From NCBI RefSeq assembly GCF_010548145.1, contig NZ_JAAGLN010000001.1, forward strand, positions 1 to 64,000: a stretch of 64,000 nt of DNA, read 5' to 3'. The notes beneath the pieces were generated by a model that was not told the DNA's origin, searched no databases, and was given only the letters and a program-made list of their open reading frames with translations. The stretch's first letter is position 1. Each line of letters starts with the position of its first letter. Shown here piece after piece: positions 1 through 64,000 of the stretch. The stretch comes from Streptomyces sp. SID10853 (GTDB taxonomy: Bacteria > Actinomycetota > Actinomycetes > Streptomycetales > Streptomycetaceae). The position numbers and the translations under genes were made by a program.

Positions 1-1568
1 GCCTCCGTCTCGCCGTCCAGCGCCGCCGTCGGCTCATCGAGCAGCAGCAGCGGCCGGTCGGCGAGGAACGCCCGCGCCAGCGCGAGCCGTTGCCGCTGCC
101 CGGCCGAGAGCCCGGCGCCGCCCTCACCGAGGACCGTCTCGGCCCCGTCGGGCAGCGCGGCGACGAACTCGTACGCCCCGGCGTCCCGCAGCGCGCTGTG
201 CACCGCGGACCCATCGGCTCCGGGACGCGCCAGCCGTACGTTCTCCGCGATCGTCCCCGCAAAGAGATACGGCTGCTGCGGCACCCAGGCGATCTGCTCG
301 CGCCACCGCTCGGGGGAGAGCGAGGCCAGTTCGACAGCGGCGCCCCGGCCCTCTCCGGCCTGCCCGGCCGGCCCCGGTCCCGCCGGACCGACGAGAACCC
401 GCCCCTCGTCCGGGGTCGCGAAGCCCAGCAGGACATGGAGCAGCGTCGACTTCCCGACGCCGCTCGGCCCGGTGACCGCGACCGTCTCGCCGGCCTCGAC
501 CACCAGCGAAGCCGACTCCAGCGAAGGCTCCGTACGGCCGGGATGGCGCACCGTCACCCGGTCCAGCTCCAGCCGGAGCGAGTCCGGCACCTCAGCCGTC
601 CCTGCCGTCGGCAGCGGTGTCTCCAGCACCGCGAAGATCTCCTCGGCGGCCGAGAGCCCCTCGGCCGCGGCGTGGTACTGGGCGCCCACCTGCCGCAGCG
701 GCAGATACGCCTCGGGTGCCAGCACCAGGATCACCAGACCCGTGTACAGGTCCAGCTCCCCCTTGACGAGCCGCAGCCCGATACCGACAGCGACCAGCGC
801 CACCGACAGGGTCGCCAGCAACTCCAGCGCGAACGACGACAGAAAGGCGATCCGCAGCGTCCGCAGTGTCGCCTTCCGGTACTCGTCGGTGATGGTCCTG
901 ATCGACTCGGCCTGCGCCTTGGCCCGCCCGAACACCTTCAGCGTCGGCAGACCGGCCACCACATCGAGGAAGTGCCCCGACAGCCGGGAGAGCAGCCGCC
1001 ACTGACGGTCCATACGCGCCTGGGTGGCCCAGCCGATCAGCATCATGAAGACCGGGATCAGCGGCAGAGTGCCGACGATGATGGCCGCCGACACCCAGTC
1101 CTCGGTGACGACCCTGGCCAGCACCGCCACCGGCACCACCACCGCGAGCCCCAGCTGCGGGAGATAGCGCGAGAAGTAGTCGTCCAGCGCGTCGACGCCC
1201 CGGGTGGCCAGAGCGACCAGCGAACCGGTCCGCCGGCCGGTCAGCCACTGCGGCCCCAGCTCGGCGGACCGCTCCAGCAGCCGCCGTCGCAGCTCGGACT
1301 TGACCGCAGCGCTGGCCCGGTGTGCGGCCAGCTCGGTCAGCCAGGCCACCAGTCCCCGGCCGAGCGCCACCGCCACGAGCAGCAGCAGCTCGGTCCGCAG
1401 CCCTGATCCGTCCAGACCGCGCTGGAACGCCCCCACCACGACCTCGGCGATCAGCATGGCCTGGGCCACGACCAGACCCGCGCCGGCCAGTCCGAGGACC
1501 ACCACGGCGCCCAGGAAGAGGCGCGTGGCACCGGCGTACCGGAGCAGACGCGGGTCGATCGGTTTCAC
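1..1568 (-). CDS. cydD: Thiol reductant ABC exporter CydD-type subunit (partial)
   Basis: Type IV ABC exporter half that, with CydC, exports glutathione/cysteine-type thiols needed for cytochrome bd assembly. Reading right to left: six-helix membrane domain, Walker A GPSGVGKST, ABC signature LSAGQ (usually LSGGQ) and Walker B LLLLDEP just before the window edge. The start is taken as GTG at 1568, giving VKPIDPRLLRY; this start lies inside a parS-like palindrome. It follows cydB by 29 bp in the same operon. The 3' end is outside the window, so it cannot be seen whether this is a separate CydD or the N-terminal half of the CydDC fusion common in Streptomyces. Confidence 0.9.
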   Translation of the reverse strand, partial: MKPIDPRLLRYAGATRLFLGAVVVLGLAGAGLVVAQAMLIAEVVVGAFQRGLDGSGLRTELLLLVAVALGRGLVAWLTELAAHRASAAVKSELRRRLLERSAELGPQWLTGRRTGSLVALATRGVDALDDYFSRYLPQLGLAVVVPVAVLARVVTEDWVSAAIIVGTLPLIPVFMMLIGWATQARMDRQWRLLSRLSGHFLDVVAGLPTLKVFGRAKAQAESIRTITDEYRKATLRTLRIAFLSSFALELLATLSVALVAVGIGLRLVKGELDLYTGLVILVLAPEAYLPLRQVGAQYHAAAEGLSAAEEIFAVLETPLPTAGTAEVPDSLRLELDRVTVRHPGRTEPSLESASLVVEAGETVAVTGPSGVGKSTLLHVLLGFATPDEGRVLVGPAGPGPAGQAGEGRGAAVELASLSPERWREQIAWVPQQPYLFAGTIAENVRLARPGADGSAVHSALRDAGAYEFVAALPDGAETVLGEGGAGLSAGQRQRLALARAFLADRPLLLLDEPTAALDGETE

Positions 1569-1576
1569 GTGAAACA
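1561..1576. promoter_or_regulatory. parS site (ParB binding), 15/16 match
   Basis: GGTTTCACGTGAAACA differs from the bacterial parS consensus TGTTTCACGTGAAACA only at the first base. It overlaps the cydD start codon. In Streptomyces many parS sites cluster around oriC, and a second one lies at 19423, so ParB-mediated origin organisation is the likely role. Confidence 0.85.
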
Positions 1577-1597
1577 CCCTCTCCTGGTGGGCATCAG

Positions 1598-2599
1598 CTA
1601 GTGGGCATCGGCGATGTGCTGAGTGCCCAGCCGCTTGCGGAACACCCAGTACGTCCAGCCCTGGTAGAGCAGGACCAGCGGCGTCATGATGCCCGCGACC
1701 CAGGTCATGACCTTGAGCGTGTAAGGGCCGGATGCCGCGTTGTCGATCGTGAGACTCCAGGCGGCGTTGAGCGAGGACGGCATCACATCCGGCGCCAGCG
1801 AGAGGAACAGCGCGGCGACCGTCGCCGCGATGGCCACCCCCGTGAAGGCGAAGGCCCAGCCCTCCCGGGTCCTGGCGTTCATCACGAACGCCGCGACCAG
1901 CGCCGCGAGCGCCACACAGAGCGCCGTCAGTGTGGAGCTGTCGCCGCGGTCCGCCTGCAGCCAGATCAGGAAGCCCGCAGTGAGAGCCGCCGTGACGACA
2001 GCGGCCCTGGCCGCGAAGGACCTGGCCCGCACCCGGATGTCGCCCACCGTCTTGAGCGCGGTGAAAACAGCTCCGTGCAGGGTGCACAGCGCGGTGAAAG
2101 CGAACCCGCCGAGGACCCCGTAGCCGTTCAGCAGGTCCCCGAACGAACCGGCGTAGTCCTGGTGGCTGTTGACCGGCACCCCGTGGACCATGTTGGCGAA
2201 GATCAGCCCCCACAGGAACGGCAGCAGCAGCGAGGTGATGAAGAGCACCCACTCCCAGTTGCGCTGCCAGCTCTCCTCGGACCGCTTGTGGCGGTACTCG
2301 AAGGACAGCACCCGCACGATCAGCAGGACCAGGATCAGTACGAGCAGCAGATAGAAGCCGCTGAAGAAGGTGGCGTACCAGACCGGGAAGGCAGCGAACA
2401 TCGCACCTGCCGCAGTGATCAGCCACACCTCGTTCCCGTCCCAGACAGGGCCGATGATGTTGATCAGCACCCGGCGCTCGCGCCGGTCCCTGGCCAGCAG
2501 CCGGGTGAGGATCCCGACCCCGAAGTCGAAGCCCTCGAGGAAGAAGTAGCCGGTCCACAGCACGGCGATCAGCAGAAACCAGAAGTCGTTGAGGCCCAT
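1598..2599 (-). CDS. cydB: Cytochrome bd ubiquinol/menaquinol oxidase subunit II
   Basis: 333-aa multi-spanning membrane protein, the CydB half of the high-affinity terminal oxidase that works at low oxygen. It begins MGLNDFWFLLIAVLWTGYFF and has the family hallmark FLEGFDFGVG near the N-terminus, followed by the GNEVWLITAAGAMFAAFP segment. Length is normal. It sits 13 bp after cydA and 29 bp before cydD, so one cydABD transcript is expected. Confidence 0.96.
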   Translation of the reverse strand: MGLNDFWFLLIAVLWTGYFFLEGFDFGVGILTRLLARDRRERRVLINIIGPVWDGNEVWLITAAGAMFAAFPVWYATFFSGFYLLLVLILVLLIVRVLSFEYRHKRSEESWQRNWEWVLFITSLLLPFLWGLIFANMVHGVPVNSHQDYAGSFGDLLNGYGVLGGFAFTALCTLHGAVFTALKTVGDIRVRARSFAARAAVVTAALTAGFLIWLQADRGDSSTLTALCVALAALVAAFVMNARTREGWAFAFTGVAIAATVAALFLSLAPDVMPSSLNAAWSLTIDNAASGPYTLKVMTWVAGIMTPLVLLYQGWTYWVFRKRLGTQHIADAH

Positions 2600-2612
2600 G
2601 ACGTCTCTCCTC

Positions 2613-4190
2613 TCAGTACGCGAAGGTCAGGGGTTTGTCGGCGTCTTCGTCCCCGGCTCCGGACCCGCCGGGCCCACCGGAGGGGCCGCGCAGCCGCGGG
2701 TCCTTGGCGGGTGGCTGCTCGTCGGTGTCGGGGCCCATCACCGCGTACTTCTTCATCAGCCGGACGTTGATCCAGCCGAGAATCGCGTAGAGGGTGACCA
2801 GGACGATCAGCGAGATCAGCATCTCCGTCTGGGAGACACCGGGGGAGACGGAGTCAGCGGTCTTGAACAGGCCGAAGACGGCCCAGGGCTGCCGGCCCAT
2901 CTCGGTGAAGACCCAGCCGATGGAGTTGGCGATCAGCGGGAAGACCAGGGAGGCCATCCCCACCCGCCAGCCCCACTTGGTGAAGAACGGGTTCAGCTCC
3001 CGGCCCGCCGTGAGCATCAGCTTGGGCGCCTCGTCGTCGCCGGTCCGGTGCTCCGGCAGCAGCCATTTCTTCTTCCGGGTCAGCCAGAGTCCGGCGGCCG
3101 CGGCCACCGAGGCGGTGAGCCCGATCCCGATCATGAGCCGGAATCCCCAGAAGGTGACGAAGATGTTCGGCACATAGTCGTCGGGGCTGCCGCCGTACTT
3201 GGCCGCTTCGGCCTTGGCGGTCTCATGGATGCCTGGCACCGCGGTGTGGAAGTCGTCGTGGGCGAGGAAGGACAGTATCCCCGGGATCGACAGCTCGACG
3301 GAGTTGTGGCCGGCCGCCACATTGCCCACCGCGAACACGGAGAACGGGGCGGGCGCCTGGGTGTCCCACAGCGCCTCGGCGGCAGCCATCTTCATGGGCT
3401 GCTGCTCGAACATCACCTTGCCCAGCTGGTCGCCGGAGAGCGCGGTGAGGATTCCGGCGGTCACCGTCATCACCAGGCCCATACGCAGTGACGTACGCAT
3501 CATGCGGGTGCGCTTGGTATCCGTCTTGGTGCCCGCGGCCCTGGCCCGCCTGATCTTCCACAGGTGGTAGCTGGCGATACCGACGACGAAGGCACCGCCG
3601 GTGAGGAACGCCGAGGTCATGGTGTGGGTGAAGACCACCAGCGCGGTCTTCTGCGTGAGCACCCCCCAGATGTCGTTGAGGTGCGCGACACCGGTGGCCC
3701 GGTCGATGGTGTACCCGACCGGGTGCTGCATCCAGGAGTTGGCCGCCAGGATGAAGTACGCCGAGAAGGTCGTACCGACGGCCACCATCCAGATACAGGC
3801 GCAGTGGAGCTTCTTGGGCAGCTTGTCCCAGCCGAAGATCCACAGTCCGATGAAGGTCGACTCGAAGAAGAAGGCGATCAGCGCCTCCATCGCCAGCGGC
3901 GCCCCGAAGACATCACCAACGAACTTCGAGTAGTCCGACCAGTTCATCCCGAACTGGAACTCCTGGACGAGGCCGGTGGCGACCCCGATGGCCAGGTTGA
4001 TCAGCAGGAGCTTCCCCCAGAACTTCGTGGCGTGGAAGTACTTCTCCGCGCCCTTCCGCACCCAGGCGGTCTCGAAGCCCGCGGTGATCGCGGCGAGGGA
4101 GATCGTGAGGGGGACGAACAGGTAGTGGTAGACGGTGGTCAGCCCGAACTGCCAGCGCGCCAGGGTATCCGGCGACAGAGCTAGTTCCAC
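2613..4190 (-). CDS. cydA: Cytochrome bd oxidase subunit I
   Basis: 525-aa haem-bearing subunit. The GTG start at 4190 gives MELALSPDTLARWQFGLTTV, matching the usual CydA N-terminus. Haem-ligand and quinol-loop features of the family are present (LARWQFGLTTVYHYLFVPLT; GWVFTEMGRQPW). The C-terminus is a charged, Gly/Pro-rich tail typical of actinobacteria. First gene of the cyd operon; a Rex-type operator lies about 85-100 bp upstream, so redox (NADH/NAD) control is likely. Confidence 0.97.
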   Translation of the reverse strand: MELALSPDTLARWQFGLTTVYHYLFVPLTISLAAITAGFETAWVRKGAEKYFHATKFWGKLLLINLAIGVATGLVQEFQFGMNWSDYSKFVGDVFGAPLAMEALIAFFFESTFIGLWIFGWDKLPKKLHCACIWMVAVGTTFSAYFILAANSWMQHPVGYTIDRATGVAHLNDIWGVLTQKTALVVFTHTMTSAFLTGGAFVVGIASYHLWKIRRARAAGTKTDTKRTRMMRTSLRMGLVMTVTAGILTALSGDQLGKVMFEQQPMKMAAAEALWDTQAPAPFSVFAVGNVAAGHNSVELSIPGILSFLAHDDFHTAVPGIHETAKAEAAKYGGSPDDYVPNIFVTFWGFRLMIGIGLTASVAAAAGLWLTRKKKWLLPEHRTGDDEAPKLMLTAGRELNPFFTKWGWRVGMASLVFPLIANSIGWVFTEMGRQPWAVFGLFKTADSVSPGVSQTEMLISLIVLVTLYAILGWINVRLMKKYAVMGPDTDEQPPAKDPRLRGPSGGPGGSGAGDEDADKPLTFAY

Positions 4191-4273
4191 GTCGTCACTC
4201 TCCTTACGTGGCCGGGGTCACAGCGGTTTTCTGTCCCTTTGGTCCCACACAGCCCGGAAGAAAAAGGACGCGC

Positions 4274-4290
4274 TTGTGAAAGCGTTCACA
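4274..4290. promoter_or_regulatory. Rex-type operator upstream of cydA
   Basis: TTGTGAAAGCGTTCACA is a dyad matching the Rex operator pattern (TTGTGAA-N-TTCACA). A further TTCACAA half-site follows at 4291-4297, partly doubling the site. Rex represses cydABCD in Streptomyces coelicolor when NADH/NAD is low; the same control is inferred here from site and position. Confidence 0.8.
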
Positions 4291-4330
4291 TTCACAAGCA
4301 ATAGTACGAAAGCACTTCGGGCATGACGAA

Positions 4331-4357
4331 GGCGGGGTACCCCCCGGGCACCCCGCC
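4331..4357 (-). terminator. Hairpin downstream of hisC
   Basis: GGCGGGGT at 4331-4338 pairs with ACCCCGCC at 4350-4357, a short distance past the hisC stop. There is no T-tract, as is usual for Streptomyces terminators. It would separate hisC from the cyd operon promoter. Confidence 0.5.
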
Positions 4358-4384
4358 TGTCCGAACCCCGTACGGAAAGACCTC

Positions 4385-5464
4385 TCAGAGCTCCTTGCGG
4401 AAGGCCGCCGCCGCCTGGAGGAAGAGGTCGTTGCCCTCGGTCTCGCCGATGGTGATCCGTGCACCCTCGCCCGCGAAGGGGCGCACCATCACTCCGGCCT
4501 TCTCACAGGCCGCCGCGAAGTCGGCGGTGCGCTCGCCCAGCCGGAGCCATACGAAGTTGGCCTGCGTCTCCGGCACGGTCCAGCCCTGGCCGACCAGCCC
4601 CTCGTACACCCGGTTCCGCTCCGCGACCAGCGACCCGACCCGGCCCCACAGCTCGTCCTCGGCCCGCAGGGACGCGACCGCGGCGTCCTGCCCCAGCTGG
4701 CTCACCCCGAACGGCACCGCCGTCTTGCGCAGCGCGGCCGCGACCGGCTCATGGGCGATGGCGAAGCCGACCCGCAACCCGGCGAGCCCGTAGGCCTTGG
4801 AGAACGTCCGCAGCACCGCCACATTGGGCCGGTCCCGGTACAGCTCGACACCGTCGGGCACATCGGTGTCCCGGTTGAACTCCCGGTACGCCTCGTCCAG
4901 GACCACCAGGACGTCGGACGGCACCTGGTCGAGGAAGCGTTCCAGCGCGGCCCTGCGGACCACGGTCCCGGTCGGGTTGTTCGGGTTGCAGACGAAGATC
5001 AGCCGGGTGCGCTCGGTGATCGCGGCCGCCATCGCGTCCAGATCGTGCACATCGCCGGAGTCCAGCGGCACCTGCACCGGGGTCGCCCCGCTGATGCGCG
5101 TGATGATCGGGTACGCCTCGAACGACCGCCAGGCGTACATCACCTCGTCGCCTGGGCCGGAGGTGATCTGGATCAGCGACTGGGCGACGCCGCTCGACCC
5201 GGTGCCGGTCGCCAGGTGCGAGACCGGCACCCCGAAGCGCTCGGCCAGCTCGTTCATCAGGGCGGTGCACGCCAAGTCCGGGTACCGGTTGAAGGTCCCG
5301 GCAGCGGCGAGCGCGCTCTCCATCACACCCGGCAGCGGCGGATAGGGGTTCTCGTTGGAGGACAGCTTGTAGGCGACCGGGCCGCCCGCGGCGGCCGGCC
5401 TGCCCGGAACGTACGCGGGAATGCCGTCCAGCGCGGCGCGCAGCTTGGGGCTCTTCTGGCTCAC
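4385..5464 (-). CDS. hisC: Histidinol-phosphate aminotransferase
   Basis: 359-aa class I/II PLP aminotransferase that converts imidazole acetol-phosphate and glutamate to histidinol-phosphate in histidine synthesis (broader aromatic aminotransferase use is possible). Seen: substrate/cofactor motifs [17 protein letters not shown] and [14 protein letters not shown] with the PLP lysine. The GTG start at 5464 was chosen because GAGGAGG stands directly upstream and it gives [12 protein letters not shown]; the open frame extends to 5701 without a good ribosome site. Monocistronic, between the cyd operon and a divergent LacI-type gene. Confidence 0.92.
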
Positions 5465-5670
5465 AGCGGGTCCTCCTCGACTCGGATGCACCCACCCTAT
5501 GAGGAGCGGCGCCCGGGACGAATGCCGGGCGCCGATGGGGGGCGTACTGGCGGACATGGCGTGCGCCCATGGCTCGCGCCGTGGCGCGCGTCGCCCGAAG
5601 AGGTGAGTTGAGACCTCATCGCAACATCGGCCATGGGCCAGGTACATGCCCGCCGACACCCGAGACTCCT

Positions 5671-5700
5671 TTGACAAGGCCCCCAAATCCCCTGTATTCA
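5671..5700 (+). promoter_or_regulatory. Candidate sigma-70-type promoter for the LacI-family gene
   Basis: TTGACA at 5671-5676 and TATTCA at 5695-5700 are separated by 18 bp, a good HrdB-type match, about 100 bp before the ATG at 5800. The 335-bp gap between hisC and this gene also contains palindromic AT-richer sequence (GATGTTAAATGATCATG) that could bind the LacI regulator itself. Confidence 0.5.
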
Positions 5701-5799
5701 AAGGCGATTGATGTTAAATGATCATGCAGAAACGTGCCTGTCAACGCATGCATATGCGCCCCGCCCAACCACCCTTCATCGCCCTACTATCGGCTCGCC

Positions 5800-6921
5800 A
5801 TGACAGCAGCAGGGAAGCACCAGGTGAGCCGGGCGGAGACTCCCCGCAGGGCCAACCGGCAAGGACGAGCGGGCATCCGGGACGTGGCCGCCGCAGCCGG
5901 TGTGTCCATCACGACCGTCTCCGACGCGCTCAACGGCAAGGGCAGGCTCCCGGACGCCACCCGCCGCCATGTCCGCGAGGTCGCCGACCGGCTGGGCTAC
6001 CGCCCTTCCGCCGCGGCCCGAACCCTCCGTACCGGAAAGTCCGGCCTCATCGGCCTGACCGTCACCACGTACGGGGATGAACCTTTCACCTTCACCGAAT
6101 TCGCGTACTTCGCCGAGATGGCCAGAGCCGCCACCTCCGCCGCGCTCGCACGCGGCTATGCCCTCGTCATCCTCCCCGCGACCTCGCGCCACAGCGCGGT
6201 CGACGTCTGGTCGAACGTCGCCCTCGACGGCACCGTAGTCATCGACCCCTCCGACCACGACCCCGTCGTCACCGAACTCGTACGCCAAGGGCTCCCCGTC
6301 GTGTCCGACGGCCGCCCCGCGAGCACCCTGCCCGTCACGGCCTGGGTCGACAACGACCACGAGGCCGCGGTCCTCGATCTGCTCGACCATCTCGCCGCCG
6401 CCGGGGCCCGCCGCATCGGGCTGCTGACCGGCACCACGACCGACACCTACACCCGGCTCTCCACCACCGCGTATCTGCGCTGGTGCGAGCGGGTCGGGCA
6501 GGACCCGGTGTACGAGTCCTACCCCGCCCACGACCCGTGCGCGGGCGCCGTCGCCGCGGACCGCCTGCTCGCCCGCCCGGACCGTCCGGACGCCGTCTAC
6601 GGGCTCTTCGACCCCAACGGCACCGATCTGCTGGCGGCGGCACGGCGGTACGGCCTTCGGGTGCCGGAGGATCTGCTGCTGGTCTGCTGCAGCGAATCCA
6701 CCGTGTACGCCAGCACCGAGCCGCCCATCACGACCCTCTCGCTCAAGCCCCGCCGGATCGGCACGGCCGTGATCCAGTTACTCATCGACGCCATCGAAGG
6801 CATCAACGAGGACCACCCGGTCGAGCAGGTGATACCGACCGAACTCATCGTCCGGACTTCATCGCAGCGGCGCCCGCCGCGCACCACGGTCAGCGCACCC
6901 CGCTCACCGGCACCGGACTGA
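5800..6921 (+). CDS. LacI-family transcriptional regulator
   Basis: 373-aa repressor. After about 20 residues comes the LacI helix-turn-helix (IRDVAAAAGVSITTVSDALN) and hinge (LGYRPSAAARTLR), then a periplasmic-binding-protein-like ligand domain (residues about 85-350). ATG 5800 (MTAAGKHQV) was chosen over an upstream in-frame start because it places the HTH at the normal distance. No sugar genes lie next to it, so the ligand is not predictable; it may be a global or developmental LacI regulator as in the matching region of other streptomycetes. Confidence 0.88.
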   Translation: MTAAGKHQVSRAETPRRANRQGRAGIRDVAAAAGVSITTVSDALNGKGRLPDATRRHVREVADRLGYRPSAAARTLRTGKSGLIGLTVTTYGDEPFTFTEFAYFAEMARAATSAALARGYALVILPATSRHSAVDVWSNVALDGTVVIDPSDHDPVVTELVRQGLPVVSDGRPASTLPVTAWVDNDHEAAVLDLLDHLAAAGARRIGLLTGTTTDTYTRLSTTAYLRWCERVGQDPVYESYPAHDPCAGAVAADRLLARPDRPDAVYGLFDPNGTDLLAAARRYGLRVPEDLLLVCCSESTVYASTEPPITTLSLKPRRIGTAVIQLLIDAIEGINEDHPVEQVIPTELIVRTSSQRRPPRTTVSAPRSPAPD

Positions 6922-7092
6922 ACACCGCAATAGGCATGAAACGGGCGGCCGGGCGGCAGGCCGTCCGGATTCAGCACCCCTGGTGCGTCACAGAGTGCCA
7001 GTCGCATTCCTATGATGGGCGCACGACACCGCGGACCCCCCGACCAGGCAGGTCCGACCGGTGCACGGCGCGCGACGGTGGTGGAGGGGTCG

Positions 7093-8163
7093 ATGACTCA
7101 GGGGGCCGGTCTGGAACCCGCGATGCGGACGGCGACAGTGCGGGACTTCCGCGTACCGCCTCTGCCCGCGCCCGCGCACGTCCACGATGCCGAGCCGGCG
7201 TCGCCGTACCCCCCGGGCGATGAGCCGGACGGCTACACGCCGACCCAGCGGGACCTGCCCGTCATCAGCCGTGCCGGCGGCCCCGGTGACACGGTCGTCG
7301 TACGGACCGTGCCCGACCCCCTTCCCGCGGACGGCGAGGGGGGGCTCGGCCCGCTCTATGTCGTGGGCGACGTCCATGGATACCTCGACGAACTCCTGGC
7401 CGCCCTGTGCGCCCAGGGGCTCATCGACGCCGAGGGCAGGTGGGCCGCGGGCAACGCCCGCCTCTGGTTCCTCGGTGACTTCACCGACCGTGGCCCCGAC
7501 GGCATCGGCGTCATCGACCTCGTGATGCGGCTGTCCGCCGAGGCCGCGGCCGCGGGGGGCTACTGCAAGGCCCTCATGGGCAACCACGAGCTGCTGCTCA
7601 TCGGCGCCAAACGCTTCGGCGACACTCCGGTCAACTCCGGCGCCGGCACCGCGACCTTCCAGGCTGCCTGGCTGCTCAACGGCGGCCAGAAGGCCGACAT
7701 GGACCGGCTGCAGGACGTCCACCTCCAGTGGATGTCGCGGCTCGACGCCATGGAGCTGGAGGACGACCACCTCCTGGTGCACTCCGACACCACCGCCTAT
7801 CTCGACTACGGCGACTCCCTAGAAGCGGTCAACGACACCGTCCGCGAGACCCTGACCCGTAACGACGCCGACGAGTGCTGGGACCTGTTCCGCAAGTTCA
7901 CCAAGCGGTTCGCCTTCCGCGACGAGTCGGGGCCACAGGCCGTGCAGGAACTCCTCGGGGTCTTCGGCGGCCACCGGATCGTCCATGGTCACAGCCCCAT
8001 CCCCTATCTGCTGGGCGAGGTCGGGGGCGAGGACGGCGATGACGGTCCGCGTACCGTCATCGAAGGCCCGCATGTGTACGCGGACGGGCTCGCCGTCGCC
8101 ATGGACGGCGGTGTGACCATGGCCGGAAAGCTGCTCGTGGTGCAGCTGCCACTGGCCGACTGA
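7093..8163 (+). CDS. Metallophosphoesterase (calcineurin-like)
   Basis: 356-aa protein with the binuclear-metal phosphoesterase signature in order: GDVHG (about 101), GDFTDRG (about 134), GNHE (about 172) and a late GHS motif (HGHSPIP). Substrate unknown; members hydrolyse phosphomonoesters, diesters or nucleotides. Start ATG 7093 follows GGAGGGG. Cytosolic, no signal peptide; stands alone on its strand. Confidence 0.9.
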   Translation: MTQGAGLEPAMRTATVRDFRVPPLPAPAHVHDAEPASPYPPGDEPDGYTPTQRDLPVISRAGGPGDTVVVRTVPDPLPADGEGGLGPLYVVGDVHGYLDELLAALCAQGLIDAEGRWAAGNARLWFLGDFTDRGPDGIGVIDLVMRLSAEAAAAGGYCKALMGNHELLLIGAKRFGDTPVNSGAGTATFQAAWLLNGGQKADMDRLQDVHLQWMSRLDAMELEDDHLLVHSDTTAYLDYGDSLEAVNDTVRETLTRNDADECWDLFRKFTKRFAFRDESGPQAVQELLGVFGGHRIVHGHSPIPYLLGEVGGEDGDDGPRTVIEGPHVYADGLAVAMDGGVTMAGKLLVVQLPLAD

Positions 8164-8312
8164 TCCAGCGCACGCGAAGGCGATTTCCGGAAACCCTCTG
8201 TTACCCCGTGCCATAACAGCTCTACCATCGGGTTATCCGTAGCAGGCTCTCCTCCGTTTACGCCGACTACCCGTCAGAACGCAGGTGGTACGGCCCGACG
8301 GAGCATCGGGGG

Positions 8313-9143
8313 ATGCACATGAACAGCGCTTCGCACCTGCTGACAGAGGACCGCCCGGAGTTCGAGCGGCTCCTCGACGACGCACTGCGCACCGCACCCG
8401 ACCGGCCGGATCTGGCCGACCTGGGGCAGCGGCTCAACAGCGAGCAGCTCCGCACCATGGTGCTCGACGCCGACAGCCTGGTCACCGCGGCCGCGGCTGC
8501 CGAGTACGAGCACTTCGTGAAGGTGCGCACCGAACTGCGCACGCCCGCACCGGATTCGGTGGACGCCTCGGTCCTCGCTCCCGTCAGAGGCGGCCCGCGC
8601 ACGGGCGCGGGGCTGGCCGCCGTGCTGGCCGTACTGGCTCCGGTGCTGGCAGGCACCGCCGCCGTGATTTTTCTGCTGGTGGGCTACATACTCAAGGCGC
8701 TCAATCCGGCGCCCGCCTTCGGCAACACCATGGTCACCGCGGGCTGGTTCTTCGCGGCCCTCACCGCCGCGGCCATCCTGGCGGCGGCGATCGGCCTTCT
8801 CCTGACGGCGCTGCGCAACGGCTCGACCGAGGTGCATCCCGACACCGAGGAAGGTGACGGCGAACTCTCCGAAGAGGTCGCCCGCGCCCGGGACGCCTGG
8901 CGCCACGCCCTGGTGGAACGGGGCATCGTCCCGTTCCTGAGCGCCGCACTGGCCGATCCGAGCGTGGACCCGGCGGCCCCCGCCCCCTACCGCTCGGCGG
9001 GCCGTATCCCGAACCTCGGCTACAGCCGCCCCGACTTCGCCAGTCCTGACGAGAACGAGACGGCGGACCACGAGCGCCCCAGCTTCACCAGCCCGGACTT
9101 CAGCAGCCCGGACTTCGGCGGCCCCGACCACCCGCCGGAGTAG
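8313..9143 (+). CDS. Two-TM membrane protein, unknown function
   Basis: About 276 aa. N-terminal soluble helical part (to about residue 85), two hydrophobic helices (about 104-130 and 139-166: VLAVLAPVLAGTAAVIFLLV; AGWFFAALTAAAILAAAIGL), then an acidic cytosolic region. The C-terminus has degenerate SPDF/GPD repeats. A second ATG (8319) is possible. No enzyme motif recognised; looks like a Streptomyces-specific conserved membrane protein. Confidence 0.75.
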   Translation: MHMNSASHLLTEDRPEFERLLDDALRTAPDRPDLADLGQRLNSEQLRTMVLDADSLVTAAAAAEYEHFVKVRTELRTPAPDSVDASVLAPVRGGPRTGAGLAAVLAVLAPVLAGTAAVIFLLVGYILKALNPAPAFGNTMVTAGWFFAALTAAAILAAAIGLLLTALRNGSTEVHPDTEEGDGELSEEVARARDAWRHALVERGIVPFLSAALADPSVDPAAPAPYRSAGRIPNLGYSRPDFASPDENETADHERPSFTSPDFSSPDFGGPDHPPE

Positions 9144-9172
9144 CTCCGGGACACCGGTGGAGGAGCAGGCAG

Positions 9173-9217
9173 CCCGGCGCGCGGACCGGCCGGTACGGGA
9201 CCGGTCCGCGCGCCGGG
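9173..9217. terminator. Strong bidirectional terminator hairpin
   Basis: A perfect 17-bp stem (9173-9189 with 9201-9217, arms CCCGGCGCGCGGACCGG and its complement, 11-nt loop) lies between two convergent genes, the membrane protein and thiC, so it can end both transcripts. Confidence 0.75.
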
Positions 9218-9284
9218 GCTGGTCCCGGCGGCCCGGAACCAGCTCGCACCCCGGGGCATGCGCACCCCAGGACAGGTGGCGTGC

Positions 9285-11175
<1,891 letters not shown>

Positions 11176-11250
11176 AAAGGTGCCCCCACGCTAACGCCAA
11201 GGACCGCGCACTGAACAGAGGGCCTCCCCCGTTCTTGCGATGATCTGGCG

Positions 11251-12642
11251 GTGACACCACTCCCGGAACCGCCTCCCGGCGGGCACAGCCATACGCACGG
11301 TCACGGCCCCGCCGCGCCCGTGTCCCGCCATCTGCGCAAGGTCATCGCATCGGTGCTGATTCCCTTCGCGGCGGCGGTTGTTGTCGGCCTGGCGGTCTTC
11401 TGGCCGGGTGGCGCGCCGCATCATGCCCGCAGTGGTGTCGGGTTCGACCGGCAGACGCAGCAGGGCGAAGTAGTGGCGATGACGGCGGTCGACTGCAAGG
11501 ACGTGCAGGCCGGCCAGTCGTCGACGACCGGCGGGGGCGCGGATGGAGGCGCGGGTTCGAGCGGCGGTTCGGGCACGGCGGGGCAGCAGGCCGGTGCCGG
11601 TACGGCGGCCGCGCAGAACACCGGGTGCAAGAAGGCGAAGATCGAGGTGACCAGCGGCAAGGACAAGGGCCGCACCTTCACCGAGATCGTCCAGCCGGAC
11701 TCCCCGCGCCAACTGCACCAGGGGCAGGGCGTGATCGTGGCGTACGCCCCGGACGCACCCCGTGATCTGCAGTACTCGGTGTCCGACGTGGACCGGAAGT
11801 TCCCGATGGCGCTGCTCGCCGGGATCTTCGCGCTGGTGGTCGTCGCCGTGGGCCGGCTGCGCGGGCTGATGGCACTGGTCGCGCTTGCCGTCAGCTTCGC
11901 GGTGCTGACGCTCTTCATTCTGCCCGCGATCCTGCACGGGTCGAATCCGCTGGTCGTGGCCGTGATCGGGGCCAGCGCCATCATGCTCATCGCGCTCTAC
12001 ACCTGCCACGGCCTGACGGCGCGGACGTCGGTCGCCGTCATCGGCACGCTGGTCTCACTGATGCTGATCGGGCTGCTCGGGTCCCTCTTCATCGGCTGGG
12101 CGAGCCTGACCGGGAACACCGATGACAGCACCGGGCTGATCCATGGCCTCTATCCGCACATCGACATGAGCGGGCTGCTGCTGGCGAGCGTCATCATCGG
12201 ATCGCTCGGGGTGCTGGACGATGTGACGGTCACCCAGACATCGGCCGTCTGGGAACTGCACCAGGCGGACCCCACGATGGGGGCGCGCGGGCTCTACCGG
12301 GCCGGTATCCGGATCGGCCGCGACCACATCGCGTCCGTCGTCAACACGCTCGTTCTGGCCTACGCGGGTGCGGCGCTGCCCCTGCTGCTGCTCTTCTCCA
12401 TCGCGCAGAGCAGCGTGGGGACGGTGGCCAACTCCGAGCTGGTCGCGGAGGAGATCGTACGGACCCTGGTGGGGTCGATCGGCCTGGTCGCATCGGTGCC
12501 GGTGACCACAGCGCTCGCCGCGCTCGTGGTCTCGGCCGACCGTACGGACCACGGGGCCGGCCGCCCGGCCCGTGGGACGGGGTGGGCGCTCCCCGGAGGG
12601 GGCATCGCGCGGGGCGGCGGGGGCCGCCGCCGCAAGCACTGA
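11251..12642 (+). CDS. YibE/F family membrane protein
   Basis: 463 aa starting with GTG. One N-terminal TM (about 31-52), then an extracytoplasmic domain with a low-complexity Gly/Ser/Ala stretch (about 95-125), then about seven TM helices with the YibE/F pattern (PSDV..; VDRKFPMALLAGIFALVVVA; GVLDDVTVTQTSAVWEL). The latter resembles the conserved YibE/F loop. Function unknown; transporter-like. The His-rich N-terminus (GGHSHTHGHG) may bind metal. Confidence 0.85.
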   Translation: MTPLPEPPPGGHSHTHGHGPAAPVSRHLRKVIASVLIPFAAAVVVGLAVFWPGGAPHHARSGVGFDRQTQQGEVVAMTAVDCKDVQAGQSSTTGGGADGGAGSSGGSGTAGQQAGAGTAAAQNTGCKKAKIEVTSGKDKGRTFTEIVQPDSPRQLHQGQGVIVAYAPDAPRDLQYSVSDVDRKFPMALLAGIFALVVVAVGRLRGLMALVALAVSFAVLTLFILPAILHGSNPLVVAVIGASAIMLIALYTCHGLTARTSVAVIGTLVSLMLIGLLGSLFIGWASLTGNTDDSTGLIHGLYPHIDMSGLLLASVIIGSLGVLDDVTVTQTSAVWELHQADPTMGARGLYRAGIRIGRDHIASVVNTLVLAYAGAALPLLLLFSIAQSSVGTVANSELVAEEIVRTLVGSIGLVASVPVTTALAALVVSADRTDHGAGRPARGTGWALPGGGIARGGGGRRRKH

Positions 12643-12694
12643 GAGGTCCGCTCTCCGCGTCCGCGCGGCTCATGGGCTCCGCGTCCGCGCGGCG

Positions 12695-12800
12695 CGTGGC
12701 ACTCGACTCGTGGCCCGCAGCTCGTGGCCCGTATCTCGTGGCCCGTATCTCGCTTCGCGGCCCGTACCTCGCTCGTGGAGCGTACCTCGCGGGCCCTGCC
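12695..12800. repeat. Degenerate tandem repeat after the YibE/F gene
   Basis: Four imperfect units built on CTCGTGGCCCGTATCTCG (variants with TACCTCG) fill the gap between the YibE/F gene and ssgA. Not coding as far as can be seen. Confidence 0.6.
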
Positions 12801-12839
12801 CGCAGCCCGTGCGCGTGGCACCGGTTCGGCTCGGAGTCC

Positions 12840-13274
12840 TCAGCCCGCGTTCTCCTCCGCGAGGATCCGGCCGAGTGCCGCTTCCAGATGTCCGTCGAAG
12901 TCGCCCAGGCTGCGCTCCTCGCCGAGCGGGACGATCTTGTCGGTGCGGTCCAGGAAAGCGATCAGCGGGGCGCTGCCCGCCCGGAACAGCGCGCGGTCCG
13001 CCCCGACCTGGAGACGCAGATGGACATCGGCGAGACCCGACGGATCGCTGGGCGAGATGTGCACATCGCCGTCCCCCGTCGGGGCGTTGATCCCGTCGAG
13101 GAGCAGCTCGCGGCCGAACGTCCACGTCACCGGCTCGTCCCCGGGAAGGTGGAAGGTCATCCGCACCGCATACGGATCACCCACCTCGTAGCAGAGCTCC
13201 ACCGGAATACGGAAGGAGAGCTCCTCGGAGACGAGGAAGCTCATCATGACCTCTGCCTGGACCGATTCGCGCAT
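12840..13274 (-). CDS. ssgA: SsgA-like sporulation/cell division activator
   Basis: 144-aa SsgA-like protein (SALP). The N-terminal MSFLVSEELSFRIPVELCYE and the LLLDGINAPTGDGDVHI and VPLGEERSLGDFDG segments match SsgA, the actinomycete-specific activator of sporulation-specific septation. The ATG at 13274 (MRESVQAEVM) gives the longer N-terminus; an internal ATG (MSFLV, 10 residues later) is the alternative. Gene pairing with the IclR-type regulator upstream reproduces the known ssgR-ssgA arrangement, where SsgR activates ssgA. Confidence 0.88.
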   Translation of the reverse strand: MRESVQAEVMMSFLVSEELSFRIPVELCYEVGDPYAVRMTFHLPGDEPVTWTFGRELLLDGINAPTGDGDVHISPSDPSGLADVHLRLQVGADRALFRAGSAPLIAFLDRTDKIVPLGEERSLGDFDGHLEAALGRILAEENAG

Positions 13275-13388
13275 GTCCCTACCCCGCAGTAGACGCCGTG
13301 TTGGTTCCCAAGATGGCCGGGAATGTATCTCCAGGCCCTCTTGACGTAATCGTGCTGTAAGCGCAAACAGATCACAAGGAGTGATATT

Positions 13389-14192
13389 TCAGATACTGAT
13401 AGAGAACGCAAGCGAATCGAGCAAAGCCCCAACCTCGGACCGTAACGTTTCAGCTGCAGAGAGCAACCGTACTTGCTGGTGGATGGGGCCGGAAACAGCC
13501 ATCGCCGCGACCCCTGAGCCGGCCGTGATCGGGATGGCCGCGCAGACGGTGCCGAGCGCGTACTCCTGCCGCTCGACCACCGGTTGCATCCGTTCCGCCG
13601 CGGCCAGCCTTCGCAGCAGGACGCACCGGTCACGTACCGAATAGCGGGTCAGCGGGCGCACCGGATGGCGGTCCAGATGGTCGCTGCGGGAGGCTTCGTC
13701 GAGCTGGCTCAGCAGACACTGGCCGAGGGCGTGTGCATGACCGGTTTCCCGGAAGTCCGCCCATTCCTCGACGGCGGGCGCGGCGGGAGTGTCGGCGACC
13801 GCGACGAGCTCGATCTCGCCCTCGTGGTACGCCGCAAAATAAATCGGTACCCCGAGCGCGTCCCGCCAGGAGTTCAGCGATTCGAGCAGGGTGGCGCGCC
13901 GGTTCCGCACGGCGCAGCGGTCGGCCAGCCGCTCGGCGGCTGCTCCGGGGACGAACACGCCGTTCTCCCGGCGCACATAGCCCTCATGGGCGAGGGTGCG
14001 CAGCAGGTGGTAGGCGGTGGGGAGGGGGAGTCCCGCCTCCCTGGCGAGCTGCTTCGCGGGGGCTCCACCACTGTGGGAGCTGACCGCCTCCAGCAGCCTG
14101 AGCGCGCGCTGCACGGAGCCGATCAGTGTCGGCGCAGCGGTGTCAGGTGCTGTGGCCAAAGGGTCACCCCCAGCGTGCCGACGGCGGATCAC
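13389..14192 (-). CDS. ssgR: IclR-family regulator of ssgA
   Basis: 267 aa. N-terminal winged helix (SVQRALRLLEAV ... LAREAGLPLPTAYHLLRTLA) followed by the IclR effector domain. Order and orientation, directly upstream of ssgA on the same strand, are those of ssgR-ssgA in streptomycetes. Start ATG 14192 leaves a 27-residue leader before the HTH; a TTG nearer the HTH (LATAPDTAA) is possible. Confidence 0.88.
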   Translation of the reverse strand: MIRRRHAGGDPLATAPDTAAPTLIGSVQRALRLLEAVSSHSGGAPAKQLAREAGLPLPTAYHLLRTLAHEGYVRRENGVFVPGAAAERLADRCAVRNRRATLLESLNSWRDALGVPIYFAAYHEGEIELVAVADTPAAPAVEEWADFRETGHAHALGQCLLSQLDEASRSDHLDRHPVRPLTRYSVRDRCVLLRRLAAAERMQPVVERQEYALGTVCAAIPITAGSGVAAMAVSGPIHQQVRLLSAAETLRSEVGALLDSLAFSISI

Positions 14193-14400
14193 ATGCCCGC
14201 GAGGGCTTCTCCCTCATGGGTCCCGCCGCGCACAATCCGCTGGTCAGCGCCTTTTCAGACAGGTTTCCCAAGGAGGCGGCGGGGATTTCTCACTGTAGCC
14301 ACAGCCTCCGTCCGGCCGTGCGGTTTTACCGGCCCCGTCCCTCAGCCGGGCTAACGACCGCACGTTCAGTCGCTCTGTTCAGCTTGCGGGTCGCTCTGTT

Positions 14401-14491
14401 CAGCCGGTCTGCTCAGCCGGTCTACTCAGCCGGTCTGCTCAGCCGGTCTACTCAGCCGGTCTGCTCAGCCGGTCTACTCAGCCGGTCTGCT
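14401..14491. repeat. 13-bp tandem repeat, seven alternating copies
   Basis: Seven contiguous copies of CAGCCGGTCTGCT and CAGCCGGTCTACT alternate strictly (G then A at position 11), so the true period is 26 bp. Degenerate copies (CAGTCGCTCTGTT, CAGTCGGTCTGCT) flank it from about 14366 to 14554. Noncoding gap between ssgR's promoter side and the DUF5326-type gene. Confidence 0.95.
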
Positions 14492-14561
14492 CAGTCGCTC
14501 TGTTCAGTCGGTCTGCTCAGCTGCTCGCCGGGCAGTCTGTTCAGTCGGTCTGCCGGCCGTT

Positions 14562-14780
14562 CTACCAGTCGTTCCGCGAGGACGACGAAGAGGTGAACTT
14601 ACGGACGACGTAGATCAGTCCGGCGACGAGCGCCACCAGCACCAGGGCCTTGAAGAGCAGCCCGATCACAAAGCCGATGACGGTCGCGATGAGACCGCCG
14701 AACACGATCAGCACGAGGACGGGCACCGCTACCCACTTCACCCACCACGGCATTCCCGCGAAAATCTCTCGGACCGCCAT
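14562..14780 (-). CDS. Small two-helix membrane protein, DUF5326-like
   Basis: 72 aa. MAVREIFAGMPWWVKWVAVP is followed by two packed hydrophobic helices and a Ser-rich tail (SSSSSRNDW). Small conserved actinobacterial membrane protein; no known activity. Upstream, an AGGTAGGGAC stretch can serve as ribosome site. Confidence 0.75.
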   Translation of the reverse strand: MAVREIFAGMPWWVKWVAVPVLVLIVFGGLIATVIGFVIGLLFKALVLVALVAGLIYVVRKFTSSSSSRNDW

Positions 14781-14968
14781 CGTCCCTACCTCTTCCTGGA
14801 TGTTCCTGGACCACGCCGGCCACTCCGGGTGCTCTGCTGTCGATGCTAAAGGCGCCCGGGGGCCCGGCGGAGGCCGCGCAGCCCTTGGAATCCCCTGATC
14901 CGCCCCCTACGGGACAGCAGGGTTCCGGACCCCACGGGTCAGCTCCGGTCAGCTCCGGCCGGCCCCGG

Positions 14969-15286
14969 TCAGCTCTCCGGCGGTGAGAAGACCACAAGAA
15001 CCCGCAGATCCTCGGAGATGTGGTGGAACTTGTGCGCCACCCCGGCCGGCACATAGACGACCCCGCCCCGTGCGACCTCGGTCGTCTCCGTACCGACGGT
15101 GATCGAGGCCCGGCCGCTCACCACGAAGTACACCTCGTCCTGCCCGTGCGGCTGCTGGCGGTCGGTCGCTCCCGCGTCCAGCGCGTAGAGCCCCACCGAC
15201 ATGTTCCGTTCGCGCAGGAACTGCAGGTATGCGCCGTCGTTGGCAGCACGCTCCGCCTCCAGTTCATCCAGCCGGAATGCCTTCAT
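14969..15286 (-). CDS. Cupin-domain protein
   Basis: 105-aa single-domain cupin. Motif 1 (QQPHGQDEVYFVVSGRASI) holds the metal-binding H and E; motif 2 (VYVPAGVAHKFHHI) supplies the second histidine. Likely a metal-dependent small-molecule binding or isomerase/dioxygenase-type protein; substrate unknown. Divergent from the 15338 gene with a 51-bp gap. Confidence 0.85.
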   Translation of the reverse strand: MKAFRLDELEAERAANDGAYLQFLRERNMSVGLYALDAGATDRQQPHGQDEVYFVVSGRASITVGTETTEVARGGVVYVPAGVAHKFHHISEDLRVLVVFSPPES

Positions 15287-15337
15287 CGCTCGTCAGCCCC
15301 TGCACTCGTACCGATCGTGTCTGCCACGATCAGACAC

Positions 15338-15715
15338 ATGAAGAATTTTGTAGTCAAGACGGTTGCCAACGCGGCAGCACTCTTCGTAGCCATCTGGCTC
15401 CTCCAGGACATCACGCTCGGTGGCGACTCCACCGGCCGCAAGACGGTCACCCTGATCATCGTCGCGGTGGTTTTCGGCCTGGTGAACTTTGTCGTCAAGC
15501 CGGTTGTGAAGCTGATCGCCTTCCCTCTGTTCATCCTCACACTGGGGCTCATCACCCTGGTGATCAACGCCCTGATGCTGCTGCTGACGTCCTGGCTGTC
15601 CGGAAAGCTCGATCTCTCCTTCCATGTCCAGGGCTTCTGGACCGCTGTGCTCGGTGGCCTGATCATCTCGGTCGTCTCGTGGGCGATGAACGTCGTCCTG
15701 CCCGACGAGGACTGA
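15338..15715 (+). CDS. Phage-holin-4-type membrane protein
   Basis: 125 aa, four TM helices with the pattern VFGLVNFVVKPVVKLIAFPL and LGLITLVINALMLLLTSWL, characteristic of the widespread 'phage holin family'/DUF360-like bacterial membrane proteins. Despite the name these are chromosomal and not tied to phages. The ATG at 15338 was chosen because upstream codons of the open frame overlap the divergent cupin gene. Confidence 0.85.
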   Translation: MKNFVVKTVANAAALFVAIWLLQDITLGGDSTGRKTVTLIIVAVVFGLVNFVVKPVVKLIAFPLFILTLGLITLVINALMLLLTSWLSGKLDLSFHVQGFWTAVLGGLIISVVSWAMNVVLPDED

Positions 15716-15722
15716 GGCCCGG

Positions 15723-16889
15723 ATGAGCACCTCTGCCATGGACACCCCCGCGAACACACCCACCACGGGCCCCGGAGACGGGACGCGAGCGGTACGGGCC
15801 GGGCTGCCCGAGCCGGTGAAGTACGAACCGACCCTGCCGGGACCGGTGTTCGCCGCCCATTACCACCTGCCGGGCGAGCCCACCGGGCCCTACACCTACG
15901 GCCGCGACACCAACCCGACCTGGACGCATCTCGAAGCGGCCATCAGCGAGCTGGAGTCGCCGGACAAGCCGGCCGAGACGGTCACTTTCGCGTCCGGCAT
16001 GGCAGCCGTATCGGCCGTCCTGCTCTCCCAGGCGCGCGCCGGTGACACGGTGGTGCTCCCCGACGACGGATACCAGGCGCTGCCTCTCGTACGGGAACAG
16101 CTGGAGGCGTACGGCATCGAGGTGCGGACCGCGCCGACCGGGGGAGACGCCCAGCTGAACGCTCTGGCCGGCGCCCGGCTGCTGTGGATCGAGACCCCGT
16201 CCAATCCGGGGCTTGACGTCTGCGACGTACGGCGGCTCACCGCGGCCGCGCACGCGGGCGGCACACTGGTCGCCGTCGACAACACCCTGGCCACCCCGCT
16301 CGGGCAGCGGCCCCTCGATCTCGGCGCGGACTTCTCCGTGGCGAGCGGCACCAAGGGGCTGACCGGGCACGGCGACATCCTGCTCGGCTATGTCACCTGC
16401 CGGGACGCGGAACTCGCGGGGCGGGTACGGAAGTGGCGCAAGGTCGTCGGAGCCATCCCCGGGCCGATGGAGTCCTGGCTCGCGCACCGCTCGCTCGCCA
16501 CGATCCAGCTGCGCGCCGACCGGCAGTCGGCGAACGCCCTGGCGCTCGCCGAGGCGCTCGCCGGGCGGGCGGAGGTCGAGGGTCTGCGCCATCCCGGGCT
16601 GCCGTCGGACCCCTCGCACACCACGGCGACGGGCCAGATGCGGCGCTTCGGCTGCGTGGTCTCCTTCGTGCTGCCCGGCCGCGATCACGCGGAGCGCTTC
16701 CTCGGCGCACTGCGGCTGGCCGACGACGCGACCAGTTTCGGCAGTGTCCGCTCCACCGCCGAACGGCGTGGCCGCTGGGGCGGTGACGCCGTGCCTGAGG
16801 GGTTCATCCGGTTCTCGGCCGGTGTCGAGGACACCCGGGACCTGGTGGCGGACGTCCTGAGGGCCCTGGACGAGGCGGCGCGGCCGTAG
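15723..16889 (+). CDS. Cystathionine gamma-lyase/synthase-type PLP enzyme
   Basis: 388-aa Cys/Met-metabolism PLP-dependent enzyme. Phosphate-binding FASGMAAVSAVL, substrate loop ETPSNPGLDV, cofactor Asp in VAVDNTLATP and Schiff-base Lys in SGTKGLTGHGD. Annotated in streptomycetes as cystathionine gamma-lyase (cystathionine to cysteine, 2-oxobutyrate and ammonia); a synthase activity cannot be excluded. Starts 7 bp after the preceding membrane protein gene. Confidence 0.88.
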   Translation: MSTSAMDTPANTPTTGPGDGTRAVRAGLPEPVKYEPTLPGPVFAAHYHLPGEPTGPYTYGRDTNPTWTHLEAAISELESPDKPAETVTFASGMAAVSAVLLSQARAGDTVVLPDDGYQALPLVREQLEAYGIEVRTAPTGGDAQLNALAGARLLWIETPSNPGLDVCDVRRLTAAAHAGGTLVAVDNTLATPLGQRPLDLGADFSVASGTKGLTGHGDILLGYVTCRDAELAGRVRKWRKVVGAIPGPMESWLAHRSLATIQLRADRQSANALALAEALAGRAEVEGLRHPGLPSDPSHTTATGQMRRFGCVVSFVLPGRDHAERFLGALRLADDATSFGSVRSTAERRGRWGGDAVPEGFIRFSAGVEDTRDLVADVLRALDEAARP

Positions 16890-17151
16890 CAGCGCAGCAG
16901 TAGGGGCGCCGGAGCAACAGCCGCGGCGGTACCGCTGGTACCGCCGCGCACTGCGGACGGTCCGAGCCTCCCCCCTCATGGCTCGGACCGTCACCGGTTC
17001 CCCGTTCAACGCGCGAAGAACCGCCTCAACAAGGCTAGTTGACTCTGCGTCAGTGTCCAATCACAGTAGCGGCAGAGACCTATCGACTTATTTATAGTTC
17101 TGCCCGGGGGCCGGGACACCTTCGCCACAGTCAGAACGGGACGGTACGGAC

Positions 17152-18057
17152 ATGGATCTGGCCCTGCTCCGCACCTTCGTCACCGTGCACCGGGCCGGGT
17201 CCTTCACCCGCGCCGCCGCACTCCTCGGGCTCTCCCAGCCCGCGGTCACCAGCCAGATACGCACCCTGGAGCGGCAGCTGGGGCGTCCACTGTTCCTGCG
17301 CCGGGCCCGGGGCGTCACCCCGACCACCATCGGGGACGAGCTGGCGCACCGCGCGGCACCGCATCTGGACGCGCTCGTCGAGATCGCCGAGACCGGTCTC
17401 GACGAGGAGGCCGGGACGCGCACGCTGCATCTGGCGGGACCGCCCGAGTTCACCGCCGTTCGCGCGCTGCCCGCGCTCACCTCGCTGATACCGCAGGGCG
17501 TCGCGCTGCGCGCCTCGTTCGGCAACACCGAGGAAGCCCTGGACGGGCTCGGCGCCGGACACCACGACCTCGCCATCACGACGGCACGCCCGCGCGGTGA
17601 ACTCCTGACCGCGACCGCGCTCTGCGACGAGGAACACGTCCTGGTCGCCTCGCCCCGCTGGGCTGCCCGGATCGGCCCGGGCACACTGCGGCGCCGGGGG
17701 CCGTCCGTACTGAAGGACCTGCCCGTGGTGGAGGTCCATGAGTCGCTGCCGTTCGTGTCCCGCTACTGGAGCGCCGTCTTCGACGCACGCCCCGCAGGCC
17801 CCGCCGGCACCGCATCGGTCATCGCGCCCGATCTGCGGGCCGTCCAGCAGGCGGTGGTGTCGGGCGCCGGGCTCGCCGTGCTGCCGCGCTATCTGTGCGA
17901 GGACGCCCTGGAGCGCGGCGAGGTGGTGGCGCTGCTGGATCCGCCGGTGCCACCGCTGCGCACCTACTTCCTCGCCGTACGCACCGGAACGCTGGCCCTC
18001 CCGCACATCGCACGGGCCCAGGAGTGGCTGCTGCGGGCGGCGGCCGACTGGTCCTGA
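17152..18057 (+). CDS. LysR-family transcriptional regulator
   Basis: 301 aa. N-terminal winged helix (MDLALLRTFVTVHRAGSFTR, LLGLSQPAVTSQIRTLERQL) and a LysR substrate-binding domain. No divergent partner gene; the 262-bp gap upstream holds its presumed promoter. Target unknown. Confidence 0.92.
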   Translation: MDLALLRTFVTVHRAGSFTRAAALLGLSQPAVTSQIRTLERQLGRPLFLRRARGVTPTTIGDELAHRAAPHLDALVEIAETGLDEEAGTRTLHLAGPPEFTAVRALPALTSLIPQGVALRASFGNTEEALDGLGAGHHDLAITTARPRGELLTATALCDEEHVLVASPRWAARIGPGTLRRRGPSVLKDLPVVEVHESLPFVSRYWSAVFDARPAGPAGTASVIAPDLRAVQQAVVSGAGLAVLPRYLCEDALERGEVVALLDPPVPPLRTYFLAVRTGTLALPHIARAQEWLLRAAADWS

Positions 18058-18117
18058 GTGAGGGGCCCGGGGCAGCTGATGCGTTTCGGAACCCGTTTCC
18101 CGGGCCAATCTCCTTCC

Positions 18118-18600
18118 ATGACCGAACGTCCAGTGGTCAAGCGCACCGCCCGCGCCGTGCTCCTCGACGGCGACCACCTGATCCTCATCAAGCGGACCAA
18201 GCCCGGCGTGGAACCGTACTGGGTCACCCCCGGCGGCGGAGTGGAGGCCGAGGACTCCACTGTGGTCGAAGCCCTGCACCGTGAGATCGACGAGGAACTC
18301 GGCGCCAAGATCACCGATGTGGTGCCCTGCTTCGTCGACACCGTCGAGCACATCCCCGAAGGCGGCGGGGTGGCGGGCGTGAAGGTGCAGCACTTCTTCG
18401 TCTGCCGGCTGGCGTCCATGGACCCTGCCCTGCGGCACGGGCCGGAGATCGAAGAGCCCTGCGGCGAGTACGAGATCGTCCGGGTGCCCTTCAGCCGGGT
18501 CGGGATCGCGGCCGTCCATCTGGTGCCGCTCTCGCTGCGGCACTATCTCGACGGGAACATCGAAGGAGTCAGGGCGCTCCAGGCCGCAGACCTGGGATGA
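18118..18600 (+). CDS. NUDIX hydrolase
   Basis: 160 aa. The Nudix box GGGVEAEDSTVVEALHREID plus EELGA fits GX5EX7REUXEEXGU. Hydrolyses a nucleoside diphosphate linked to another moiety; substrate not inferable. ATG 18118 (MTERPVVKRTARAVLL) puts the fold start at the normal place; a GTG at 18058 is possible but would overlap the LysR stop region. Confidence 0.88.
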   Translation: MTERPVVKRTARAVLLDGDHLILIKRTKPGVEPYWVTPGGGVEAEDSTVVEALHREIDEELGAKITDVVPCFVDTVEHIPEGGGVAGVKVQHFFVCRLASMDPALRHGPEIEEPCGEYEIVRVPFSRVGIAAVHLVPLSLRHYLDGNIEGVRALQAADLG

Positions 18601-18613
18601 GGCCCGAGCCGGT

Positions 18614-18718
18614 TCGTCGACCGGCTCCCGTCGGTCAGCCCACCCGGCCGGCTCCCGTCGGTCAGCCCGTCCGGTCGGCTCCCGTCGGTCAGCACGTCGG
18701 CCGGCTCCCCGTCGGTCA
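18614..18718. repeat. 27-bp tandem repeat, four copies
   Basis: Four imperfect copies around the core CCGGCTCCCGTCGGTCAG occupy the whole gap between the NUDIX gene and the HAD gene; the last copy includes the HAD stop codon. Confidence 0.85.
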
Positions 18719-19354
18719 GTTCGTGTCGGTCGCGGCGACGAGTGCGTAGACCTCACGCAGATCGCCGCCCGCGTAGGTGTGTGTGGCCAGCCCGGCCAGA
18801 TGGTTGTCCGCGTTCACGGCAACCGACCGCGTCACCGCGCCGAACAGTTCCACGTCCGACACCGAGTCGCCGTACGCGACACAGTCGGCCCGCCCGACAC
18901 CGAACTCCGTGCAGAGCTGGTCCGCGATCCGGACCTTCGCAGCCGCACTGAGAATGCCCGCCGGGTCCACCGGCCGGTCGAACGGCACATCGGGGAAGCG
19001 CGAGCCGTGTGCCGCATGCGCGCCCCAGCCGAGGAGCCGCTCCACGAAGAACGACGGCGAGAGCGAGATGACCGCGCAGTAGTCGCCGCGCTCCCGGATG
19101 TCCCGCCAGACCTCCTTGATCCCGGCGAGCCACGGCGCCCCGGCGAAAGCGGCCGCCACATGGTCCGCGGTGAGTCCCGACCAGAGAGCGTGTACTTCCA
19201 CCGCGTACTCGGGGGGACCGATCTGCCCCGAGACCAGAGCGCGCTCCAGCACACCGATCTCGTCCAGCAGGCCCAGCTGGCGGGATATCTCCACTGGCGC
19301 GGCCGAACCACGGATGAGGGTTCCGTCAAGGTCGAAGAGATGCAGGCGTGCCAT
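18716..19354 (-). CDS. HAD-family phosphatase (SerB-like)
   Basis: 212 aa. Motif I FDLDGTLI at the very N-terminus, motif II serine in VISLSP, motif III/IV YGDSVSDVE. Resembles phosphoserine phosphatase-type HAD hydrolases. ATG 19354 (MARLHLFDLDGT) chosen; a start 8 codons upstream is less likely. Confidence 0.88.
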   Translation of the reverse strand: MARLHLFDLDGTLIRGSAAPVEISRQLGLLDEIGVLERALVSGQIGPPEYAVEVHALWSGLTADHVAAAFAGAPWLAGIKEVWRDIRERGDYCAVISLSPSFFVERLLGWGAHAAHGSRFPDVPFDRPVDPAGILSAAAKVRIADQLCTEFGVGRADCVAYGDSVSDVELFGAVTRSVAVNADNHLAGLATHTYAGGDLREVYALVAATDTN

Positions 19355-19409
19355 GTACGCCGAGGTTAGTACAGCCACTTACTCCCCCTGTCAGACGCCC
19401 TGAGCCCGG

Positions 19410-19949
19410 ATGCCCGGCACTGTGTTTCACGTGAAACCTCTGAGCCGCTCCGTACGCCGGGCTGTCCTCGTGGTCCATGTCGCCGTCTCGGTGGGCTGGC
19501 TGGGCCTGACCGTCGGGCTGCTCGCGCTGGGGATCACGGCGTACACCTGTGCCGACGCGTCCGTGACGGAGGCCGCGTACCGATCGATGAAGGTCTTCGG
19601 TGACTGGCTGGTCATCCCGATCGGCCTGCTCACTCTGATCAGCGGCGTGGTGCTCTCCCTCGGGACGCACTGGGGTCTGGCCCGCCACCGCTGGGTGTGG
19701 GTCAAGTTCTGGCTGACGCTCGTCACCCTCGCCGCGTCCGCCCTGGCGCTGCGGCCGCAGATCAACGGGGCTGCCGCATCCGGGCATCCCGATCTGAGCC
19801 TGGTCTCCGGCCCCACCGTCGCCTCCTCCGCGTACTTCTTCATGACAGCCATCTCGGTGCTGAAACCGTGGGGCCTGACGACACGCGGCCGGGAGTACCT
19901 GGACCAGCGGCGGACGGTGGACGGAGCACACACCCATCAGCGAGCCTGA
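19410..19949 (+). CDS. DUF2269-like integral membrane protein
   Basis: 179 aa, four TM helices (LVVHVAVSVGWLGLTVGLLA; WLVIPIGLLTLISGVVLSL; WVWVKFWLTLVTLAASALAL; a final one near 145). Resembles predicted integral membrane proteins of the DUF2269 type. Either ATG 19410 or GTG 19431 could be the start; the latter lies inside a parS site. Function unknown. Confidence 0.75.
   Translation: MPGTVFHVKPLSRSVRRAVLVVHVAVSVGWLGLTVGLLALGITAYTCADASVTEAAYRSMKVFGDWLVIPIGLLTLISGVVLSLGTHWGLARHRWVWVKFWLTLVTLAASALALRPQINGAAASGHPDLSLVSGPTVASSAYFFMTAISVLKPWGLTTRGREYLDQRRTVDGAHTHQRA
19423..19438. promoter_or_regulatory. parS site (ParB binding), 15/16 match
   Basis: TGTTTCACGTGAAACC differs from the consensus only in the last base. 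It sits at the 5' end of the DUF2269-like gene, 17.9 kb from the first parS, supporting an origin-proximal location. Confidence 0.88.
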
Positions 19950-19954
19950 CCCTC

Positions 19955-20809
19955 ATGCCCTCACCCCTCGACGAGCTGCCCATCCGCCGCCTGACCCACG
20001 GTGACCTCACCTCCTGTGCCGACCTTTCGGAGAACCGCGGCTGGCCGCGCGACGATCACAAGTGGGGGCTGCTGCTCGCCGCAGGGACGGGTTACGGAAT
20101 CGACGACCCCGGGGGCAAGGGGCTGGCGACGGCCTGTGTGGTCACCGCGTACGGCTCGGGGCCGGCCGCCGTCGGCATGCTCCTGGTCGCCGACGCATAC
20201 GCACGGCAAGGAGCCGGGCAGCGGATGATGCGCCATGTGATCGCCGAGTTCGACGGTGTCCCGCTCACCCTGTACGCGACCCCGCTCGGCCGGCCGCTCT
20301 ACGAGAGGCTCGGCTTCCGGGACGTGGGCCGGGCCGAGATGGTCCGCGGCCACTTCGCTCCGCCGAGCCCGGCACCGGCTGTGGCCACCCGTCCGGCCAC
20401 GGCCGGCGATCTGCCGGGGATCCTCCGTCTCGACCACGAGGTCTTCGGTGCGGACCGCACCCACCTGATCACGCGGCTGCCCGCCTTCGCCGACCAGCTG
20501 CGAGTAGCCGAGGACGTCGACGGCGTCACCGGCTACACGGCGGCCTGGCCCAGCACGGACAGCCAGGTGGTCGGCCCGCTGATCGCCCGCGACACCGCGA
20601 CCGCGCAAGCGCTGATCGCCTCACTCACGGCTGGCACCGACCGTCCGTTGCGCGCCGACATCGACGTACGCCACACGGAACTCCTCGACTGGGTCAAGGC
20701 CGGCGGGATGGAGCCGGTCGCCTTCAACACCGTGATGGTGCGGGGCGTCCCGGATCTGCCGGGCGACTGGACCCGCCGCTTCACGCCCCTGACCGTCGCA
20801 GCGGGCTGA
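19955..20809 (+). CDS. GNAT-family N-acetyltransferase (tandem domain)
   Basis: 284 aa. First GNAT fold at residues about 8-125 with an acetyl-CoA loop like VADAYARQGAGQRMM and a YERLGF motif; second, degenerate GNAT-like domain from about 145. Starts 5 bp after the previous gene, so likely co-transcribed. Substrate unknown. Confidence 0.85.
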   Translation: MPSPLDELPIRRLTHGDLTSCADLSENRGWPRDDHKWGLLLAAGTGYGIDDPGGKGLATACVVTAYGSGPAAVGMLLVADAYARQGAGQRMMRHVIAEFDGVPLTLYATPLGRPLYERLGFRDVGRAEMVRGHFAPPSPAPAVATRPATAGDLPGILRLDHEVFGADRTHLITRLPAFADQLRVAEDVDGVTGYTAAWPSTDSQVVGPLIARDTATAQALIASLTAGTDRPLRADIDVRHTELLDWVKAGGMEPVAFNTVMVRGVPDLPGDWTRRFTPLTVAAG

Positions 20810-20836
20810 CAGCTGGGCCGTGGGCGTCGCCAACGT

Positions 20837-22090
20837 TCAGCGATTCGCGGGTACTTCAGGGCCTGCCCCGAGTGACGGCGTCGATGCGGCTCCAGCTCCA
20901 GCTCCAGCCACGATCCGGCCTGCGGGTCCTGCCTGGCCCGCGGACCCGCTCCGCCGCTCCAGCGTGCTGGAGACAAGGGCGAGGACCAGCGCGGACGCGG
21001 CAAGCACGGCGCCCACCCAGTTGGGGGCGGTGTAGCCGAGACCCGCTGCGATGACGATCCCGCCGAGCCAGGCGGACAGCGCGTTACCCAGGTTGAAGGC
21101 GCCGATGTTGACGGCCGAAGCCAGCGTCGGCGCCCCCGACGCGTGGTCGAGCACCCGCTTCTGCAGAGGCGGAACGGTCGCGAACCCCAGTCCGCCGATC
21201 AGGAAGATCGTGACCGCCGAAGCGACCCGGTCGTGCGCGGTGAGGGTGAACAGCGCCAGGACCAGGGCCAGCCCGCCCAGCGACACGTACAGCATCGGCA
21301 TCAGCGCACGGTCGGCGAAGCGGCCGCCGATCAGATTGCCGCTCACCATGCCGAGACCGAAGAGCACCAGCAGCCAGGTGACTCCGGCCTCGGAGAATCC
21401 GGCGACGGACGTCATCATCGGTGAGATGTAGGTGATCGCGGCAAAGACGCCGCCGAAGCCGAGAACCGTCATCGCCATCGCGAGCAGCACCTGCACATTG
21501 CGGAAGGCGGCGATCTCGTGCCGCAGCCGGACGCCCTCCGGCCTGGGCTGCTCCGGTACGAGCCGGGCGACGCCGAGGAGACCGAGGACGCCGAGCCCGG
21601 CGACGAGCAGGAACGTCAGCCGCCAGCCGATGTCCTGGCCGATGAGGGTGCCCAGGGGCACACCGATGACATTGGCCAGCGTCAGCCCGGTGAACATCAT
21701 CGCGATGGCACCGGCCTTCTTCTGCGGTGCGACCAGACCCGCGGCCACGACCGACCCGATACCGAAGAACGCGCCGTGCGCGAACGAGGCGACGATGCGC
21801 CCGGCGAGCATCACGCCGAACACCGGGGCAGTCGCGGAGACCACGTTGCCGATGATGAACAGCCCCATCAGCAGCATCAGCATCGTCTTGCGGGGGACGC
21901 GGGTGCCGATGACGGTCATCAGCGGGGCCCCGGCGACCACCCCCAGCGCGTAACCCGTCACCAGATATCCGGCGGTGGGAATCGAGACCTGGAAGGAGTC
22001 CGCGACCTGCGGCAACAGCCCCATGATCACGAACTCGGTGGTGCCGATACCGAACGCCCCGATGGCTAGGGCGAGGAGCGCGAGTGGCAT
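20837..22090 (-). CDS. MFS transporter (DHA1-type, AraJ/NepI-like)
   Basis: 417 aa, twelve TM helices. N-terminal LAIGAFGIGTTEFVIMGLLP is the hallmark of the arabinose-efflux/NepI-like drug transporter group; loop 2-3 has VIGTRVPRKTML. Exports small molecules by proton antiport. ATG 22090 chosen. Divergent from a MarR gene, so probably controlled by it. Confidence 0.9.
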   Translation of the reverse strand: MPLALLALAIGAFGIGTTEFVIMGLLPQVADSFQVSIPTAGYLVTGYALGVVAGAPLMTVIGTRVPRKTMLMLLMGLFIIGNVVSATAPVFGVMLAGRIVASFAHGAFFGIGSVVAAGLVAPQKKAGAIAMMFTGLTLANVIGVPLGTLIGQDIGWRLTFLLVAGLGVLGLLGVARLVPEQPRPEGVRLRHEIAAFRNVQVLLAMAMTVLGFGGVFAAITYISPMMTSVAGFSEAGVTWLLVLFGLGMVSGNLIGGRFADRALMPMLYVSLGGLALVLALFTLTAHDRVASAVTIFLIGGLGFATVPPLQKRVLDHASGAPTLASAVNIGAFNLGNALSAWLGGIVIAAGLGYTAPNWVGAVLAASALVLALVSSTLERRSGSAGQAGPAGRIVAGAGAGAASTPSLGAGPEVPANR

Positions 22091-22157
22091 GGGGTTGCAC
22101 CTTCCGGAACGGAGTACGAGGTTTGCTTGCACGAGCGCCTTACATGCACGGACAATA

Positions 22158-22182
22158 CTTGCGTACGCCGATTAATTGCAAG
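22158..22182. promoter_or_regulatory. Candidate MarR operator between MFS and marR genes
   Basis: CTTGC (22158-22162) and GCAAG (22178-22182) form a dyad with 15-bp spacing in the 162-bp divergent promoter region; related TTGCTTGCACGAGC lies at about 22122. This is a usual layout for autoregulated marR-efflux pairs. Confidence 0.4.
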
Positions 22183-22252
22183 CGCGGACTATTTCGGACC
22201 GTGCCCTACCCTGTTGCCAGGCGGCGGTGCAGGACGACGGAGGAGACCAGCC

Positions 22253-22717
22253 ATGGCAGTGACAGCGACCGACCCGGCACTCACCGCGCTCTCCCAGGGC
22301 TGGTGCGCGCTGTCCCTGCTGCACGCCCGCATCGAGGCCCACCTCGAAAAAGCCCTGCAGCGCGGCCACGGGCTGAGCGTGCGTGAGTACTCACTGCTCG
22401 ACATCCTCAGCCGTCAGCACGACGGCCCGGGCGGGCATCTCCAGATGAAGCAGGTCGCCGACGCCGTGGTCCTCAGCCAGAGCGCCACCACCCGCCTCGT
22501 CACGCGCCAGGAAGACCGGGGGCTGCTCACCCGCTACCTCTGTGTCACCGACCGCCGGGGCATCTACACCGATGTCACCGAAGCCGGCCGCTCGCTGCTC
22601 GACGAGGCCCGCCCCACCAACACCCGTGCGCTGCGCGAAGCTCTCGACGAAGCCGCGGCCCACCCGGAACTGGCCCCGCTGGTGCGCGCGGTCGAGGAGC
22701 TCAACCAGCCTTCCTGA
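22253..22717 (+). CDS. MarR-family transcriptional regulator
   Basis: 154 aa. Winged helix with LSVREYSLLDILSR, MKQVADAVVLSQSATTRLV and the wing LTRYLCVTDRRGIYTDVTEA. ATG 22253 follows GGAGGAGACC. Probably represses the divergent MFS gene and itself. Confidence 0.92.
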   Translation: MAVTATDPALTALSQGWCALSLLHARIEAHLEKALQRGHGLSVREYSLLDILSRQHDGPGGHLQMKQVADAVVLSQSATTRLVTRQEDRGLLTRYLCVTDRRGIYTDVTEAGRSLLDEARPTNTRALREALDEAAAHPELAPLVRAVEELNQPS

Positions 22718-22764
22718 CCCGGCCGGTGGCCTGCCGCCACCCGTGTCCACGTACTCTGCGCACC

Positions 22765-23217
22765 ATGAGCGACCTGGAGATCCGCCCCGCACAGGAGAAC
22801 GACATCCCCGCGATCGTGGCGATGCTGGCCGACGACCCGCTCGGCGCCCAGCGCGAGTCCCCCGACGACCTCGCCCCGTACACCGCGGCGCACCGGCGGA
22901 TCGCCGCCGACCCACAGCAGCACCTGGTCGTCGCGGTGCGCGAGGGCCGCGTCGTCGGCACCCTCCAGCTCACCGTGATCCCCGGGCTCTCCCGGCGCGG
23001 CGCCACCCGCTCCATCATCGAGGGCGTACGCATCCACGGCGACGAGCGCGGCAGCGGTCTCGGCACCCAGCTCATCGAGTGGGCCGTCGACACCTCACGC
23101 GACCAGGGCTGCCAGTTGGTCCAGCTGACATCGGACGCCACCCGGACCGACGCCCACCGCTTCTACGAGAGGCTCGGCTTCACCGCGAGCCACCTCGGCT
23201 TCAAGCTCCAGCTCTGA
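22765..23217 (+). CDS. GNAT-family N-acetyltransferase
   Basis: 150-aa single-domain acetyltransferase. Motif A GVRIHGDERGSGLGTQLIEW and motif B TDAHRFYERLGF are clear. Similar small GNATs act on amines or peptide N-termini; substrate unknown. It lies 47 bp after marR on the same strand. Confidence 0.92.
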   Translation: MSDLEIRPAQENDIPAIVAMLADDPLGAQRESPDDLAPYTAAHRRIAADPQQHLVVAVREGRVVGTLQLTVIPGLSRRGATRSIIEGVRIHGDERGSGLGTQLIEWAVDTSRDQGCQLVQLTSDATRTDAHRFYERLGFTASHLGFKLQL

Positions 23218-23274
23218 CACCTCGGCCGCGCGCAACAGACCGCAGCCCACGACCCGAACGGGAAGGCACCGCCC

Positions 23275-24438
23275 ATGCACCGCATCAGCGACGAGCAGCG
23301 CCGTATCCGGCTGGGCCGGCGCCACCGCCTCGCACCCTCCGCGCGGGCGGCCACCCCCGTCGAGGCGTCCGACGCCGTCGTCGCCCTGCACGCCACCGAC
23401 GCGTCGACCGTCTATCTCTCCGTCTGCGCCCGGCTGGCCGAAGCGAGCACGGCCGCCGTCGAACACGCCCTGTACGAGGACGTCTCCCTGGTACGGCTGC
23501 TCTGCCTGCGCAACACGCTCTTCGCGATGTCCCGGGACGTGGCCCCCTGCGTCGACGCCTCCACGGCCCGCGCCATCGCGGCGAAGGAGCGCAGGACGTT
23601 CCTCAAACACCTCGATGAGGACGGCGGCGGCCTGGACGAACGCTGGCTGGCCGAGGCCGAATCGGCGACGCTGGCCGCGCTCGCCGACCGCGGCGCGGCC
23701 ACCGGCAGCGAACTCTCCGCCGCGGTTCCCGCACTCCGCACGAAGATCACGGTGTTCCCCGGCAAGAAGTGGGAGGCCGTACAGGGCGTCGCCACCCGGG
23801 TCATCCGGCTGCTGGCCGCCGACGGCCGCATCCGCCGCGACCGGCCGCGCGGCTCGTGGACGTCGAGCCAGTTCCGCTGGACGGCCGGAACGTCCTGGCC
23901 GGCTCTCCCGGTCCCCGAGGCCAAGGCCGCGCTGGCCCGCCGCTGGCTGCTCTCCTACGGGCCCGCCACCGAGGCCGACCTCAAGTGGTGGACGGGGTGG
24001 ACCCTGACGGACGCCCGCAGGGCGCTCATGGCGATCGGCGCGGAGGAGGTCGAACTGGACGACGGGGCGCGCGGATTCGTCGCACCGGGCGACACCGCCC
24101 CCGAGCCGCCCACCGAGCCGTGGGCGGCGCTGTTGCCCGGCCTCGACCCCAGCGCCATGGGCTGGGCCGACCGCACCTTCCACCTCGATGCCGGACACCG
24201 CCCGGCCCTCTTCGACCGCGCGGGCAACATCGGCCCGACCGTGTGGTGGAACGGCAGGATCATCGGCGGCTGGGCGCAGCGCGCGGACGGCGAAGTGGTG
24301 TGGCGGCTGCTGGCCGACGCCGGGCAGGCAGCCGCCGACGCGGTCGAGGCGGAGGCCGCCCGGCTCGCGGACTGGGTGGGGGACGCCCGGATCACACCGC
24401 GGTTCCGGACGCCCCTGGAGCGGGAACTGTCGAACTGA
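23275..24438 (+). CDS. Winged-helix DNA-binding domain protein (HTH_42 type)
   Basis: 387 aa. Pattern of the HTH_42/AlkZ-like family: RIRLGRRHRLAPSAR, ALHATDASTVYLSVCARL, LRNTLFAMSRDVAP, and near the C-terminus TVWWNGRIIGGWAQRADGEV. AlkZ (StlA) members are DNA glycosylases acting on interstrand crosslinks, so a DNA-repair role is possible; the AlkZ QxQ catalytic motif was not identified, so no enzyme call is made. Confidence 0.82.
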   Translation: MHRISDEQRRIRLGRRHRLAPSARAATPVEASDAVVALHATDASTVYLSVCARLAEASTAAVEHALYEDVSLVRLLCLRNTLFAMSRDVAPCVDASTARAIAAKERRTFLKHLDEDGGGLDERWLAEAESATLAALADRGAATGSELSAAVPALRTKITVFPGKKWEAVQGVATRVIRLLAADGRIRRDRPRGSWTSSQFRWTAGTSWPALPVPEAKAALARRWLLSYGPATEADLKWWTGWTLTDARRALMAIGAEEVELDDGARGFVAPGDTAPEPPTEPWAALLPGLDPSAMGWADRTFHLDAGHRPALFDRAGNIGPTVWWNGRIIGGWAQRADGEVVWRLLADAGQAAADAVEAEAARLADWVGDARITPRFRTPLERELSN

Positions 24439-24640
24439 CGCGGACGGCCGAGCTGACGCCGACTGCCGGGCCGGCACGAACCGCCGAGCGGATGCCAACT
24501 GCCGAGCGGACACGGACGGCCGAGCTGACGCCGGCTACCAGGCCGACGCGGACAGCCGACTGACACCGGCTACCGGGCCGACGCCGGCTGCCGGGGCCGG
24601 CGCGAAATATCGGGTCGGCCGAACCGCCGCGGCGGGAGGG
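24439..24640. repeat. Degenerate GC-rich repeats after the HTH_42 gene
   Basis: Irregular units based on GCCGACTGCCGGGCCGGC and GCCGAGCTGACGCCGGCTAC recur through the 284-bp gap before the convergent serine hydrolase gene. No gene seen. Confidence 0.5.
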
Positions 24641-24722
24641 CCGCCGCCGCAGTGGGAGGGCCGGTCAGTGGACTCGCGCAGGTGGGTCCGTACCGCTCCG
24701 CCCGCCCCCTGGGGCAGCCCCG

Positions 24723-26117
24723 CTACGGCAGCCCCCGCCAGCCGTCCTCGTCCACTCCGCCCGGAACCGGTGCCGCCGGGTCGTACGGCTGCCGGGTGAA
24801 GACAAACGAACCCAGATTCAGGTGGTTCACTTCGCCGTCACGCCGGACGGGCCGCAGCGTCTCGCCCGCGAAGTAGCCGTCCAGCCCGGTCCAGCTGCCG
24901 TCCGGCTCCGCGCGGAACCGGGAACTCCGCCCGCCGCCGGCCAGCGGGCCGAACTCCATCCCGCCGTCCGCCGTCAGCCGCAGGGCACTCACCGATGTAC
25001 CCCAGTACCAGGGGCCGGCCAGTTCGAGCAGGCCGGGAGCGACCTCCGGCAGCGGGCGCCACGGCTTCGGAATGGCTGGTTCCGAGTCCGCCACGATCCG
25101 GATCAGATCGGCGGCGACCTGCGGCCCGACCCCCGACGTGCTGTTCGAGAGCGCCACAGCGGCCACTCCGTCCGCCGCGCTCACCCACAGCCCGGCCACG
25201 AACCCCGGCAGCGAACCGGTGTGCCCGGCCAGCGTCCGGCCGTCACGCTGGGCGAGCTGTACGCCGAGCCCGTACCCGCCGTCCCACTGGCCCGCCTCCG
25301 GCGGGGCCGCGGGCGCGCGCATCTCCCGAACGGTCTCCGCACCCAGCACCCGGTCATCGCCCTCCGCCAGGAAGGCGGCGAAACGGCAGAGGTCGGCGGC
25401 CGTCGACCACAGTTGCCCCGCGGGCGCCATCAGCCCCAGGTCCTCGGCCGGTTCCGGAAGCAGCGCGTCAGCCCACGGGTGCACCGCCCACGCCCCGGCA
25501 TGGGGCTCCTGCGGCTGGGCGCTCGTACGGTCCATGCCCAGCGGTACGCAGATCTCGCGCCGCACCACCTCCGCCCATGGCGCGTCGCGCAGCGCCTCCA
25601 CCACCGCGCCGAGCAGGGCGTATCCCGGGTTCGAGTAGTGGTGGCGCCGGCCGGCCGGATGCACCTGCGGCCGTTCACCGAGCAGATCCGCGAGCGTGGG
25701 ACGCAGCGCTGCCGACGACCGCTCCCACCACTCGCCCGGCGTCTCCGCGGCCAGACCCGCTGTGTGGCTGAGCAGTTGAGCGATCGTCACTGCGCCGACC
25801 CCGGTGCCCGGAAGGTGCTTCTCCAGCGGGTCCGCCAGGTCGAGCAGGCCCTCGTCACGCAGGCGCATCACGGCGACCGCGGTGAAGGGCTTGGTGATCG
25901 AACCGATCCGGTACTGCGTGTCCGCGTCCGGAGCGTGACCGTCCACGCAGCTGCGCGCCCCGGACCACACCATCTGCCCGTCCCGCATCACCGCCGCCAC
26001 CAGGGACGGCACTCGCCCCTCGGACTGTGCGACAGCGATGCGGTGCAGTAGCGCCCGCCGGGTGGTGGGGAGGAGTTCAGCGGAGGGGTCCGGTTGCACG
26101 GAGTCTGAAGAGGTCAT
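24723..26117 (-). CDS. Serine hydrolase, beta-lactamase/PBP-like
   Basis: 464 aa. Class C-type fold with catalytic SITK (SxxK), YSN (YxN) and HTG (HxG) motifs in order, and an extra C-terminal lipocalin-like region (from about 370). No clear signal peptide at the chosen ATG 26117 (MTSSDSVQPDPS). Such proteins are peptidases or esterases; resistance to beta-lactams is not implied. Confidence 0.88.
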   Translation of the reverse strand: MTSSDSVQPDPSAELLPTTRRALLHRIAVAQSEGRVPSLVAAVMRDGQMVWSGARSCVDGHAPDADTQYRIGSITKPFTAVAVMRLRDEGLLDLADPLEKHLPGTGVGAVTIAQLLSHTAGLAAETPGEWWERSSAALRPTLADLLGERPQVHPAGRRHHYSNPGYALLGAVVEALRDAPWAEVVRREICVPLGMDRTSAQPQEPHAGAWAVHPWADALLPEPAEDLGLMAPAGQLWSTAADLCRFAAFLAEGDDRVLGAETVREMRAPAAPPEAGQWDGGYGLGVQLAQRDGRTLAGHTGSLPGFVAGLWVSAADGVAAVALSNSTSGVGPQVAADLIRIVADSEPAIPKPWRPLPEVAPGLLELAGPWYWGTSVSALRLTADGGMEFGPLAGGGRSSRFRAEPDGSWTGLDGYFAGETLRPVRRDGEVNHLNLGSFVFTRQPYDPAAPVPGGVDEDGWRGLP

Positions 26118-26382
26118 GGCCCGAGACCTACCAGACGGGCTGCGGCCCGTCGACGGCCCGCAGCCGGCGCCTGGAACGGCAGGAGCAGTGGGGACGACAG
26201 GAACGGCGGGAGTCGATGGCATACGGCGGGCCGCCGCCCGGCCCGGAAAGCCTGTTACAGGACGGTGACACACCGCCAACAACGCATGCGGGCCACACAT
26301 CGTCTTTTCATGTGAGACCCACACCAACAGTATTTGTCTCACCTTTGCGTGAAATCAGAGCTCCTCACCGAAAGGGACACTC

Positions 26383-26799
26383 ATGATCGTCACCAAGCGG
26401 CACTCTCTGCGCATCGCTGCCGTCGGCGCGCTCGCCGCCGCAACCGTCGCTCTGGCCGGAACCGCCGCCATGGCCGACACCGCCGCGCCCGCACCCAGCG
26501 CGCCCGTCGCACAGACCGTCGCCGCCAAGGCCGCCATCACGGCGAAGCCGTCGGTGAACTCCGTGAAGGCGTGGCAGCTCTTCCGGGTCACCGGCACCAC
26601 GACCGGCCTCAAGGCGGGTGCCAAGGTGACCCTCCAGCAGAAGCAGGGCAGCAAGTGGGTCACGCTGCCCGCATCCTCGCCCATCACCCACAGCGGCTCG
26701 TACTCGCTGGGCGTCAAGCTCGGCATCAAGGGCAAGAACCAGTTGCGCATCGTCAGCGGGAGCACGGCGTCCCCGGTCTTCAACGTCACCGTGCGCTGA
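26383..26799 (+). CDS. Small secreted protein, unknown function
   Basis: 138 aa with a Sec signal peptide (basic RHSLR, hydrophobic AAVGALAAATVALAG, cleavage probably after AMA near residue 31). The mature part is an all-beta-looking domain (LFRVTGTTTGLKAGAKVTLQ) like Ig-like/bacterial adhesion-fold surface proteins. Separate promoter; followed by a strong terminator. Confidence 0.8.
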   Translation: MIVTKRHSLRIAAVGALAAATVALAGTAAMADTAAPAPSAPVAQTVAAKAAITAKPSVNSVKAWQLFRVTGTTTGLKAGAKVTLQQKQGSKWVTLPASSPITHSGSYSLGVKLGIKGKNQLRIVSGSTASPVFNVTVR

Positions 26800-26820
26800 T
26801 CACCGGACCTCCCCGTCCGA

Positions 26821-26853
26821 CAGTGCCCCGGCGCCCACGGCTCCGGGGCACTG
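26821..26853 (+). terminator. Terminator of the secreted-protein gene
   Basis: Perfect 11-bp stem CAGTGCCCCGG (26821-26831) with CCGGGGCACTG (26843-26853), 22 bp after the stop codon. Confidence 0.75.
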
Positions 26854-27016
26854 CCATGCGCACGGGGCGCACCGGACTCACAGGACCCATGGGCTCCAGA
26901 TGTCAGGGGCGCACTTCCGCAGCCGGGGGCACCGCCACAGTCCCCTCATGCCGGATCACCGGGGCGCCGGATCACCGGTTCTCGCCGGATAACCGAGCAG
27001 CCACAGCCCACAAGAA

Positions 27017-27056
27017 AAGCCCCTCCGCCTGGCGTTTGCACAGGTCAGAGGGGCTT
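27017..27056 (-). terminator. Hairpin with T-tract beside direct repeat A
   Basis: AAGCCCCTC (27017-27025) pairs with GAGGGGCTT (27048-27056). On the minus strand the stem runs into TTTTCTT, so it ends transcription leftward, as expected for the terminator of a tRNA-like gene whose 3' end is at 27061. An analogous hairpin sits beside repeat B. Confidence 0.7.
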
Positions 27057-27060
27057 CTGG

Positions 27061-27207
27061 TGTGGAGCCTAGGGGAGTCGAACCCGAAATTGTTACCTTT
27101 CTGACCTGCGGAAACGCCGGAGAATCGGACATTAGGCCCTGTTTCCGTCCTCCTGCGTCCCGCTCTATCCGCCTCGATCAGGTCCCCGTGCTGACACGTC
27201 AGCACGG
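27061..27207 (-). repeat. Direct repeat A: att-like end with tRNA-3'-end-like core
   Basis: 147 bp that align without gaps to 33243-33389 with about 20 mismatches. The first 25 bp are identical in both; on the minus strand they read ...GGGTTCGACTCCCCTAGG..., like a T-arm and acceptor strand. A complete cloverleaf could not be folded here, so this is read as a 3'-end fragment, as left behind when an element integrates into a tRNA (or tmRNA) gene. The right end is the dyad CCGTGCTGAC-AC-GTCAGCACGG (27186-27207). Confidence 0.75.
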
Positions 27208-27369
27208 AAAAGTGACATTGCCCGCGCAAATCGAAACGACCGGATCACTCCACTTCACCCAGCGGTGACGCCGTAGCACAAAGAACCTCGAGCCAGCCGT
27301 TGCAGTGCTCCTGTCGGTCCGCAGGATTACTTCCTTGCCTGGCTCACCCAAGGCGAATGACGTTGACAG

Positions 27370-27872
27370 CGATTCATTTCTGCGAAGAGCTGTCCTCCAC
27401 GCCTCTGGCATCCTTATACGGGTCGTTCAGGAAGAGGCTGTCGAGTTGGTCGAGAATCCGTACGCCACAGGGGAGCGTGATGCCGCCGATCGTCCCCGGG
27501 TGGACAAGCATCTCTGTGGCGCCGATCACGGCAAGGAGGGCCTCCTTCGCACCGATGACCGGAGCGAGCCGCTTGTGAAGGCGATGAAGTTGGCCAGCTC
27601 CACGGGCCAGGTCTTGCCCTCGTGATGCCACTCAGGGGATTCCTCCCGCCTCTGCGAGGACCCTGAGACCTGCCGCGACGAGGTGGATCCCAAACTTCGG
27701 GGTGAGCACTCAGCCAATCGATCGTGGCAGTCAGCTCATCTCCGTAGTCAACGGAAGCGGGATCTTCGACTCGCGACTCGGCGACGGGCTTGGGCAGCGC
27801 CTCCCTCGCCTGCGGGAGACTCACCTCCATCGGGTTGCCGTCGAGGATGTTGTAGAACAGCGCCCGGGTCAT
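27370..27872 (-). pseudogene. Frameshifted gene remnant downstream of the defence operon
   Basis: Plausible protein pieces occur in successive frames: MTRALFYNILDGNP...DWLSAHPEVWD (from 27872), KFGIHLVAAGLRVLAEAGG, EWHHEGKTWPVELANFIAF, then LAPVIGAKEALLAVIGATEM and LDQLDSLFLNDPYKDA to about 27374. No single frame stays open, so at least two frameshifts are needed. Family not recognised. It follows the 28929-27970 gene by 97 bp on the same strand and may once have been a fourth member of that operon. Confidence 0.5.
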
Positions 27873-27969
27873 GGCCGCGGGCCCCTGGCCCTGGATCGCG
27901 GTGAACGGCTTGAGTGTCCAGGCAGTGTCGGCGGCTGCCCGCTGAGCATCCGTTTCGAACCGGTTGAGG

Positions 27970-28929
27970 TCAAGTACCGAGATGCTCGACGAAGAGGCCG
28001 ATCAGAATCCGACCGCCCTGTTCCGGGATAGGCAGGGAGAAGTGCACACGATCATGACTCCACAGCCGCTTACCATGCCACTCGCAGCGGTACGGCACAT
28101 CCTTGTACGTGACCAGCCGCTGCGCCCAGGCTTTGCCATTTTTCTTCGTAGATGGGCTTTCGGGCGAGACGTTCAGACCTAGGGCGGAGAACCGCGCTAT
28201 GACCTGGTTTTGATCGCCTGCATGCTCTGACAAGGCATCGGCGAAATGGTCGTTGATGGCACCAAGTAGCTGCACGAGCCAGGGCATGACCTCGGCGTAG
28301 GAACCCTTGAATCGGTGGAAACCCAAAGAACGCTCAAAGATCAGTTCAGGGAAGGCCGAGCCCGACAGTGTGAAGAACTGACCCTCAAGAATGTTTTCAC
28401 GGGTGTACACCTCTCGCCAGAACCCTGTCGCATCCGCCGGGTCGCTCATGATGTGGATCTCTACCTGGTCCGTATCACGGTCGACTGTGGTCCATCCCGA
28501 GGGGCCCGGGACAACCGGCACAACGAGACACGACATCGCCCGACCGACAGCCGCGCGGGCCAAAGCATGGGACATGCCCCATGACACCTCCGTATGAGCG
28601 CCACCGCTCACCCGTACAGCCTGGGGAAGGTCTTCCTCCTGCGGCTCAAGAACACGGCACTTGTCCAGTAGCTTTGCCAGCCGAACGCGTTCGTCGCGGG
28701 GAACCGCAGGATGAGGCGTGCAGGCGAGTGCGAAGAGAGTGAGCTGTGACCAGCACTCGGTCTCATAGGCGACGTCCATGAACGCCGCCTGCCTGCCATC
28801 AGCCACCCCCTCCAGCAGTTCCAAGAAGGTGCCAAGAATGTCTCGTAGACCGGCATCTGTCAGATGACTCCAGCCGAGGCTGCCTTCATCCAGGACGACG
28901 CGGTAGTCGTCATCGGGCTCGCCGGGCAC
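27970..28929 (-). CDS. Unknown third protein of DUF262/AAA operon
   Basis: 319 aa from GTG 28929 (VPGEPDDDYRVVLDEGSLGW); the longer frame to 29148 lies wholly inside the ATPase gene and is rejected. It overlaps the ATPase stop by 20 bp. No TM or nuclease motif recognised. Visible features: an Asp-rich stretch and SDPADATGFWREVYTRENI in mid-protein, and a C-terminal region rich in aromatic and basic residues (RCEWHGKRLWSHDRVHF). In comparable three-gene defence operons such a partner is often the specificity or effector subunit; here this is inference from position. Confidence 0.75.
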   Translation of the reverse strand: MPGEPDDDYRVVLDEGSLGWSHLTDAGLRDILGTFLELLEGVADGRQAAFMDVAYETECWSQLTLFALACTPHPAVPRDERVRLAKLLDKCRVLEPQEEDLPQAVRVSGGAHTEVSWGMSHALARAAVGRAMSCLVVPVVPGPSGWTTVDRDTDQVEIHIMSDPADATGFWREVYTRENILEGQFFTLSGSAFPELIFERSLGFHRFKGSYAEVMPWLVQLLGAINDHFADALSEHAGDQNQVIARFSALGLNVSPESPSTKKNGKAWAQRLVTYKDVPYRCEWHGKRLWSHDRVHFSLPIPEQGGRILIGLFVEHLGT

Positions 28930-30016
28930 GGGCCAGCCTCCCGAGGTCACTCTCGATCTGATCGAAGAACCCAGCGGGCCAATGGTCCAGCTCGCCCTTG
29001 TCATTGACCTGGATCGGTAGGGCCTGGTCGTGGTCGAAGTAGTGCACGACCATGTCAGTTGCAGGCAGAGAGCGGTCCTGGGCGACAGCCAGCCGGGCAC
29101 CGTTGAGTACGTGATCGCTGTGGGTCTCCACCACGACTTGGACCCCACTGCCCGCCACTTGGGCCAGGAACCGCCCGAGTTTGGACTGCCCTGCCGGGTG
29201 CAAGTGGGCCTCGGGGTTCTCCACGAGCAGCAAATCTCCAGGCTCAGTCAGCAGCCCCGCGACGATGATCGGCAAGGCGTAGGAGACACCAAAGCCGGTG
29301 TTCGTCGGTCTGACCTGCTCTCCACCTTGCTCGGCCTCTTCGAACCGAATCGTGCTTGCCATGATCCCCACGGCCAGCTGAGCAGTAATGCGGATGGGAC
29401 GAATGATGTCCGATGCCCATGCCTGAGCCTGAAATCGGGGCTGTGGGCTGCTGGCCCTCGGGTGGTGGAGTGCCTCACGGACCACTCTGCGGGAGCTCAC
29501 TGCCCGCGTTTCACGCAAAGCCAGCACCTGGGCCGTGTATTCACCTTGCACCCCCACTCCAATCTCGTCCGGTTCCTGTGCGGAGACCGACAGAGTGTCG
29601 CGAGGGCCAAGACGTTCGGCGCAGAGATACGTAAAGCCGGCGCCTGAGTTATCGATACCTGGCACCGAGCCGGACGGAGCCTGCTTCACTCCCAGGTGCA
29701 GTGCGTGCTCCTCTTCAGGCAGGCTGAACTGGTACTCCCATACCTGGCCTTCCGGACCGCTGAGCCGCAAACCGATCTCTCGTTCCGGTGCGGCCCAATG
29801 CAGCACGTCGCGGGCCTCACCGAGGGCTAGCCCCAGCGGCCCATTCAACCGAACCGCACGTCCTTGTGTAACGGCTGCCAACCGAGCCAGCAACAGGGAC
29901 TGGAGCATGGTGCTCTTTCCACCACCGTTCACTCCGGTCAGAACAGTGAGTGGACGCATCGCGAACGACGCTGACTTGAAGCACTTGAAATGCGTGACTT
30001 CCAGGGACCGAATCAC
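28910..30016 (-). CDS. AAA family ATPase with DUF3696-type C-terminus
   Basis: 368-aa SMC/RecF/OLD-like ATPase. N-terminal strand MIRSLEVTHFKCFKSASF, Walker A GVNGGGKST (about 28-36), ABC-like C-half with DLLLVENPEAHLHP (Walker B) and switch VVETHSDHVLNG. The end (WPAGFFDQIESDLGRL) matches the DUF3696 tail. Start ATG overlaps the DUF262 stop by 4 bp and its own end overlaps the third gene, so the three are translationally coupled. Probable NTP-driven sensor/switch of an anti-phage system. Confidence 0.88.
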   Translation of the reverse strand: MIRSLEVTHFKCFKSASFAMRPLTVLTGVNGGGKSTMLQSLLLARLAAVTQGRAVRLNGPLGLALGEARDVLHWAAPEREIGLRLSGPEGQVWEYQFSLPEEEHALHLGVKQAPSGSVPGIDNSGAGFTYLCAERLGPRDTLSVSAQEPDEIGVGVQGEYTAQVLALRETRAVSSRRVVREALHHPRASSPQPRFQAQAWASDIIRPIRITAQLAVGIMASTIRFEEAEQGGEQVRPTNTGFGVSYALPIIVAGLLTEPGDLLLVENPEAHLHPAGQSKLGRFLAQVAGSGVQVVVETHSDHVLNGARLAVAQDRSLPATDMVVHYFDHDQALPIQVNDKGELDHWPAGFFDQIESDLGRLARARRAR

Positions 30017-31173
30017 AGTCCGGCCCTCGCGTCATGGGCAGCTGCATCAAACCGATAGGCGACCCGCCGTCGGTCAGCTGTGGAGGAAGTGATGGCGTTG
30101 AGGTACTCAACATCAGTGGTCATCCGCGTACGTGCGGCCTCCACGATGCTCGCGCGACGCCGTTTGAGGTCATCTGCGTCGTAATCCGCCACCGCGATCG
30201 ACCACGTCTCGAACAGCGCCCGGTTGATGGGACTCCGTCCACTGGCATCGATGGGCCACTTACGGAAGGTGTGCTCACCGAAGAGCAGGTACGCATTGGC
30301 CATCGCCCCTTCAAAGGACCGTTCCAGCTCGCGCACCCGTACGTCCGGCACCCCCTCCGGGTCGTCCAGCAGCCGAGTGGCCTCCATCAGGAAGGTCTCC
30401 ATGACCGGATGCTCAAGGTAGGCGTCCATGCCAAGCAGCCAGAACGCCGCGAAGCGCAACGCCATCTCACGATCATTCATCCTGATGTGACCGGTCAGCC
30501 CGTTCGTTGCCTCGCTGAACGCCCCCGTGTGCGTCATGCGCTTGAGGATGTCGCGGCTCCGCGGCCGACTCATGCAGTGCCGGATCTCCTGCGCATTGAG
30601 CGGTGTGCCACCCGTATTGATCCGCTTGAAGATGTCGTACATGACACCTGCCGGCGTCGTCGGATCGATCACGTTGACCACCAGCTGCGTGTTGTTGATC
30701 CGACGCTGCAGCTGCACAGGCAGGTCCTGGAAGCGGGCCCCTTCTGCGTCTTCGAGGTACTCCACGCCCTTGAGGGGGAACCCGGTATCCGTCCCCCTCA
30801 CGAAGGCATGCAAAGTGGAGAGCCGCTGAAGCCCGTCGACGACGTGGAACGCGCCATCACTGTCCTCGGCGAAGTAGAACGCCGGGAGCGGGATCTGCAA
30901 AAGCACGGACTCGATGAGCAGAGACTTCTGCTCCGTGCGCCAGACCCGGCCACGCTGGAAGTCCGGCGCGAGCTCGAGGGAGCCTTCGTCGATCTGGTCG
31001 AGGATGTTGCGCAAAGAGAACGCGCTCGTCGTCACACGGATCTGCTCGGGATTCCACGGCCTTTGGATCACCCCCGCGACGCTGCCGGAGTCCTCCACTT
31101 CGACGCCGGTGGCCTGGCCGTCGAATACATCCTCCACCACATCCGGTGCCGTCTGCGTTGCCTCCGTAGTCAT
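30013..31173 (-). CDS. DUF262-domain protein (GmrSD/ParB-like N-domain)
   Basis: 386 aa. DUF262 signatures: FQRGRVWRTEQKSLLIESVL (about 72-91), VDGLQRLSTLHAFV (the DGQQR motif with Q to L), and FKRINTGGTPLNAQEIRHCM. DUF262 is the nucleotide-dependent half of type IV restriction enzyme GmrSD and recurs in defence operons. No C-terminal HNH (DUF1524) nuclease is visible. First gene of the three-gene minus-strand operon. Confidence 0.88.
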   Translation of the reverse strand: MTTEATQTAPDVVEDVFDGQATGVEVEDSGSVAGVIQRPWNPEQIRVTTSAFSLRNILDQIDEGSLELAPDFQRGRVWRTEQKSLLIESVLLQIPLPAFYFAEDSDGAFHVVDGLQRLSTLHAFVRGTDTGFPLKGVEYLEDAEGARFQDLPVQLQRRINNTQLVVNVIDPTTPAGVMYDIFKRINTGGTPLNAQEIRHCMSRPRSRDILKRMTHTGAFSEATNGLTGHIRMNDREMALRFAAFWLLGMDAYLEHPVMETFLMEATRLLDDPEGVPDVRVRELERSFEGAMANAYLLFGEHTFRKWPIDASGRSPINRALFETWSIAVADYDADDLKRRRASIVEAARTRMTTDVEYLNAITSSTADRRRVAYRFDAAAHDARAGL

Positions 31174-31647
31174 GCAGTCATCCTATTTGGCTGGTACCCA
31201 CTGCCACCGATCAGCGAGTACCAGAGTCACCGAGCCGCAGGAGACTCGAAGTGCCCCAGCGCCCCGGGCGTGCACGGCCTCGGTCTACCGAAACTTGATG
31301 ACCATGACTGGACCTCAGCCGATTCGGCCTTCTGAGTTCGGCTCGATCCTGGGCGTGTGCTGACATGTCAGCACACGCCTCAGTTGCACGCGGAATACAA
31401 GCAGGTCAGGCGGGCGAGGCAGCTAGTCCAGGTCGAGTGTGTAGGTCCGCCCGGTGGCCAGCTCGATGAGAAACCTGTCGGAAGTGCACCTCTTACCCGG
31501 TGTCGCTCAGCATTCGAGCTGAGGGCGGGCAGCAGGCAGCTCCGCGGAACAGCGACGGCAGCTCCTCCCGTCAGCCCTCCTCCTACCTCCAAGGACAATG
31601 CCCAGCTGAGACAGGAAAGGCTGCCCCCGCGCGGACTGTCTCAAGAC
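31174..31647. other. Gap upstream of the DUF262 operon
   Basis: 474 bp holding the presumed operon promoter and the perfect palindrome at 31352-31379. No convincing gene. Confidence 0.6.
31352..31379. promoter_or_regulatory. Perfect 28-bp palindrome
   Basis: Arms GGCGTGTGCTGACA and TGTCAGCACACGCC are exact complements. The core GTGCTGAC/GTCAGCAC is shared with the dyads at 27186, 33163 and 33368. It lies about 180 bp upstream of the DUF262 gene start; no T-tract follows on either strand, so a protein-binding site is more likely than a terminator. Confidence 0.7.
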
Positions 31648-32655
31648 TCATTCGGCCAGGCACGAGGTGACGACCAGGGTCGTCCCCTCCAGCGGGCTCC
31701 CCACAGTCGTCTGAGCCCACTCCGTGAGTACTCCTGGCTCCGCAGAGACCCTGGACAACAACTGGGCGACATCTTCGGCACTCGGAGTCGCGGGCAGCAC
31801 ACACCGGAGTAGGTGTTCACCGGTGGCGCTGCTGTACTCCTCCTCCCCCTTCTCCTCAGGGTCATCGGGCTCCCACCGGCACACATCGACGTGCCAGGCG
31901 TCCACGCCCTCACCACCAGGATCCGGGACGGAGACCGTCAGGAAGTGGTGATCCGCGTCGTACGGCTCGGCAAAGATCTCGGGGTACTCAAGCGAGAACA
32001 TCCCGTCGTCCGCCTGCGCGGCCGACCACTGGTCGAAGGCGGTGACCAGCAGTCGCAAGTCCGAAACTGCCGCCTCCCGCTTCTCGCGGGTGATGCCTTC
32101 CTCAAGACGGTCCAATTCCTTCCGCGCTTCACGCGTCAGGAGGTGCATACCGCCCTTGTACGGAACGAACGGGAACCCGGAATCCCAGGAACGCTGGTTC
32201 CCCTCAGGCACAGGGACTGCCTCCGAGTACTCGGCGAGCGCATCGCGCAGCTCACGTTCCTCTGTCTCCAGCTCCGCCTCGATCGCGATCCGGATCGGAG
32301 CGGGTGCGGCCGCGACCGCCTCGTCCAGGTCCACCAGCGCCTGGTGAAGATCCCAGCAGACCCACTCGTACCAGAGGCTGTGCGCTCCGCTAAGGAGCCC
32401 AGCACGCGCAGCCCGGTCGGTGAGCGCTGCCAGATGCTCAGTGGGATAACGTTCCACCCGCCTACCCCGCTCGTCAAAGAGGCCCAGGGGTACTGTGGCA
32501 AGGGCGGAGATCCGATTGAGTGCCTCAACGATCGGTGCCGCAAGCTCTGCAGAACCGAGGCTCGTCACGGTGGACGACACGGCATCGTCCTCACGCCGGT
32601 AGACCGCCAGAATCTGCGTCTTCCCACGGTTCGCGTGTTGACAGTAGATAGTCAT
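31648..32655 (-). CDS. Hypothetical protein, acidic, unknown family
   Basis: 335 aa from ATG 32655 (MTIYCQHANRGKTQILAVYR); an upstream in-frame ATG at 32751 adds a Pro/Arg-rich stretch and is less likely. No TM or signal. Highly charged: helical middle with ELETEERELRDALAEYSEAV, acidic tail (WEPDDPEEKGEEEYSS). Not recognised. Same strand as the defence operon but separated by 474 bp. Confidence 0.65.
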   Translation of the reverse strand: MTIYCQHANRGKTQILAVYRREDDAVSSTVTSLGSAELAAPIVEALNRISALATVPLGLFDERGRRVERYPTEHLAALTDRAARAGLLSGAHSLWYEWVCWDLHQALVDLDEAVAAAPAPIRIAIEAELETEERELRDALAEYSEAVPVPEGNQRSWDSGFPFVPYKGGMHLLTREARKELDRLEEGITREKREAAVSDLRLLVTAFDQWSAAQADDGMFSLEYPEIFAEPYDADHHFLTVSVPDPGGEGVDAWHVDVCRWEPDDPEEKGEEEYSSATGEHLLRCVLPATPSAEDVAQLLSRVSAEPGVLTEWAQTTVGSPLEGTTLVVTSCLAE

Positions 32656-33162
32656 GCAGACGCCTTTCGGCCGCCGGAGCGCTGACATCCCGGCGGCAAC
32701 GGAAGAGAACACGGGAAGAGGCGGTAGCGAAGGCGCGTTCCGACGCTCCATGCCTCGAAGAGATCAGCGGTGGTTCAGGTCCTGTCCCGAACTCCTTACT
32801 CCCGGGCAGGCTATCCACGCCACCCCGCCCCCGACAACCCCCGATGCAGCAGAAACCCACGTCCTGAAGAGCGCCGCGGAGTCTCAAAGATCCGCAAGAG
32901 CGCCGGACGACTAGCCATCGTCCACGATCCATGACAAGCCGGCCTGTGCCCGGACTGCCATCGATCACCAGGTCCAGAGTCGCCAGCAGGAGACGCAAAG
33001 CGTCCTACTCACCTAGGAGCGCACCGCCTCGGTCGGCTGAGCATGATGACCACGATCAGGGCCGGACCCCAGTCCACCCATCGGTTCTAGGAGATCAGCA
33101 GGAGGGCACGGACACTGCCCACGCCCAAGGCAGCAGCCTGCCGAAGCCAAACGTCAGCACAG
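32656..33162. other. 507-bp gap without a recognisable gene
   Basis: Should hold the promoter of the 32655-31648 gene. A half-site ACGTCAGCAC (about 33151-33160) precedes the full dyad at 33163. Otherwise nothing seen. Confidence 0.5.
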
Positions 33163-33184
33163 CCGTGCTGACACGTCAGCACGG
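33163..33184. repeat. CCGTGCTGAC/GTCAGCACGG dyad at cassette right border
   Basis: 10-bp arms with a 2-bp AC centre, identical to the dyad ending repeat A (27186-27207), followed by GAAAA in both. Sits 80 bp left of repeat B's core. Confidence 0.8.
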
Positions 33185-33199
33185 GAAAACGGGACAAAA

Positions 33200-33237
33200 A
33201 GACCCCCCTTTCTGCATTCATGCAGGTCAGGGGGTCT
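33200..33237 (-). terminator. Hairpin with T-tract beside direct repeat B
   Basis: AGACCCCC (33200-33207) with GGGGGTCT (33230-33237); the minus strand continues into TTTTTGTCCC. Same position relative to repeat B as the 27017-27056 hairpin to repeat A. Confidence 0.7.
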
Positions 33238-33242
33238 GTCGA

Positions 33243-33389
33243 TGTGGAGCCTAGGGGAGTCGAACCCAAAATTGTTACCGTCCTGACCTGCGGAAACGCC
33301 GAAGAATCAGACATTAGAGCCCGTTTCCACCCTCCTGCGCCCTGCTCGCCCCTCCTCGATCCAGCCCCCGTGCTGACACGTCAACACGG
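33243..33389 (-). repeat. Direct repeat B: att-like end of the conjugative element
   Basis: Second copy of the 147-bp repeat. The 25-bp core is unchanged; it ends in the dyad CCGTGCTGAC-AC-GTCAACACGG (33368-33389, one mismatch). Read as the junction between the 6.2 kb cassette and the larger element. Confidence 0.75.
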
Positions 33390-33960
33390 CGTCAAGGTGC
33401 GTTGCTGAAGAAAATTCAGAGGTCCAGTCGGCTTCTACTTACCCTGCCAGACCGCAGATAAGACGTCTCCGCACCGTACTCGCATGAGCAAAGGCATCGA
33501 AGACTCCGCAGACGAGGGTCGACTGCCGCGCCAGCCCGGTCCCCACCACGCGTGACCTGGAGGCTCGATCGGCGAAACAGCGTACCCAGTCCAGTCGGCT
33601 CCGTACGCCAAGCCATGTCGGCCTACCGGACCTGACTCGCCCGACTCGGGCCCCGCACCTGTACCGCCTACCCCTGACCGGACGCTTGAGTCGGCCATGA
33701 AGGGCCCAGGGCTGTGCCGATGCCTGCGATCCAGAGAGACGGATCTTCCTCAGTGTGGGGCGCGGGGTGGGGCAACAACTGGGTAAGGTGAGGCGTGAGT
33801 TGAGGGTTTTAAAAAAACCCTCGCGCAAGTTGATATTACTCCGTATCGCACCAGTTACTGTCCGTTAGGCACTCTGCCCACAGTCAGTAGTCGAGGGTCA
33901 CCCACTCAACTTGGGGTCGGCACGAGACGTACGGCCGGCCCCTGAACCCAAAGGGCCTCG
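33390..33960. other. 571-bp gap at the element's left end
   Basis: No gene recognised; open frames are antisense artefacts. Contains the hairpin at 33802-33822 and an AT-richer stretch after it (TTGATATTACTCCGTATCG) that may be a promoter for the 33961 gene. Confidence 0.5.
33802..33822. terminator. Small terminator-like hairpin
   Basis: GAGGGTTTT and AAAACCCTC pair around an AAA loop (9-bp stem). The T-rich and A-rich arms would let it work in both directions. Confidence 0.6.
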
Positions 33961-34200
33961 GTGAACCTGCATATCGCCCCCGAGAACGGGCTGATCTTCG
34001 TAATCGGCTGCCTCGTCGGCCTCCTCGTATATCGCCAAACCCGGCGCGCCTCTGGGAACACCCAGATGGGCGGAGACCTAGCCATGGCCATCACCGTCGT
34101 GGCAGCAGTCGTCGCAACGCTGGCGCTGGTTCTTGGCATTGGCGGAGACCATGACCCGCGTGGAGACAAGTCGCCGACCTCCCCGACATCGACCCCGTGA
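33961..34200 (+). CDS. Small two-TM membrane protein of the element
   Basis: 79 aa from GTG 33961. Two hydrophobic helices (NGLIFVIGCLVGLLVY; MAITVVAAVVATLALVLGI) and a short charged tail ending PTSPTSTP. Small Spd-like membrane proteins of this form are common near conjugation genes of Streptomyces elements; role in spread is inferred only. Confidence 0.65.
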   Translation: MNLHIAPENGLIFVIGCLVGLLVYRQTRRASGNTQMGGDLAMAITVVAAVVATLALVLGIGGDHDPRGDKSPTSPTSTP

Positions 34201-34540
34201 ACTATGCCGCAGGGACTTGGGCCTCTCAGGGCCCGAGCCCCCGCGCGCACGATGCGGCTACGCCAAAGCACTTGAGGTCACGGGACGCGCCGAGAGCCTG
34301 GCCCATCGCTCGCTCCACCCGGATCAGAGTGACGACACAGATGGCCCAGGTAGGCCCGTATCGCTCTCCGCAGGGGGCAACTTCCCAATCTCGAAGTCAA
34401 GTCCTGAAGGCTGGTCCAGAGTCTCCGATTCGGCCTGAGAGGGCCCCTGCTGCGGTTGCGGGCCTTGAAGGGTTGCCACAGGGTGAATTCGAACCGGCTC
34501 CGCACCAGCGGGGTCACCGTTGTGGAATCAGGTGAATCTC
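34201..34540. other. 340-bp gap, no gene seen
   Basis: Open frames here lack codon bias or homologous motifs. Presumed promoter for the 34541 gene. Confidence 0.4.
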
Positions 34541-34756
34541 ATGGCGAACGAGGAATCGGCCAGGGCCCGAACCCAAGGCGTCAAGAATCCGGGCAACTTC
34601 GCGAATGACCGGGAAAGGGCAACTGGAGCAGGACGCAAGGGAGCGCAGTCAAGCACGGGAGCGCAGTCAAGCACGGGAGAGGCCGCGAGCGGCCGGAAGA
34701 GGGCGTCCGCATCTGACCAGCAGAAGGAACAGGCCGACGAGACGCAGGAAGGCTGA
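34541..34756 (+). CDS. KGG-motif small hydrophilic protein
   Basis: 71 aa, no hydrophobic core. GNFANDRERATGAGRKGAQ is a KGG/stress-induced-repeat-type motif (general stress protein-like). An exact duplication GAQSSTGAQSSTG is visible in both protein and DNA. Likely disordered, DNA- or stress-related; function unknown. Confidence 0.65.
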   Translation: MANEESARARTQGVKNPGNFANDRERATGAGRKGAQSSTGAQSSTGEAASGRKRASASDQQKEQADETQEG

Positions 34757-34778
34757 TTCCTCTCGGTCGACCGCTGCA

Positions 34779-35130
34779 TCAAGGGGCTGGGCTGGTCTGG
34801 AAGGGCATGTGGTCGCGGATCATCGCCCAGAGCACGTTGACAGGCGCCGCGTGAGGGCGATGACGGCTTGCTTGTGCCCCTTGCCTTCCTTCCGCTTCCG
34901 CGTAGTACGCCTTCGAGATCGGACACCAGAACACACTGACCTGGAAGGCGGACAGACGCGTTACAGGCCGCGGTGATACCGCCGCGGCCTGTGCAGGTTC
35001 CCGCTGACCTTCCCTGAGCCCCACAGGGCCGGGGCCAGGCCGGCGAACCCGGCGAGGCGGTCGGGGCCGGCGAAGGCGGCGAGGTCGCCGCCGGCCGTGA
35101 ACTCGGCACCATCGACTTGAAACGCCGCAG
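34779..35130 (-). pseudogene. IS110-family transposase C-terminal remnant
   Basis: Minus-strand pieces match the Transposase_20/C-terminal region of IS110-type enzymes: FTAGGDLAAFAGPDRLAGFA, GLAPALWGSGKVSGNLHRPR, then after a frameshift near 34965 SKAYYAEAEGRQGAQASRHR and PVNVLWAMIRDHMPF. The N-terminal DEDD half is missing. A dead insertion fragment. Confidence 0.8.
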
Positions 35131-35864
35131 TTCGGGGCCGCGAGAACGTTAGCGACATTCACGCTGGTTTGCTCGTGGCAACTTATGCCATTTCCTATAT
35201 GGCATCGGCAGCCACACACACAAGCCGACCGTCACGACGCAGCATGCCAATACTCACTAACAGTGTCTGCATAATAGCTAAAAGTAGTCAACTATGGGCT
35301 CAATGTTCCGCTCGGCGTGACCCAAAAGCGTAGCTGCGAAGTTTGTCTGAAATGCCTTAGATAGCCATGATGACCCTTGCTGCAAGTAGGCAGCGTTGCC
35401 CCTTTTCTAATCCTTGTCGCCTCACAATCGAAGCCCAAAGTCACGAATTCATAACAGAGTCACCATTGGTAATTGCAATTTGAAGCGTTCACGACATGCG
35501 GCAAACTTGCAGCTCAGAGCATGATCAGGCGCCCAGTTAGGCGATTTGGTGCCTTTTTAGACGTTGCGGGGAGCGCTGGGCGAGACGGGACGATCATGGT
35601 TTTTAGGCCATGTCTTGTCCGAGGCGTCACGTACTGTCCAAGAAGGTTCCCGGAGGCTCTACTGACGCAGCTTGCGGGTGATTCACCGCGACTTCGCGTT
35701 AGCGAAATCAGCGTGCGAAAGCCATCAGGAGGCCCGGCATCAAAGTCTCCTGATGGGGACCTCGCAGGTCCCAGAGCTCTCCCGCCTGCCGTCGTGGAAC
35801 GTCGTCGACACAGGGCGGTGTCGAGCAGCCGGGAGCCGTCACCGCCGGTTGAAGGAGTTACCCA
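35131..35864. other. AT-richer 734-bp gap with hairpin
   Basis: From about 35200 to 35560 base composition is clearly less GC-rich than the rest (AATAGCTAAAAGTAGTCAAC). A 9-bp stem CATCAGGAG (35723-35731) with CTCCTGATG (35747-35755) and a GTGCGAA word (35713) lie upstream of the ImmA/IrrE gene. An open frame at 35473-35919 has no support. Confidence 0.5.
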
Positions 35865-36539
35865 ATGTGGCCAGGAAAGAGCGGTCGCACCGTGGCTGAG
35901 TCAAGGGCTCCCGCCCTAGGCGCCGCGAACCGCGGGCGCCTCGGGCGCTGGCGCATAGCCACGAACCGAACGGTGGAGCGTGACTTGCATCGCCTGATCC
36001 GCCGCGAGCTGCGAGATCTCGGGATCAACCCACCGCTCGATGTCGACGTACTCTGCCGGGCTCTGAGCAGCAGGCGTGGACGGCCGTTGTACCTGCGGCC
36101 GGCGCCCCTGAAGAAGCCGGGCCACTCCGGGGCCTGGTGCGAGTACGAGAATTTTGACGTCATCCTGTACCAGCAGGAAACGACCCGCCTCCACCAGGAG
36201 CACATCATCCTTCATGAGGTGGGTCACATCCTCCTGGCCGACAGGGAAGAGGCCGCAGCAGAACCAGCGGCCGTGGGCGCTGAGGTCGCCTTTGATCCGG
36301 AACGGCAGGCTGCGGAGATCGCCGACTGGGCCAGCGTGCTTCCGCTGTTCGCCCCAGAGATGATCAAGCGCATGGCGCGGCGCTGTTCTTACGACGACGG
36401 CGAGGAGTGTGCAGCCGAACTGGCGGCGACCATCATTCTCGAATGGTCATCAGTGCTGGATACTGCGGCTCCGATGTCGGAGGATCCGTCGCTCCGACGC
36501 GTGCAGTCTGCTCTCGGTGACCGGCGGGGATGGCTGTAG
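35865..36539 (+). CDS. ImmA/IrrE-type metallo-endopeptidase
   Basis: 224 aa. HEVGHILLADREEA carries the HExxH zinc motif (about residues 111-115) of the ImmA/IrrE (COG2856/DUF955) family, whose members cleave XRE-type repressors. ATG 35865 is preceded by GAAGGAG at 7-nt spacing. Directly followed (4 bp) by the MAB_1171c-like gene; an XRE regulator is encoded convergently 2.4 kb on. The likely target is that regulator, by family analogy. Confidence 0.85.
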   Translation: MWPGKSGRTVAESRAPALGAANRGRLGRWRIATNRTVERDLHRLIRRELRDLGINPPLDVDVLCRALSSRRGRPLYLRPAPLKKPGHSGAWCEYENFDVILYQQETTRLHQEHIILHEVGHILLADREEAAAEPAAVGAEVAFDPERQAAEIADWASVLPLFAPEMIKRMARRCSYDDGEECAAELAATIILEWSSVLDTAAPMSEDPSLRRVQSALGDRRGWL

Positions 36540-36542
36540 GTC

Positions 36543-37667
36543 ATGGCCCTGCTACTCCTGGGACTTTCGGCTGCGGCTGTCTGGAAGCTCATCCAGCTGA
36601 AGCGATCCCCACATGACGCCCCCTTGCGTTCCGTCGCCTTGTGTCTCCTCTGCGCGGCGGTGTCCAACCTCTTGGCGATGCCGGGGGGCGAGGCCGGTGT
36701 TGAGTCAGTCGCCGGAAGCGGGACCGCAAGGCTCATTCAGAATCTTCTTCTGCTCCTCACGGTCTACTTCCTGATGTGCTTCTACCTGTATTCGGCCGAC
36801 GGGCAGGCAGGACGCCGCAGGGCCAGGATCGAGGCCGTCGTCGTGGCGGTTGTCGGCGTCGCGATCACCGTTTGCGCTGAAACGGTCCCGGCGCGGGAAC
36901 TCGCAGGAACCTTCACGTCGGGGGACATGACGGTTTCGCAGGTCGCCCTCTTCTTCAACGTGGCAGGCCTCTACCTCATGTACGCCCTGGGCATGGCCGC
37001 GTACTGGACCCGCCGCTATGCCCGTATGTCGCGGCGCCCACACTCGACAGGTCTGTGGATGGCCGCCGCGGGCCTGAGCTTGATGGCCCTGGAGTGCGCG
37101 ATACGCGCCGTCATTGTCACCGTCCGATGGGCGGGCGCAACGGTCCCGGAGCCGATCATCATCGCGGTGGCGTTCATGCTGATGGCCTCGATCTTGGTCT
37201 TCGTCGCGGGTATCACCTACTCAGGCGCGCGTGCCAGGATCGCTTCGCTACAGCTCTGGCTCCGGCACCGGCGGGACCACCGTCGGCTTTACCCGTTGTG
37301 GGCCTTGTTGTCGCAGGCGTATCCGCAGCATGTCCTGCCGCCGGCCTCTCAGGCAGCTCTCGACCGGTGGCGGGCCCGGAGCGTGCACAGGCGGTATCAC
37401 CGCAGGATCGTGGAATGCCGCGACGGCCTGGTGGATATCAGCCCTTACCTGATCAACGAGGAAGACGACGCCACCGCAGTTCTCGACCTCGACTCCGTCC
37501 AGCTGGCGGCTCGGCTCCGCCGGGCCTCCACACTGGTGGGGCAAGGCACCTCCGCTCCCCGCACGGTTGTACCTCTCGCTATGGCGGCCGGGGGCGATCA
37601 CCGGTCGGATGTGAGACAACTGATCGCGGTGTCAGACGCGTTGCGCGCGGAGCGCGGCCTGCAGTGA
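36543..37667 (+). CDS. MAB_1171c-like multi-TM protein
   Basis: 374 aa. Seven predicted TM helices in the first 235 residues (MALLLLGLSAAAVWKLIQL; LIQNLLLLLTVYFLMCFYLY; later IIIAVAFMLMASILVFVAG), then a cytosolic part with LYPLWALLSQAYPQHVLPP and RYHRRIVECRDGLVDISPYL, segments typical of the MAB_1171c putative transporter family often found beside ImmA/IrrE peptidases in actinobacteria. Mechanism unknown. Confidence 0.8.
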   Translation: MALLLLGLSAAAVWKLIQLKRSPHDAPLRSVALCLLCAAVSNLLAMPGGEAGVESVAGSGTARLIQNLLLLLTVYFLMCFYLYSADGQAGRRRARIEAVVVAVVGVAITVCAETVPARELAGTFTSGDMTVSQVALFFNVAGLYLMYALGMAAYWTRRYARMSRRPHSTGLWMAAAGLSLMALECAIRAVIVTVRWAGATVPEPIIIAVAFMLMASILVFVAGITYSGARARIASLQLWLRHRRDHRRLYPLWALLSQAYPQHVLPPASQAALDRWRARSVHRRYHRRIVECRDGLVDISPYLINEEDDATAVLDLDSVQLAARLRRASTLVGQGTSAPRTVVPLAMAAGGDHRSDVRQLIAVSDALRAERGLQ

Positions 37668-37680
37668 GCAAGGAGACGAG

Positions 37681-38877
37681 ATGCTGATCAGTGGGCGGGT
37701 GCTGGTTGGATCCGGCGTATACCTGGAGGACGGCGCGGTTCTCATTACGGGCGACTCGATCACCGCCGTTGGGCCCCGGGCGCAGATCATCGAGCAGGCT
37801 GGCGCTGACACACCCCACGTCGAATTCTCGGGAGCCATCCTGCCGGGGCTGATCGACGCGCACGTGCACTTGGTCTTCGACGGCGGGGCCGAGCCTGTCT
37901 CCGGGCTTCAGGCGTCCACCGACGAAACCTTGCTCCGCGACATGCGCGATCGTGCCGAGCAGCTGCTGCTCAGCGGCGTCACCACGGCCCGGGATCTAGG
38001 TGACCGCGATGGCCTGGTGCTTCGCCTGGCCTCGGAGATCGCGGGAGGGCGTACTCCGGGACCACATATCGTGTCCGCGGGTACTCCCCTGACCACCGTG
38101 GGGGGTCATACCCACTTCCTCGGTGGCGAGGTCTCCGGGGAAGCCGAGATTCGCGAATTGGTCCGGCGTAACGTCTCGGCAGGCGCTGGAGTGATCAAGG
38201 CCATGGTCACCGGTGGCGGACTGACGAAGGGCGGCCCGAAGAGCTACGAGAGTCAGTTCTCTCCCGCCGAACTCGCGGCGATCGTGGACGAGGCTCACAA
38301 GGCGGGCGTGCCGGTAGCCGCCCACGCGCACGGAACCGACGGCATCGCCGCATCCGTCGAAGCAGGCGTCGATACGATCGAGCACTGCACGTGGATGACC
38401 AGCACCGGCCTGGATCTTCGGCAGGACGTGCTCATGCGGATCGTGGAGCAAGGAATCACGGTCTGTCCGGCAGTAAGCCCTCACTGGCGGATGCTTCCCC
38501 AATTTTTCGGTGAGGAACGAGCTGCGGCGATGTTCGGCCTCGTTCAGCAGATGGCCGAAGCCGGCGTTCATCTCGTCGCCGGCACCGACGCGGGAGTCCA
38601 GCGCGCTGGCTTCGACGGCTTGGTTCCGGCCTTGTCGTTCTACTCCCACCTGGGCCTGCCGACCAGCACGATCATCGACATGGCAACGACCCAAGCGGCA
38701 GCTGCACTTGGTCTCTCGGGTACGACGGGCCGGATCGCTCCCGGCTACCGAGCCGACCTCCTCCTGGTCGAGGGCGATCCGCTCAACGACCTCGGGACAC
38801 TGGGCGCTATCAGGGCGGTCTACGCCGCGGGTGTACGCCACAACCCGGGCACTGTGAACGGTGAGGTTGTCCAATAG
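37681..38877 (+). CDS. Metal-dependent amidohydrolase (imidazolonepropionase-like)
   Basis: 398 aa. Metal site DAHVHL (about 60-65), lysine segment VIKAMVTGGG, VAAHAHG and EHCTWMT histidines, catalytic Asp in AGTDAGVQ, C-terminal GRIAPGYRADLLLVEGDPL. Close to the imidazolonepropionase/prolidase-like branch; substrate unknown. RBS AAGGAGACG before ATG 37681; third gene of the ImmA operon. Confidence 0.88.
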   Translation: MLISGRVLVGSGVYLEDGAVLITGDSITAVGPRAQIIEQAGADTPHVEFSGAILPGLIDAHVHLVFDGGAEPVSGLQASTDETLLRDMRDRAEQLLLSGVTTARDLGDRDGLVLRLASEIAGGRTPGPHIVSAGTPLTTVGGHTHFLGGEVSGEAEIRELVRRNVSAGAGVIKAMVTGGGLTKGGPKSYESQFSPAELAAIVDEAHKAGVPVAAHAHGTDGIAASVEAGVDTIEHCTWMTSTGLDLRQDVLMRIVEQGITVCPAVSPHWRMLPQFFGEERAAAMFGLVQQMAEAGVHLVAGTDAGVQRAGFDGLVPALSFYSHLGLPTSTIIDMATTQAAAALGLSGTTGRIAPGYRADLLLVEGDPLNDLGTLGAIRAVYAAGVRHNPGTVNGEVVQ

Positions 38878-38910
38878 AGCCTGATCCCGGGCCACTTCGC
38901 AGCAGGCACA

Positions 38911-39798
38911 CTATTCCCCGGTGTCGGGATCAGCTTCTTCGAGTTCAATAGCCAGGTCGTTCAACAGCGCCAAGACATCGGGCGACAGCCCTTCTGGGCC
39001 ACTGCCCCGACCTCTGACCCGGCGCACCTGCCCCGTCCGCGCAGCCGACATGAGGCGAAGCCCCTCATAGACCTGGCGCGCCACGGCATCGTTCGGCTCG
39101 AAGTACAGAGCGGAGACGCCGAAGGTCTCAGCAAGACCTTGCAGGACAACCGGGGCGGGATCTTCCTCCATGCCGGTCCGAATGCGCTCAATGTCCTCCG
39201 CAGTGGCGACCTGTGCCCCCGCGTAGGCATTCACTGCGTCCGCGATCTCCCCATCCCCTGGTGCGGTCCCCTCGGGGTACGACCGCTCCAGGATCAGAGT
39301 GATCTTCTGGGAGAGCGTTTGAGGCGGTTCTCCGGTGGCCGCGTTGTCGGCAGCCTCCGCCATGGTTCCTTCGCCCTGGGCCTTCGCGAAAGAGCGCTCC
39401 TGCGCCTGCTTCAGCTCGTCTTCGGTGACGCTGTAGGCGCCGGCCAGGGAGCGGATGTACTTCTCCTTGAGCCGGCGTATCCCTTGTTCCGCACCGGCTA
39501 CTGGGCCGTCGCTCTTGGTTCCGATGACCTTCGCGACCTCGTATCGGTAGAGGCCGGCGTCGCAGCGTAGATCGGTGAGATCGGGCAGGCCCCGTCGAGG
39601 GAAGAGCTTGTCCAGGTCCTGCTTGAGGACCCGCGCGAGGGCGGGCAGCTTTTCCTGGTCCGGCACCGAGGAGCCGAGTTCCCAACCTGCCACTGTCGAA
39701 TCCGCGGCGGCGACGCCTGAAGCCACGTCGGCCTGCGGGATGTCGGCAGCTCGCCGCACAGAGCGCATACGGGCTCTATCGAAGCGTCGGGCTGGCAT
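38911..39798 (-). CDS. Multi-HTH XRE-family regulator
   Basis: 295 aa. N-terminal XRE helix-turn-helix (QADVASGVAAADSTVAGWEL), a second HTH-like segment (LYRYEVAKVIGTKSDGPVAG), and an EspR-like third segment with DAVNAYAGAQVATAEDIERI and ETFGVSALYFEPNDAVARQV. Convergent with the amidohydrolase; a CTGATCCCG/CGGGATCAG stem spans the two 3' ends. Probable regulator of the element and candidate ImmA/IrrE substrate. Confidence 0.85.
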   Translation of the reverse strand: MPARRFDRARMRSVRRAADIPQADVASGVAAADSTVAGWELGSSVPDQEKLPALARVLKQDLDKLFPRRGLPDLTDLRCDAGLYRYEVAKVIGTKSDGPVAGAEQGIRRLKEKYIRSLAGAYSVTEDELKQAQERSFAKAQGEGTMAEAADNAATGEPPQTLSQKITLILERSYPEGTAPGDGEIADAVNAYAGAQVATAEDIERIRTGMEEDPAPVVLQGLAETFGVSALYFEPNDAVARQVYEGLRLMSAARTGQVRRVRGRGSGPEGLSPDVLALLNDLAIELEEADPDTGE

Positions 39799-40146
39799 CA
39801 GACCTCGTTTTTTGTGCGAACCGAAGAAACATCGGACTGTTGACTTTTCGTACGAGCCAAGATAGCTTCAGTTTAGCGAAAAAAGAGGGAGTTCGCACCC
39901 CCTCAGCCTTCGCTCACGCGCCGAGCCCTCCCAGGCTCAGCCGCTGGTGGACAGGAGAAGCCGCGCACTGAGCGTGCGCATCACTTGCCCCCTCAAAATG
40001 CCATCGGCGTCCGAGAGTTCGCACCTCCCGGACGCCAGACAGCTCGTGATCAGCGGACCCCGACAGGGGGCACAAAGATCACTCACAAGCCGCCCCGTGT
40101 CCTGCACGGCACTACCGGAGCGGCGTACCACATAGAGGAGTGTCGC
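39799..40146. promoter_or_regulatory. Divergent control region with GTTCGCAC motifs
   Basis: 348 bp between the XRE gene (left) and a rightward gene cluster. GTGCGAAC at 39814-39821, and its inverse GTTCGCAC at 39891-39898 and 40017-40024, make spaced inverted and direct copies that suit operators for the XRE protein. An AT-rich block (TAGCTTCAGTTTAGCGAAAA) lies between. Confidence 0.5.
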
Positions 40147-40470
40147 ATGTCCCCCATTGCGGACTGCAACCCGAAGCAAGACATCGCTTCGGGGCCGGCT
40201 GAGCGGCTGGCCGCGCAGCTCACGTCCATGCTGCCCGGGGCCGCTGTAGTCCAGGTTCGCCTACAAGGCCCGCGGACCCTTTGGCCCCACCTGGGTCTCA
40301 CGGCCCTCAATGAGCGTGGCCGTAAGCTTCGCGTCCCTCGGGCCAAGGCCCTGACCATCGCGCGGTGGATCATCCGTTCATTCCCTCACGCCGGGTGGGC
40401 AGCCACAGACGTTCATGCCTTCGACCTGCGAACCGCGGAGTTGCATACGGCACATGGGCTGGAAGCGTGA
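40147..40470 (+). CDS. Hypothetical element protein
   Basis: 107 aa. ATG 40147 behind GAGGAGTG. Compact alpha/beta-looking protein with LTALNERGRKLRVPRAKALT and TDVHAFDLRTAELH. No family recognised; its stop overlaps the next ATG (TGATG), so it is translationally coupled to the HTH gene and likely regulatory. Confidence 0.65.
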   Translation: MSPIADCNPKQDIASGPAERLAAQLTSMLPGAAVVQVRLQGPRTLWPHLGLTALNERGRKLRVPRAKALTIARWIIRSFPHAGWAATDVHAFDLRTAELHTAHGLEA

Positions 40471-40850
40471 TGTCCGCCGTGACGCCAGCGAGCCCGACCG
40501 CCCCCGGCCTCACAGAACTGCAAGGTCTCGCCGCCGTGATGAGCGCGCTCGCGCGGGTCAGCGACATCGATGCGCTCCTGAGCACCCGCCCGTCAGAACC
40601 GCGCAGTACACGTCTACACGTCGGATACGACGAAGCGGCCGAGCGCCTCAACATTCCGGAAAAATGGCTGCGCGAGCGAATCTCTAAGCTCCCTCACCGG
40701 AAATTCGGAAAGTTCGTGCAATTCGCGGAGGAAGATCTTCGCGCGATTTCCGACATGCACTTCGTGAATCCTGGTGTGGCGAACGACAAGGAGCACGAGT
40801 CGGCAGTCATGCCACTCCAGCCATCCAAACACGCACGCAAGCGTTTCTGA
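40470..40850 (+). CDS. Small HTH protein, excisionase/AlpA-like domain
   Basis: 126 aa. VGYDEAAERLNIPEKWLRER-type winged HTH (about 51-90), as in MerR/excisionase-like DNA-binding proteins, with Pro/Ser-rich N-terminal arm. May be the element's recombination directionality factor or a regulator; no integrase gene nearby to support Xis. Confidence 0.65.
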   Translation: MSAVTPASPTAPGLTELQGLAAVMSALARVSDIDALLSTRPSEPRSTRLHVGYDEAAERLNIPEKWLRERISKLPHRKFGKFVQFAEEDLRAISDMHFVNPGVANDKEHESAVMPLQPSKHARKRF

Positions 40851-40909
40851 CTCTCCTCTTGCGCTCAGGCGCGCAACCGCGCTCAGCGCCGTGAACATCG
40901 TGAGACGAA

Positions 40910-41500
40910 ATGAGCACTGGTATAACCAGCCTTACCGAGGCTGCCTATCAAGGGGATTGGGCTCCTCTCCTCGCGGAGTCGAGGAAAGCCCCAGGGAAGC
41001 ACTGGGCAGAAGAGGCCAGGTGCACCAACCAAGACATAAACATCTTCGTACCACTTTGCGATGGTCCGCACGAAGATCCCGAGATCGTGAAACAAAAGCT
41101 GGGCGCCTCCCTAAACCGGCCAAGGAATCTCTGTGCATCATGTCCTTTGGCTGTGGCGGCCCGGTGCCTGGTCGAATCGCTCAGGGACGACGACAAGTGG
41201 GGGATACGGGCTGGCCTCCTCGCCTCGGAGCGGTCCGCGTTGCGTACCGCCTGGCAAAAGCGTGTGAGTGAAGAAGTCGTCCAAGCGGCCTTGCGTGGCG
41301 CTACAGGGGCGCTCGGCAAGGACGAGCGAGACGCGGTGATCGCTCGATTCGCGGCAGACCCATCGCTGGATCCTGGCGCCGTAGCGCGGGGACTCGGTGT
41401 TACACACGAATACGTCTTGAAGCTCGCTAGGCGACACCGGCAGAAGTATCGGCCGACGTCGGCTCCCCAACCGTCTACTCACAGTGCTGACGCTGCCTGA
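40910..41500 (+). CDS. Wbl (WhiB-like) protein with variant cysteine spacing
   Basis: 196 aa. Cysteines at 38, 75, 78 and 86 (CTNQD; LCASCPLAVAARC) follow the WhiB [4Fe-4S] plan, but the last pair is spaced by seven residues instead of the usual five, and the G-I/V-W-G-G turn is GIRAG. C-terminal extension has an HTH-like stretch (AVARGLGVTHEYVLKLARRH). Probable iron-sulfur regulator of the element. Confidence 0.7.
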   Translation: MSTGITSLTEAAYQGDWAPLLAESRKAPGKHWAEEARCTNQDINIFVPLCDGPHEDPEIVKQKLGASLNRPRNLCASCPLAVAARCLVESLRDDDKWGIRAGLLASERSALRTAWQKRVSEEVVQAALRGATGALGKDERDAVIARFAADPSLDPGAVARGLGVTHEYVLKLARRHRQKYRPTSAPQPSTHSADAA

Positions 41501-41562
41501 CGCACCTCAAAGAGGAAACGATTCTTCCGCAAGCCAGTACTTGCGTTTCAGGAGTTTCCCCA

Positions 41563-41922
41563 ATGATTTCAAACGACCCCGCCGCTTCACGACGCATGAA
41601 TATCAGTGACGCGATTCGGGAAATGGCCCCGACGGCAATTTTGGTCCGCGTCTACCCAAAGCGTCAAGGCGTTACCCTCCTCTTCGAATCGGACTTCTAT
41701 CAAATGCTCATTGATCACCAGGTCGAGGAAAGAGTGGCGTGCCTGATCCGGCAGGAGTTCGGTGCCGCCGCTGACTGGCGCCGTGCGCATGATTTCTATC
41801 TGCCTTCAGGAGCGCTGTACCTGACGCCAGAGCCCTATCAGAACGGGTACGTGCCGGAGGACGATCGCTCCTTTGGTATTGCCCTCGCGCGACGTATAGC
41901 GATATCCGACGGGACAGAATGA
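41563..41922 (+). CDS. Hypothetical protein
   Basis: 119 aa. ATG 41563 behind CAGGAG. Contains FESDFYQMLIDHQVEERVAC and a tyrosine-rich part (LYLTPEPYQNGYVPEDD). No family recognised. Stop overlaps the start of the replication-type gene (ATGATGA), so it is coupled to it. Confidence 0.65.
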   Translation: MISNDPAASRRMNISDAIREMAPTAILVRVYPKRQGVTLLFESDFYQMLIDHQVEERVACLIRQEFGAAADWRRAHDFYLPSGALYLTPEPYQNGYVPEDDRSFGIALARRIAISDGTE

Positions 41923-42779
41923 TGAGTGACATAGCCACCGAACTGGTCTGGTCAGATTCCAAGTCGTGTAGGGGCTCACGTCTCGTCATGCTCGCACTCG
42001 CCCGTGAGGCCGATGAGATGGGGAAAGCCACGCTGACTCTGGAAGAGATTTCCCGCCTGACGCGGCTTACTGCCCGCTCGATAACGAAGTGCTTGAGTGA
42101 GCTGGCGATGCTCGGTGAACTCACCCATGAGCGCGGTGGGGGTGCTTCCAACCCCAACAGCTACTCGATACTCCTCTTCAAGGGGACCACCAAAACTTCC
42201 GCTGATTCGCGGGCAGAACTTCCTACTTCACCTGAGGAAGTCCCGGAAGAGGGAATAAGTTTCCAGGAAGTCTCTTCTCGGAAGACTCCTTCGGCAGTCA
42301 CAAGCGGGAACTTTCTACATAACGAGTCGGAAGTTTCTTCCTCGCATACGCGTGGTGGTAATACTCCCTTCGGGAGTATTACCACCATCAATAAGCAAGC
42401 TAGCTTGCTTGGGTCGAGCCCACAGAGCAATCCGGCCAGCCAGGATTCAGTCAAGGTTCCGAATGGTGCTAGAGAGCTGGTAACAGCGATAACCGATGCT
42501 GGGATGCTCGTCGGCTGGCGGCTTACGGAATCGGAGTGGGATCGGGTAACAGTTCTTGCGGCTCGCTGGGGACATGAACGACTGGTCGAGATGGTCGCGC
42601 GTCGGTGGAATGCCGACCGACCGCCCCAGTCGGCCCGTTACCTGCTCCGCATCTGGGCAGACCTCCCATCGCACACCCCGGCAGCAGCAGGCAACGTCGT
42701 TCCTCTGCGGCCTCATTCCGGGGGTTGGGTTCCATTTCAAGTCAGGGCCGAGCCCAGTGCTTACCAGAACGGATTTTGA
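41919..42779 (+). CDS. Replication initiator-like winged-helix protein
   Basis: 286 aa. N-terminal winged HTH (TLTLEEISRLTRLTARSITK) like phage/plasmid replication protein O or DnaD-type initiators, a Ser/Thr/Glu-rich linker (about 95-175), and a C-terminal helical domain (RLTESEWDRVTVLAARWGHE). Followed directly by a DnaC-like loader, as in phage-type O/P replication modules. The linker DNA holds palindromes and GGAAGT-like words. Confidence 0.7.
   Translation: MMSDIATELVWSDSKSCRGSRLVMLALAREADEMGKATLTLEEISRLTRLTARSITKCLSELAMLGELTHERGGGASNPNSYSILLFKGTTKTSADSRAELPTSPEEVPEEGISFQEVSSRKTPSAVTSGNFLHNESEVSSSHTRGGNTPFGSITTINKQASLLGSSPQSNPASQDSVKVPNGARELVTAITDAGMLVGWRLTESEWDRVTVLAARWGHERLVEMVARRWNADRPPQSARYLLRIWADLPSHTPAAAGNVVPLRPHSGGWVPFQVRAEPSAYQNGF
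42352..42412. repeat. Two adjacent palindromes inside the initiator gene
   Basis: GGTGGTAATACTCCC and its complement GGAGTATTACCACC flank a TTCG loop (about 42355-42387), and AAGCAAGCTAGCTTGCTT (an 18-bp perfect palindrome) follows at about 42394-42411. GGAAGT-type words recur in the 170 bp before. Coding constraint does not explain this; an origin or regulatory site is suspected. Confidence 0.75.
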
Positions 42780-42781
42780 TC

Positions 42782-43507
42782 ATGGCACAGCCGGAACGCG
42801 CGGGCGGCGCCGGATCGATGGGCGCCCTGGAACGGATACTCGCTGCGAAAAGGATTCAGGTCATGCCCGAAAACCTAGATGCCGAGTCGACGGGCGATAA
42901 TCCCGGTGACCAGGAGTGGCACCGCCGCGCACGGGCCGAGTACGCCCTAAACCGCTGGAAGACGGCCACCCCGCCGAGGTTCCGTGACGCCGAGGCAACG
43001 ATTCCTGAGGTGGCGGCTTGGGCCGACCATGCCCTGTCGGATAACGCGTCCGCTGGGGCTCTACTCCTCACCGGCCATACGGGGACGGGAAAGACCCATC
43101 AGGGATACGGAGCGCTGCGGAGGATCGCGGCCGGCGGTCCAGACCGATTCGAGTTGATCGCCGTGAACTCGGCGGACATGTACGGAAGCCTGCGACCTTC
43201 CCAGGTCATGGGTGCTGGGGAGCGTGAGTTGCGACGGCTCAGTGAGGTGCAGTACCTGCTGCTCGATGATCTCGGTACGGCGAAGGCGTCGGAGTGGACC
43301 GAGGAGGTGACGTATCGGCTGATCAATTACAGGTACAACCACTGCCTGCCGATGATCATCACGTCCAATCTTCCCGCCCGCAATGAGAACGGGCCGGATC
43401 TGAGCGGCTTCGTAGGCGCTCGGGTGGCCAGTCGGCTTGCCGAGATGGTGACCGGCCTCGTACCGATGGTCGGTGCTGACCGGCGGCGCAGCGGGAGGGC
43501 GGCCTGA
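42782..43507 (+). CDS. DnaC/IstB-like helicase loader ATPase
   Basis: 241 aa. Walker A GHTGTGKT (about 99-106), Walker B YLLLDDLG, sensor ITSNLPA, arginine finger region RVASRLAEM. AAA+ of the DnaC type that loads the replicative helicase. ATG 42782 chosen (2 bp after the initiator stop). Confidence 0.85.
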   Translation: MAQPERAGGAGSMGALERILAAKRIQVMPENLDAESTGDNPGDQEWHRRARAEYALNRWKTATPPRFRDAEATIPEVAAWADHALSDNASAGALLLTGHTGTGKTHQGYGALRRIAAGGPDRFELIAVNSADMYGSLRPSQVMGAGERELRRLSEVQYLLLDDLGTAKASEWTEEVTYRLINYRYNHCLPMIITSNLPARNENGPDLSGFVGARVASRLAEMVTGLVPMVGADRRRSGRAA

Positions 43508-43863
43508 TGCCCGTCCGTCTTCGAGGAGCGCCCCAGGACGCCGCGGCCTTGTCCACAGCCTGTGTATATGTGGGGCCCCGCAGCCGGTACACGAATCTGT
43601 TCAGGGTAGGAGACCGCGGTCCGACCCCGCTCGGCACACCGATGGACGCGGCCGAGGCAGTAGACCTTTTCGTCGCCACGCTCCGGGGCCCGGTGGGCAG
43701 CTGCTACTCCGACCAGTTCGCCCGCGCGCTACGCGGCTTCGACCTGATGTGCACATGCCCTCTCGACGTGCCGTGCCACGCGGACGCTCTTCTTCACCTC
43801 GCCAACGAGTCGGGCGACGACACCCCGACCTGCACCCAATACTTCCCGAAAGGCCCCCGATGA
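43507..43863 (+). CDS. DUF4326-domain protein
   Basis: 118 aa. VYVGPRSRYTNLFRVG followed by LRGFDLMCTCPLDVPCHADA, the conserved Asn-Phe and Cys/His-containing end of DUF4326, common in actinobacterial plasmids and phages. Activity unknown. ATG overlaps the previous stop (TGATG). Confidence 0.85.
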   Translation: MPVRLRGAPQDAAALSTACVYVGPRSRYTNLFRVGDRGPTPLGTPMDAAEAVDLFVATLRGPVGSCYSDQFARALRGFDLMCTCPLDVPCHADALLHLANESGDDTPTCTQYFPKGPR

Positions 43864-44279
43864 GTCACCCGATCATGGTCGCTGCGGCCAAGCACCTCAT
43901 GGTGGCTGAGGAGCGGCGCGCTGCCGCTCGGGAGACCGCCTTCCGAACCTGGGGGCCGAGGTCCATCACCGCAGCATCAAAGTACGCGCGCCACCTCCTG
44001 GGCGCCGACGCGGCCACGCTCGATTGGGAGATCTTGGGGCTGCTCTCCTTCGAGGAACATCTCCAGGCGTACGCATCGCTCGGTACCCGCGGGGGCCAGC
44101 ACTTGGAGCTGTACTACACAGATCAAGGCGGGACTGAACGCCTCCTGCTGCGGGTGTCGTGCGTGACCTGCCCCAGTCAGCACGTGCACGAGGTGACGTC
44201 TATGGACCAGCTCGGCCAGATGCTTGCCCGAACACCGGCATGGCAGTCCATCGACCCGCACGCCGGAGGAATTCTCTGA
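43860..44279 (+). CDS. Hypothetical protein
   Basis: 139 aa. ATG 43860 overlaps the DUF4326 stop (ATGA). Has a CVTCPSQHVHEVTS segment that could bind metal, and an N-terminal helical region. No family assigned. Part of the coupled replication-block operon. Confidence 0.65.
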   Translation: MSHPIMVAAAKHLMVAEERRAAARETAFRTWGPRSITAASKYARHLLGADAATLDWEILGLLSFEEHLQAYASLGTRGGQHLELYYTDQGGTERLLLRVSCVTCPSQHVHEVTSMDQLGQMLARTPAWQSIDPHAGGIL

Positions 44280-45388
44280 TGTCTCGTGCCGACATAGGCC
44301 CGGCGTCGACGGAAGCGCAGAGTGCATTCGGGCTTCGCGGAATGACTGCCTGGGACCGCACAGCGATCATCCTGCTCGGTGCGGCCGGCTTTGCATTCTC
44401 CTATGACGCACTGCGTCAGATCGCCACCGCGATCCACGCGCGGGAGTCACTCTCCTACCTCTTTCCGGTGTTCGTTGACGGGTTCATTGCGTACGGCGTG
44501 CGAGCGATCGTGCTCCTTCGTCACAGGCCCTTCGGCGCTCGGCTGTACGCCTGGTTTCTCTTCCTCTCAGCCACAACCGCGAGCCTCGGGGCGAACGCCC
44601 TGCACGCCATCACGCTGAACGACGATCCGCAGGCCGGACGGTCCGCGCTGCACCTGACCGACGGAGTCGTCGGGGCCCTGTCAACGCTCGCACCGCTGGC
44701 TCTGGCGGGCTCCGTGCACCTGTACATCCTGATGGCGCGGAGTGCCGAGCTTTCGGTCCGGGACCGTGAGGACATCCGTCCCGGACCGGTCCGCCGACCC
44801 ATTCCAGGGCATAGCGGAAACGTACCTGTCGCGCCGATGTGCAGTTCGCACAGCTCCGCGACAGAGGCCGGAGAGCAAGTGATCGCGGCCGGTCCGTCCG
44901 CTGAGAATGACCCTATCGGCGGCTTTGTTGACCTGCGGAAACCCGGAACCTTCAAGGCCAGTCGGACTCAATCGGCTGCGCCGGACGGACCGATGGCCGG
45001 TCCGTCCGCACAATCGGAACCGCCGGACGGACCGGTCCCCGACCCCTCGGACTGCCGCGAAGGAACAGGGACCCACACGGCCGCCGGATGGAGGGATCCG
45101 GGGACGGTCCCCGACCCCACGGACGGGAAGAAATCGTCCGTCCTGGACGACGTTGACTCCCCGCAGGACCGGGAGGCCGATGAAGAGTGGCTGGACGAGC
45201 TGCTGCCGATCGCGCGCGCAGCCTCCGAACGAGCCGGACGGATCAGCCGTGAGGCGGTGAAGAATGCCGTTCGCGCCCGCCAGCCCATCGGCAACGACCG
45301 TCTGGGGGTCCTGCTCGTCCGACTCAAAGAGGAAGAGGAGGCGGCGGCCCAAAAGGCTCCCGCCGGCCCCTCCAGCTGCCTCTGGTGA
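44279..45388 (+). CDS. DUF2637 membrane protein (Spd-like)
   Basis: 369 aa. Four TM helices in the first 150 residues (IILLGAAGFAFSYDALRQIA; LFPVFVDGFIAYGVRAIVLL; LYAWFLFLSATTASLGANAL; final at ALSTLAPLALAGSVHLYILM) typical of DUF2637, a common Streptomyces mobile-element protein. C-terminal half is low-complexity with repeated PDGP motifs, then a helical DEEWLDELLPIARAA domain. Probable role in plasmid/element spread. Confidence 0.8.
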   Translation: MSRADIGPASTEAQSAFGLRGMTAWDRTAIILLGAAGFAFSYDALRQIATAIHARESLSYLFPVFVDGFIAYGVRAIVLLRHRPFGARLYAWFLFLSATTASLGANALHAITLNDDPQAGRSALHLTDGVVGALSTLAPLALAGSVHLYILMARSAELSVRDREDIRPGPVRRPIPGHSGNVPVAPMCSSHSSATEAGEQVIAAGPSAENDPIGGFVDLRKPGTFKASRTQSAAPDGPMAGPSAQSEPPDGPVPDPSDCREGTGTHTAAGWRDPGTVPDPTDGKKSSVLDDVDSPQDREADEEWLDELLPIARAASERAGRISREAVKNAVRARQPIGNDRLGVLLVRLKEEEEAAAQKAPAGPSSCLW

Positions 45389-45403
45389 TCTCATCTTTTA
45401 AGT

Positions 45404-45450
45404 ACCTCTGGGCTGCTTCCTGCACTCCGGCGAAGCGGCCCAGAGGCAGA
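45404..45450 (+). terminator. Hairpin after the DUF2637 gene
   Basis: CCTCTGGGC and its complement GGCCCAGAGG bracket a 22-24 nt loop just after the stop. No T-tract downstream. Confidence 0.4.
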
Positions 45451-45466
45451 CGCTCGTCAGGAAGGA

Positions 45467-46027
45467 ATGACCATGTGGCAAGGGCGACAGACCCGGACGG
45501 CAATTGCCGCCCAGCACGGTGCAGAGCAGGCAGCTTCCGCGCTCGTGCTCCACCTCCAGGGCGGCGGAGACCTTGCGCCGGTCCCGGTGACGGACCTCCC
45601 CCTGGCCGATGAGGAGAGCGCCTACGCCGATGTGCTGTGCTCAACTGCCCGGTTTTACGGAAGCGAGACTGTCTTGCCTCCGTCCCGCGCCGGGTATTAC
45701 GAGAACCACCCGACGTTCGGGCGGCGCTGGGTGCCTAATCGCCGTCTCGACGCACGACGGCGCGAAGAGGCAGCGGCTGCCGCTGCGGAGCGCTGGCGCG
45801 ACCAGACTCCTGCTCGTGTCGTTTTGACCTCAACTGGGCTGAGGCTCATGCCAGCAGGGTCGCCGAAGACCTGGTTGCCGTTCGACCACACGCTGCTTAC
45901 TGGGGTGACCACAGGCAGCCTCGAAGTCGTGCTCACGTACAGCGTGTGCGCCCCGTTGCTTCTCGCCGGACCAGCTGCCCCGTGGCTCGGGGTGGCAATC
46001 GACTACCTGCACCGGATCGCTCTCTAG
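45467..46027 (+). CDS. Hypothetical protein with C-terminal hydrophobic segment
   Basis: 186 aa from ATG 45467 (a second ATG at 45473). Charged, Ala-rich middle (DARRREEAAAAAAERWRDQ), C-terminal hydrophobic stretch (VCAPLLLAGPAAPWLGVAID). No family recognised; AAGGAATG supplies the ribosome site. Confidence 0.6.
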   Translation: MTMWQGRQTRTAIAAQHGAEQAASALVLHLQGGGDLAPVPVTDLPLADEESAYADVLCSTARFYGSETVLPPSRAGYYENHPTFGRRWVPNRRLDARRREEAAAAAAERWRDQTPARVVLTSTGLRLMPAGSPKTWLPFDHTLLTGVTTGSLEVVLTYSVCAPLLLAGPAAPWLGVAIDYLHRIAL

Positions 46028-46172
46028 AAGGATCGGAAGGGTCCGGAACCGGTCGATCGCGTGGACGTAAGGCGGGCCCCCAGCAGACTGCCGAGGGCTT
46101 GCGGCTCACGCTCACCCAAACAGGGCAAACAGGGCCTTCATGCACATAGTGCGCCGAGTTAATATCGAATAC

Positions 46173-46541
46173 ATGAGCGAATTTTCGGCGGCCTCGGAGG
46201 TCGAGCTGCTTGAGTTCCATCGCCGAGTTCAGATGCAGGATCTGGCTCGGACGGACCAATGGCTAGCCGAGGCGCGGCAGCGACAGGCGGAGGAAGAGCT
46301 GCGCCGCGAGCGTGCGGCACAGCCCCCGCCAGAATGGGTCGCCGCTCGCGACCGGGCTCAAGGCGCGGTCACCGTTCACACGACGCTCGGAGACCGCGCG
46401 GACATCTGCTGGGGGATTAAGGTCGACCACCTGCGCACCAAGGCCATCAACCGTGCGCAGGCCCTTCAGGCGCTGACAACCGATGGCGCGACGCCTTGCG
46501 ATAAGTGCCGGCCGGACACCGTCCTCGGGGTGCTGGAATGA
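46173..46541 (+). CDS. DUF6233-like small protein
   Basis: 122 aa from ATG 46173 (MSEFSAASEVELL); an upstream start at 46140 is possible. Helical arginine/glutamate-rich N-half (EARQRQAEEELRRERAAQ) and C-half with HTTLGDRADICWG and a CDKC pair near the end, as in the DUF6233-type family of Streptomyces. Stop overlaps the next ATG. Confidence 0.65.
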   Translation: MSEFSAASEVELLEFHRRVQMQDLARTDQWLAEARQRQAEEELRRERAAQPPPEWVAARDRAQGAVTVHTTLGDRADICWGIKVDHLRTKAINRAQALQALTTDGATPCDKCRPDTVLGVLE

Positions 46542-46780
46542 CAGAGTCAGAGCACGCTGGAGGCATGGCACCGCAGGTCACCGTGTATCCGCCGGACCCG
46601 TGTGGCGGCCGCCGTGTACGTGTCGGCGCCGAGGACCTCGGGGTTGCCCACAATCGGAAGGACGTCTCCGAGTTCTTGCGCCGGGCGGGCCTGGAGGACG
46701 TAGACGAAGATCTCGTTGCGACGAGCCCACTGATCAGATGGCATGGTGGCGGTCCGGATGCCTGGCCAGCGCCCCAGTGA
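46538..46780 (+). CDS. Small hypothetical protein
   Basis: 80 aa. Contains VTVYPPDPCGGRRVRVGAED and HNRKDVSEFLRRAGLEDVDE, resembling small Streptomyces proteins next to DNA ligase on mobile elements. Coupled to the gene before (ATGA) and overlapping the ligase start. Confidence 0.65.
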   Translation: MTESEHAGGMAPQVTVYPPDPCGGRRVRVGAEDLGVAHNRKDVSEFLRRAGLEDVDEDLVATSPLIRWHGGGPDAWPAPQ

Positions 46781-47714
46781 CCCGCACCCGGGCAGGATCG
46801 CTCCGATGCTCGCGAGTGCCAGCCCGGTTCCCGTCGATCTCAGCGGCTGGGCGGCGGAGGTGAAGTGGGACGGAATGCGTGCGCTCACATACCTCGACGC
46901 GCACGGCGGGGTGACCGCGTACAGCCGCTCCGGAAGAGACGCCACGGCCCGGTATCCGGAGCTGGGGGCGGCGGCCGACCTTGTATCTGACGCGCCCCTG
47001 ATCCTGGATGGCGAAGTCGTAGCACTGGACGACCGCGGCCTGCCGTCCTTCGGCCTTCTCCAACAGCGGATGATGCTCGCCCGGCAGGGCAGCATCCGGG
47101 CCGCACGCGTGCAGACCCCGGTGGTCCTCATGGCCTTCGACGTCTTGGAGCACCGCGGCATCCCGGTGGCTGGCCGCCCGTACATGGAGAGGCGCCAGCT
47201 GCTGGAACAGCTACGGCTCCCCGACGACGCACCGATCACGGTACCGCCCGCGTGGATCGAAGACGCGTCTGCCGGAATCCAGTGGACCCGTGACCGGCAG
47301 ATGGAGGGAGCCATCCTCAAGCGCCTGACGTCCCGCTACCAACCCGACCGCCGATCCCCGGACTGGATAAAGATCAAGTTCCGCCCCTCGGCCGACGTCG
47401 TGATCGGCGGCTGGTCTGCCGACGCCCGCGGTGAGCCCCGGTCCCTGCTCGTCGGCATCCCCGACGCCAACGGGCTCCGCTACGTCGGCGCTGTCGGCTC
47501 CGGCCTGTCTGGCGTCCAACGGCGCGTGCTGCGTCCTCTCCTCAACGCCGCCGCCGCTGAAACGCCCCCCTTCACAGGGCAGGTGCCCCGGACTCCGGCG
47601 GCGCATTGGGTGCTGCCGCTGCTGCAGGGCGAAGTGGAATATGCCGAGCTGACCCGCGACGGGATCCTCCGGCAGCCGTCCTGGAAGGGGCTGCGAGGGC
47701 TCGCCGGGGAATAG
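46743..47714 (+). CDS. ATP-dependent DNA ligase (LigD ligase-domain type)
   Basis: 323 aa. Nucleotidyltransferase motif I EVKWDGMRA with the adenylated Lys, motif III ILDGEVVAL, motif IV EGAILKR, motif V WIKIKF, then an OB-fold (VVIGGWSADARGEPRSLLVG). Single-domain ligase as in NHEJ LigD or plasmid/phage ligases. ATG 46743 or 46758. Overlaps the small gene upstream by 38 bp; probably seals DNA during element replication or transfer. Confidence 0.9.
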   Translation: MVAVRMPGQRPSDPHPGRIAPMLASASPVPVDLSGWAAEVKWDGMRALTYLDAHGGVTAYSRSGRDATARYPELGAAADLVSDAPLILDGEVVALDDRGLPSFGLLQQRMMLARQGSIRAARVQTPVVLMAFDVLEHRGIPVAGRPYMERRQLLEQLRLPDDAPITVPPAWIEDASAGIQWTRDRQMEGAILKRLTSRYQPDRRSPDWIKIKFRPSADVVIGGWSADARGEPRSLLVGIPDANGLRYVGAVGSGLSGVQRRVLRPLLNAAAAETPPFTGQVPRTPAAHWVLPLLQGEVEYAELTRDGILRQPSWKGLRGLAGE

Positions 47715-47824
47715 CGAGGGGGGAATACCGCCAACTCGGGCGGGGCCTTAAGGGAGATGTCAGCTGGTGCCGTTCACTTCTGACCTGCCCTCGGCCGCAG
47801 AGCCCTCAGCGGGGCAAAGGCGCC

Positions 47825-48883
47825 TCACGCCGGGGCGCGTTCGGATTTCGGTGTGCGAGACATCAGCTGAGTAGCGGCCTCAGCGACGCTGATCCGGCCT
47901 CGGACAACCTCGACCACGACCTCGGTAATGGGCATGTCCACTCCGTGCCGGCGGGCAAGCTCCAGGATGGATTCGGACGATTTGACGCCTTCGGCGGTCT
48001 GGCGGGTGGCGGCGGTGGCCTGTTCGAGGGTCAGGCCCCGGCCGAGGTGTTCGCCGAAGGTGCGGTTGCGGGACTGCGGTGAGGAGCAGGTGGCCGCGAG
48101 GTCGCCCAGACCAGCGAGGCCGGCCAGAGTCTGTGGATCGGCGCCCAGCGCCTGACCGAGGCGGATTGTCTCGGCGAGGCCACGGGTCATCAGCAGCGCG
48201 CTGGCGTTGTCGCCCAGTTCCATGCCGGAGGCGAGACCGATGGACAGGGCGATGACGTTCTTGACCGCGCCGCCGAGTTCGCACCCCACGATGTCGGTGT
48301 TGGTGTAGGGGCGGAAGGACGGCGTCATGCACGCGGCCTGGAAGGCAGCAGCGGTGTTTTCATCGCGGCTAGCGATGACGGAGGCAGCGGGCTGGCGGGC
48401 GGCTACTTCCTTGGCCAGGTTCGGGCCGGACACCACCACGATCCGCTCGGAGGGGACGCCGGTGACTTCGGTCATCACCTCGCTCATGCGCTGGCCGCTG
48501 CCGACTTCGATTCCCTTCATCAGGCTGACGACCACGGTCTGGGGTCCGATCAGCGGGGCCCATTGGGTGAGATTGGCGCGGAGCGACTGCGCGGGAATCG
48601 AGATGACCGCGTAGTCGGCACCCGCCATCGCGTCTTCCGCAGCAGTGGTCGCCGTCACCGAATCAGCCAGCCGGACGCCGGGCAAGTAGTCCGGATTCTC
48701 GTGGCACACGTTGATCGCGTCGGCGACTTCAGCCCTGCGAGCATGCAGAACGACCTCGTTGCCTGCATCGGCAAGGACCGTGGCGAAGGCTGTGCCCCAC
48801 GAGCCGGCAGAGAGCACAGCCACCCGGTGCACAGGCTCAGACCCACGGTGGTGGTTCGTGGGGTGGTGGTGTTCGGCCATCAT
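47825..48883 (-). CDS. GpsA-like NAD(P)-dependent glycerol-3-phosphate dehydrogenase
   Basis: 352 aa. GpsA features: VVSLMKGIE, VVVSGPNLAKEVAARQP, CELGGAVKNVIALSIG with the catalytic Lys, and AGLGDLAATCSSPQSRNRTF. However, the dinucleotide motif reads SAGSWGTAF where GpsA has GxGSWGT: the first glycine is replaced by serine. The N-terminus is His-rich (MMAEHHHPTNHHRG); a GTG at 48832 would remove it. It is the last gene of the precursor-TfuA-YcaO-methyltransferase strand, 51 bp after the methyltransferase, so a tailoring role (or a resident-enzyme duplicate) is possible. Confidence 0.85.
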   Translation of the reverse strand: MMAEHHHPTNHHRGSEPVHRVAVLSAGSWGTAFATVLADAGNEVVLHARRAEVADAINVCHENPDYLPGVRLADSVTATTAAEDAMAGADYAVISIPAQSLRANLTQWAPLIGPQTVVVSLMKGIEVGSGQRMSEVMTEVTGVPSERIVVVSGPNLAKEVAARQPAASVIASRDENTAAAFQAACMTPSFRPYTNTDIVGCELGGAVKNVIALSIGLASGMELGDNASALLMTRGLAETIRLGQALGADPQTLAGLAGLGDLAATCSSPQSRNRTFGEHLGRGLTLEQATAATRQTAEGVKSSESILELARRHGVDMPITEVVVEVVRGRISVAEAATQLMSRTPKSERAPA

Positions 48884-48934
48884 CGTCCCGCATCTCCCAA
48901 GCCCCCGTCCGGAGCGACGAGGCGCCCCGGCAGC

Positions 48935-49753
48935 CTACCGAGCATCCAGACACCGTCCGGGACAGTCCGTTGGGCGTCTCAAGGTGAGGGCGACGGCCCG
49001 ACGGCCGGCCAGTGTGGGGAGCTTCCTGCGGGCCTCGGCCAGCATCCGGTCCGCAGCCTGATCGCCCAGCTCGCGCCGCAGGTCGGTTTCACGGGTGATC
49101 CAAAGACGGTACAGGCGGCCCCACATGAGGGGCTCGGTAGGGCGTTCATCGACGGCCTCGACCAGGAGGCCCGCCTGCTCGGCCTGCTCGGTCCACGGAG
49201 CGCGGGCGCCGTGGCGCAGGGCCTGGGTGAGGACAGCGCGTGCTCCGGGGCGCAGGATGCGCTGCATCTCGCGCAGCGTGGCAGCGCGATCGGGCGCACA
49301 CCCGGCGGCGTCCACGCAGATGATCCCGTCAACGCTCTGATCCGCCAGGCCGGTGTTCGCCAGCGTGCCGACACGGAAGTCCGCCTGGCCGCGGGGAATG
49401 AAGCGAGTTCGGCGTGCGGTGGCCAGCTTCACTGCTGCCGGGGAGATGTCCACGCCGACGAGGTGGACCGCGAGTGCGCGAGCGACCCACAGTCCGACTC
49501 CGCCGCTGCCGCAGCCGAGGTCGGCCAGCGCGTGGCCGGGCGTCATGCGCAGCCGGGCGGACAGGATGGCGAGCAGCGGCCAGTCGCAGGAGCTGGATGC
49601 CCCGACTTCCACGGGGTGGTCGTCGCCCATGGCCTGTCCGTACAGCTGGGTGACGAGGCTGGTGCGGGAGCGTGCGGTGTGGAAGGCGTCGAAGCCGCTC
49701 TGAAGCTGTTGCTCGGTGGGTGACAGATGGTCTGTGTCGGTGGGGGTGTTCAT
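48935..49753 (-). CDS. Class I SAM-dependent methyltransferase of RiPP locus
   Basis: 272 aa. SAM motif I ADLGCGSGGVGLWVARAL, acidic VGVDIS, motif post I GIICVDAAG, and LREMQRILRPGARAVL. ATG 49753 overlaps the YcaO stop (ATGA), so it is coupled to it. Putative O- or N-methylation of the peptide product or an intermediate. Confidence 0.85.
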   Translation of the reverse strand: MNTPTDTDHLSPTEQQLQSGFDAFHTARSRTSLVTQLYGQAMGDDHPVEVGASSSCDWPLLAILSARLRMTPGHALADLGCGSGGVGLWVARALAVHLVGVDISPAAVKLATARRTRFIPRGQADFRVGTLANTGLADQSVDGIICVDAAGCAPDRAATLREMQRILRPGARAVLTQALRHGARAPWTEQAEQAGLLVEAVDERPTEPLMWGRLYRLWITRETDLRRELGDQAADRMLAEARRKLPTLAGRRAVALTLRRPTDCPGRCLDAR

Positions 49754-50886
49754 CGCAGGATGGACCTCCGGACGCGGGAGCGGGTGCCGGGGCAGATCAT
49801 CTTCACTGCCGCGTACGGCATGTCGGGTTTCGAGAGGTCTACGCAGATCGGCTGGTAGCCGGTGACGTGCTCGATGCGTGCCGCGACGGCCTGAGTCTGG
49901 TCGGCGAATGTGCCCTGCCACGGGGCATACGGAGCGACCTCGGTACTCCAGGGCCGCGCACCGGGAGTGTTTGTGGGCCGGGCTGGGGTGGTGTCGAAGA
50001 CCTGCTCGTGTGAGGGGAGGTCGTCCCGGGTGCCCGCGATACGAGTCAGCCGGGACTGCGCCGCCTCCGTCAGAGCGCGCGAGAGAGCGATGTGAGGATC
50101 GGTGTGGCATCCGGCCCCGGCGAAGGTCACGGGGTAGTCCTCGGACCAGATGTACGCCACGCACGTGGGTAGCCGGTAGGCGTTGGCGACGATCGCCAGA
50201 TCCAGATACATGCCGGCCGAGAGCAGCATGTCCACGAGCGTGCGGCAGTACGGGTCATCGACGGTTCCCGGATCGATGCGGGTACGCCGCTGCCCCACCA
50301 TGTCCTCGTCGGTTGCCAGAGCATCGCGCTCTACGATCTCGTACATGCCGTGGAGCATCGCTTCGTCGCGGGTGTTGCCACAGGCCAGCCCGTTACTGGA
50401 CGCGCGCAGGATGTCCGGCTGCCACGCAGGTCGTGCGCTCCGGCGGACCAGATCCAGCGGCACGGGCACCTCACGACCGCCGAGAGTCCGCCCCACACAC
50501 CACTCCAAGGCCACCGAGGCGAACGCTTCCGCGTGCTGGGGGGTTTTGAGCGGGAGCGCGGAGAGCGGGTACGGGGTCTCGATCTGCGCTGCGGGCCCGT
50601 ACTGGACGGCGTACATCGGCTGCTCGGTGTGCCACAGCTCGATGCCCTCCATGACCGCGGACAGGCGGGCGAGGAGGTCGGTGGCGCCCTTGCCCTGCGA
50701 GGCCGAGAGCGTGCGTGCGGCCGGCCGGATCGCGGTGAAGACCGGCAGGCCCAGGTAGTCCAGATCGGTCAGCCGGGCGACCCGTGTGATACCGAAGTGC
50801 GGCAGCAGCGGGACAAGAGCGGCCCAGGTGGTCTCCGGGCTGCGGGTGCGGACGGTCCCGTCGAGGATCACGTGGTCAGTGGGCAT
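49750..50886 (-). CDS. YcaO-domain cyclodehydratase/thioamidation enzyme
   Basis: 378 aa. YcaO ATP-binding features: ASQGKGATDLLARLSAVMEG (Ser-x-Gly-Lys-Gly type), EGIELWHTEQ, CGNTRDEAMLHGMYEIVERD and ALTEAAQSR. It lies between TfuA (11-bp overlap) and a methyltransferase (4-bp overlap). With TfuA, YcaO proteins install thioamides in peptide backbones (thioviridamide type, methyl-CoM reductase); azoline formation without TfuA is the other known use. Confidence 0.92.
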   Translation of the reverse strand: MPTDHVILDGTVRTRSPETTWAALVPLLPHFGITRVARLTDLDYLGLPVFTAIRPAARTLSASQGKGATDLLARLSAVMEGIELWHTEQPMYAVQYGPAAQIETPYPLSALPLKTPQHAEAFASVALEWCVGRTLGGREVPVPLDLVRRSARPAWQPDILRASSNGLACGNTRDEAMLHGMYEIVERDALATDEDMVGQRRTRIDPGTVDDPYCRTLVDMLLSAGMYLDLAIVANAYRLPTCVAYIWSEDYPVTFAGAGCHTDPHIALSRALTEAAQSRLTRIAGTRDDLPSHEQVFDTTPARPTNTPGARPWSTEVAPYAPWQGTFADQTQAVAARIEHVTGYQPICVDLSKPDMPYAAVKMICPGTRSRVRRSILR

Positions 50887-52102
50887 GGGCTCCCAGCTCC
50901 TCGGCGTTGGCGGACGGCTCGGTGAGGAACCCGACCATGAACGTCTTCATCTGCTCGACCGCTGCCTCCGCACCATTCAGCCCACGCGACCAGGCGGCAT
51001 CATCCAGGCCGGCGGCCGGACAGCCCCAGATGGTGCGCAGGGTGTGACGGGTGTACTCGTCGCTGACCGCCGCCGGGGTGAAGCCCGGCTGGGCCTGGGC
51101 CATGATCTTGTTCTCGGCCGTGTAGCGCAGGACTGCGGCCCGATCAGCTGCGCTCTCGCGTCCGAGCAGCTGTCGGACGGTGGCCGCATCGCGCAGGTCC
51201 GGCACGGGATGGAACAGGGCGTACGCGGGCACCTCGCACCGTCCGGCCGTGAGCGCGGTGATCCGCTCGTCCAGCGGGGCCGGCCCCGATCGATGCTGGA
51301 GGTAGGCGAGCCACACGGCGGGGAAGTCGGGGTCGAAGAGCTGCTGGTAGGCCAGGCGTACCGCTGGCTGTTCCGGTTCACCGACGAAGGAGTTCGCCCA
51401 CTTGAGAAGGTAACCGGAGGTGCTGCGTGCCCCGCTGGCGGTTCTGGCCGGTTCCGCAGGACGGCCGAGGGCGATGCGGAGAGCGTCCTGGGCATCACGC
51501 CGCTTGAGGTCTCCGAAGTGAGGATCCCGTTCGCGCTTGGCCTTCAGCCATTCCCAGAGCGCGCTGGCGTCGTGCTCGCGGCATACGGCCCGGACGGCGA
51601 CCGCCGAGCGTTGCGAGTAGTGGACCGCGCTGAGCGCATAGAGCAGTGAGTCTCCCTGGCCGGTTTCCACCACGCTCTCGTTCTGGGCGAGTTCGATGAT
51701 GTGCCGCAGGTTCACCATCGGCCAGGACAACGCCCGCAAGTCGCCGGTGGGCGCTTGAGCAACGGCCACTTCGCCGTCACCATCGAGGTCGCCGTTCGCG
51801 TACGCGCTGTAGATGCTGCCGACTCCGAGCATCCCGAAGACGCTGAGTTCGGCCGCACGCAGGGCTCCAATGCTCGCGGCGCCGATGACGCGCACGCCCC
51901 GGTCCAGGGCGTGCAGGATCTCCTTGTGCCGCAGCGCCGGAGCCTGGTGATAGACACCGTCGATGATGAGCAGCGTGTCCCGCTCACCGATCGCGGTGTC
52001 GAAGAGGGCGCCGTGGCGCACCGGCGGCAGCACCCGGATCTTCGGGTGCTGGAGCTGCGGGTCGTCGCGGTTCAGGGTCGGTCCGACGAAGACGTGGATC
52101 AC
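50876..52102 (-). CDS. TfuA-like protein, thioamidation partner
   Basis: 408 aa from GTG 52102 (VIHVFVGPTL). N-terminal TfuA domain: IHVFVGPTLNR, LLIIDGVYHQAPALRHKEIL, GVRVIGAASIGALRAAELS, FGMLGVGSIYSAYANGDLDG. Beyond about residue 210 a long extension is not recognised. TfuA proteins support YcaO enzymes by sulfur delivery or allostery in thioamide formation. Stop overlaps the YcaO start by 11 bp. Confidence 0.92.
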   Translation of the reverse strand: MIHVFVGPTLNRDDPQLQHPKIRVLPPVRHGALFDTAIGERDTLLIIDGVYHQAPALRHKEILHALDRGVRVIGAASIGALRAAELSVFGMLGVGSIYSAYANGDLDGDGEVAVAQAPTGDLRALSWPMVNLRHIIELAQNESVVETGQGDSLLYALSAVHYSQRSAVAVRAVCREHDASALWEWLKAKRERDPHFGDLKRRDAQDALRIALGRPAEPARTASGARSTSGYLLKWANSFVGEPEQPAVRLAYQQLFDPDFPAVWLAYLQHRSGPAPLDERITALTAGRCEVPAYALFHPVPDLRDAATVRQLLGRESAADRAAVLRYTAENKIMAQAQPGFTPAAVSDEYTRHTLRTIWGCPAAGLDDAAWSRGLNGAEAAVEQMKTFMVGFLTEPSANAEELGAHAH

Positions 52103-52136
52103 TGCACACCTGCCTGCCGTGAGTGTCGGAGCGGAG

Positions 52137-52167
52137 AGTGCCCGCACCCAGGTCAGGTGCGGGCACT
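52137..52167 (-). terminator. Hairpin between precursor gene and tfuA
   Basis: Perfect 12-bp stem AGTGCCCGCACC (52137-52148) and its complement (52156-52167), 7-nt loop, no T-tract. It sits between the precursor stop (52199) and the TfuA start (52102). Position suits partial termination or RNA protection, letting the peptide be made in excess of its enzymes. Confidence 0.75.
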
Positions 52168-52198
52168 TCCGGTCAGGGTCCTGGGGAGGTCAGGACCG

Positions 52199-52321
52199 TC
52201 AGACGTCGCCCTCGTTCTCGACGTCCTCGATGTGGACCACGGTCGACGGGTCGATCAGGGCGGCGGGGTCAGCCGCATCGACGCGCTGTGCGGCGATCTG
52301 GGACTTGGCCTTCTGCTCCAT
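52199..52321 (-). CDS. RiPP precursor peptide, 40 aa (candidate)
   Basis: Short gene upstream of tfuA on the same strand. ATG 52321 is the first start after an in-frame stop; GAGAGA lies about 16 nt upstream, a weak ribosome site. Starts MEQKAKSQIAAQ and ends DPSTVVHIEDVENEGDV; no cysteine, two-residue ST at 26-27 and one histidine at 30. No lasso or lanthipeptide features. Size, position next to TfuA/YcaO and an acidic C-terminus suit a thioamitide-like RiPP precursor, but the core cannot be fixed from sequence. Confidence 0.75.
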   Translation of the reverse strand: MEQKAKSQIAAQRVDAADPAALIDPSTVVHIEDVENEGDV

Positions 52322-52538
52322 GGGAGTTCACCAATCTCTCTCGTGACTCGACAAGGTGTGCCGCTCTGCGCGGCCACCGCCTGCACCCACATCACAGTGC
52401 GTACGAGGGGGAGCCCGGAAGAGGCCAGGCGTTGCCTCCGGTTGCCTCAGGTTGCCTCGGTTGCCTTCCGCGCTGTTCTCGCTCCGGGCCGGGCGCGGTG
52501 AGGACAGACTGAGGTGGGCCCCGGCGGGAGGACACGAC
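52322..52538. promoter_or_regulatory. Divergent promoter with GGTTGCCTC repeats
   Basis: Between precursor (left) and regulator (right). Four consecutive copies of about GTTGCCTC (52432-52468: GTTGCCTCCG, GTTGCCTCAG, GTTGCCTCG, GTTGCCTTCC) run in the same direction at 9-10 bp spacing, about 75-105 bp before the regulator's ATG. Likely operator for that regulator. Confidence 0.6.
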
Positions 52539-53915
52539 ATGGGCAGCAGCACCCTTCTTCAAGAACGCCACCCCCTCGGGCAGGTGCTGATGCTGTACGG
52601 CTGGACGTCGCCGGACTTCCTGCGGCGGGTCGCAGCCAAGCACCGCGCGCTGGGCTTCGGGTCGCTCGCCGCACGCAAGGAGCAGGTCAGCCGCTGGACC
52701 CGCCCGGTGAAGCCGCCGGTCCCGGACGAACACACCCAGCTGGCCATCGCCGCGGTACTGGGCATCCCCGCACGCATGGTCATCGCTCTGGGCTGGCCGC
52801 ACTGGCTCCTTCTCGCCCTGCGAGACGACAGCGTCGTCTGGGAGTCGCCCTGGACCGCACAGGGCACCATCTATGCACTCGACGATGTCGGAGGACCTGT
52901 GGTCGATCGCCGCGGTTTCCTGGCCGCTACGACCAGCACGGTCGCCGCGGTACTCGCCCAGTGGGCCGCCGCCCACCCCGCCCCCGCCGCAACCACCGGA
53001 CGCCGCATCGACATGGGCGTCCCCGACCGGCTCGACTCCCGCCTCCACGACCTGCGTCACCTGGACGACGAGCTGGGCGCCGACCACGTCTACGACGCGG
53101 CCCGTGCGGAGCTGCAACTCATCACCCGTCTCCTGCGCGAGAGGTCATACAGCGAGGAGACCGGCCGACGGCTGTTCGCCAGTGCCTCCGAGGCCGCGCG
53201 ACTGGCCGGCTGGTGCTCGTACGACAGCGGCGACCTGGCCGCATCGGAGAAGTACTTCGCCACCTCCATGCGGGCGGCAGCCAGCTCCGGGACCAAGACC
53301 GCCGGCGTCATCGCGGCCGCATTCTGGGCCAACGCCCGATACGGCTCCCCGGCCTCGCCGGATCCCCGCGGGGCCCTGGACCTCCTCGACGTTGCACTGG
53401 CCCAACGAGCCGAGATTCCCTCTCCACGCGTGCTGACCATGCTGTACATCAGAACAGCCCGTGCCCACTCCATCGCCGGAGAACCAGCTGCGGCCTACCG
53501 AGCGATCGACACCGCGCTCGACGCTTACGGCAGCGGCGTCCCGGCGGGCGAGGACCTGCCGCAGATGTACTGGATCAACACGGGTGAAATCCTCCAGGCC
53601 GCAGGATCATCTGCACTCAGCCTCGGCGACCCGGCCCGGGCCTTGCGGTATTTCACCGAGGCCGCCACCCACAACGACCCGTACGACTCGACAAAGGAAC
53701 CGCGGGGAACGGCCATCTACCTCGCGCGGAAGGCGGCAGCCTACCGGGAGTTGGGCGACCTCGACGGTGCCGTGCACACGGCCGAGGAGGCAGTGGCCCT
53801 GATGGGCGGTGTCAGTTCAGCGAGGGGCAACAGCACCCTGGGCGACCTCCGAGACGGTCTCGACCGGCACCGCACCGTCCCCGCAGTGGCAGCCTTCCTG
53901 GAAGCCACGGGCTGA
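52539..53915 (+). CDS. HTH-TPR-type transcriptional regulator of RiPP locus
   Basis: 458 aa. N-terminal XRE-like domain (QVLMLYGWTSPDFLRRVAAK, VPDEHTQLAIAAVLGIPARM), a DRRGFLAATTST segment, then TPR-like helices (about 190-450) as in the large Streptomyces regulators of this type. ATG 52539 with GGGAGGA. Divergent from the precursor, so likely controls it. The GGTTGCCTC repeats lie in its promoter. Confidence 0.82.
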   Translation: MGSSTLLQERHPLGQVLMLYGWTSPDFLRRVAAKHRALGFGSLAARKEQVSRWTRPVKPPVPDEHTQLAIAAVLGIPARMVIALGWPHWLLLALRDDSVVWESPWTAQGTIYALDDVGGPVVDRRGFLAATTSTVAAVLAQWAAAHPAPAATTGRRIDMGVPDRLDSRLHDLRHLDDELGADHVYDAARAELQLITRLLRERSYSEETGRRLFASASEAARLAGWCSYDSGDLAASEKYFATSMRAAASSGTKTAGVIAAAFWANARYGSPASPDPRGALDLLDVALAQRAEIPSPRVLTMLYIRTARAHSIAGEPAAAYRAIDTALDAYGSGVPAGEDLPQMYWINTGEILQAAGSSALSLGDPARALRYFTEAATHNDPYDSTKEPRGTAIYLARKAAAYRELGDLDGAVHTAEEAVALMGGVSSARGNSTLGDLRDGLDRHRTVPAVAAFLEATG

Positions 53916-53939
53916 CCGAAACTGCGATAGAGGCCAAAG

Positions 53940-53970
53940 TCGGAACCTAATTCCAGGAATTAGGTTCCGA
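53940..53970 (+). terminator. 15-bp perfect inverted repeat terminator
   Basis: TCGGAACCTAATTCC (53940-53954) and GGAATTAGGTTCCGA (53956-53970) around one base, then TTTCTCTG, 24 bp after the regulator stop. Confidence 0.8.
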
Positions 53971-54331
53971 TTTCTCTGTTGATTCGAGTTGTCCGCGAAC
54001 CCCTGCGAAGGTTTAGGCACGGCCAACGCCACAAGGCATCCCTTGGTCGCGCGGATTCCGTTGGCTTGGATTCCGCCCTGTCCTGGAGGGGGTTGATCGA
54101 CCTTGATATGAAGCAACGCATCCGTCGCGAGCATCCAGTTCAAGCGCGCAATGCCATGAACTGGAGAGGAGTACGGAAAGACAACCGCCATACGTCGCTG
54201 TGGAAGTTCGCCGAGTGACTCCCACTCAAGCATTAATCCGGCGAACGGGCCAAGCGACTAGGACTCCCTTCCTCGAATTATCCGGTAGTCGCCGGTAACA
54301 GCCCGCAGGAGAATCCCCCACTCCTGCGAAG

Positions 54332-54369
54332 GGGTGTTGCGGTCCCCGCCCCGCGGGACCGCAACACCC
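54332..54369 (+). terminator. 15-bp hairpin ahead of the conjugation operon
   Basis: GGGTGTTGCGGTCCC (54332-54346) with GGGACCGCAACACCC (54355-54369), 8-nt loop, no T-tract; 43 bp before the lipoprotein start. May be an attenuator or transfer-origin structure rather than a terminator. Confidence 0.6.
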
Positions 54370-54411
54370 GCTCTCTCACAAGCTCTCCTGTGCCAAGGTT
54401 GTGGTTCCTGC

Positions 54412-55017
54412 ATGCCTCGCTCCAGCCGCTTTCCACCCATATCTTCAGCAATATGCATTGCTGGCTCGCTTGCAGCGCTGACGGCCGGTTGTTCAAGCTC
54501 CGCCAGCAGTCCGTCAGACGCGGCGTCCACACGGCGGCCCCACTCCGTCTCATCCGGTATCACCGAGACGGCTGTGCCGAGCGCCGACGTTTCTTCCGCT
54601 GGGCCAAACACCCTGCCCCCAAAGAACGTTGACCGTATTGCGCGCCGCTTCACGACCGCATACGCACAACACGATGCCCGCGACGGCGCAGACAGGTCGT
54701 ACGCGGATGCCGGCGCCCGAGCGGCCAAGCTGGCGTCGGGTGAGCTGGTGGGCATCCTCGCCCAGAAGCGGCCGAGCCAGGATGCGCCGTGGGCGACCCT
54801 TCGCGCCGAGGGGGCCCGGCAGACGGCGAAGATCACATCTGCCGTACTCCCCGACGGCGCTCCACCCGTAAGCAGGTCCTCCGCGCTGGTCCGGGTCGGC
54901 TACGTCCTCACGACAACACCGACGTCCGGTCAGCAGCGCCACAGCGACGAGCAGCTTGTCTTGCGTATGGAGCACACCGCCCAAGGCTGGCGTGTCACTG
55001 CCCTCCCCTGGGCGTGA
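54412..55017 (+). CDS. Lipoprotein of the conjugation operon
   Basis: 201 aa from ATG 54412. Lipobox LTAGC (Cys 27) after a hydrophobic signal. Mature part is alanine-rich then forms an alpha/beta domain (ITSAVLPDGAPPVSRSSALV...EHTAQGWRVTALP) like the NTF2-fold conjugation proteins. First of the T4SS-type operon; stop is 7 bp before the next start. Confidence 0.75.
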   Translation: MPRSSRFPPISSAICIAGSLAALTAGCSSSASSPSDAASTRRPHSVSSGITETAVPSADVSSAGPNTLPPKNVDRIARRFTTAYAQHDARDGADRSYADAGARAAKLASGELVGILAQKRPSQDAPWATLRAEGARQTAKITSAVLPDGAPPVSRSSALVRVGYVLTTTPTSGQQRHSDEQLVLRMEHTAQGWRVTALPWA

Positions 55018-55024
55018 GGTCGAC

Positions 55025-56002
55025 GTGAACAGAGGTACACAGCTCGGCTTGGGGTTGTTCGCGGCCGTGGTCATTGCAGGTGTCGGCCTGCTGGTGACGT
55101 TCGGCGGTGCTGACAGCGCCTCTGCCCAAGAGGCCGGTCCTGGCGGCGGCATCACCACAGATGCACCTGTCCCCGGGTGGGTCCGCGGGCTCATCAACAA
55201 GCACGCAGGGGAGTGCCCGCAGGTCACAGCTTCACTTCTCGCCGCACAGCTCTACACGGAGTCGAACTTCAACCCCAAGGCGAAGTCCCCTGCGGGCGCC
55301 CTCGGCATCGCGCAGTTCATGCCGGCGACCTGGGCGGAGCGGGGTGTGGACGGCGACGGTGACGGGATCAAGGACATCCGCAACCCGGCGGATGCCATCG
55401 CCGCTCAGGCCAAGTACGACTGCACATTGGCCGAGGAGGTCAAGGCCGTTCCCGGGGATTCCACCGACAACATGCTCGCGGCGTACAACGCGGGCGGCGG
55501 TGTGGTGATCAAGTTCGGCGGCATTCCGCCCTACCCCGAAACCCGGAACTACGTGCGGAACATCCGCCAGTTGGCGTCGACGTGGGCCGATGCGGTCAAT
55601 CCCGACGCCCCCGCTGGCAAGGGCCCCGCTCGCGCGATCTCCGCCGCGAAGACAGCTCTGGGCACCTGGTACCGGTGGGGCGGCGACTGCGTCTCGCCCT
55701 ACAAAGGCCAGGGCGGGTGCGATTGCTCGTCCCTCACCAAGATGGCCTGGGCCGCCGCAGGCGTGAATTTGCCCCGGGTCACCTACGACCAGGTCCATGC
55801 GGGAACGGCGGTCAAAAGCGTCTCCCAACTGAGGCCGGGCGATCTCCTGTTCGCCATCCCCGGTAGCGCCGGCCCTGAACACGTCGGGATGTACATCGGT
55901 GACGACCAAGTCATCGAGGCTCCGCACACAGGCGCCCAAGTGCGGATCAAGCCACTCAGCTTCTGGACACCGCAGATCATCGCGATGCGACACGTCGGCT
56001 AA
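55025..56002 (+). CDS. Bifunctional lytic transglycosylase / NlpC-P60 hydrolase
   Basis: 325 aa from GTG 55025 (VNRGTQLGLGLFAAVVIAG); the frame upstream overlaps the lipoprotein gene. TM anchor at about 9-29; lytic transglycosylase domain with catalytic Glu in YTESNFNP and GALGIAQFMPATW; C-terminal NlpC/P60 with Cys in CDCSSLTKMAW and His in EHVGMYIGDD. Opens peptidoglycan for the conjugation channel (VirB1-like role). Confidence 0.92.
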   Translation: MNRGTQLGLGLFAAVVIAGVGLLVTFGGADSASAQEAGPGGGITTDAPVPGWVRGLINKHAGECPQVTASLLAAQLYTESNFNPKAKSPAGALGIAQFMPATWAERGVDGDGDGIKDIRNPADAIAAQAKYDCTLAEEVKAVPGDSTDNMLAAYNAGGGVVIKFGGIPPYPETRNYVRNIRQLASTWADAVNPDAPAGKGPARAISAAKTALGTWYRWGGDCVSPYKGQGGCDCSSLTKMAWAAAGVNLPRVTYDQVHAGTAVKSVSQLRPGDLLFAIPGSAGPEHVGMYIGDDQVIEAPHTGAQVRIKPLSFWTPQIIAMRHVG

Positions 56003-56049
56003 TCCTGACAAAAAACCCATTCTACGCATTAAGCACTAAAGGACTTTCG

Positions 56050-56388
56050 ATGTACGACCTCCTCTCTGCCGCGGCCGATCCATCCCTCCACACCACTCTC
56101 GCCTCAGGGGCTGACGTCGTGACCGGCGTCAAGCCGGACTGGGGCCCCTTCGGGAAGCTGGGAGGGACGGCGAAAGTACTCCTCGGGGTTCTGGCAGCCG
56201 TCGTGCTCGCCATCGGACTCGGCGCCTTCATCGCGGGGATCGGCAAATCCAAAGGGTGGTTCGGGGAGGGGCGATCCACGATGGAAAGCTCACACGGCAA
56301 GGGCCTGATGGTCGGCGGACTGGTGGTCATCTTCCTCGTGGCATCCCTCGGGACGATCACCACCATCACCTACGGCATGGGCGTGTGA
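56050..56388 (+). CDS. Two-TM small membrane protein (VirB2/TcpE-like candidate)
   Basis: 112 aa. Two hydrophobic helices (GTAKVLLGVLAAVVLAIGLG; GLMVGGLVVIFLVASLGTIT) with a charged loop between. Position after the NlpC gene in T4SS operons corresponds to a pilin-like or TcpE-like protein; similarity itself is weak. Confidence 0.6.
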   Translation: MYDLLSAAADPSLHTTLASGADVVTGVKPDWGPFGKLGGTAKVLLGVLAAVVLAIGLGAFIAGIGKSKGWFGEGRSTMESSHGKGLMVGGLVVIFLVASLGTITTITYGMGV

Positions 56389-56391
56389 CCT

Positions 56392-57693
56392 GTGCGTACT
56401 GGAAAACGTTGCTCTGCAAGAGACGCCAGGTCGAGCAGATCGTCGGCGAGGCTCTGGGGCGTCGCGGCCGGCGCGGTGGCTGTCGTCACCGCTGCCGGGG
56501 TGATCGTCAGTCTCTCCACCGGTAGTACGTCTGCTCCCTCCCCCACCACTACTTCGCCCTCGCACGCGGCATCGGTACCGAGCAAGATGCGCGTACGCGT
56601 CCTGCACGGCGTGCCTGTGGGCTACCCGCACACCCAGGCCGGCGCGAAGGCGGCAGCCTCGAACTACACCACCGTCAGTGGCAGTGCCAAGTTCCTCACT
56701 GACAAGGGGGCGCGCCACCGCGCCGTGTCGGTGATGGCTGCTGACGGCACCACGGGCACGGCCATCGAGAAGGCCGACCACACTGCTGGTCAGGAAGTCG
56801 GCACGCTCCGCGGCGACAACACCAAAGTCCTTCCGAAGCAGGCCATCTCCCGTACCGGTGTGCTCTCTGCCCACGTACTGGGCTTCGACGCACATGACGC
56901 CATGGTCCGGCTGTGGACAACGACAGTCCGGGGCAGCACAGCCGGACACAAGACACCGAGAGACACCTTTCAGTCGGTAACAGTCACGCTCACCTGGCAG
57001 TCCAATGACTGGAAACTGAAAGACAGCTCGATCACGAGTGGGCTGGTCGCGCCGATCGACGAGCGACAGGCTTCGAACGTCACCGGCGACTTCTCCGACT
57101 ACACACCTGCGGCTGCAGCAGATCCGGTCCTCAGTGGCACGGCAGGGAAGGACGGGTTCCCTGCCGCCTACGCACGGAGCAAGAGCGGCGCCTTCGCCGC
57201 CGCGACCAGCGCCACGATGCTTTACGGCGACCCGCGATTCTTCACGGATAGCAACTGGCGGCACCGGATGCTGGCCGCTACCGCCGCCCCGGGGATCCTC
57301 GACACCGCCTCGTCCGATGCGGATTCGACGGCGCATCTGGTCACGGAGAACCGCGGGGTCGGAGCCGATGGCAAGACCGCAGACGGCAGCGAGCTGATCA
57401 CGCGGACGACAGCACTTGGGGTGCGGTCTGTGTCCTATTCGGACCAAGCCGCCAGCGTGGAGCTGTGGACCGCGTCCGTAGGCGGAATTGCCGGTAAGGA
57501 CGAGACGCAGCGCCCACAGATCGCCTTCCTCCGTATGACCGTTGACCTCACCTGGGCCGACGGCACCTGGAAGACCACCGCAGTAGCGCCTTCCGAACCG
57601 CTCGTGCCCTCGCCGCCGAACGCGGAGGAGGCAGCCTCGGCTGGCAGCTTCGCGGAAGTGGGAGGTGTCAGCAATGCGCCTTCGTTTGCGTGA
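56392..57693 (+). CDS. VirB8/TcpC-like conjugal transfer protein
   Basis: 433 aa from GTG 56392. One TM (about 21-45), a Ser/Thr/Pro linker, and two NTF2-like domains (YPHTQAGAKAAASNYTTVSG to about 210; and from about 235) as in TcpC of ICE/plasmid T4SS. Links the inner membrane complex. Overlaps the following gene by 20 bp. Confidence 0.72.
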   Translation: MRTGKRCSARDARSSRSSARLWGVAAGAVAVVTAAGVIVSLSTGSTSAPSPTTTSPSHAASVPSKMRVRVLHGVPVGYPHTQAGAKAAASNYTTVSGSAKFLTDKGARHRAVSVMAADGTTGTAIEKADHTAGQEVGTLRGDNTKVLPKQAISRTGVLSAHVLGFDAHDAMVRLWTTTVRGSTAGHKTPRDTFQSVTVTLTWQSNDWKLKDSSITSGLVAPIDERQASNVTGDFSDYTPAAAADPVLSGTAGKDGFPAAYARSKSGAFAAATSATMLYGDPRFFTDSNWRHRMLAATAAPGILDTASSDADSTAHLVTENRGVGADGKTADGSELITRTTALGVRSVSYSDQAASVELWTASVGGIAGKDETQRPQIAFLRMTVDLTWADGTWKTTAVAPSEPLVPSPPNAEEAASAGSFAEVGGVSNAPSFA

Positions 57694-59284
57694 AGATGCC
57701 CCGGGGCTCCTGGTTGTCGAGCGGGGTACGCCAGGCCGCTGGGGGCGGCGTATCCAGGCCGTGGCGTGGGTCAACGTGATCATCGGCTTCATCCTCGTGC
57801 CGTCCGCGGTGGCCAACCCGTTCTGCTACATCCCGATGGTCTGTAAGGCGAAAGCGGCGATCGACTTCGTCAACGACCCCTTGGGCTTCCTGCTCCAGAA
57901 GCTCACCGAGGCCAACATCTGGTTTCTCCGCAAGATGCTGGACCTCATCCAGAACACGAGCAAGATCGACCTGACGAGCACTGGCTTCCTCAAGCAATAC
58001 GCGATCATCTTCGCGGCCTCCAGCCTGCTCACGGTGGCCTTGTGGCTCATCGCTGTGGCTAAGCGCGCGGTCCGCGGCGTCGCGCTGACGACTGCCGTCT
58101 CCGAGGCTGTCGGGTTCCTGGTCCTCCAGTTCGTCGTCAACGCCTTGACCCCCGGAGCAATTGCTCTTCTCATGAGGGCAATTGACGAAGTCACGGCCAT
58201 ATTCGAGCCGTATGCGATCCGGAACTTCAAGCCCTTCCTGGAGAACCTCCTCAAGATCATGGCGGGGGACCCCACGCAGGGCGTGGGGCAGCTGCTGGTC
58301 GTCAACCTGATCATGCTGTTCGGTGCTCTGCTGATGTGGATCGAGCTTCTGATCCGCAGTGCCGCCATCTACGTGGCCGTTGCGCTCGGCCCCCTCGTGA
58401 ACGGGGGCCTCGTGGATAGGGACTTGTGGGGCAAGAGCAAGAAGTGGGCCGGAGCGATCTTCGCGATCGGCTTGAGCAAACCAGTACTCTTCGCACTGCT
58501 CGGCCTGGGCGGGGCGGTTCTCAGCGACTCGTCGGGGAAGATGTCCGACTCGGTCTCCAAGACGCTGGTGGGCGCGCTGATCCTGCTCCTGGCGGTGTTC
58601 GCGTCCGGCACCCTCTACCGGTGGGTGCCAGCTTTCGGCGACGAAATGGCCCGGCTCCACCACGACCGCAAGAACGCACAGTCCTCGGGTCCTGCCTCGG
58701 TTATTGACGGCCCCGGCCAGCACGCGAACCGGGCGATCAACTCCCGTGTACAGGACTCGTTGGTCGGCGGCACCTCGAAGGCGACAGCGTCGAAGATGGG
58801 CGGCGGCACAGCCGCGGCCGGTCCGATCGGTGTGGCAGCGGCTGTGACGAAGGCCGGCGTCGACATGGCGAAGAACAAGGCCATGAACTCCCCCGGCATG
58901 CAGGGCGCTGACTCCGCCCAGGGCGGCTCCGGGCAGAGCCAGGACCAGCAAGGCGGCGACGATGCAGGGTCCTCCGGTGCGCCGGCAGCTGCCCGCCCAG
59001 AAGGGGCGACCTCCGACCCGGTCGCCAGCTCGCCTCCGGACTGGTCCTCAGCGGGCAGCCACGCAGCTTCAGGACGTTCCCCGGCCACCAACGGGACACC
59101 GAGTACGGCACAGCCGCTCTCGCCGCAGGCTCCCACCCCGGCGACGCCGCCTCCGGCACCAGCCCCTCCTGCCTCCACATCAGGAACCACTTCGGGCTCC
59201 GGGCCCTCGATCACGCCCACGCCGCCGCCGCGGCCGTCGGGCGGCCAGGCTCCCGACAAGCAGACCCCCAGCAAGGATCAGTGA
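57674..59284 (+). CDS. VirB6/TrbL-like multi-TM conjugation protein
   Basis: 536 aa from ATG 57674 (a GTG at 57665 is possible). Eight or so TM helices in the first 330 residues (VALWLIAVAKRAVRGVALTT; LIMLFGALLMWIELLIRSAA; GALILLLAVFASGTLYRW) as in TrbL/VirB6. Long Pro/Ala/Ser/Thr-rich, probably unstructured C-terminal tail (from about 430), common in actinobacterial versions. Confidence 0.8.
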   Translation: MRLRLREDAPGLLVVERGTPGRWGRRIQAVAWVNVIIGFILVPSAVANPFCYIPMVCKAKAAIDFVNDPLGFLLQKLTEANIWFLRKMLDLIQNTSKIDLTSTGFLKQYAIIFAASSLLTVALWLIAVAKRAVRGVALTTAVSEAVGFLVLQFVVNALTPGAIALLMRAIDEVTAIFEPYAIRNFKPFLENLLKIMAGDPTQGVGQLLVVNLIMLFGALLMWIELLIRSAAIYVAVALGPLVNGGLVDRDLWGKSKKWAGAIFAIGLSKPVLFALLGLGGAVLSDSSGKMSDSVSKTLVGALILLLAVFASGTLYRWVPAFGDEMARLHHDRKNAQSSGPASVIDGPGQHANRAINSRVQDSLVGGTSKATASKMGGGTAAAGPIGVAAAVTKAGVDMAKNKAMNSPGMQGADSAQGGSGQSQDQQGGDDAGSSGAPAAARPEGATSDPVASSPPDWSSAGSHAASGRSPATNGTPSTAQPLSPQAPTPATPPPAPAPPASTSGTTSGSGPSITPTPPPRPSGGQAPDKQTPSKDQ

Positions 59285-59287
59285 CGC

Positions 59288-60814
59288 ATGTCGACTCGTA
59301 CGTATCAGTTCGGAAAGCACCGCCCGACGGGCCTGGTAGGACACCGCGACCTCGGCGAGCAGGTGGTACTGGGCGGCGGAGCGGCCACCGGCATCCTGCT
59401 CGGCTACCTCTTCAGCGGCGCTACCGCGGTTGCCGCGATCGGACTGGTGCTCCCGATCCTGATTGCCCTCGTCATCGTCTACGCCCCGTATCGGCCGACG
59501 GGCACCTCTCAGCGGCGCACGCTCTACCGCTGGTGGAGGATCAACCGTTATCACCGTAAGGCGATCCGCCGAACGGGCGGTGTGTGGACGTCGCCGGCCT
59601 TCGAGGCCGGTGTGGGTCGCGACGGCACTCCTCCAGATGCTGCTCTGGCCGAGCCGGAAGGCGTTGCGGGCATGACGTGGGTGCCGGTCACGGTCCGTGG
59701 CCAGAAGGCAGTCGTTGTTCTCCAACCGGAGGCCGGCTGTGTGACGGCCACACTGGAGGTTGCCTCCCCTGGCCTGGGTGGCAAGGAGGTCGCGGAACAG
59801 GTCGTCGCCTTGGAGCGCTGGGGTGAACTCCTCGACGCCTTCGGCAACGTGGAGGAGCACCCGGTCAAGAGGATTCAGGTCCTCGCCCGGCAGATGAAGT
59901 CGGACCCCTACGCCCACCAGCGGTTCATCGCACAGCGCGACGAGTCGGCGGCGACGGCCGACGCTCCGCAGTGGCTGAAGGACTCGTACGACGTGCTGGC
60001 CAATGCCGTATCCACCTCGGCGGAGGAACATCGGTATTACATCACCATCCACGCGCGGTTCACCCGCGATCTGGCAGCCGAAGGAGCCGCCCGCGGATCC
60101 GGTGACGAGGGGGTCGCTGCTGCGCTGGCCTCGTACTTGGAAGAACTGTGGTCTCGCGCGGAGGACGCCGACCTCTCGGTGATCGCGCCTCTGGACGAAG
60201 GCCGGATGACCGCGTTCATCCGCAATTCCTACGACCCGGACCACGCCATTTGGGACACGGACCTCCCGCAGGCACACGCCTTCCCCCGCAATGTCGACGT
60301 CCGTAACGGCGCGCACGTCGCCACCCGCGCCGCAGGGTCCACCGACACCTGGGTCCACGCCACAGCGGCTGTCGTCGGATGGCCCACTACCCCAGTCGGC
60401 CCGGACTTCCTGTCGCCCCTGCTGATTGGGATGCCCGACGTGATCCGCACCATCTCGATCACTCAGCAGCTGGAGCCGAACGACAAGGCCGTGGAACGCA
60501 TGCTCGCGGAAGACACGAACAACCAGGCGGAGATGCACCGCGACCGCCAGCGAGGCAAGAACATCGACCCCCGCGACCAGATCGCAGCGAACGCCACAGG
60601 TTCGCGGGGCATGTCCCTGGCCTCGTCGGGCGCGGCCGGGTCCGCCACCGTCGGGTACATCACCATCTCCGCGCGTAGCGCCGAAGAGCTAGAGCGCACG
60701 AAGCGCACGACCCGCTCCCGTGCCCGCAACGCCCACCTCCAGATCGAGTGGCTCGACCTCGAACACGCTCGCGCCTTCGCGACCACACTCCCCCTCGCGG
60801 GAGGCATCAAGTGA
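59288..60814 (+). CDS. SCO6880-family protein (PrgI + N-terminal VirB4-like)
   Basis: 508 aa. Two N-terminal TM helices (VVLGGGAATGILLGYLFSGA; LPILIALVIVYAPY) as in VirB3/PrgI, then a soluble part like the VirB4 N-terminal domain. Family known in Streptomyces from SCO6880, always beside a VirB4-type ATPase. Stop overlaps the next GTG (GTGA). Confidence 0.88.
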   Translation: MSTRTYQFGKHRPTGLVGHRDLGEQVVLGGGAATGILLGYLFSGATAVAAIGLVLPILIALVIVYAPYRPTGTSQRRTLYRWWRINRYHRKAIRRTGGVWTSPAFEAGVGRDGTPPDAALAEPEGVAGMTWVPVTVRGQKAVVVLQPEAGCVTATLEVASPGLGGKEVAEQVVALERWGELLDAFGNVEEHPVKRIQVLARQMKSDPYAHQRFIAQRDESAATADAPQWLKDSYDVLANAVSTSAEEHRYYITIHARFTRDLAAEGAARGSGDEGVAAALASYLEELWSRAEDADLSVIAPLDEGRMTAFIRNSYDPDHAIWDTDLPQAHAFPRNVDVRNGAHVATRAAGSTDTWVHATAAVVGWPTTPVGPDFLSPLLIGMPDVIRTISITQQLEPNDKAVERMLAEDTNNQAEMHRDRQRGKNIDPRDQIAANATGSRGMSLASSGAAGSATVGYITISARSAEELERTKRTTRSRARNAHLQIEWLDLEHARAFATTLPLAGGIK

Positions 60815-62247
60815 CTGCCCTGCTCGACCTCGCCCCGCTGTCCCCGATGCACGAGACGGTGCGCCGCCCGCTCTACACGGAGACGACCACCAGCCAAGCC
60901 CTGTACCTTCCGATCGCCCCGCCGACCCTCGGGACCTCGGGAGCGATCATCGGCCGGGAGCTGTACTCGGGCAAGGCATTCATCTACTGCCCCTTCTCGG
61001 CGTTCGGTGACGGCTTGCCCGGCGGGAACATGATGATTATGGGCGAATCCGGCCGGGGGAAATCGACGCTCGCCAAGACCTACACCGCCCGCCAGATCCG
61101 CCTCGGCCGCCAGGTGGTCGTACTCGACACCAAGGAACAGAAGGAGCGTGAGGAAGGCGAGTGGGCGGCGCTCGGCCGCTCGCTGACCGGCAAGGCCCCG
61201 GTGAAGTTCGCTCCGGGCGGCGGCTCCGGCGCCTCCTGCATCAACCCGATGGACCCCGCCATCGCGGGCAAACGGCAGATCGAGCTGGTCCGCACGATCG
61301 TCGAACTCGGCCTGGGAAAGCCGCTGGACGAGTTCGCCGGCTCCGCACTGCGTATCGCGATCCGCCGGGCCCACCAGCGGACAGGCAGCCTCGGGCGCAC
61401 GCCGGTCCTGACTGACGTCGCCGCCGCGCTCCGGTCCCCGGAGGAAGCCGACGCCACGGCCAAGCAACGGAGCTGGGACGAACTCCTGGGTGACGGCCTG
61501 GAAGTGTCCTATGTGCTGGACCGGCTCTGCGGGAGCGAACAGGACGCGACCGGCGACCTCACCGGCATGCTCGACGGCCCGACCAGCCTTGGCGTGGACC
61601 TCGACGCCAACATGATCGTCTTCGACCTGACGAAGGTCCCCAGCGGCGGCGTGGCCATGACGATCCTCGTCGCCGTGATCTCGGTCTTCCTCGAAGAGGT
61701 CTGGCTGCGTCCGCTGTGCGAGTGCGGAACGGAGCCGAATCAGCACGAGCGCGTCGTGGTCGACGCTAACTCGGGTGCCTGGGAACTCGGCTCGAACACG
61801 GAATCAGGCTGCCGCCGCTACACCCAGCGCAAGCGCATCCTTGTCTGCGAAGAAGCGTGGCACATCCTCGGAACGCCTCAACTGGCCTCGCTCTTGGAAA
61901 AGTTCCTCAAATTCGCGAGGGGCTACGGACTTTCCTGCATCTTCATCGTCCACCACCTCTCTGACATTGACGACAGCCCGGAGACCCAAGCCGCTCTGAA
62001 AATGGCGGACACCGTCGTCATCTACTCGCAGAAGAAATCCGAGGCCGAGGCGACGATGTCCCGGCTGGGCCTGCCGTCCTGGACGGCGGAGCACATCATG
62101 CGCCTGCGCCGCGGTATCGCGCTGTGGAAGGTCGGAGAGGTCATCTACCCCGGCGTCCAACACCTCTTGGTCGAAGCCGAACAGCACCTGTGCTTCTCCT
62201 CAGGCGCGATGACCGACCTCACCAGCACCTCCCCGGACGCCGAATGA
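60811..62247 (+). CDS. VirB4-like conjugation ATPase
   Basis: 478 aa from GTG 60811. Walker A MGESGRGKST (about 74-83), VVVLDTKEQKEREEGEW, Walker B-region RILVCEEAWHIL, and switch FIVHHLSDIDDSPE. This is the motor half; its N-terminal half is encoded by the preceding gene, so VirB4 function is split between two proteins. Energises the T4SS. Confidence 0.9.
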   Translation: MTALLDLAPLSPMHETVRRPLYTETTTSQALYLPIAPPTLGTSGAIIGRELYSGKAFIYCPFSAFGDGLPGGNMMIMGESGRGKSTLAKTYTARQIRLGRQVVVLDTKEQKEREEGEWAALGRSLTGKAPVKFAPGGGSGASCINPMDPAIAGKRQIELVRTIVELGLGKPLDEFAGSALRIAIRRAHQRTGSLGRTPVLTDVAAALRSPEEADATAKQRSWDELLGDGLEVSYVLDRLCGSEQDATGDLTGMLDGPTSLGVDLDANMIVFDLTKVPSGGVAMTILVAVISVFLEEVWLRPLCECGTEPNQHERVVVDANSGAWELGSNTESGCRRYTQRKRILVCEEAWHILGTPQLASLLEKFLKFARGYGLSCIFIVHHLSDIDDSPETQAALKMADTVVIYSQKKSEAEATMSRLGLPSWTAEHIMRLRRGIALWKVGEVIYPGVQHLLVEAEQHLCFSSGAMTDLTSTSPDAE

Positions 62248-62630
62248 ACAGGTACCACTACCTCCCCGCCACTGACCCTTTCCACACTGATTCGGAGCGC
62301 GCACCCTCCATGACTATCGCCGCCACCGAGACCACGTTTCCGGCTGACGAGCACGCGGTACGCCAGGACATCGACCAGCTGCACGCCGATGCCCTCCAAC
62401 TCGCTCGCCGCACGAAGGCACTGGCCACGGCACTCGACCACGGCGACTACTCCGCCGCCGGTGGCCGCGTCCGTACGGCCGTCGCCCACTTCTGGCGAGC
62501 GGCGGAAGATCTCCACAGCGCCTTCCACACCGCTCCACCGCGCTGTGCTGGCCCTGAAGCTTCGCTGTCCCGGCTCTGCGGCCGACGGATGCGCTACCTC
62601 GCCACCCGGGCCGCTAGGAGGACCGAGTAG
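62244..62630 (+). CDS. Small hypothetical T4SS-operon protein
   Basis: 128 aa from ATG 62244, overlapping the VirB4 stop. Helical (HAVRQDIDQLHADALQLARR...HFWRAAEDLHSAFH), basic C-terminus. No TM. Probably an accessory transfer protein; not recognised. Confidence 0.65.
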   Translation: MNRYHYLPATDPFHTDSERAPSMTIAATETTFPADEHAVRQDIDQLHADALQLARRTKALATALDHGDYSAAGGRVRTAVAHFWRAAEDLHSAFHTAPPRCAGPEASLSRLCGRRMRYLATRAARRTE

Positions 62631-62887
62631 TGGGGTTCATACCGAGCGCGATTCCCCTGGCCCTCTACGCCATGACCGCCGTATGCGCGGTGGCTCTGGT
62701 GACGCTCTGGCTCCTGACGAACCGCCGTCGACGCAACGCCGGATTCGCGGACAGGGGGCGGCTCAAACGTCAGATGTCGGCGAAGGCGATCTTGAAAGCC
62801 ACGGAGATCCGCCCCTCCCTTACGCGCGGCCATGCCGCCCCAACATCCGCTGTGAGCCTCGCGAAGAGCCCATCCGCCGGTTCTTGA
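62630..62887 (+). CDS. Short membrane-anchor protein before VirD4-like gene
   Basis: 85 aa from GTG 62630 (GTAGTGG overlap with preceding stop). One TM (ALYAMTAVCAVALVTLWLLT), then a basic NRRRRNAGFADRGRLKRQMS segment and AKAILKATEIRPSLTR, which resembles the N-terminal membrane part of TraG/TraD coupling proteins. The ATPase part follows as a separate gene in another frame, so the coupling protein looks split. Confidence 0.7.
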   Translation: MGFIPSAIPLALYAMTAVCAVALVTLWLLTNRRRRNAGFADRGRLKRQMSAKAILKATEIRPSLTRGHAAPTSAVSLAKSPSAGS

Positions 62888-62924
62888 CCCATCCCCTTCA
62901 GCACCCCTCGCTCCGGAGCACGTT

Positions 62925-64000
62925 ATGCGCCACACCCTCGATCCTCACGACTTCGGCTACTCGCTCGGCACCTCGCAGCGCCCGAAGGGCGTCGATCTCT
63001 GGTCCCGCGCCGACAAGGCATGCCGGGTCATCGGCCCGATGGGCAGCGGAAAGACGCTGAGGTTCTTCGCCCCGCTGATCCGCAAGTGGGCCGGGCCGGT
63101 CCTGGCCACCTCGACCAAGCCCGATCTGGTCGAACTGACCCTCGACGCCCGGCGGCAGGGCGGCCGCCCCGTCGCGGTCTTCGACCCGCAGAACATCGCT
63201 CCGAGCCTCCCGCGCTTCCGGTGGACGCCTATTAATGGGGCAGCCGACACGGAGGTGGCGATGATGCGCGGGAAGTCGTTCGTCGCGGGCTCGCGCACCC
63301 CCAACAGCGCAGCACAATCCAGCGAGGGCAGCACCTTCTACAAAGGGCAGGCTGCCAAGATCCTGGCTGCCTTCCTCCACGCCGCAGCCCTCGACGGCGC
63401 CTCCCTCGAATGGGTACTGCGGTGGGCCCGCAAGCTCACCGACCCGGCGCCCCTCGGCATCCTCGACGCTCACCCCGGCGCCGGCCCCGGATGGGCGGAC
63501 ATGCTTCGCACGGCCACTACCGGTGACAGCCGCACCGTCGGCAACACCGCCACGTCCCTCGATGCGGCTCTCGAACCCTTCATGCACCAGTCGGTGATCG
63601 ACTCCCTCCAGGGAGACGGCGAGGACCCCACGGACTTCGACGCCTTCCTCGACGCCGGAGGCACTCTCTACCTTCTAGGCAAGGACTCGGAGGTGAACAG
63701 CGTCGCACCGCTGACCACCGCGATAGCCGAAGATCTTCTGGACCTCGCGGAGGAACACGCCCTCGTCTCCCCGGCCGGGCGGCTGGACCCCCCTCTCCTC
63801 GCAGCCCTGGACGAGGCACCAAACATCGCGCCCATCCCCAGCCTCCGTCAGCGCGTGGCCGACGGCCGGGGCCGTGGCATCACGGTCATCTACGGCCTCC
63901 AGGCATGGGCGTCTGCTCGTGCCCGCTTCGGTGAGGACACCGCCAAGGAGCTGGCAGCCTTCACCAACAACGTCATCGTCCTGCCCGGGGACAAGGATCC
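62925..64000 (+). CDS. VirD4/TraG-like coupling ATPase (partial)
   Basis: At least 358 aa; 3' end outside the window. ATG 62925 with GGAG at 62913-62916. No TM. Walker A IGPMGSGKTLRFF (about 37-45), TKPDLVELT, and Walker B ALDEAPNIAPIPSLR with VIYGLQAWASARARFG. Coupling protein that brings DNA to the T4SS. The membrane anchor seems to be encoded by the 62630 gene. Confidence 0.88.
   Translation, partial: MRHTLDPHDFGYSLGTSQRPKGVDLWSRADKACRVIGPMGSGKTLRFFAPLIRKWAGPVLATSTKPDLVELTLDARRQGGRPVAVFDPQNIAPSLPRFRWTPINGAADTEVAMMRGKSFVAGSRTPNSAAQSSEGSTFYKGQAAKILAAFLHAAALDGASLEWVLRWARKLTDPAPLGILDAHPGAGPGWADMLRTATTGDSRTVGNTATSLDAALEPFMHQSVIDSLQGDGEDPTDFDAFLDAGGTLYLLGKDSEVNSVAPLTTAIAEDLLDLAEEHALVSPAGRLDPPLLAALDEAPNIAPIPSLRQRVADGRGRGITVIYGLQAWASARARFGEDTAKELAAFTNNVIVLPGDKD

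Follow-up and report, generated by a model that had tools for sequence, protein, structure and literature searches.

The small operon analysed here, which carries its own gpsA, probably directs the synthesis of a thioamidated and methylated ribosomal peptide (RiPP), with gpsA as the immunity gene against a block of GpsA or of glycerol-3-phosphate supply; the probability of this reading is put at about 0.6. The operon lies in the window, i.e., the whole 64,000-nucleotide stretch of Streptomyces sp. SID10853 DNA under analysis. According to this reading, a 40-aa peptide would be the precursor, YcaO together with TfuA would most likely swap backbone oxygen in its core for sulfur, and the methyltransferase would then methylate the thioamidated core. 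The gpsA gene would provide a working spare glycerol-3-phosphate dehydrogenase that shields the carrier, and the product would most likely inhibit the housekeeping GpsA or a step that is relieved by more glycerol-3-phosphate. If true, this reading would identify, from genomes alone, what an uncharacterised class of peptides with thioamides acts on: GpsA, which stands at the entry of phospholipid synthesis. A literature search found nothing joining TfuA, glycerol-3-phosphate dehydrogenase and Streptomyces, and a broader search found none joining TfuA with glycerol-3-phosphate among the matches listed.

The operon genes run in the order precursor-tfuA-ycaO-methyltransferase-gpsA, all on one strand, and the locus comprises the following features:

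52199..52321, minus strand: precursor peptide gene, 40 aa, subgroup II (...VVHIEDVENEGDV), start ATG
50876..52102, minus strand: tfuA, N-terminal TfuA domain and a helical C-terminal part of ~200 aa
49750..50886, minus strand: ycaO, best PDB match by sequence MJ1094 (archaeal YcaO)
48935..49753, minus strand: class I SAM methyltransferase (MT), nearest solved relative by sequence MitM
47825..48883, minus strand: gpsA-type glycerol-3-phosphate dehydrogenase, extra copy, proposed immunity gene
52539..53915, plus strand: NsdA-family HTH-TPR regulator (NF053720), divergent
54956..64000, plus strand: region with T4SS-type genes of the carrying element (Pfam)

Pfam and NCBIfam profiles identify TfuA (137.7 bits), YcaO (204.7 bits), the class I methyltransferase (Methyltransf_11, 61.8 bits), GpsA (NF000942, 448.7 bits vs. 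a cut-off of 257) and the regulator (NF053720, 261 bits vs. a cut-off of 75). The end of tfuA is overlapped by ycaO, and the ycaO stop by the MT start. The original prediction had described overlapping tfuA and ycaO, a coupled methyltransferase and a GpsA-like gene on one strand with a divergent HTH-TPR regulator, and profiles and coordinates bear out this layout, except that homology moves the regulator start from 52356 to near 52539. It had listed the GpsA-like gene without interpretation. The tfuA reading frame opens at 52147, the GTG at 52102 being the likelier start as judged from family homology. A clear divergent relative of the regulator is found in L126 (45%), and weaker TPR matches occur in L036, L039, L047 and L129.

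The gpsA gene is present in all 24 loci that retain MT and in which the contig runs on. On plasmids, it adjoins 27 of 27 family ycaO genes (ycaO identity of at least 52%), and the next five plasmid ycaO relatives (40-44%) lie in records without any gpsA match. The same genome holds another gpsA next to genes that, on inspection, look like leuC, leuD and ddl, and that second gene is taken as the housekeeping one; the cluster contains a duplicated, intact copy of a housekeeping enzyme. Moreover, gpsA apparently joined the operon twice, as suggested by GpsA trees in which the operon-type group was set by genome position together with the orphans falling into it: a single clade for all operon-type GpsAs was rejected in the larger tree (p-AU 0.0225) and not rejected in the smaller one (p-AU 0.129). 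The same test without orphans gave a far smaller p, which was set aside as not meaningful because the orphans lie inside the clades. The sequences further show operon gpsA to be under purifying selection with intact catalytic residues: dN/dS is 0.12-0.27 across the 25 closest operon/solitary pairs, and K208, N209, D261, R272 and N273 are unchanged in 21 GpsAs compared and invariant in a set of 56. Candidate resistance-site differences in operon GpsA are confined to residues 26, 98 and 152 (at position 98, A in 42/43 operon, solitary and orphan rows and S in 31/34 others); these are a lead only, since some other actinobacterial housekeeping GpsAs show the same states.

The immunity reading is supported by the repeated survival of gpsA after the biosynthetic genes have gone. 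Among 392 Streptomyces genomes, 17 full-length operon-type gpsA genes are solitary vs. 10 in operons. The searches for tfuA and MT, which are the only control for this count, found one full-length family tfuA outside full operons vs. 13 within (among them G416, which is cut off where its contig ends) and no full-length operon MT outside vs. 12 within (387 genomes). Fisher tests on the solitary counts of gpsA, tfuA and MT gave p values of 7e-4 and 2e-4, which are exploratory, as the loci are not independent. Of the 18 solitary loci in genomes, 10 have operon remnants next to gpsA and seven have none; the remaining one, L208, cannot be judged because of its position at the start of a contig. All seven full-length solitary plasmid copies adjoin such remnants. 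The solitary genes form 17 separate branches, including L152 together with the broken L087, in a FastTree topology read without node support. A further case is L205, a sister copy of the window's own element, in which the stretch corresponding to 49167-53354 is replaced by ~1.1 kb with an IS4/5-type transposase fragment (PF13340); the biosynthetic genes are lost and gpsA is intact.

These counts depend on several definitions. The genome search for gpsA was run at E <= 1e-142, which recovers only near-complete genes, so that broken solitary copies are uncounted in genomes; the broken gpsA of L134 (also L087) is not among the 18 loci. An MT remnant led to G569 (559.9 bits) being assigned to the operon type; the five matches next in score (about 550-555 bits) fall among the housekeeping genes. 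L208 (genome G413) was called solitary because its genome is without family tfuA, and its MT stretch was not counted as broken. The rows left out were L040 (a 5 kb contig with a fragment of tfuA), L043 and L051 (which duplicate L035 and L038), the terminal second gpsA copy of G591, the G612 MT, which lies beside another ycaO-tfuA cluster type (L215) on a contig that ends at the expected gpsA position, and, from the MT count, the contig-cut MT of G416.

Since the spare gpsA often outlives the other operon genes, it is reasonable to suggest that the peptide attacks GpsA or its pathway. The retention resembles that of an immunity gene, with GpsA or glycerol-3-phosphate supply as the predicted target of a presumably toxic product. 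As a counterpoint, a second GpsA may be kept because it is useful in itself. More generally, retained solitary copies can help to tell immunity genes from tailoring genes, a distinction that is usually hard to draw by sequence. A separate candidate, the HTTM/c4 pair, was rejected: it is intact in one plasmid remnant (L222), but it cannot be a general immunity gene because subgroups II and III (the window included) do not have it and several solitary loci have it in broken form.

Alternatively, GpsA might be biosynthetic, supplying glycerol-3-phosphate to the peptide or reducing a peptide group. Strict linkage and the position of gpsA as the final gene of the core operon would suit such a role, as would the few remnants that lost or broke gpsA together with other genes: L129, L050 and L216 are without gpsA, and L227 and L228, out of nine Streptomyces plasmid loci that have no family ycaO, carry a truncated gpsA beside MT remnants. 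These remnants speak against the immunity reading, as does L134, where gpsA is broken although the genome holds a full operon. Apart from these exceptions, the copy is kept where biosynthesis is lost, and the gene is under purifying selection in many genomes without biosynthetic genes nearby. Furthermore, the catalytic and phosphate-site residues checked are those of housekeeping GpsA and give no indication of a new peptide substrate, and a biosynthetic role seems rather unlikely. Less probable still is that gpsA is a mere passenger, or a metabolic gene of general use that plasmids carry, e.g., for membrane-lipid supply. An ordinary enzyme with intact residues that persists alone would fit this idea; however, a passenger would hardly be expected to accompany all plasmid family ycaO genes, to leave operon scars beside every full-length solitary plasmid copy, or to join the operon twice.

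The immunity reading can be set in the context of the element that carries the operon. The original prediction placed the operon on an element with T4SS genes and suspected horizontal spread; both points hold. Between 54956 and 64000 lie genes for an SLT+NLPC_P60 protein, a TraG-like P-loop ATPase and a TraG/TraD coupling protein, and three other long ORFs of this region have no Pfam match. A total of 27 plasmid records carry the operon family, and the window's own element recurs in a second species (L205) at 94-96% nucleotide identity, shared up to 60515, where the L205 sequence compared ends. Among 18 loci compared at >=85% identity, only L205 shares this element. Spread of the operon family by mobile elements is thus supported. 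A more tentative extension is that the operon is a plasmid- or ICE-borne addiction or bacteriocin-like system, in which an acidic thioamidated peptide, possibly never exported, would poison glycerol-3-phosphate dehydrogenase and the antidote would be a resistant spare GpsA; cells losing the element would die or be outcompeted, and cells keeping only gpsA would escape. The spare enzyme would then disclose the target, and the product would be, to our knowledge, the first ribosomal peptide aimed at GpsA.

The precursor at the head of the operon is well founded. The minus-strand ORF 52321-52199, which starts with ATG, encodes 40 aa (MEQKAKSQIAAQRVDAADPAALIDPSTVVHIEDVENEGDV). With GC contents of 0.73, 0.37 and 0.90 at the first, second and third codon positions, it follows the pattern usual for coding sequence in Streptomyces. 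A motif ORF precedes 26 of 28 orthologous tfuA genes, or 27 if one cut by a contig end is included; since the motif was derived from the family itself, the count of 26 shows specificity rather than discovery. The motif is found antisense in 0/28 upstream regions and before 0/9 outgroup tfuA genes, and both strands of 1.0 Mb of family loci contain exactly 26 matches. Across three pairs of close relatives, no amino-acid change and a total of four synonymous changes fall in the last 16 codons, vs. four to eight amino-acid changes per pair in the first 27-28 codons. The peptides share a leader motif, K[SA]x, at the N-terminus and a conserved acidic core, VVxxEDVExE, at the C-terminus, the latter with a short tail that differs by subgroup. 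These sequence comparisons confirm the ORF as real and as a member of a conserved precursor family. The absence of a short ORF before orthologous tfuA genes had been named in advance as evidence against the RiPP reading; the recurrence of the ORF shows otherwise, and the reading stands. That the precursor has no Cys holds for subgroups I and II, the window peptide included, and fails for subgroup III, whose tails end in EECYTF or EECFTF. It is very improbable that the ORF is another conserved small protein and that YcaO-TfuA modify a different protein, as they can in the case of archaeal McrA (PMC5589413), because, although the shared genes include no protease or transporter, the ORF has the position of a precursor, a fast-changing N-part against a fixed C-part and subgroup-specific tails, and it is missing jointly with MT and gpsA in L050.

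YcaO and TfuA are adjacent and retain conserved residues, as judged within the family. The N-terminal domain of TfuA matches PDB 6xp8 (Foldseek E 2.6e-12); its C-terminal part has no PDB match, and the other structure matches listed all have E > 0.4 (AlphaFold model: mean pLDDT 83, pTM 0.55). A ThiS-like sulfur carrier could not be recognised among the operon genes, a point against the main reading. A phylum-wide TfuA search of 396 genomes found only one further, distant locus (G926), which was used as an outgroup. The genes shared across loci are MT, gpsA and, in one subgroup, c4/HTTM. As the original prediction stated, no transporter, protease or decarboxylase was found among genes common to at least six loci or among annotated window neighbours; genes present in few loci are mostly unannotated, and statements on neighbours cover the shared genes.

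Among known systems, thioamitides are defined by a C-terminal Cys for an AviCys-type ring, a decarboxylase and further tailoring genes. The present operon resembles these thioviridamide-like clusters in having YcaO and TfuA, but differs in its few shared genes, its acidic core and the lack of Cys in subgroups I and II. A standard thioamitide, which had already been doubted, can be rejected for the window peptide, as it has no Cys and no such genes are among the shared ones. Similarly, thiovarsolins and the std (SNKEWQE) family use YcaO-TfuA on a short precursor, and the std precursor also has a conserved C-terminal motif (PMC13174530). In contrast to both, the present peptide is without core repeats, and no heme-oxygenase-like, MNIO or carbamoyltransferase gene is among those shared across loci; a thiovarsolin type does not fit a non-repeating core with MT and gpsA as shared neighbours. 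In target-copy self-resistance, exemplified by GAPDH and pentalenolactone (PMC8510958), an extra copy of a central-metabolism dehydrogenase likewise lies within the cluster; GpsA is unmentioned in the portion of that source consulted, and the present copy is also seen to outlast its cluster. The operon also resembles the actinobacterial YcaO-TfuA RiPPs, in which a tfuA-ycaO pair is combined with a short, often unannotated precursor that opens the operon, as the conserved precursor does here (PMC6511847). A term search of the main text of that paper returned neither "methyltransferase" nor a gpsA-type gene, in contrast to the present operon. Nonetheless, its RiPPER Network 2, whose 25 Streptomyces peptides open a conserved operon (Santos-Aberturas 2019, PMC6511847), may be the present family.

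The original prediction had described a short ORF, the gene order of the operon and a divergent regulator, and all three were found. The start of the regulator (NsdA family) was moved to near 52539, and that of tfuA lies more likely at 52102.

52321-52199, (-) strand: precursor gene
47825-48883, (-) strand: operon gpsA, glycerol-3-phosphate dehydrogenase
30016-31173, (-) strand: gene with a GmrSD-type restriction N-terminal domain

T4SS-type genes come after the operon in the window, and no tRNA was found there. G+C is 0.66-0.75 up to 26 kb and 0.61-0.66 between 26 and 44 kb (2-kb steps); the step at 26000-28000 may mark one end of an inserted element. About 13 kb beyond the window end, contig C111 (L058:13025-14017) has a gene whose product includes an MvdD-like pre-ATP-grasp domain (PF21068), possibly from a graspetide-type RiPP cluster close to the same element.

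TfuA was searched in 394 genomes of the window's taxonomic family, in genome contigs and in 392 genomes of Streptomyces, with one fragment (L040) and two duplicates left out of the locus set. One TfuA clade comprises 28 loci at ~42-54% identity to the window TfuA, 27 of them within the window's own family (the exception is Actinosynnema), and a phylum-wide search (396 genomes) gave only one further, distant locus. The order tfuA-ycaO-MT-gpsA (MT, a class I SAM methyltransferase) is kept wherever the genes are present. As the original prediction expected, a short ORF is conserved 5' of orthologous tfuA genes: an ORF with the motif K[SA]...D[VT][ED]x[ED] stands there in 26 of the 28 loci, with none in antisense (0/28) or at outgroup tfuA (0/9), and the motif has 26 matches in total in 1.0 Mb on both strands. 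At L034 only the end of the precursor ORF is visible, since the contig starts there. Another precursor-like ORF, ending like DFEGLFADAPLVITDSEVRD, stands 5' of the outgroup tfuA in L053, L054, L055 and L056. The family peptides form three subgroups, distinguished by their C-terminal ends:

Subgroup I: ...VVVAVDVEDEE or similar
Subgroup II, including the window: ...VRIEDVEDEGP and relatives
Subgroup III: ...VVRSEDVEQEECYTF or EECFTF

Close precursor pairs show 0 amino-acid changes across the last 16 codons while the front part varies, pointing to the C-terminal part as the probable mature core. Only in subgroup I do c4 and a gene for an HTTM-like membrane protein (PF05090, E 8e-4, under its cut-off) come 3' of gpsA, at 10 loci (L036:12368-13562 and equivalents); two more (L048, L049) have c4 there, whole or in part. 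Truncated-looking ycaO in L037 and frameshifted tfuA in L049 possibly represent an early stage of decay.

Among solved structures, the best sequence match of YcaO is archaeal MJ1094, a thioamide-making enzyme, and the acidic residues of YcaO are conserved throughout the family. In TfuA, the N-terminal domain has a structural match in the solved Methanosarcina protein; the second, helical part (~200 residues) has none in the PDB. In the sections consulted, YcaO-TfuA pairs are reported to make thioamides (PMC5589413, PMC13174530, PMC13185837), and TfuA is described as liberating sulfide from ThiS-COSH (PMC13185837). L050, the sole full-length locus without a precursor-motif ORF 5' of tfuA, also lacks MT and gpsA, and its TfuA has Gly at position 80, which is Ser in the other 15 aligned TfuA. 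In another cluster type (L215, G612:C64), an MT relative (53%) and a ycaO-tfuA pair (41% and 35%) are arranged divergently.

The gpsA of the operon is additional to the housekeeping one: three gpsA genes are present in the window genome, namely the operon copy, a housekeeping copy adjoining genes judged by eye to be leuC, leuD and ddl, and a solitary copy. Ten of 12 relatives searched have the operon; beyond one gpsA for every operon (and, in G256, an operon remnant), each holds a single further gpsA. G064 and G185, with no gpsA at the tfuA locus, have one each. In GpsA, the Lys-Asn pair of the catalytic site and the Arg-Asn pair of the phosphate site are invariant. On a 56-row tree, operon GpsA splits between a main clade and another (subgroup III) that neighbours Streptomyces housekeeping genes, and forcing all operon-type GpsA together is rejected (p-AU 0.0225; 0.129 on the first, smaller tree), so the operon has probably gained a gpsA, or exchanged its own, on two or more occasions.

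Strict linkage alone cannot separate immunity from tailoring; retention after operon loss offers some help. A main-clade profile, which would miss badly broken copies, was run on the 392 Streptomyces genomes and sets operon-type copies apart from housekeeping ones, a split checked on a tree. Ten operon-type gpsA lie inside operons and 17 outside, in 16 genomes and, as its solitary copy, in the window genome itself. When L162 of subgroup III is added, 10 of 18 solitary loci keep MT and/or c4/HTTM remnants next to gpsA, and none of the 18 has tfuA or ycaO in the stretch from ~6 kb ahead of gpsA to ~4 kb past it. All eight loci whose MT remnant is clear of a contig end show a truncated or frame-broken MT; L208 has an MT stretch beside gpsA, at a contig start. 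L205 (G293) matches the window's element at 94-96% nucleotide identity along 8.5 kb, with window 49167-53354 (most of MT, whole ycaO, tfuA and precursor, part of the regulator) replaced by ~1.1 kb containing an IS4/5-type transposase fragment (PF13340); its gpsA is intact, 96% identical, with dN/dS 0.155. In L203, gpsA is whole between broken MT and broken HTTM. Full-length family tfuA occurs in Streptomyces once outside a full operon (L050) and 13 times inside (G416 being cut by a contig end), and full-length operon MT 0 times outside and 12 inside (387 genomes). Solitary gpsA are scattered among operon copies on the tree used to check the profile, on up to 17 separate branches by topology alone. 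Counter-cases are L129, L050 and L216, without gpsA, and L134, with broken gpsA in a genome that also has a full operon. The solitary gpsA of L162 (G515:C869) is flanked by a class II tRNA-synthetase-like gene on one side and, on the other, by a 376-aa gene with no Pfam match, a relative of which adjoins solitary gpsA in L199.

Family ycaO (at least 52% identity) is present on 27 of 72,556 plasmid records, and gpsA adjoins it on all 27 (coordinate comparison; NZ_CP109338 checked separately); the records of the next five plasmid ycaO relatives (40-44%) give no gpsA match. On one record with family ycaO, the precursor position is occupied by a gene annotated hypothetical whose product, VDLSKSELAAQAEPVVMETPGGIAAITVPSSVVRIEDVEQEGGVA, belongs to the peptide family. 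Another nine Streptomyces records match gpsA but lack family ycaO at the same cut-off; each of them bears operon remnants, including a piece of ycaO in three (L219, L220, L226; L219 and L226 seem to share a lineage). Seven of the nine have full-length gpsA, and in two that resemble each other (L227, L228) it is truncated. Of five such non-Streptomyces records, a Micromonospora plasmid has gpsA beside a lysophospholipid acyltransferase gene.

Because a tailoring enzyme is useless without its substrate and an immunity gene is still useful, we propose that gpsA, conserved, duplicated, retained after operon loss and under purifying selection, is the immunity gene of the operon. The product would be a thioamidated, methylated and toxic peptide, whose proposed target is GpsA or, through it, the supply of glycerol-3-phosphate. 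No export or protease genes are among those common to the loci, which, together with carriage by plasmids and by an ICE-like element, leaves room for an addiction-type role.

The literature search found no publication uniting TfuA, glycerol-3-phosphate dehydrogenase and Streptomyces. Many YcaO-TfuA RiPPs are predicted in PMC6511847, and, from the portion consulted, the window's peptide family may belong to its Network 2; the parts of PMC8120280 covered count 613 TfuA cluster families and do not describe this operon type. The gene content of the window family matches none of the characterised YcaO-TfuA classes, as these are listed in the part of PMC13174530 consulted. Thus, to YcaO-TfuA RiPPs already known, the window family would add a testable new target.
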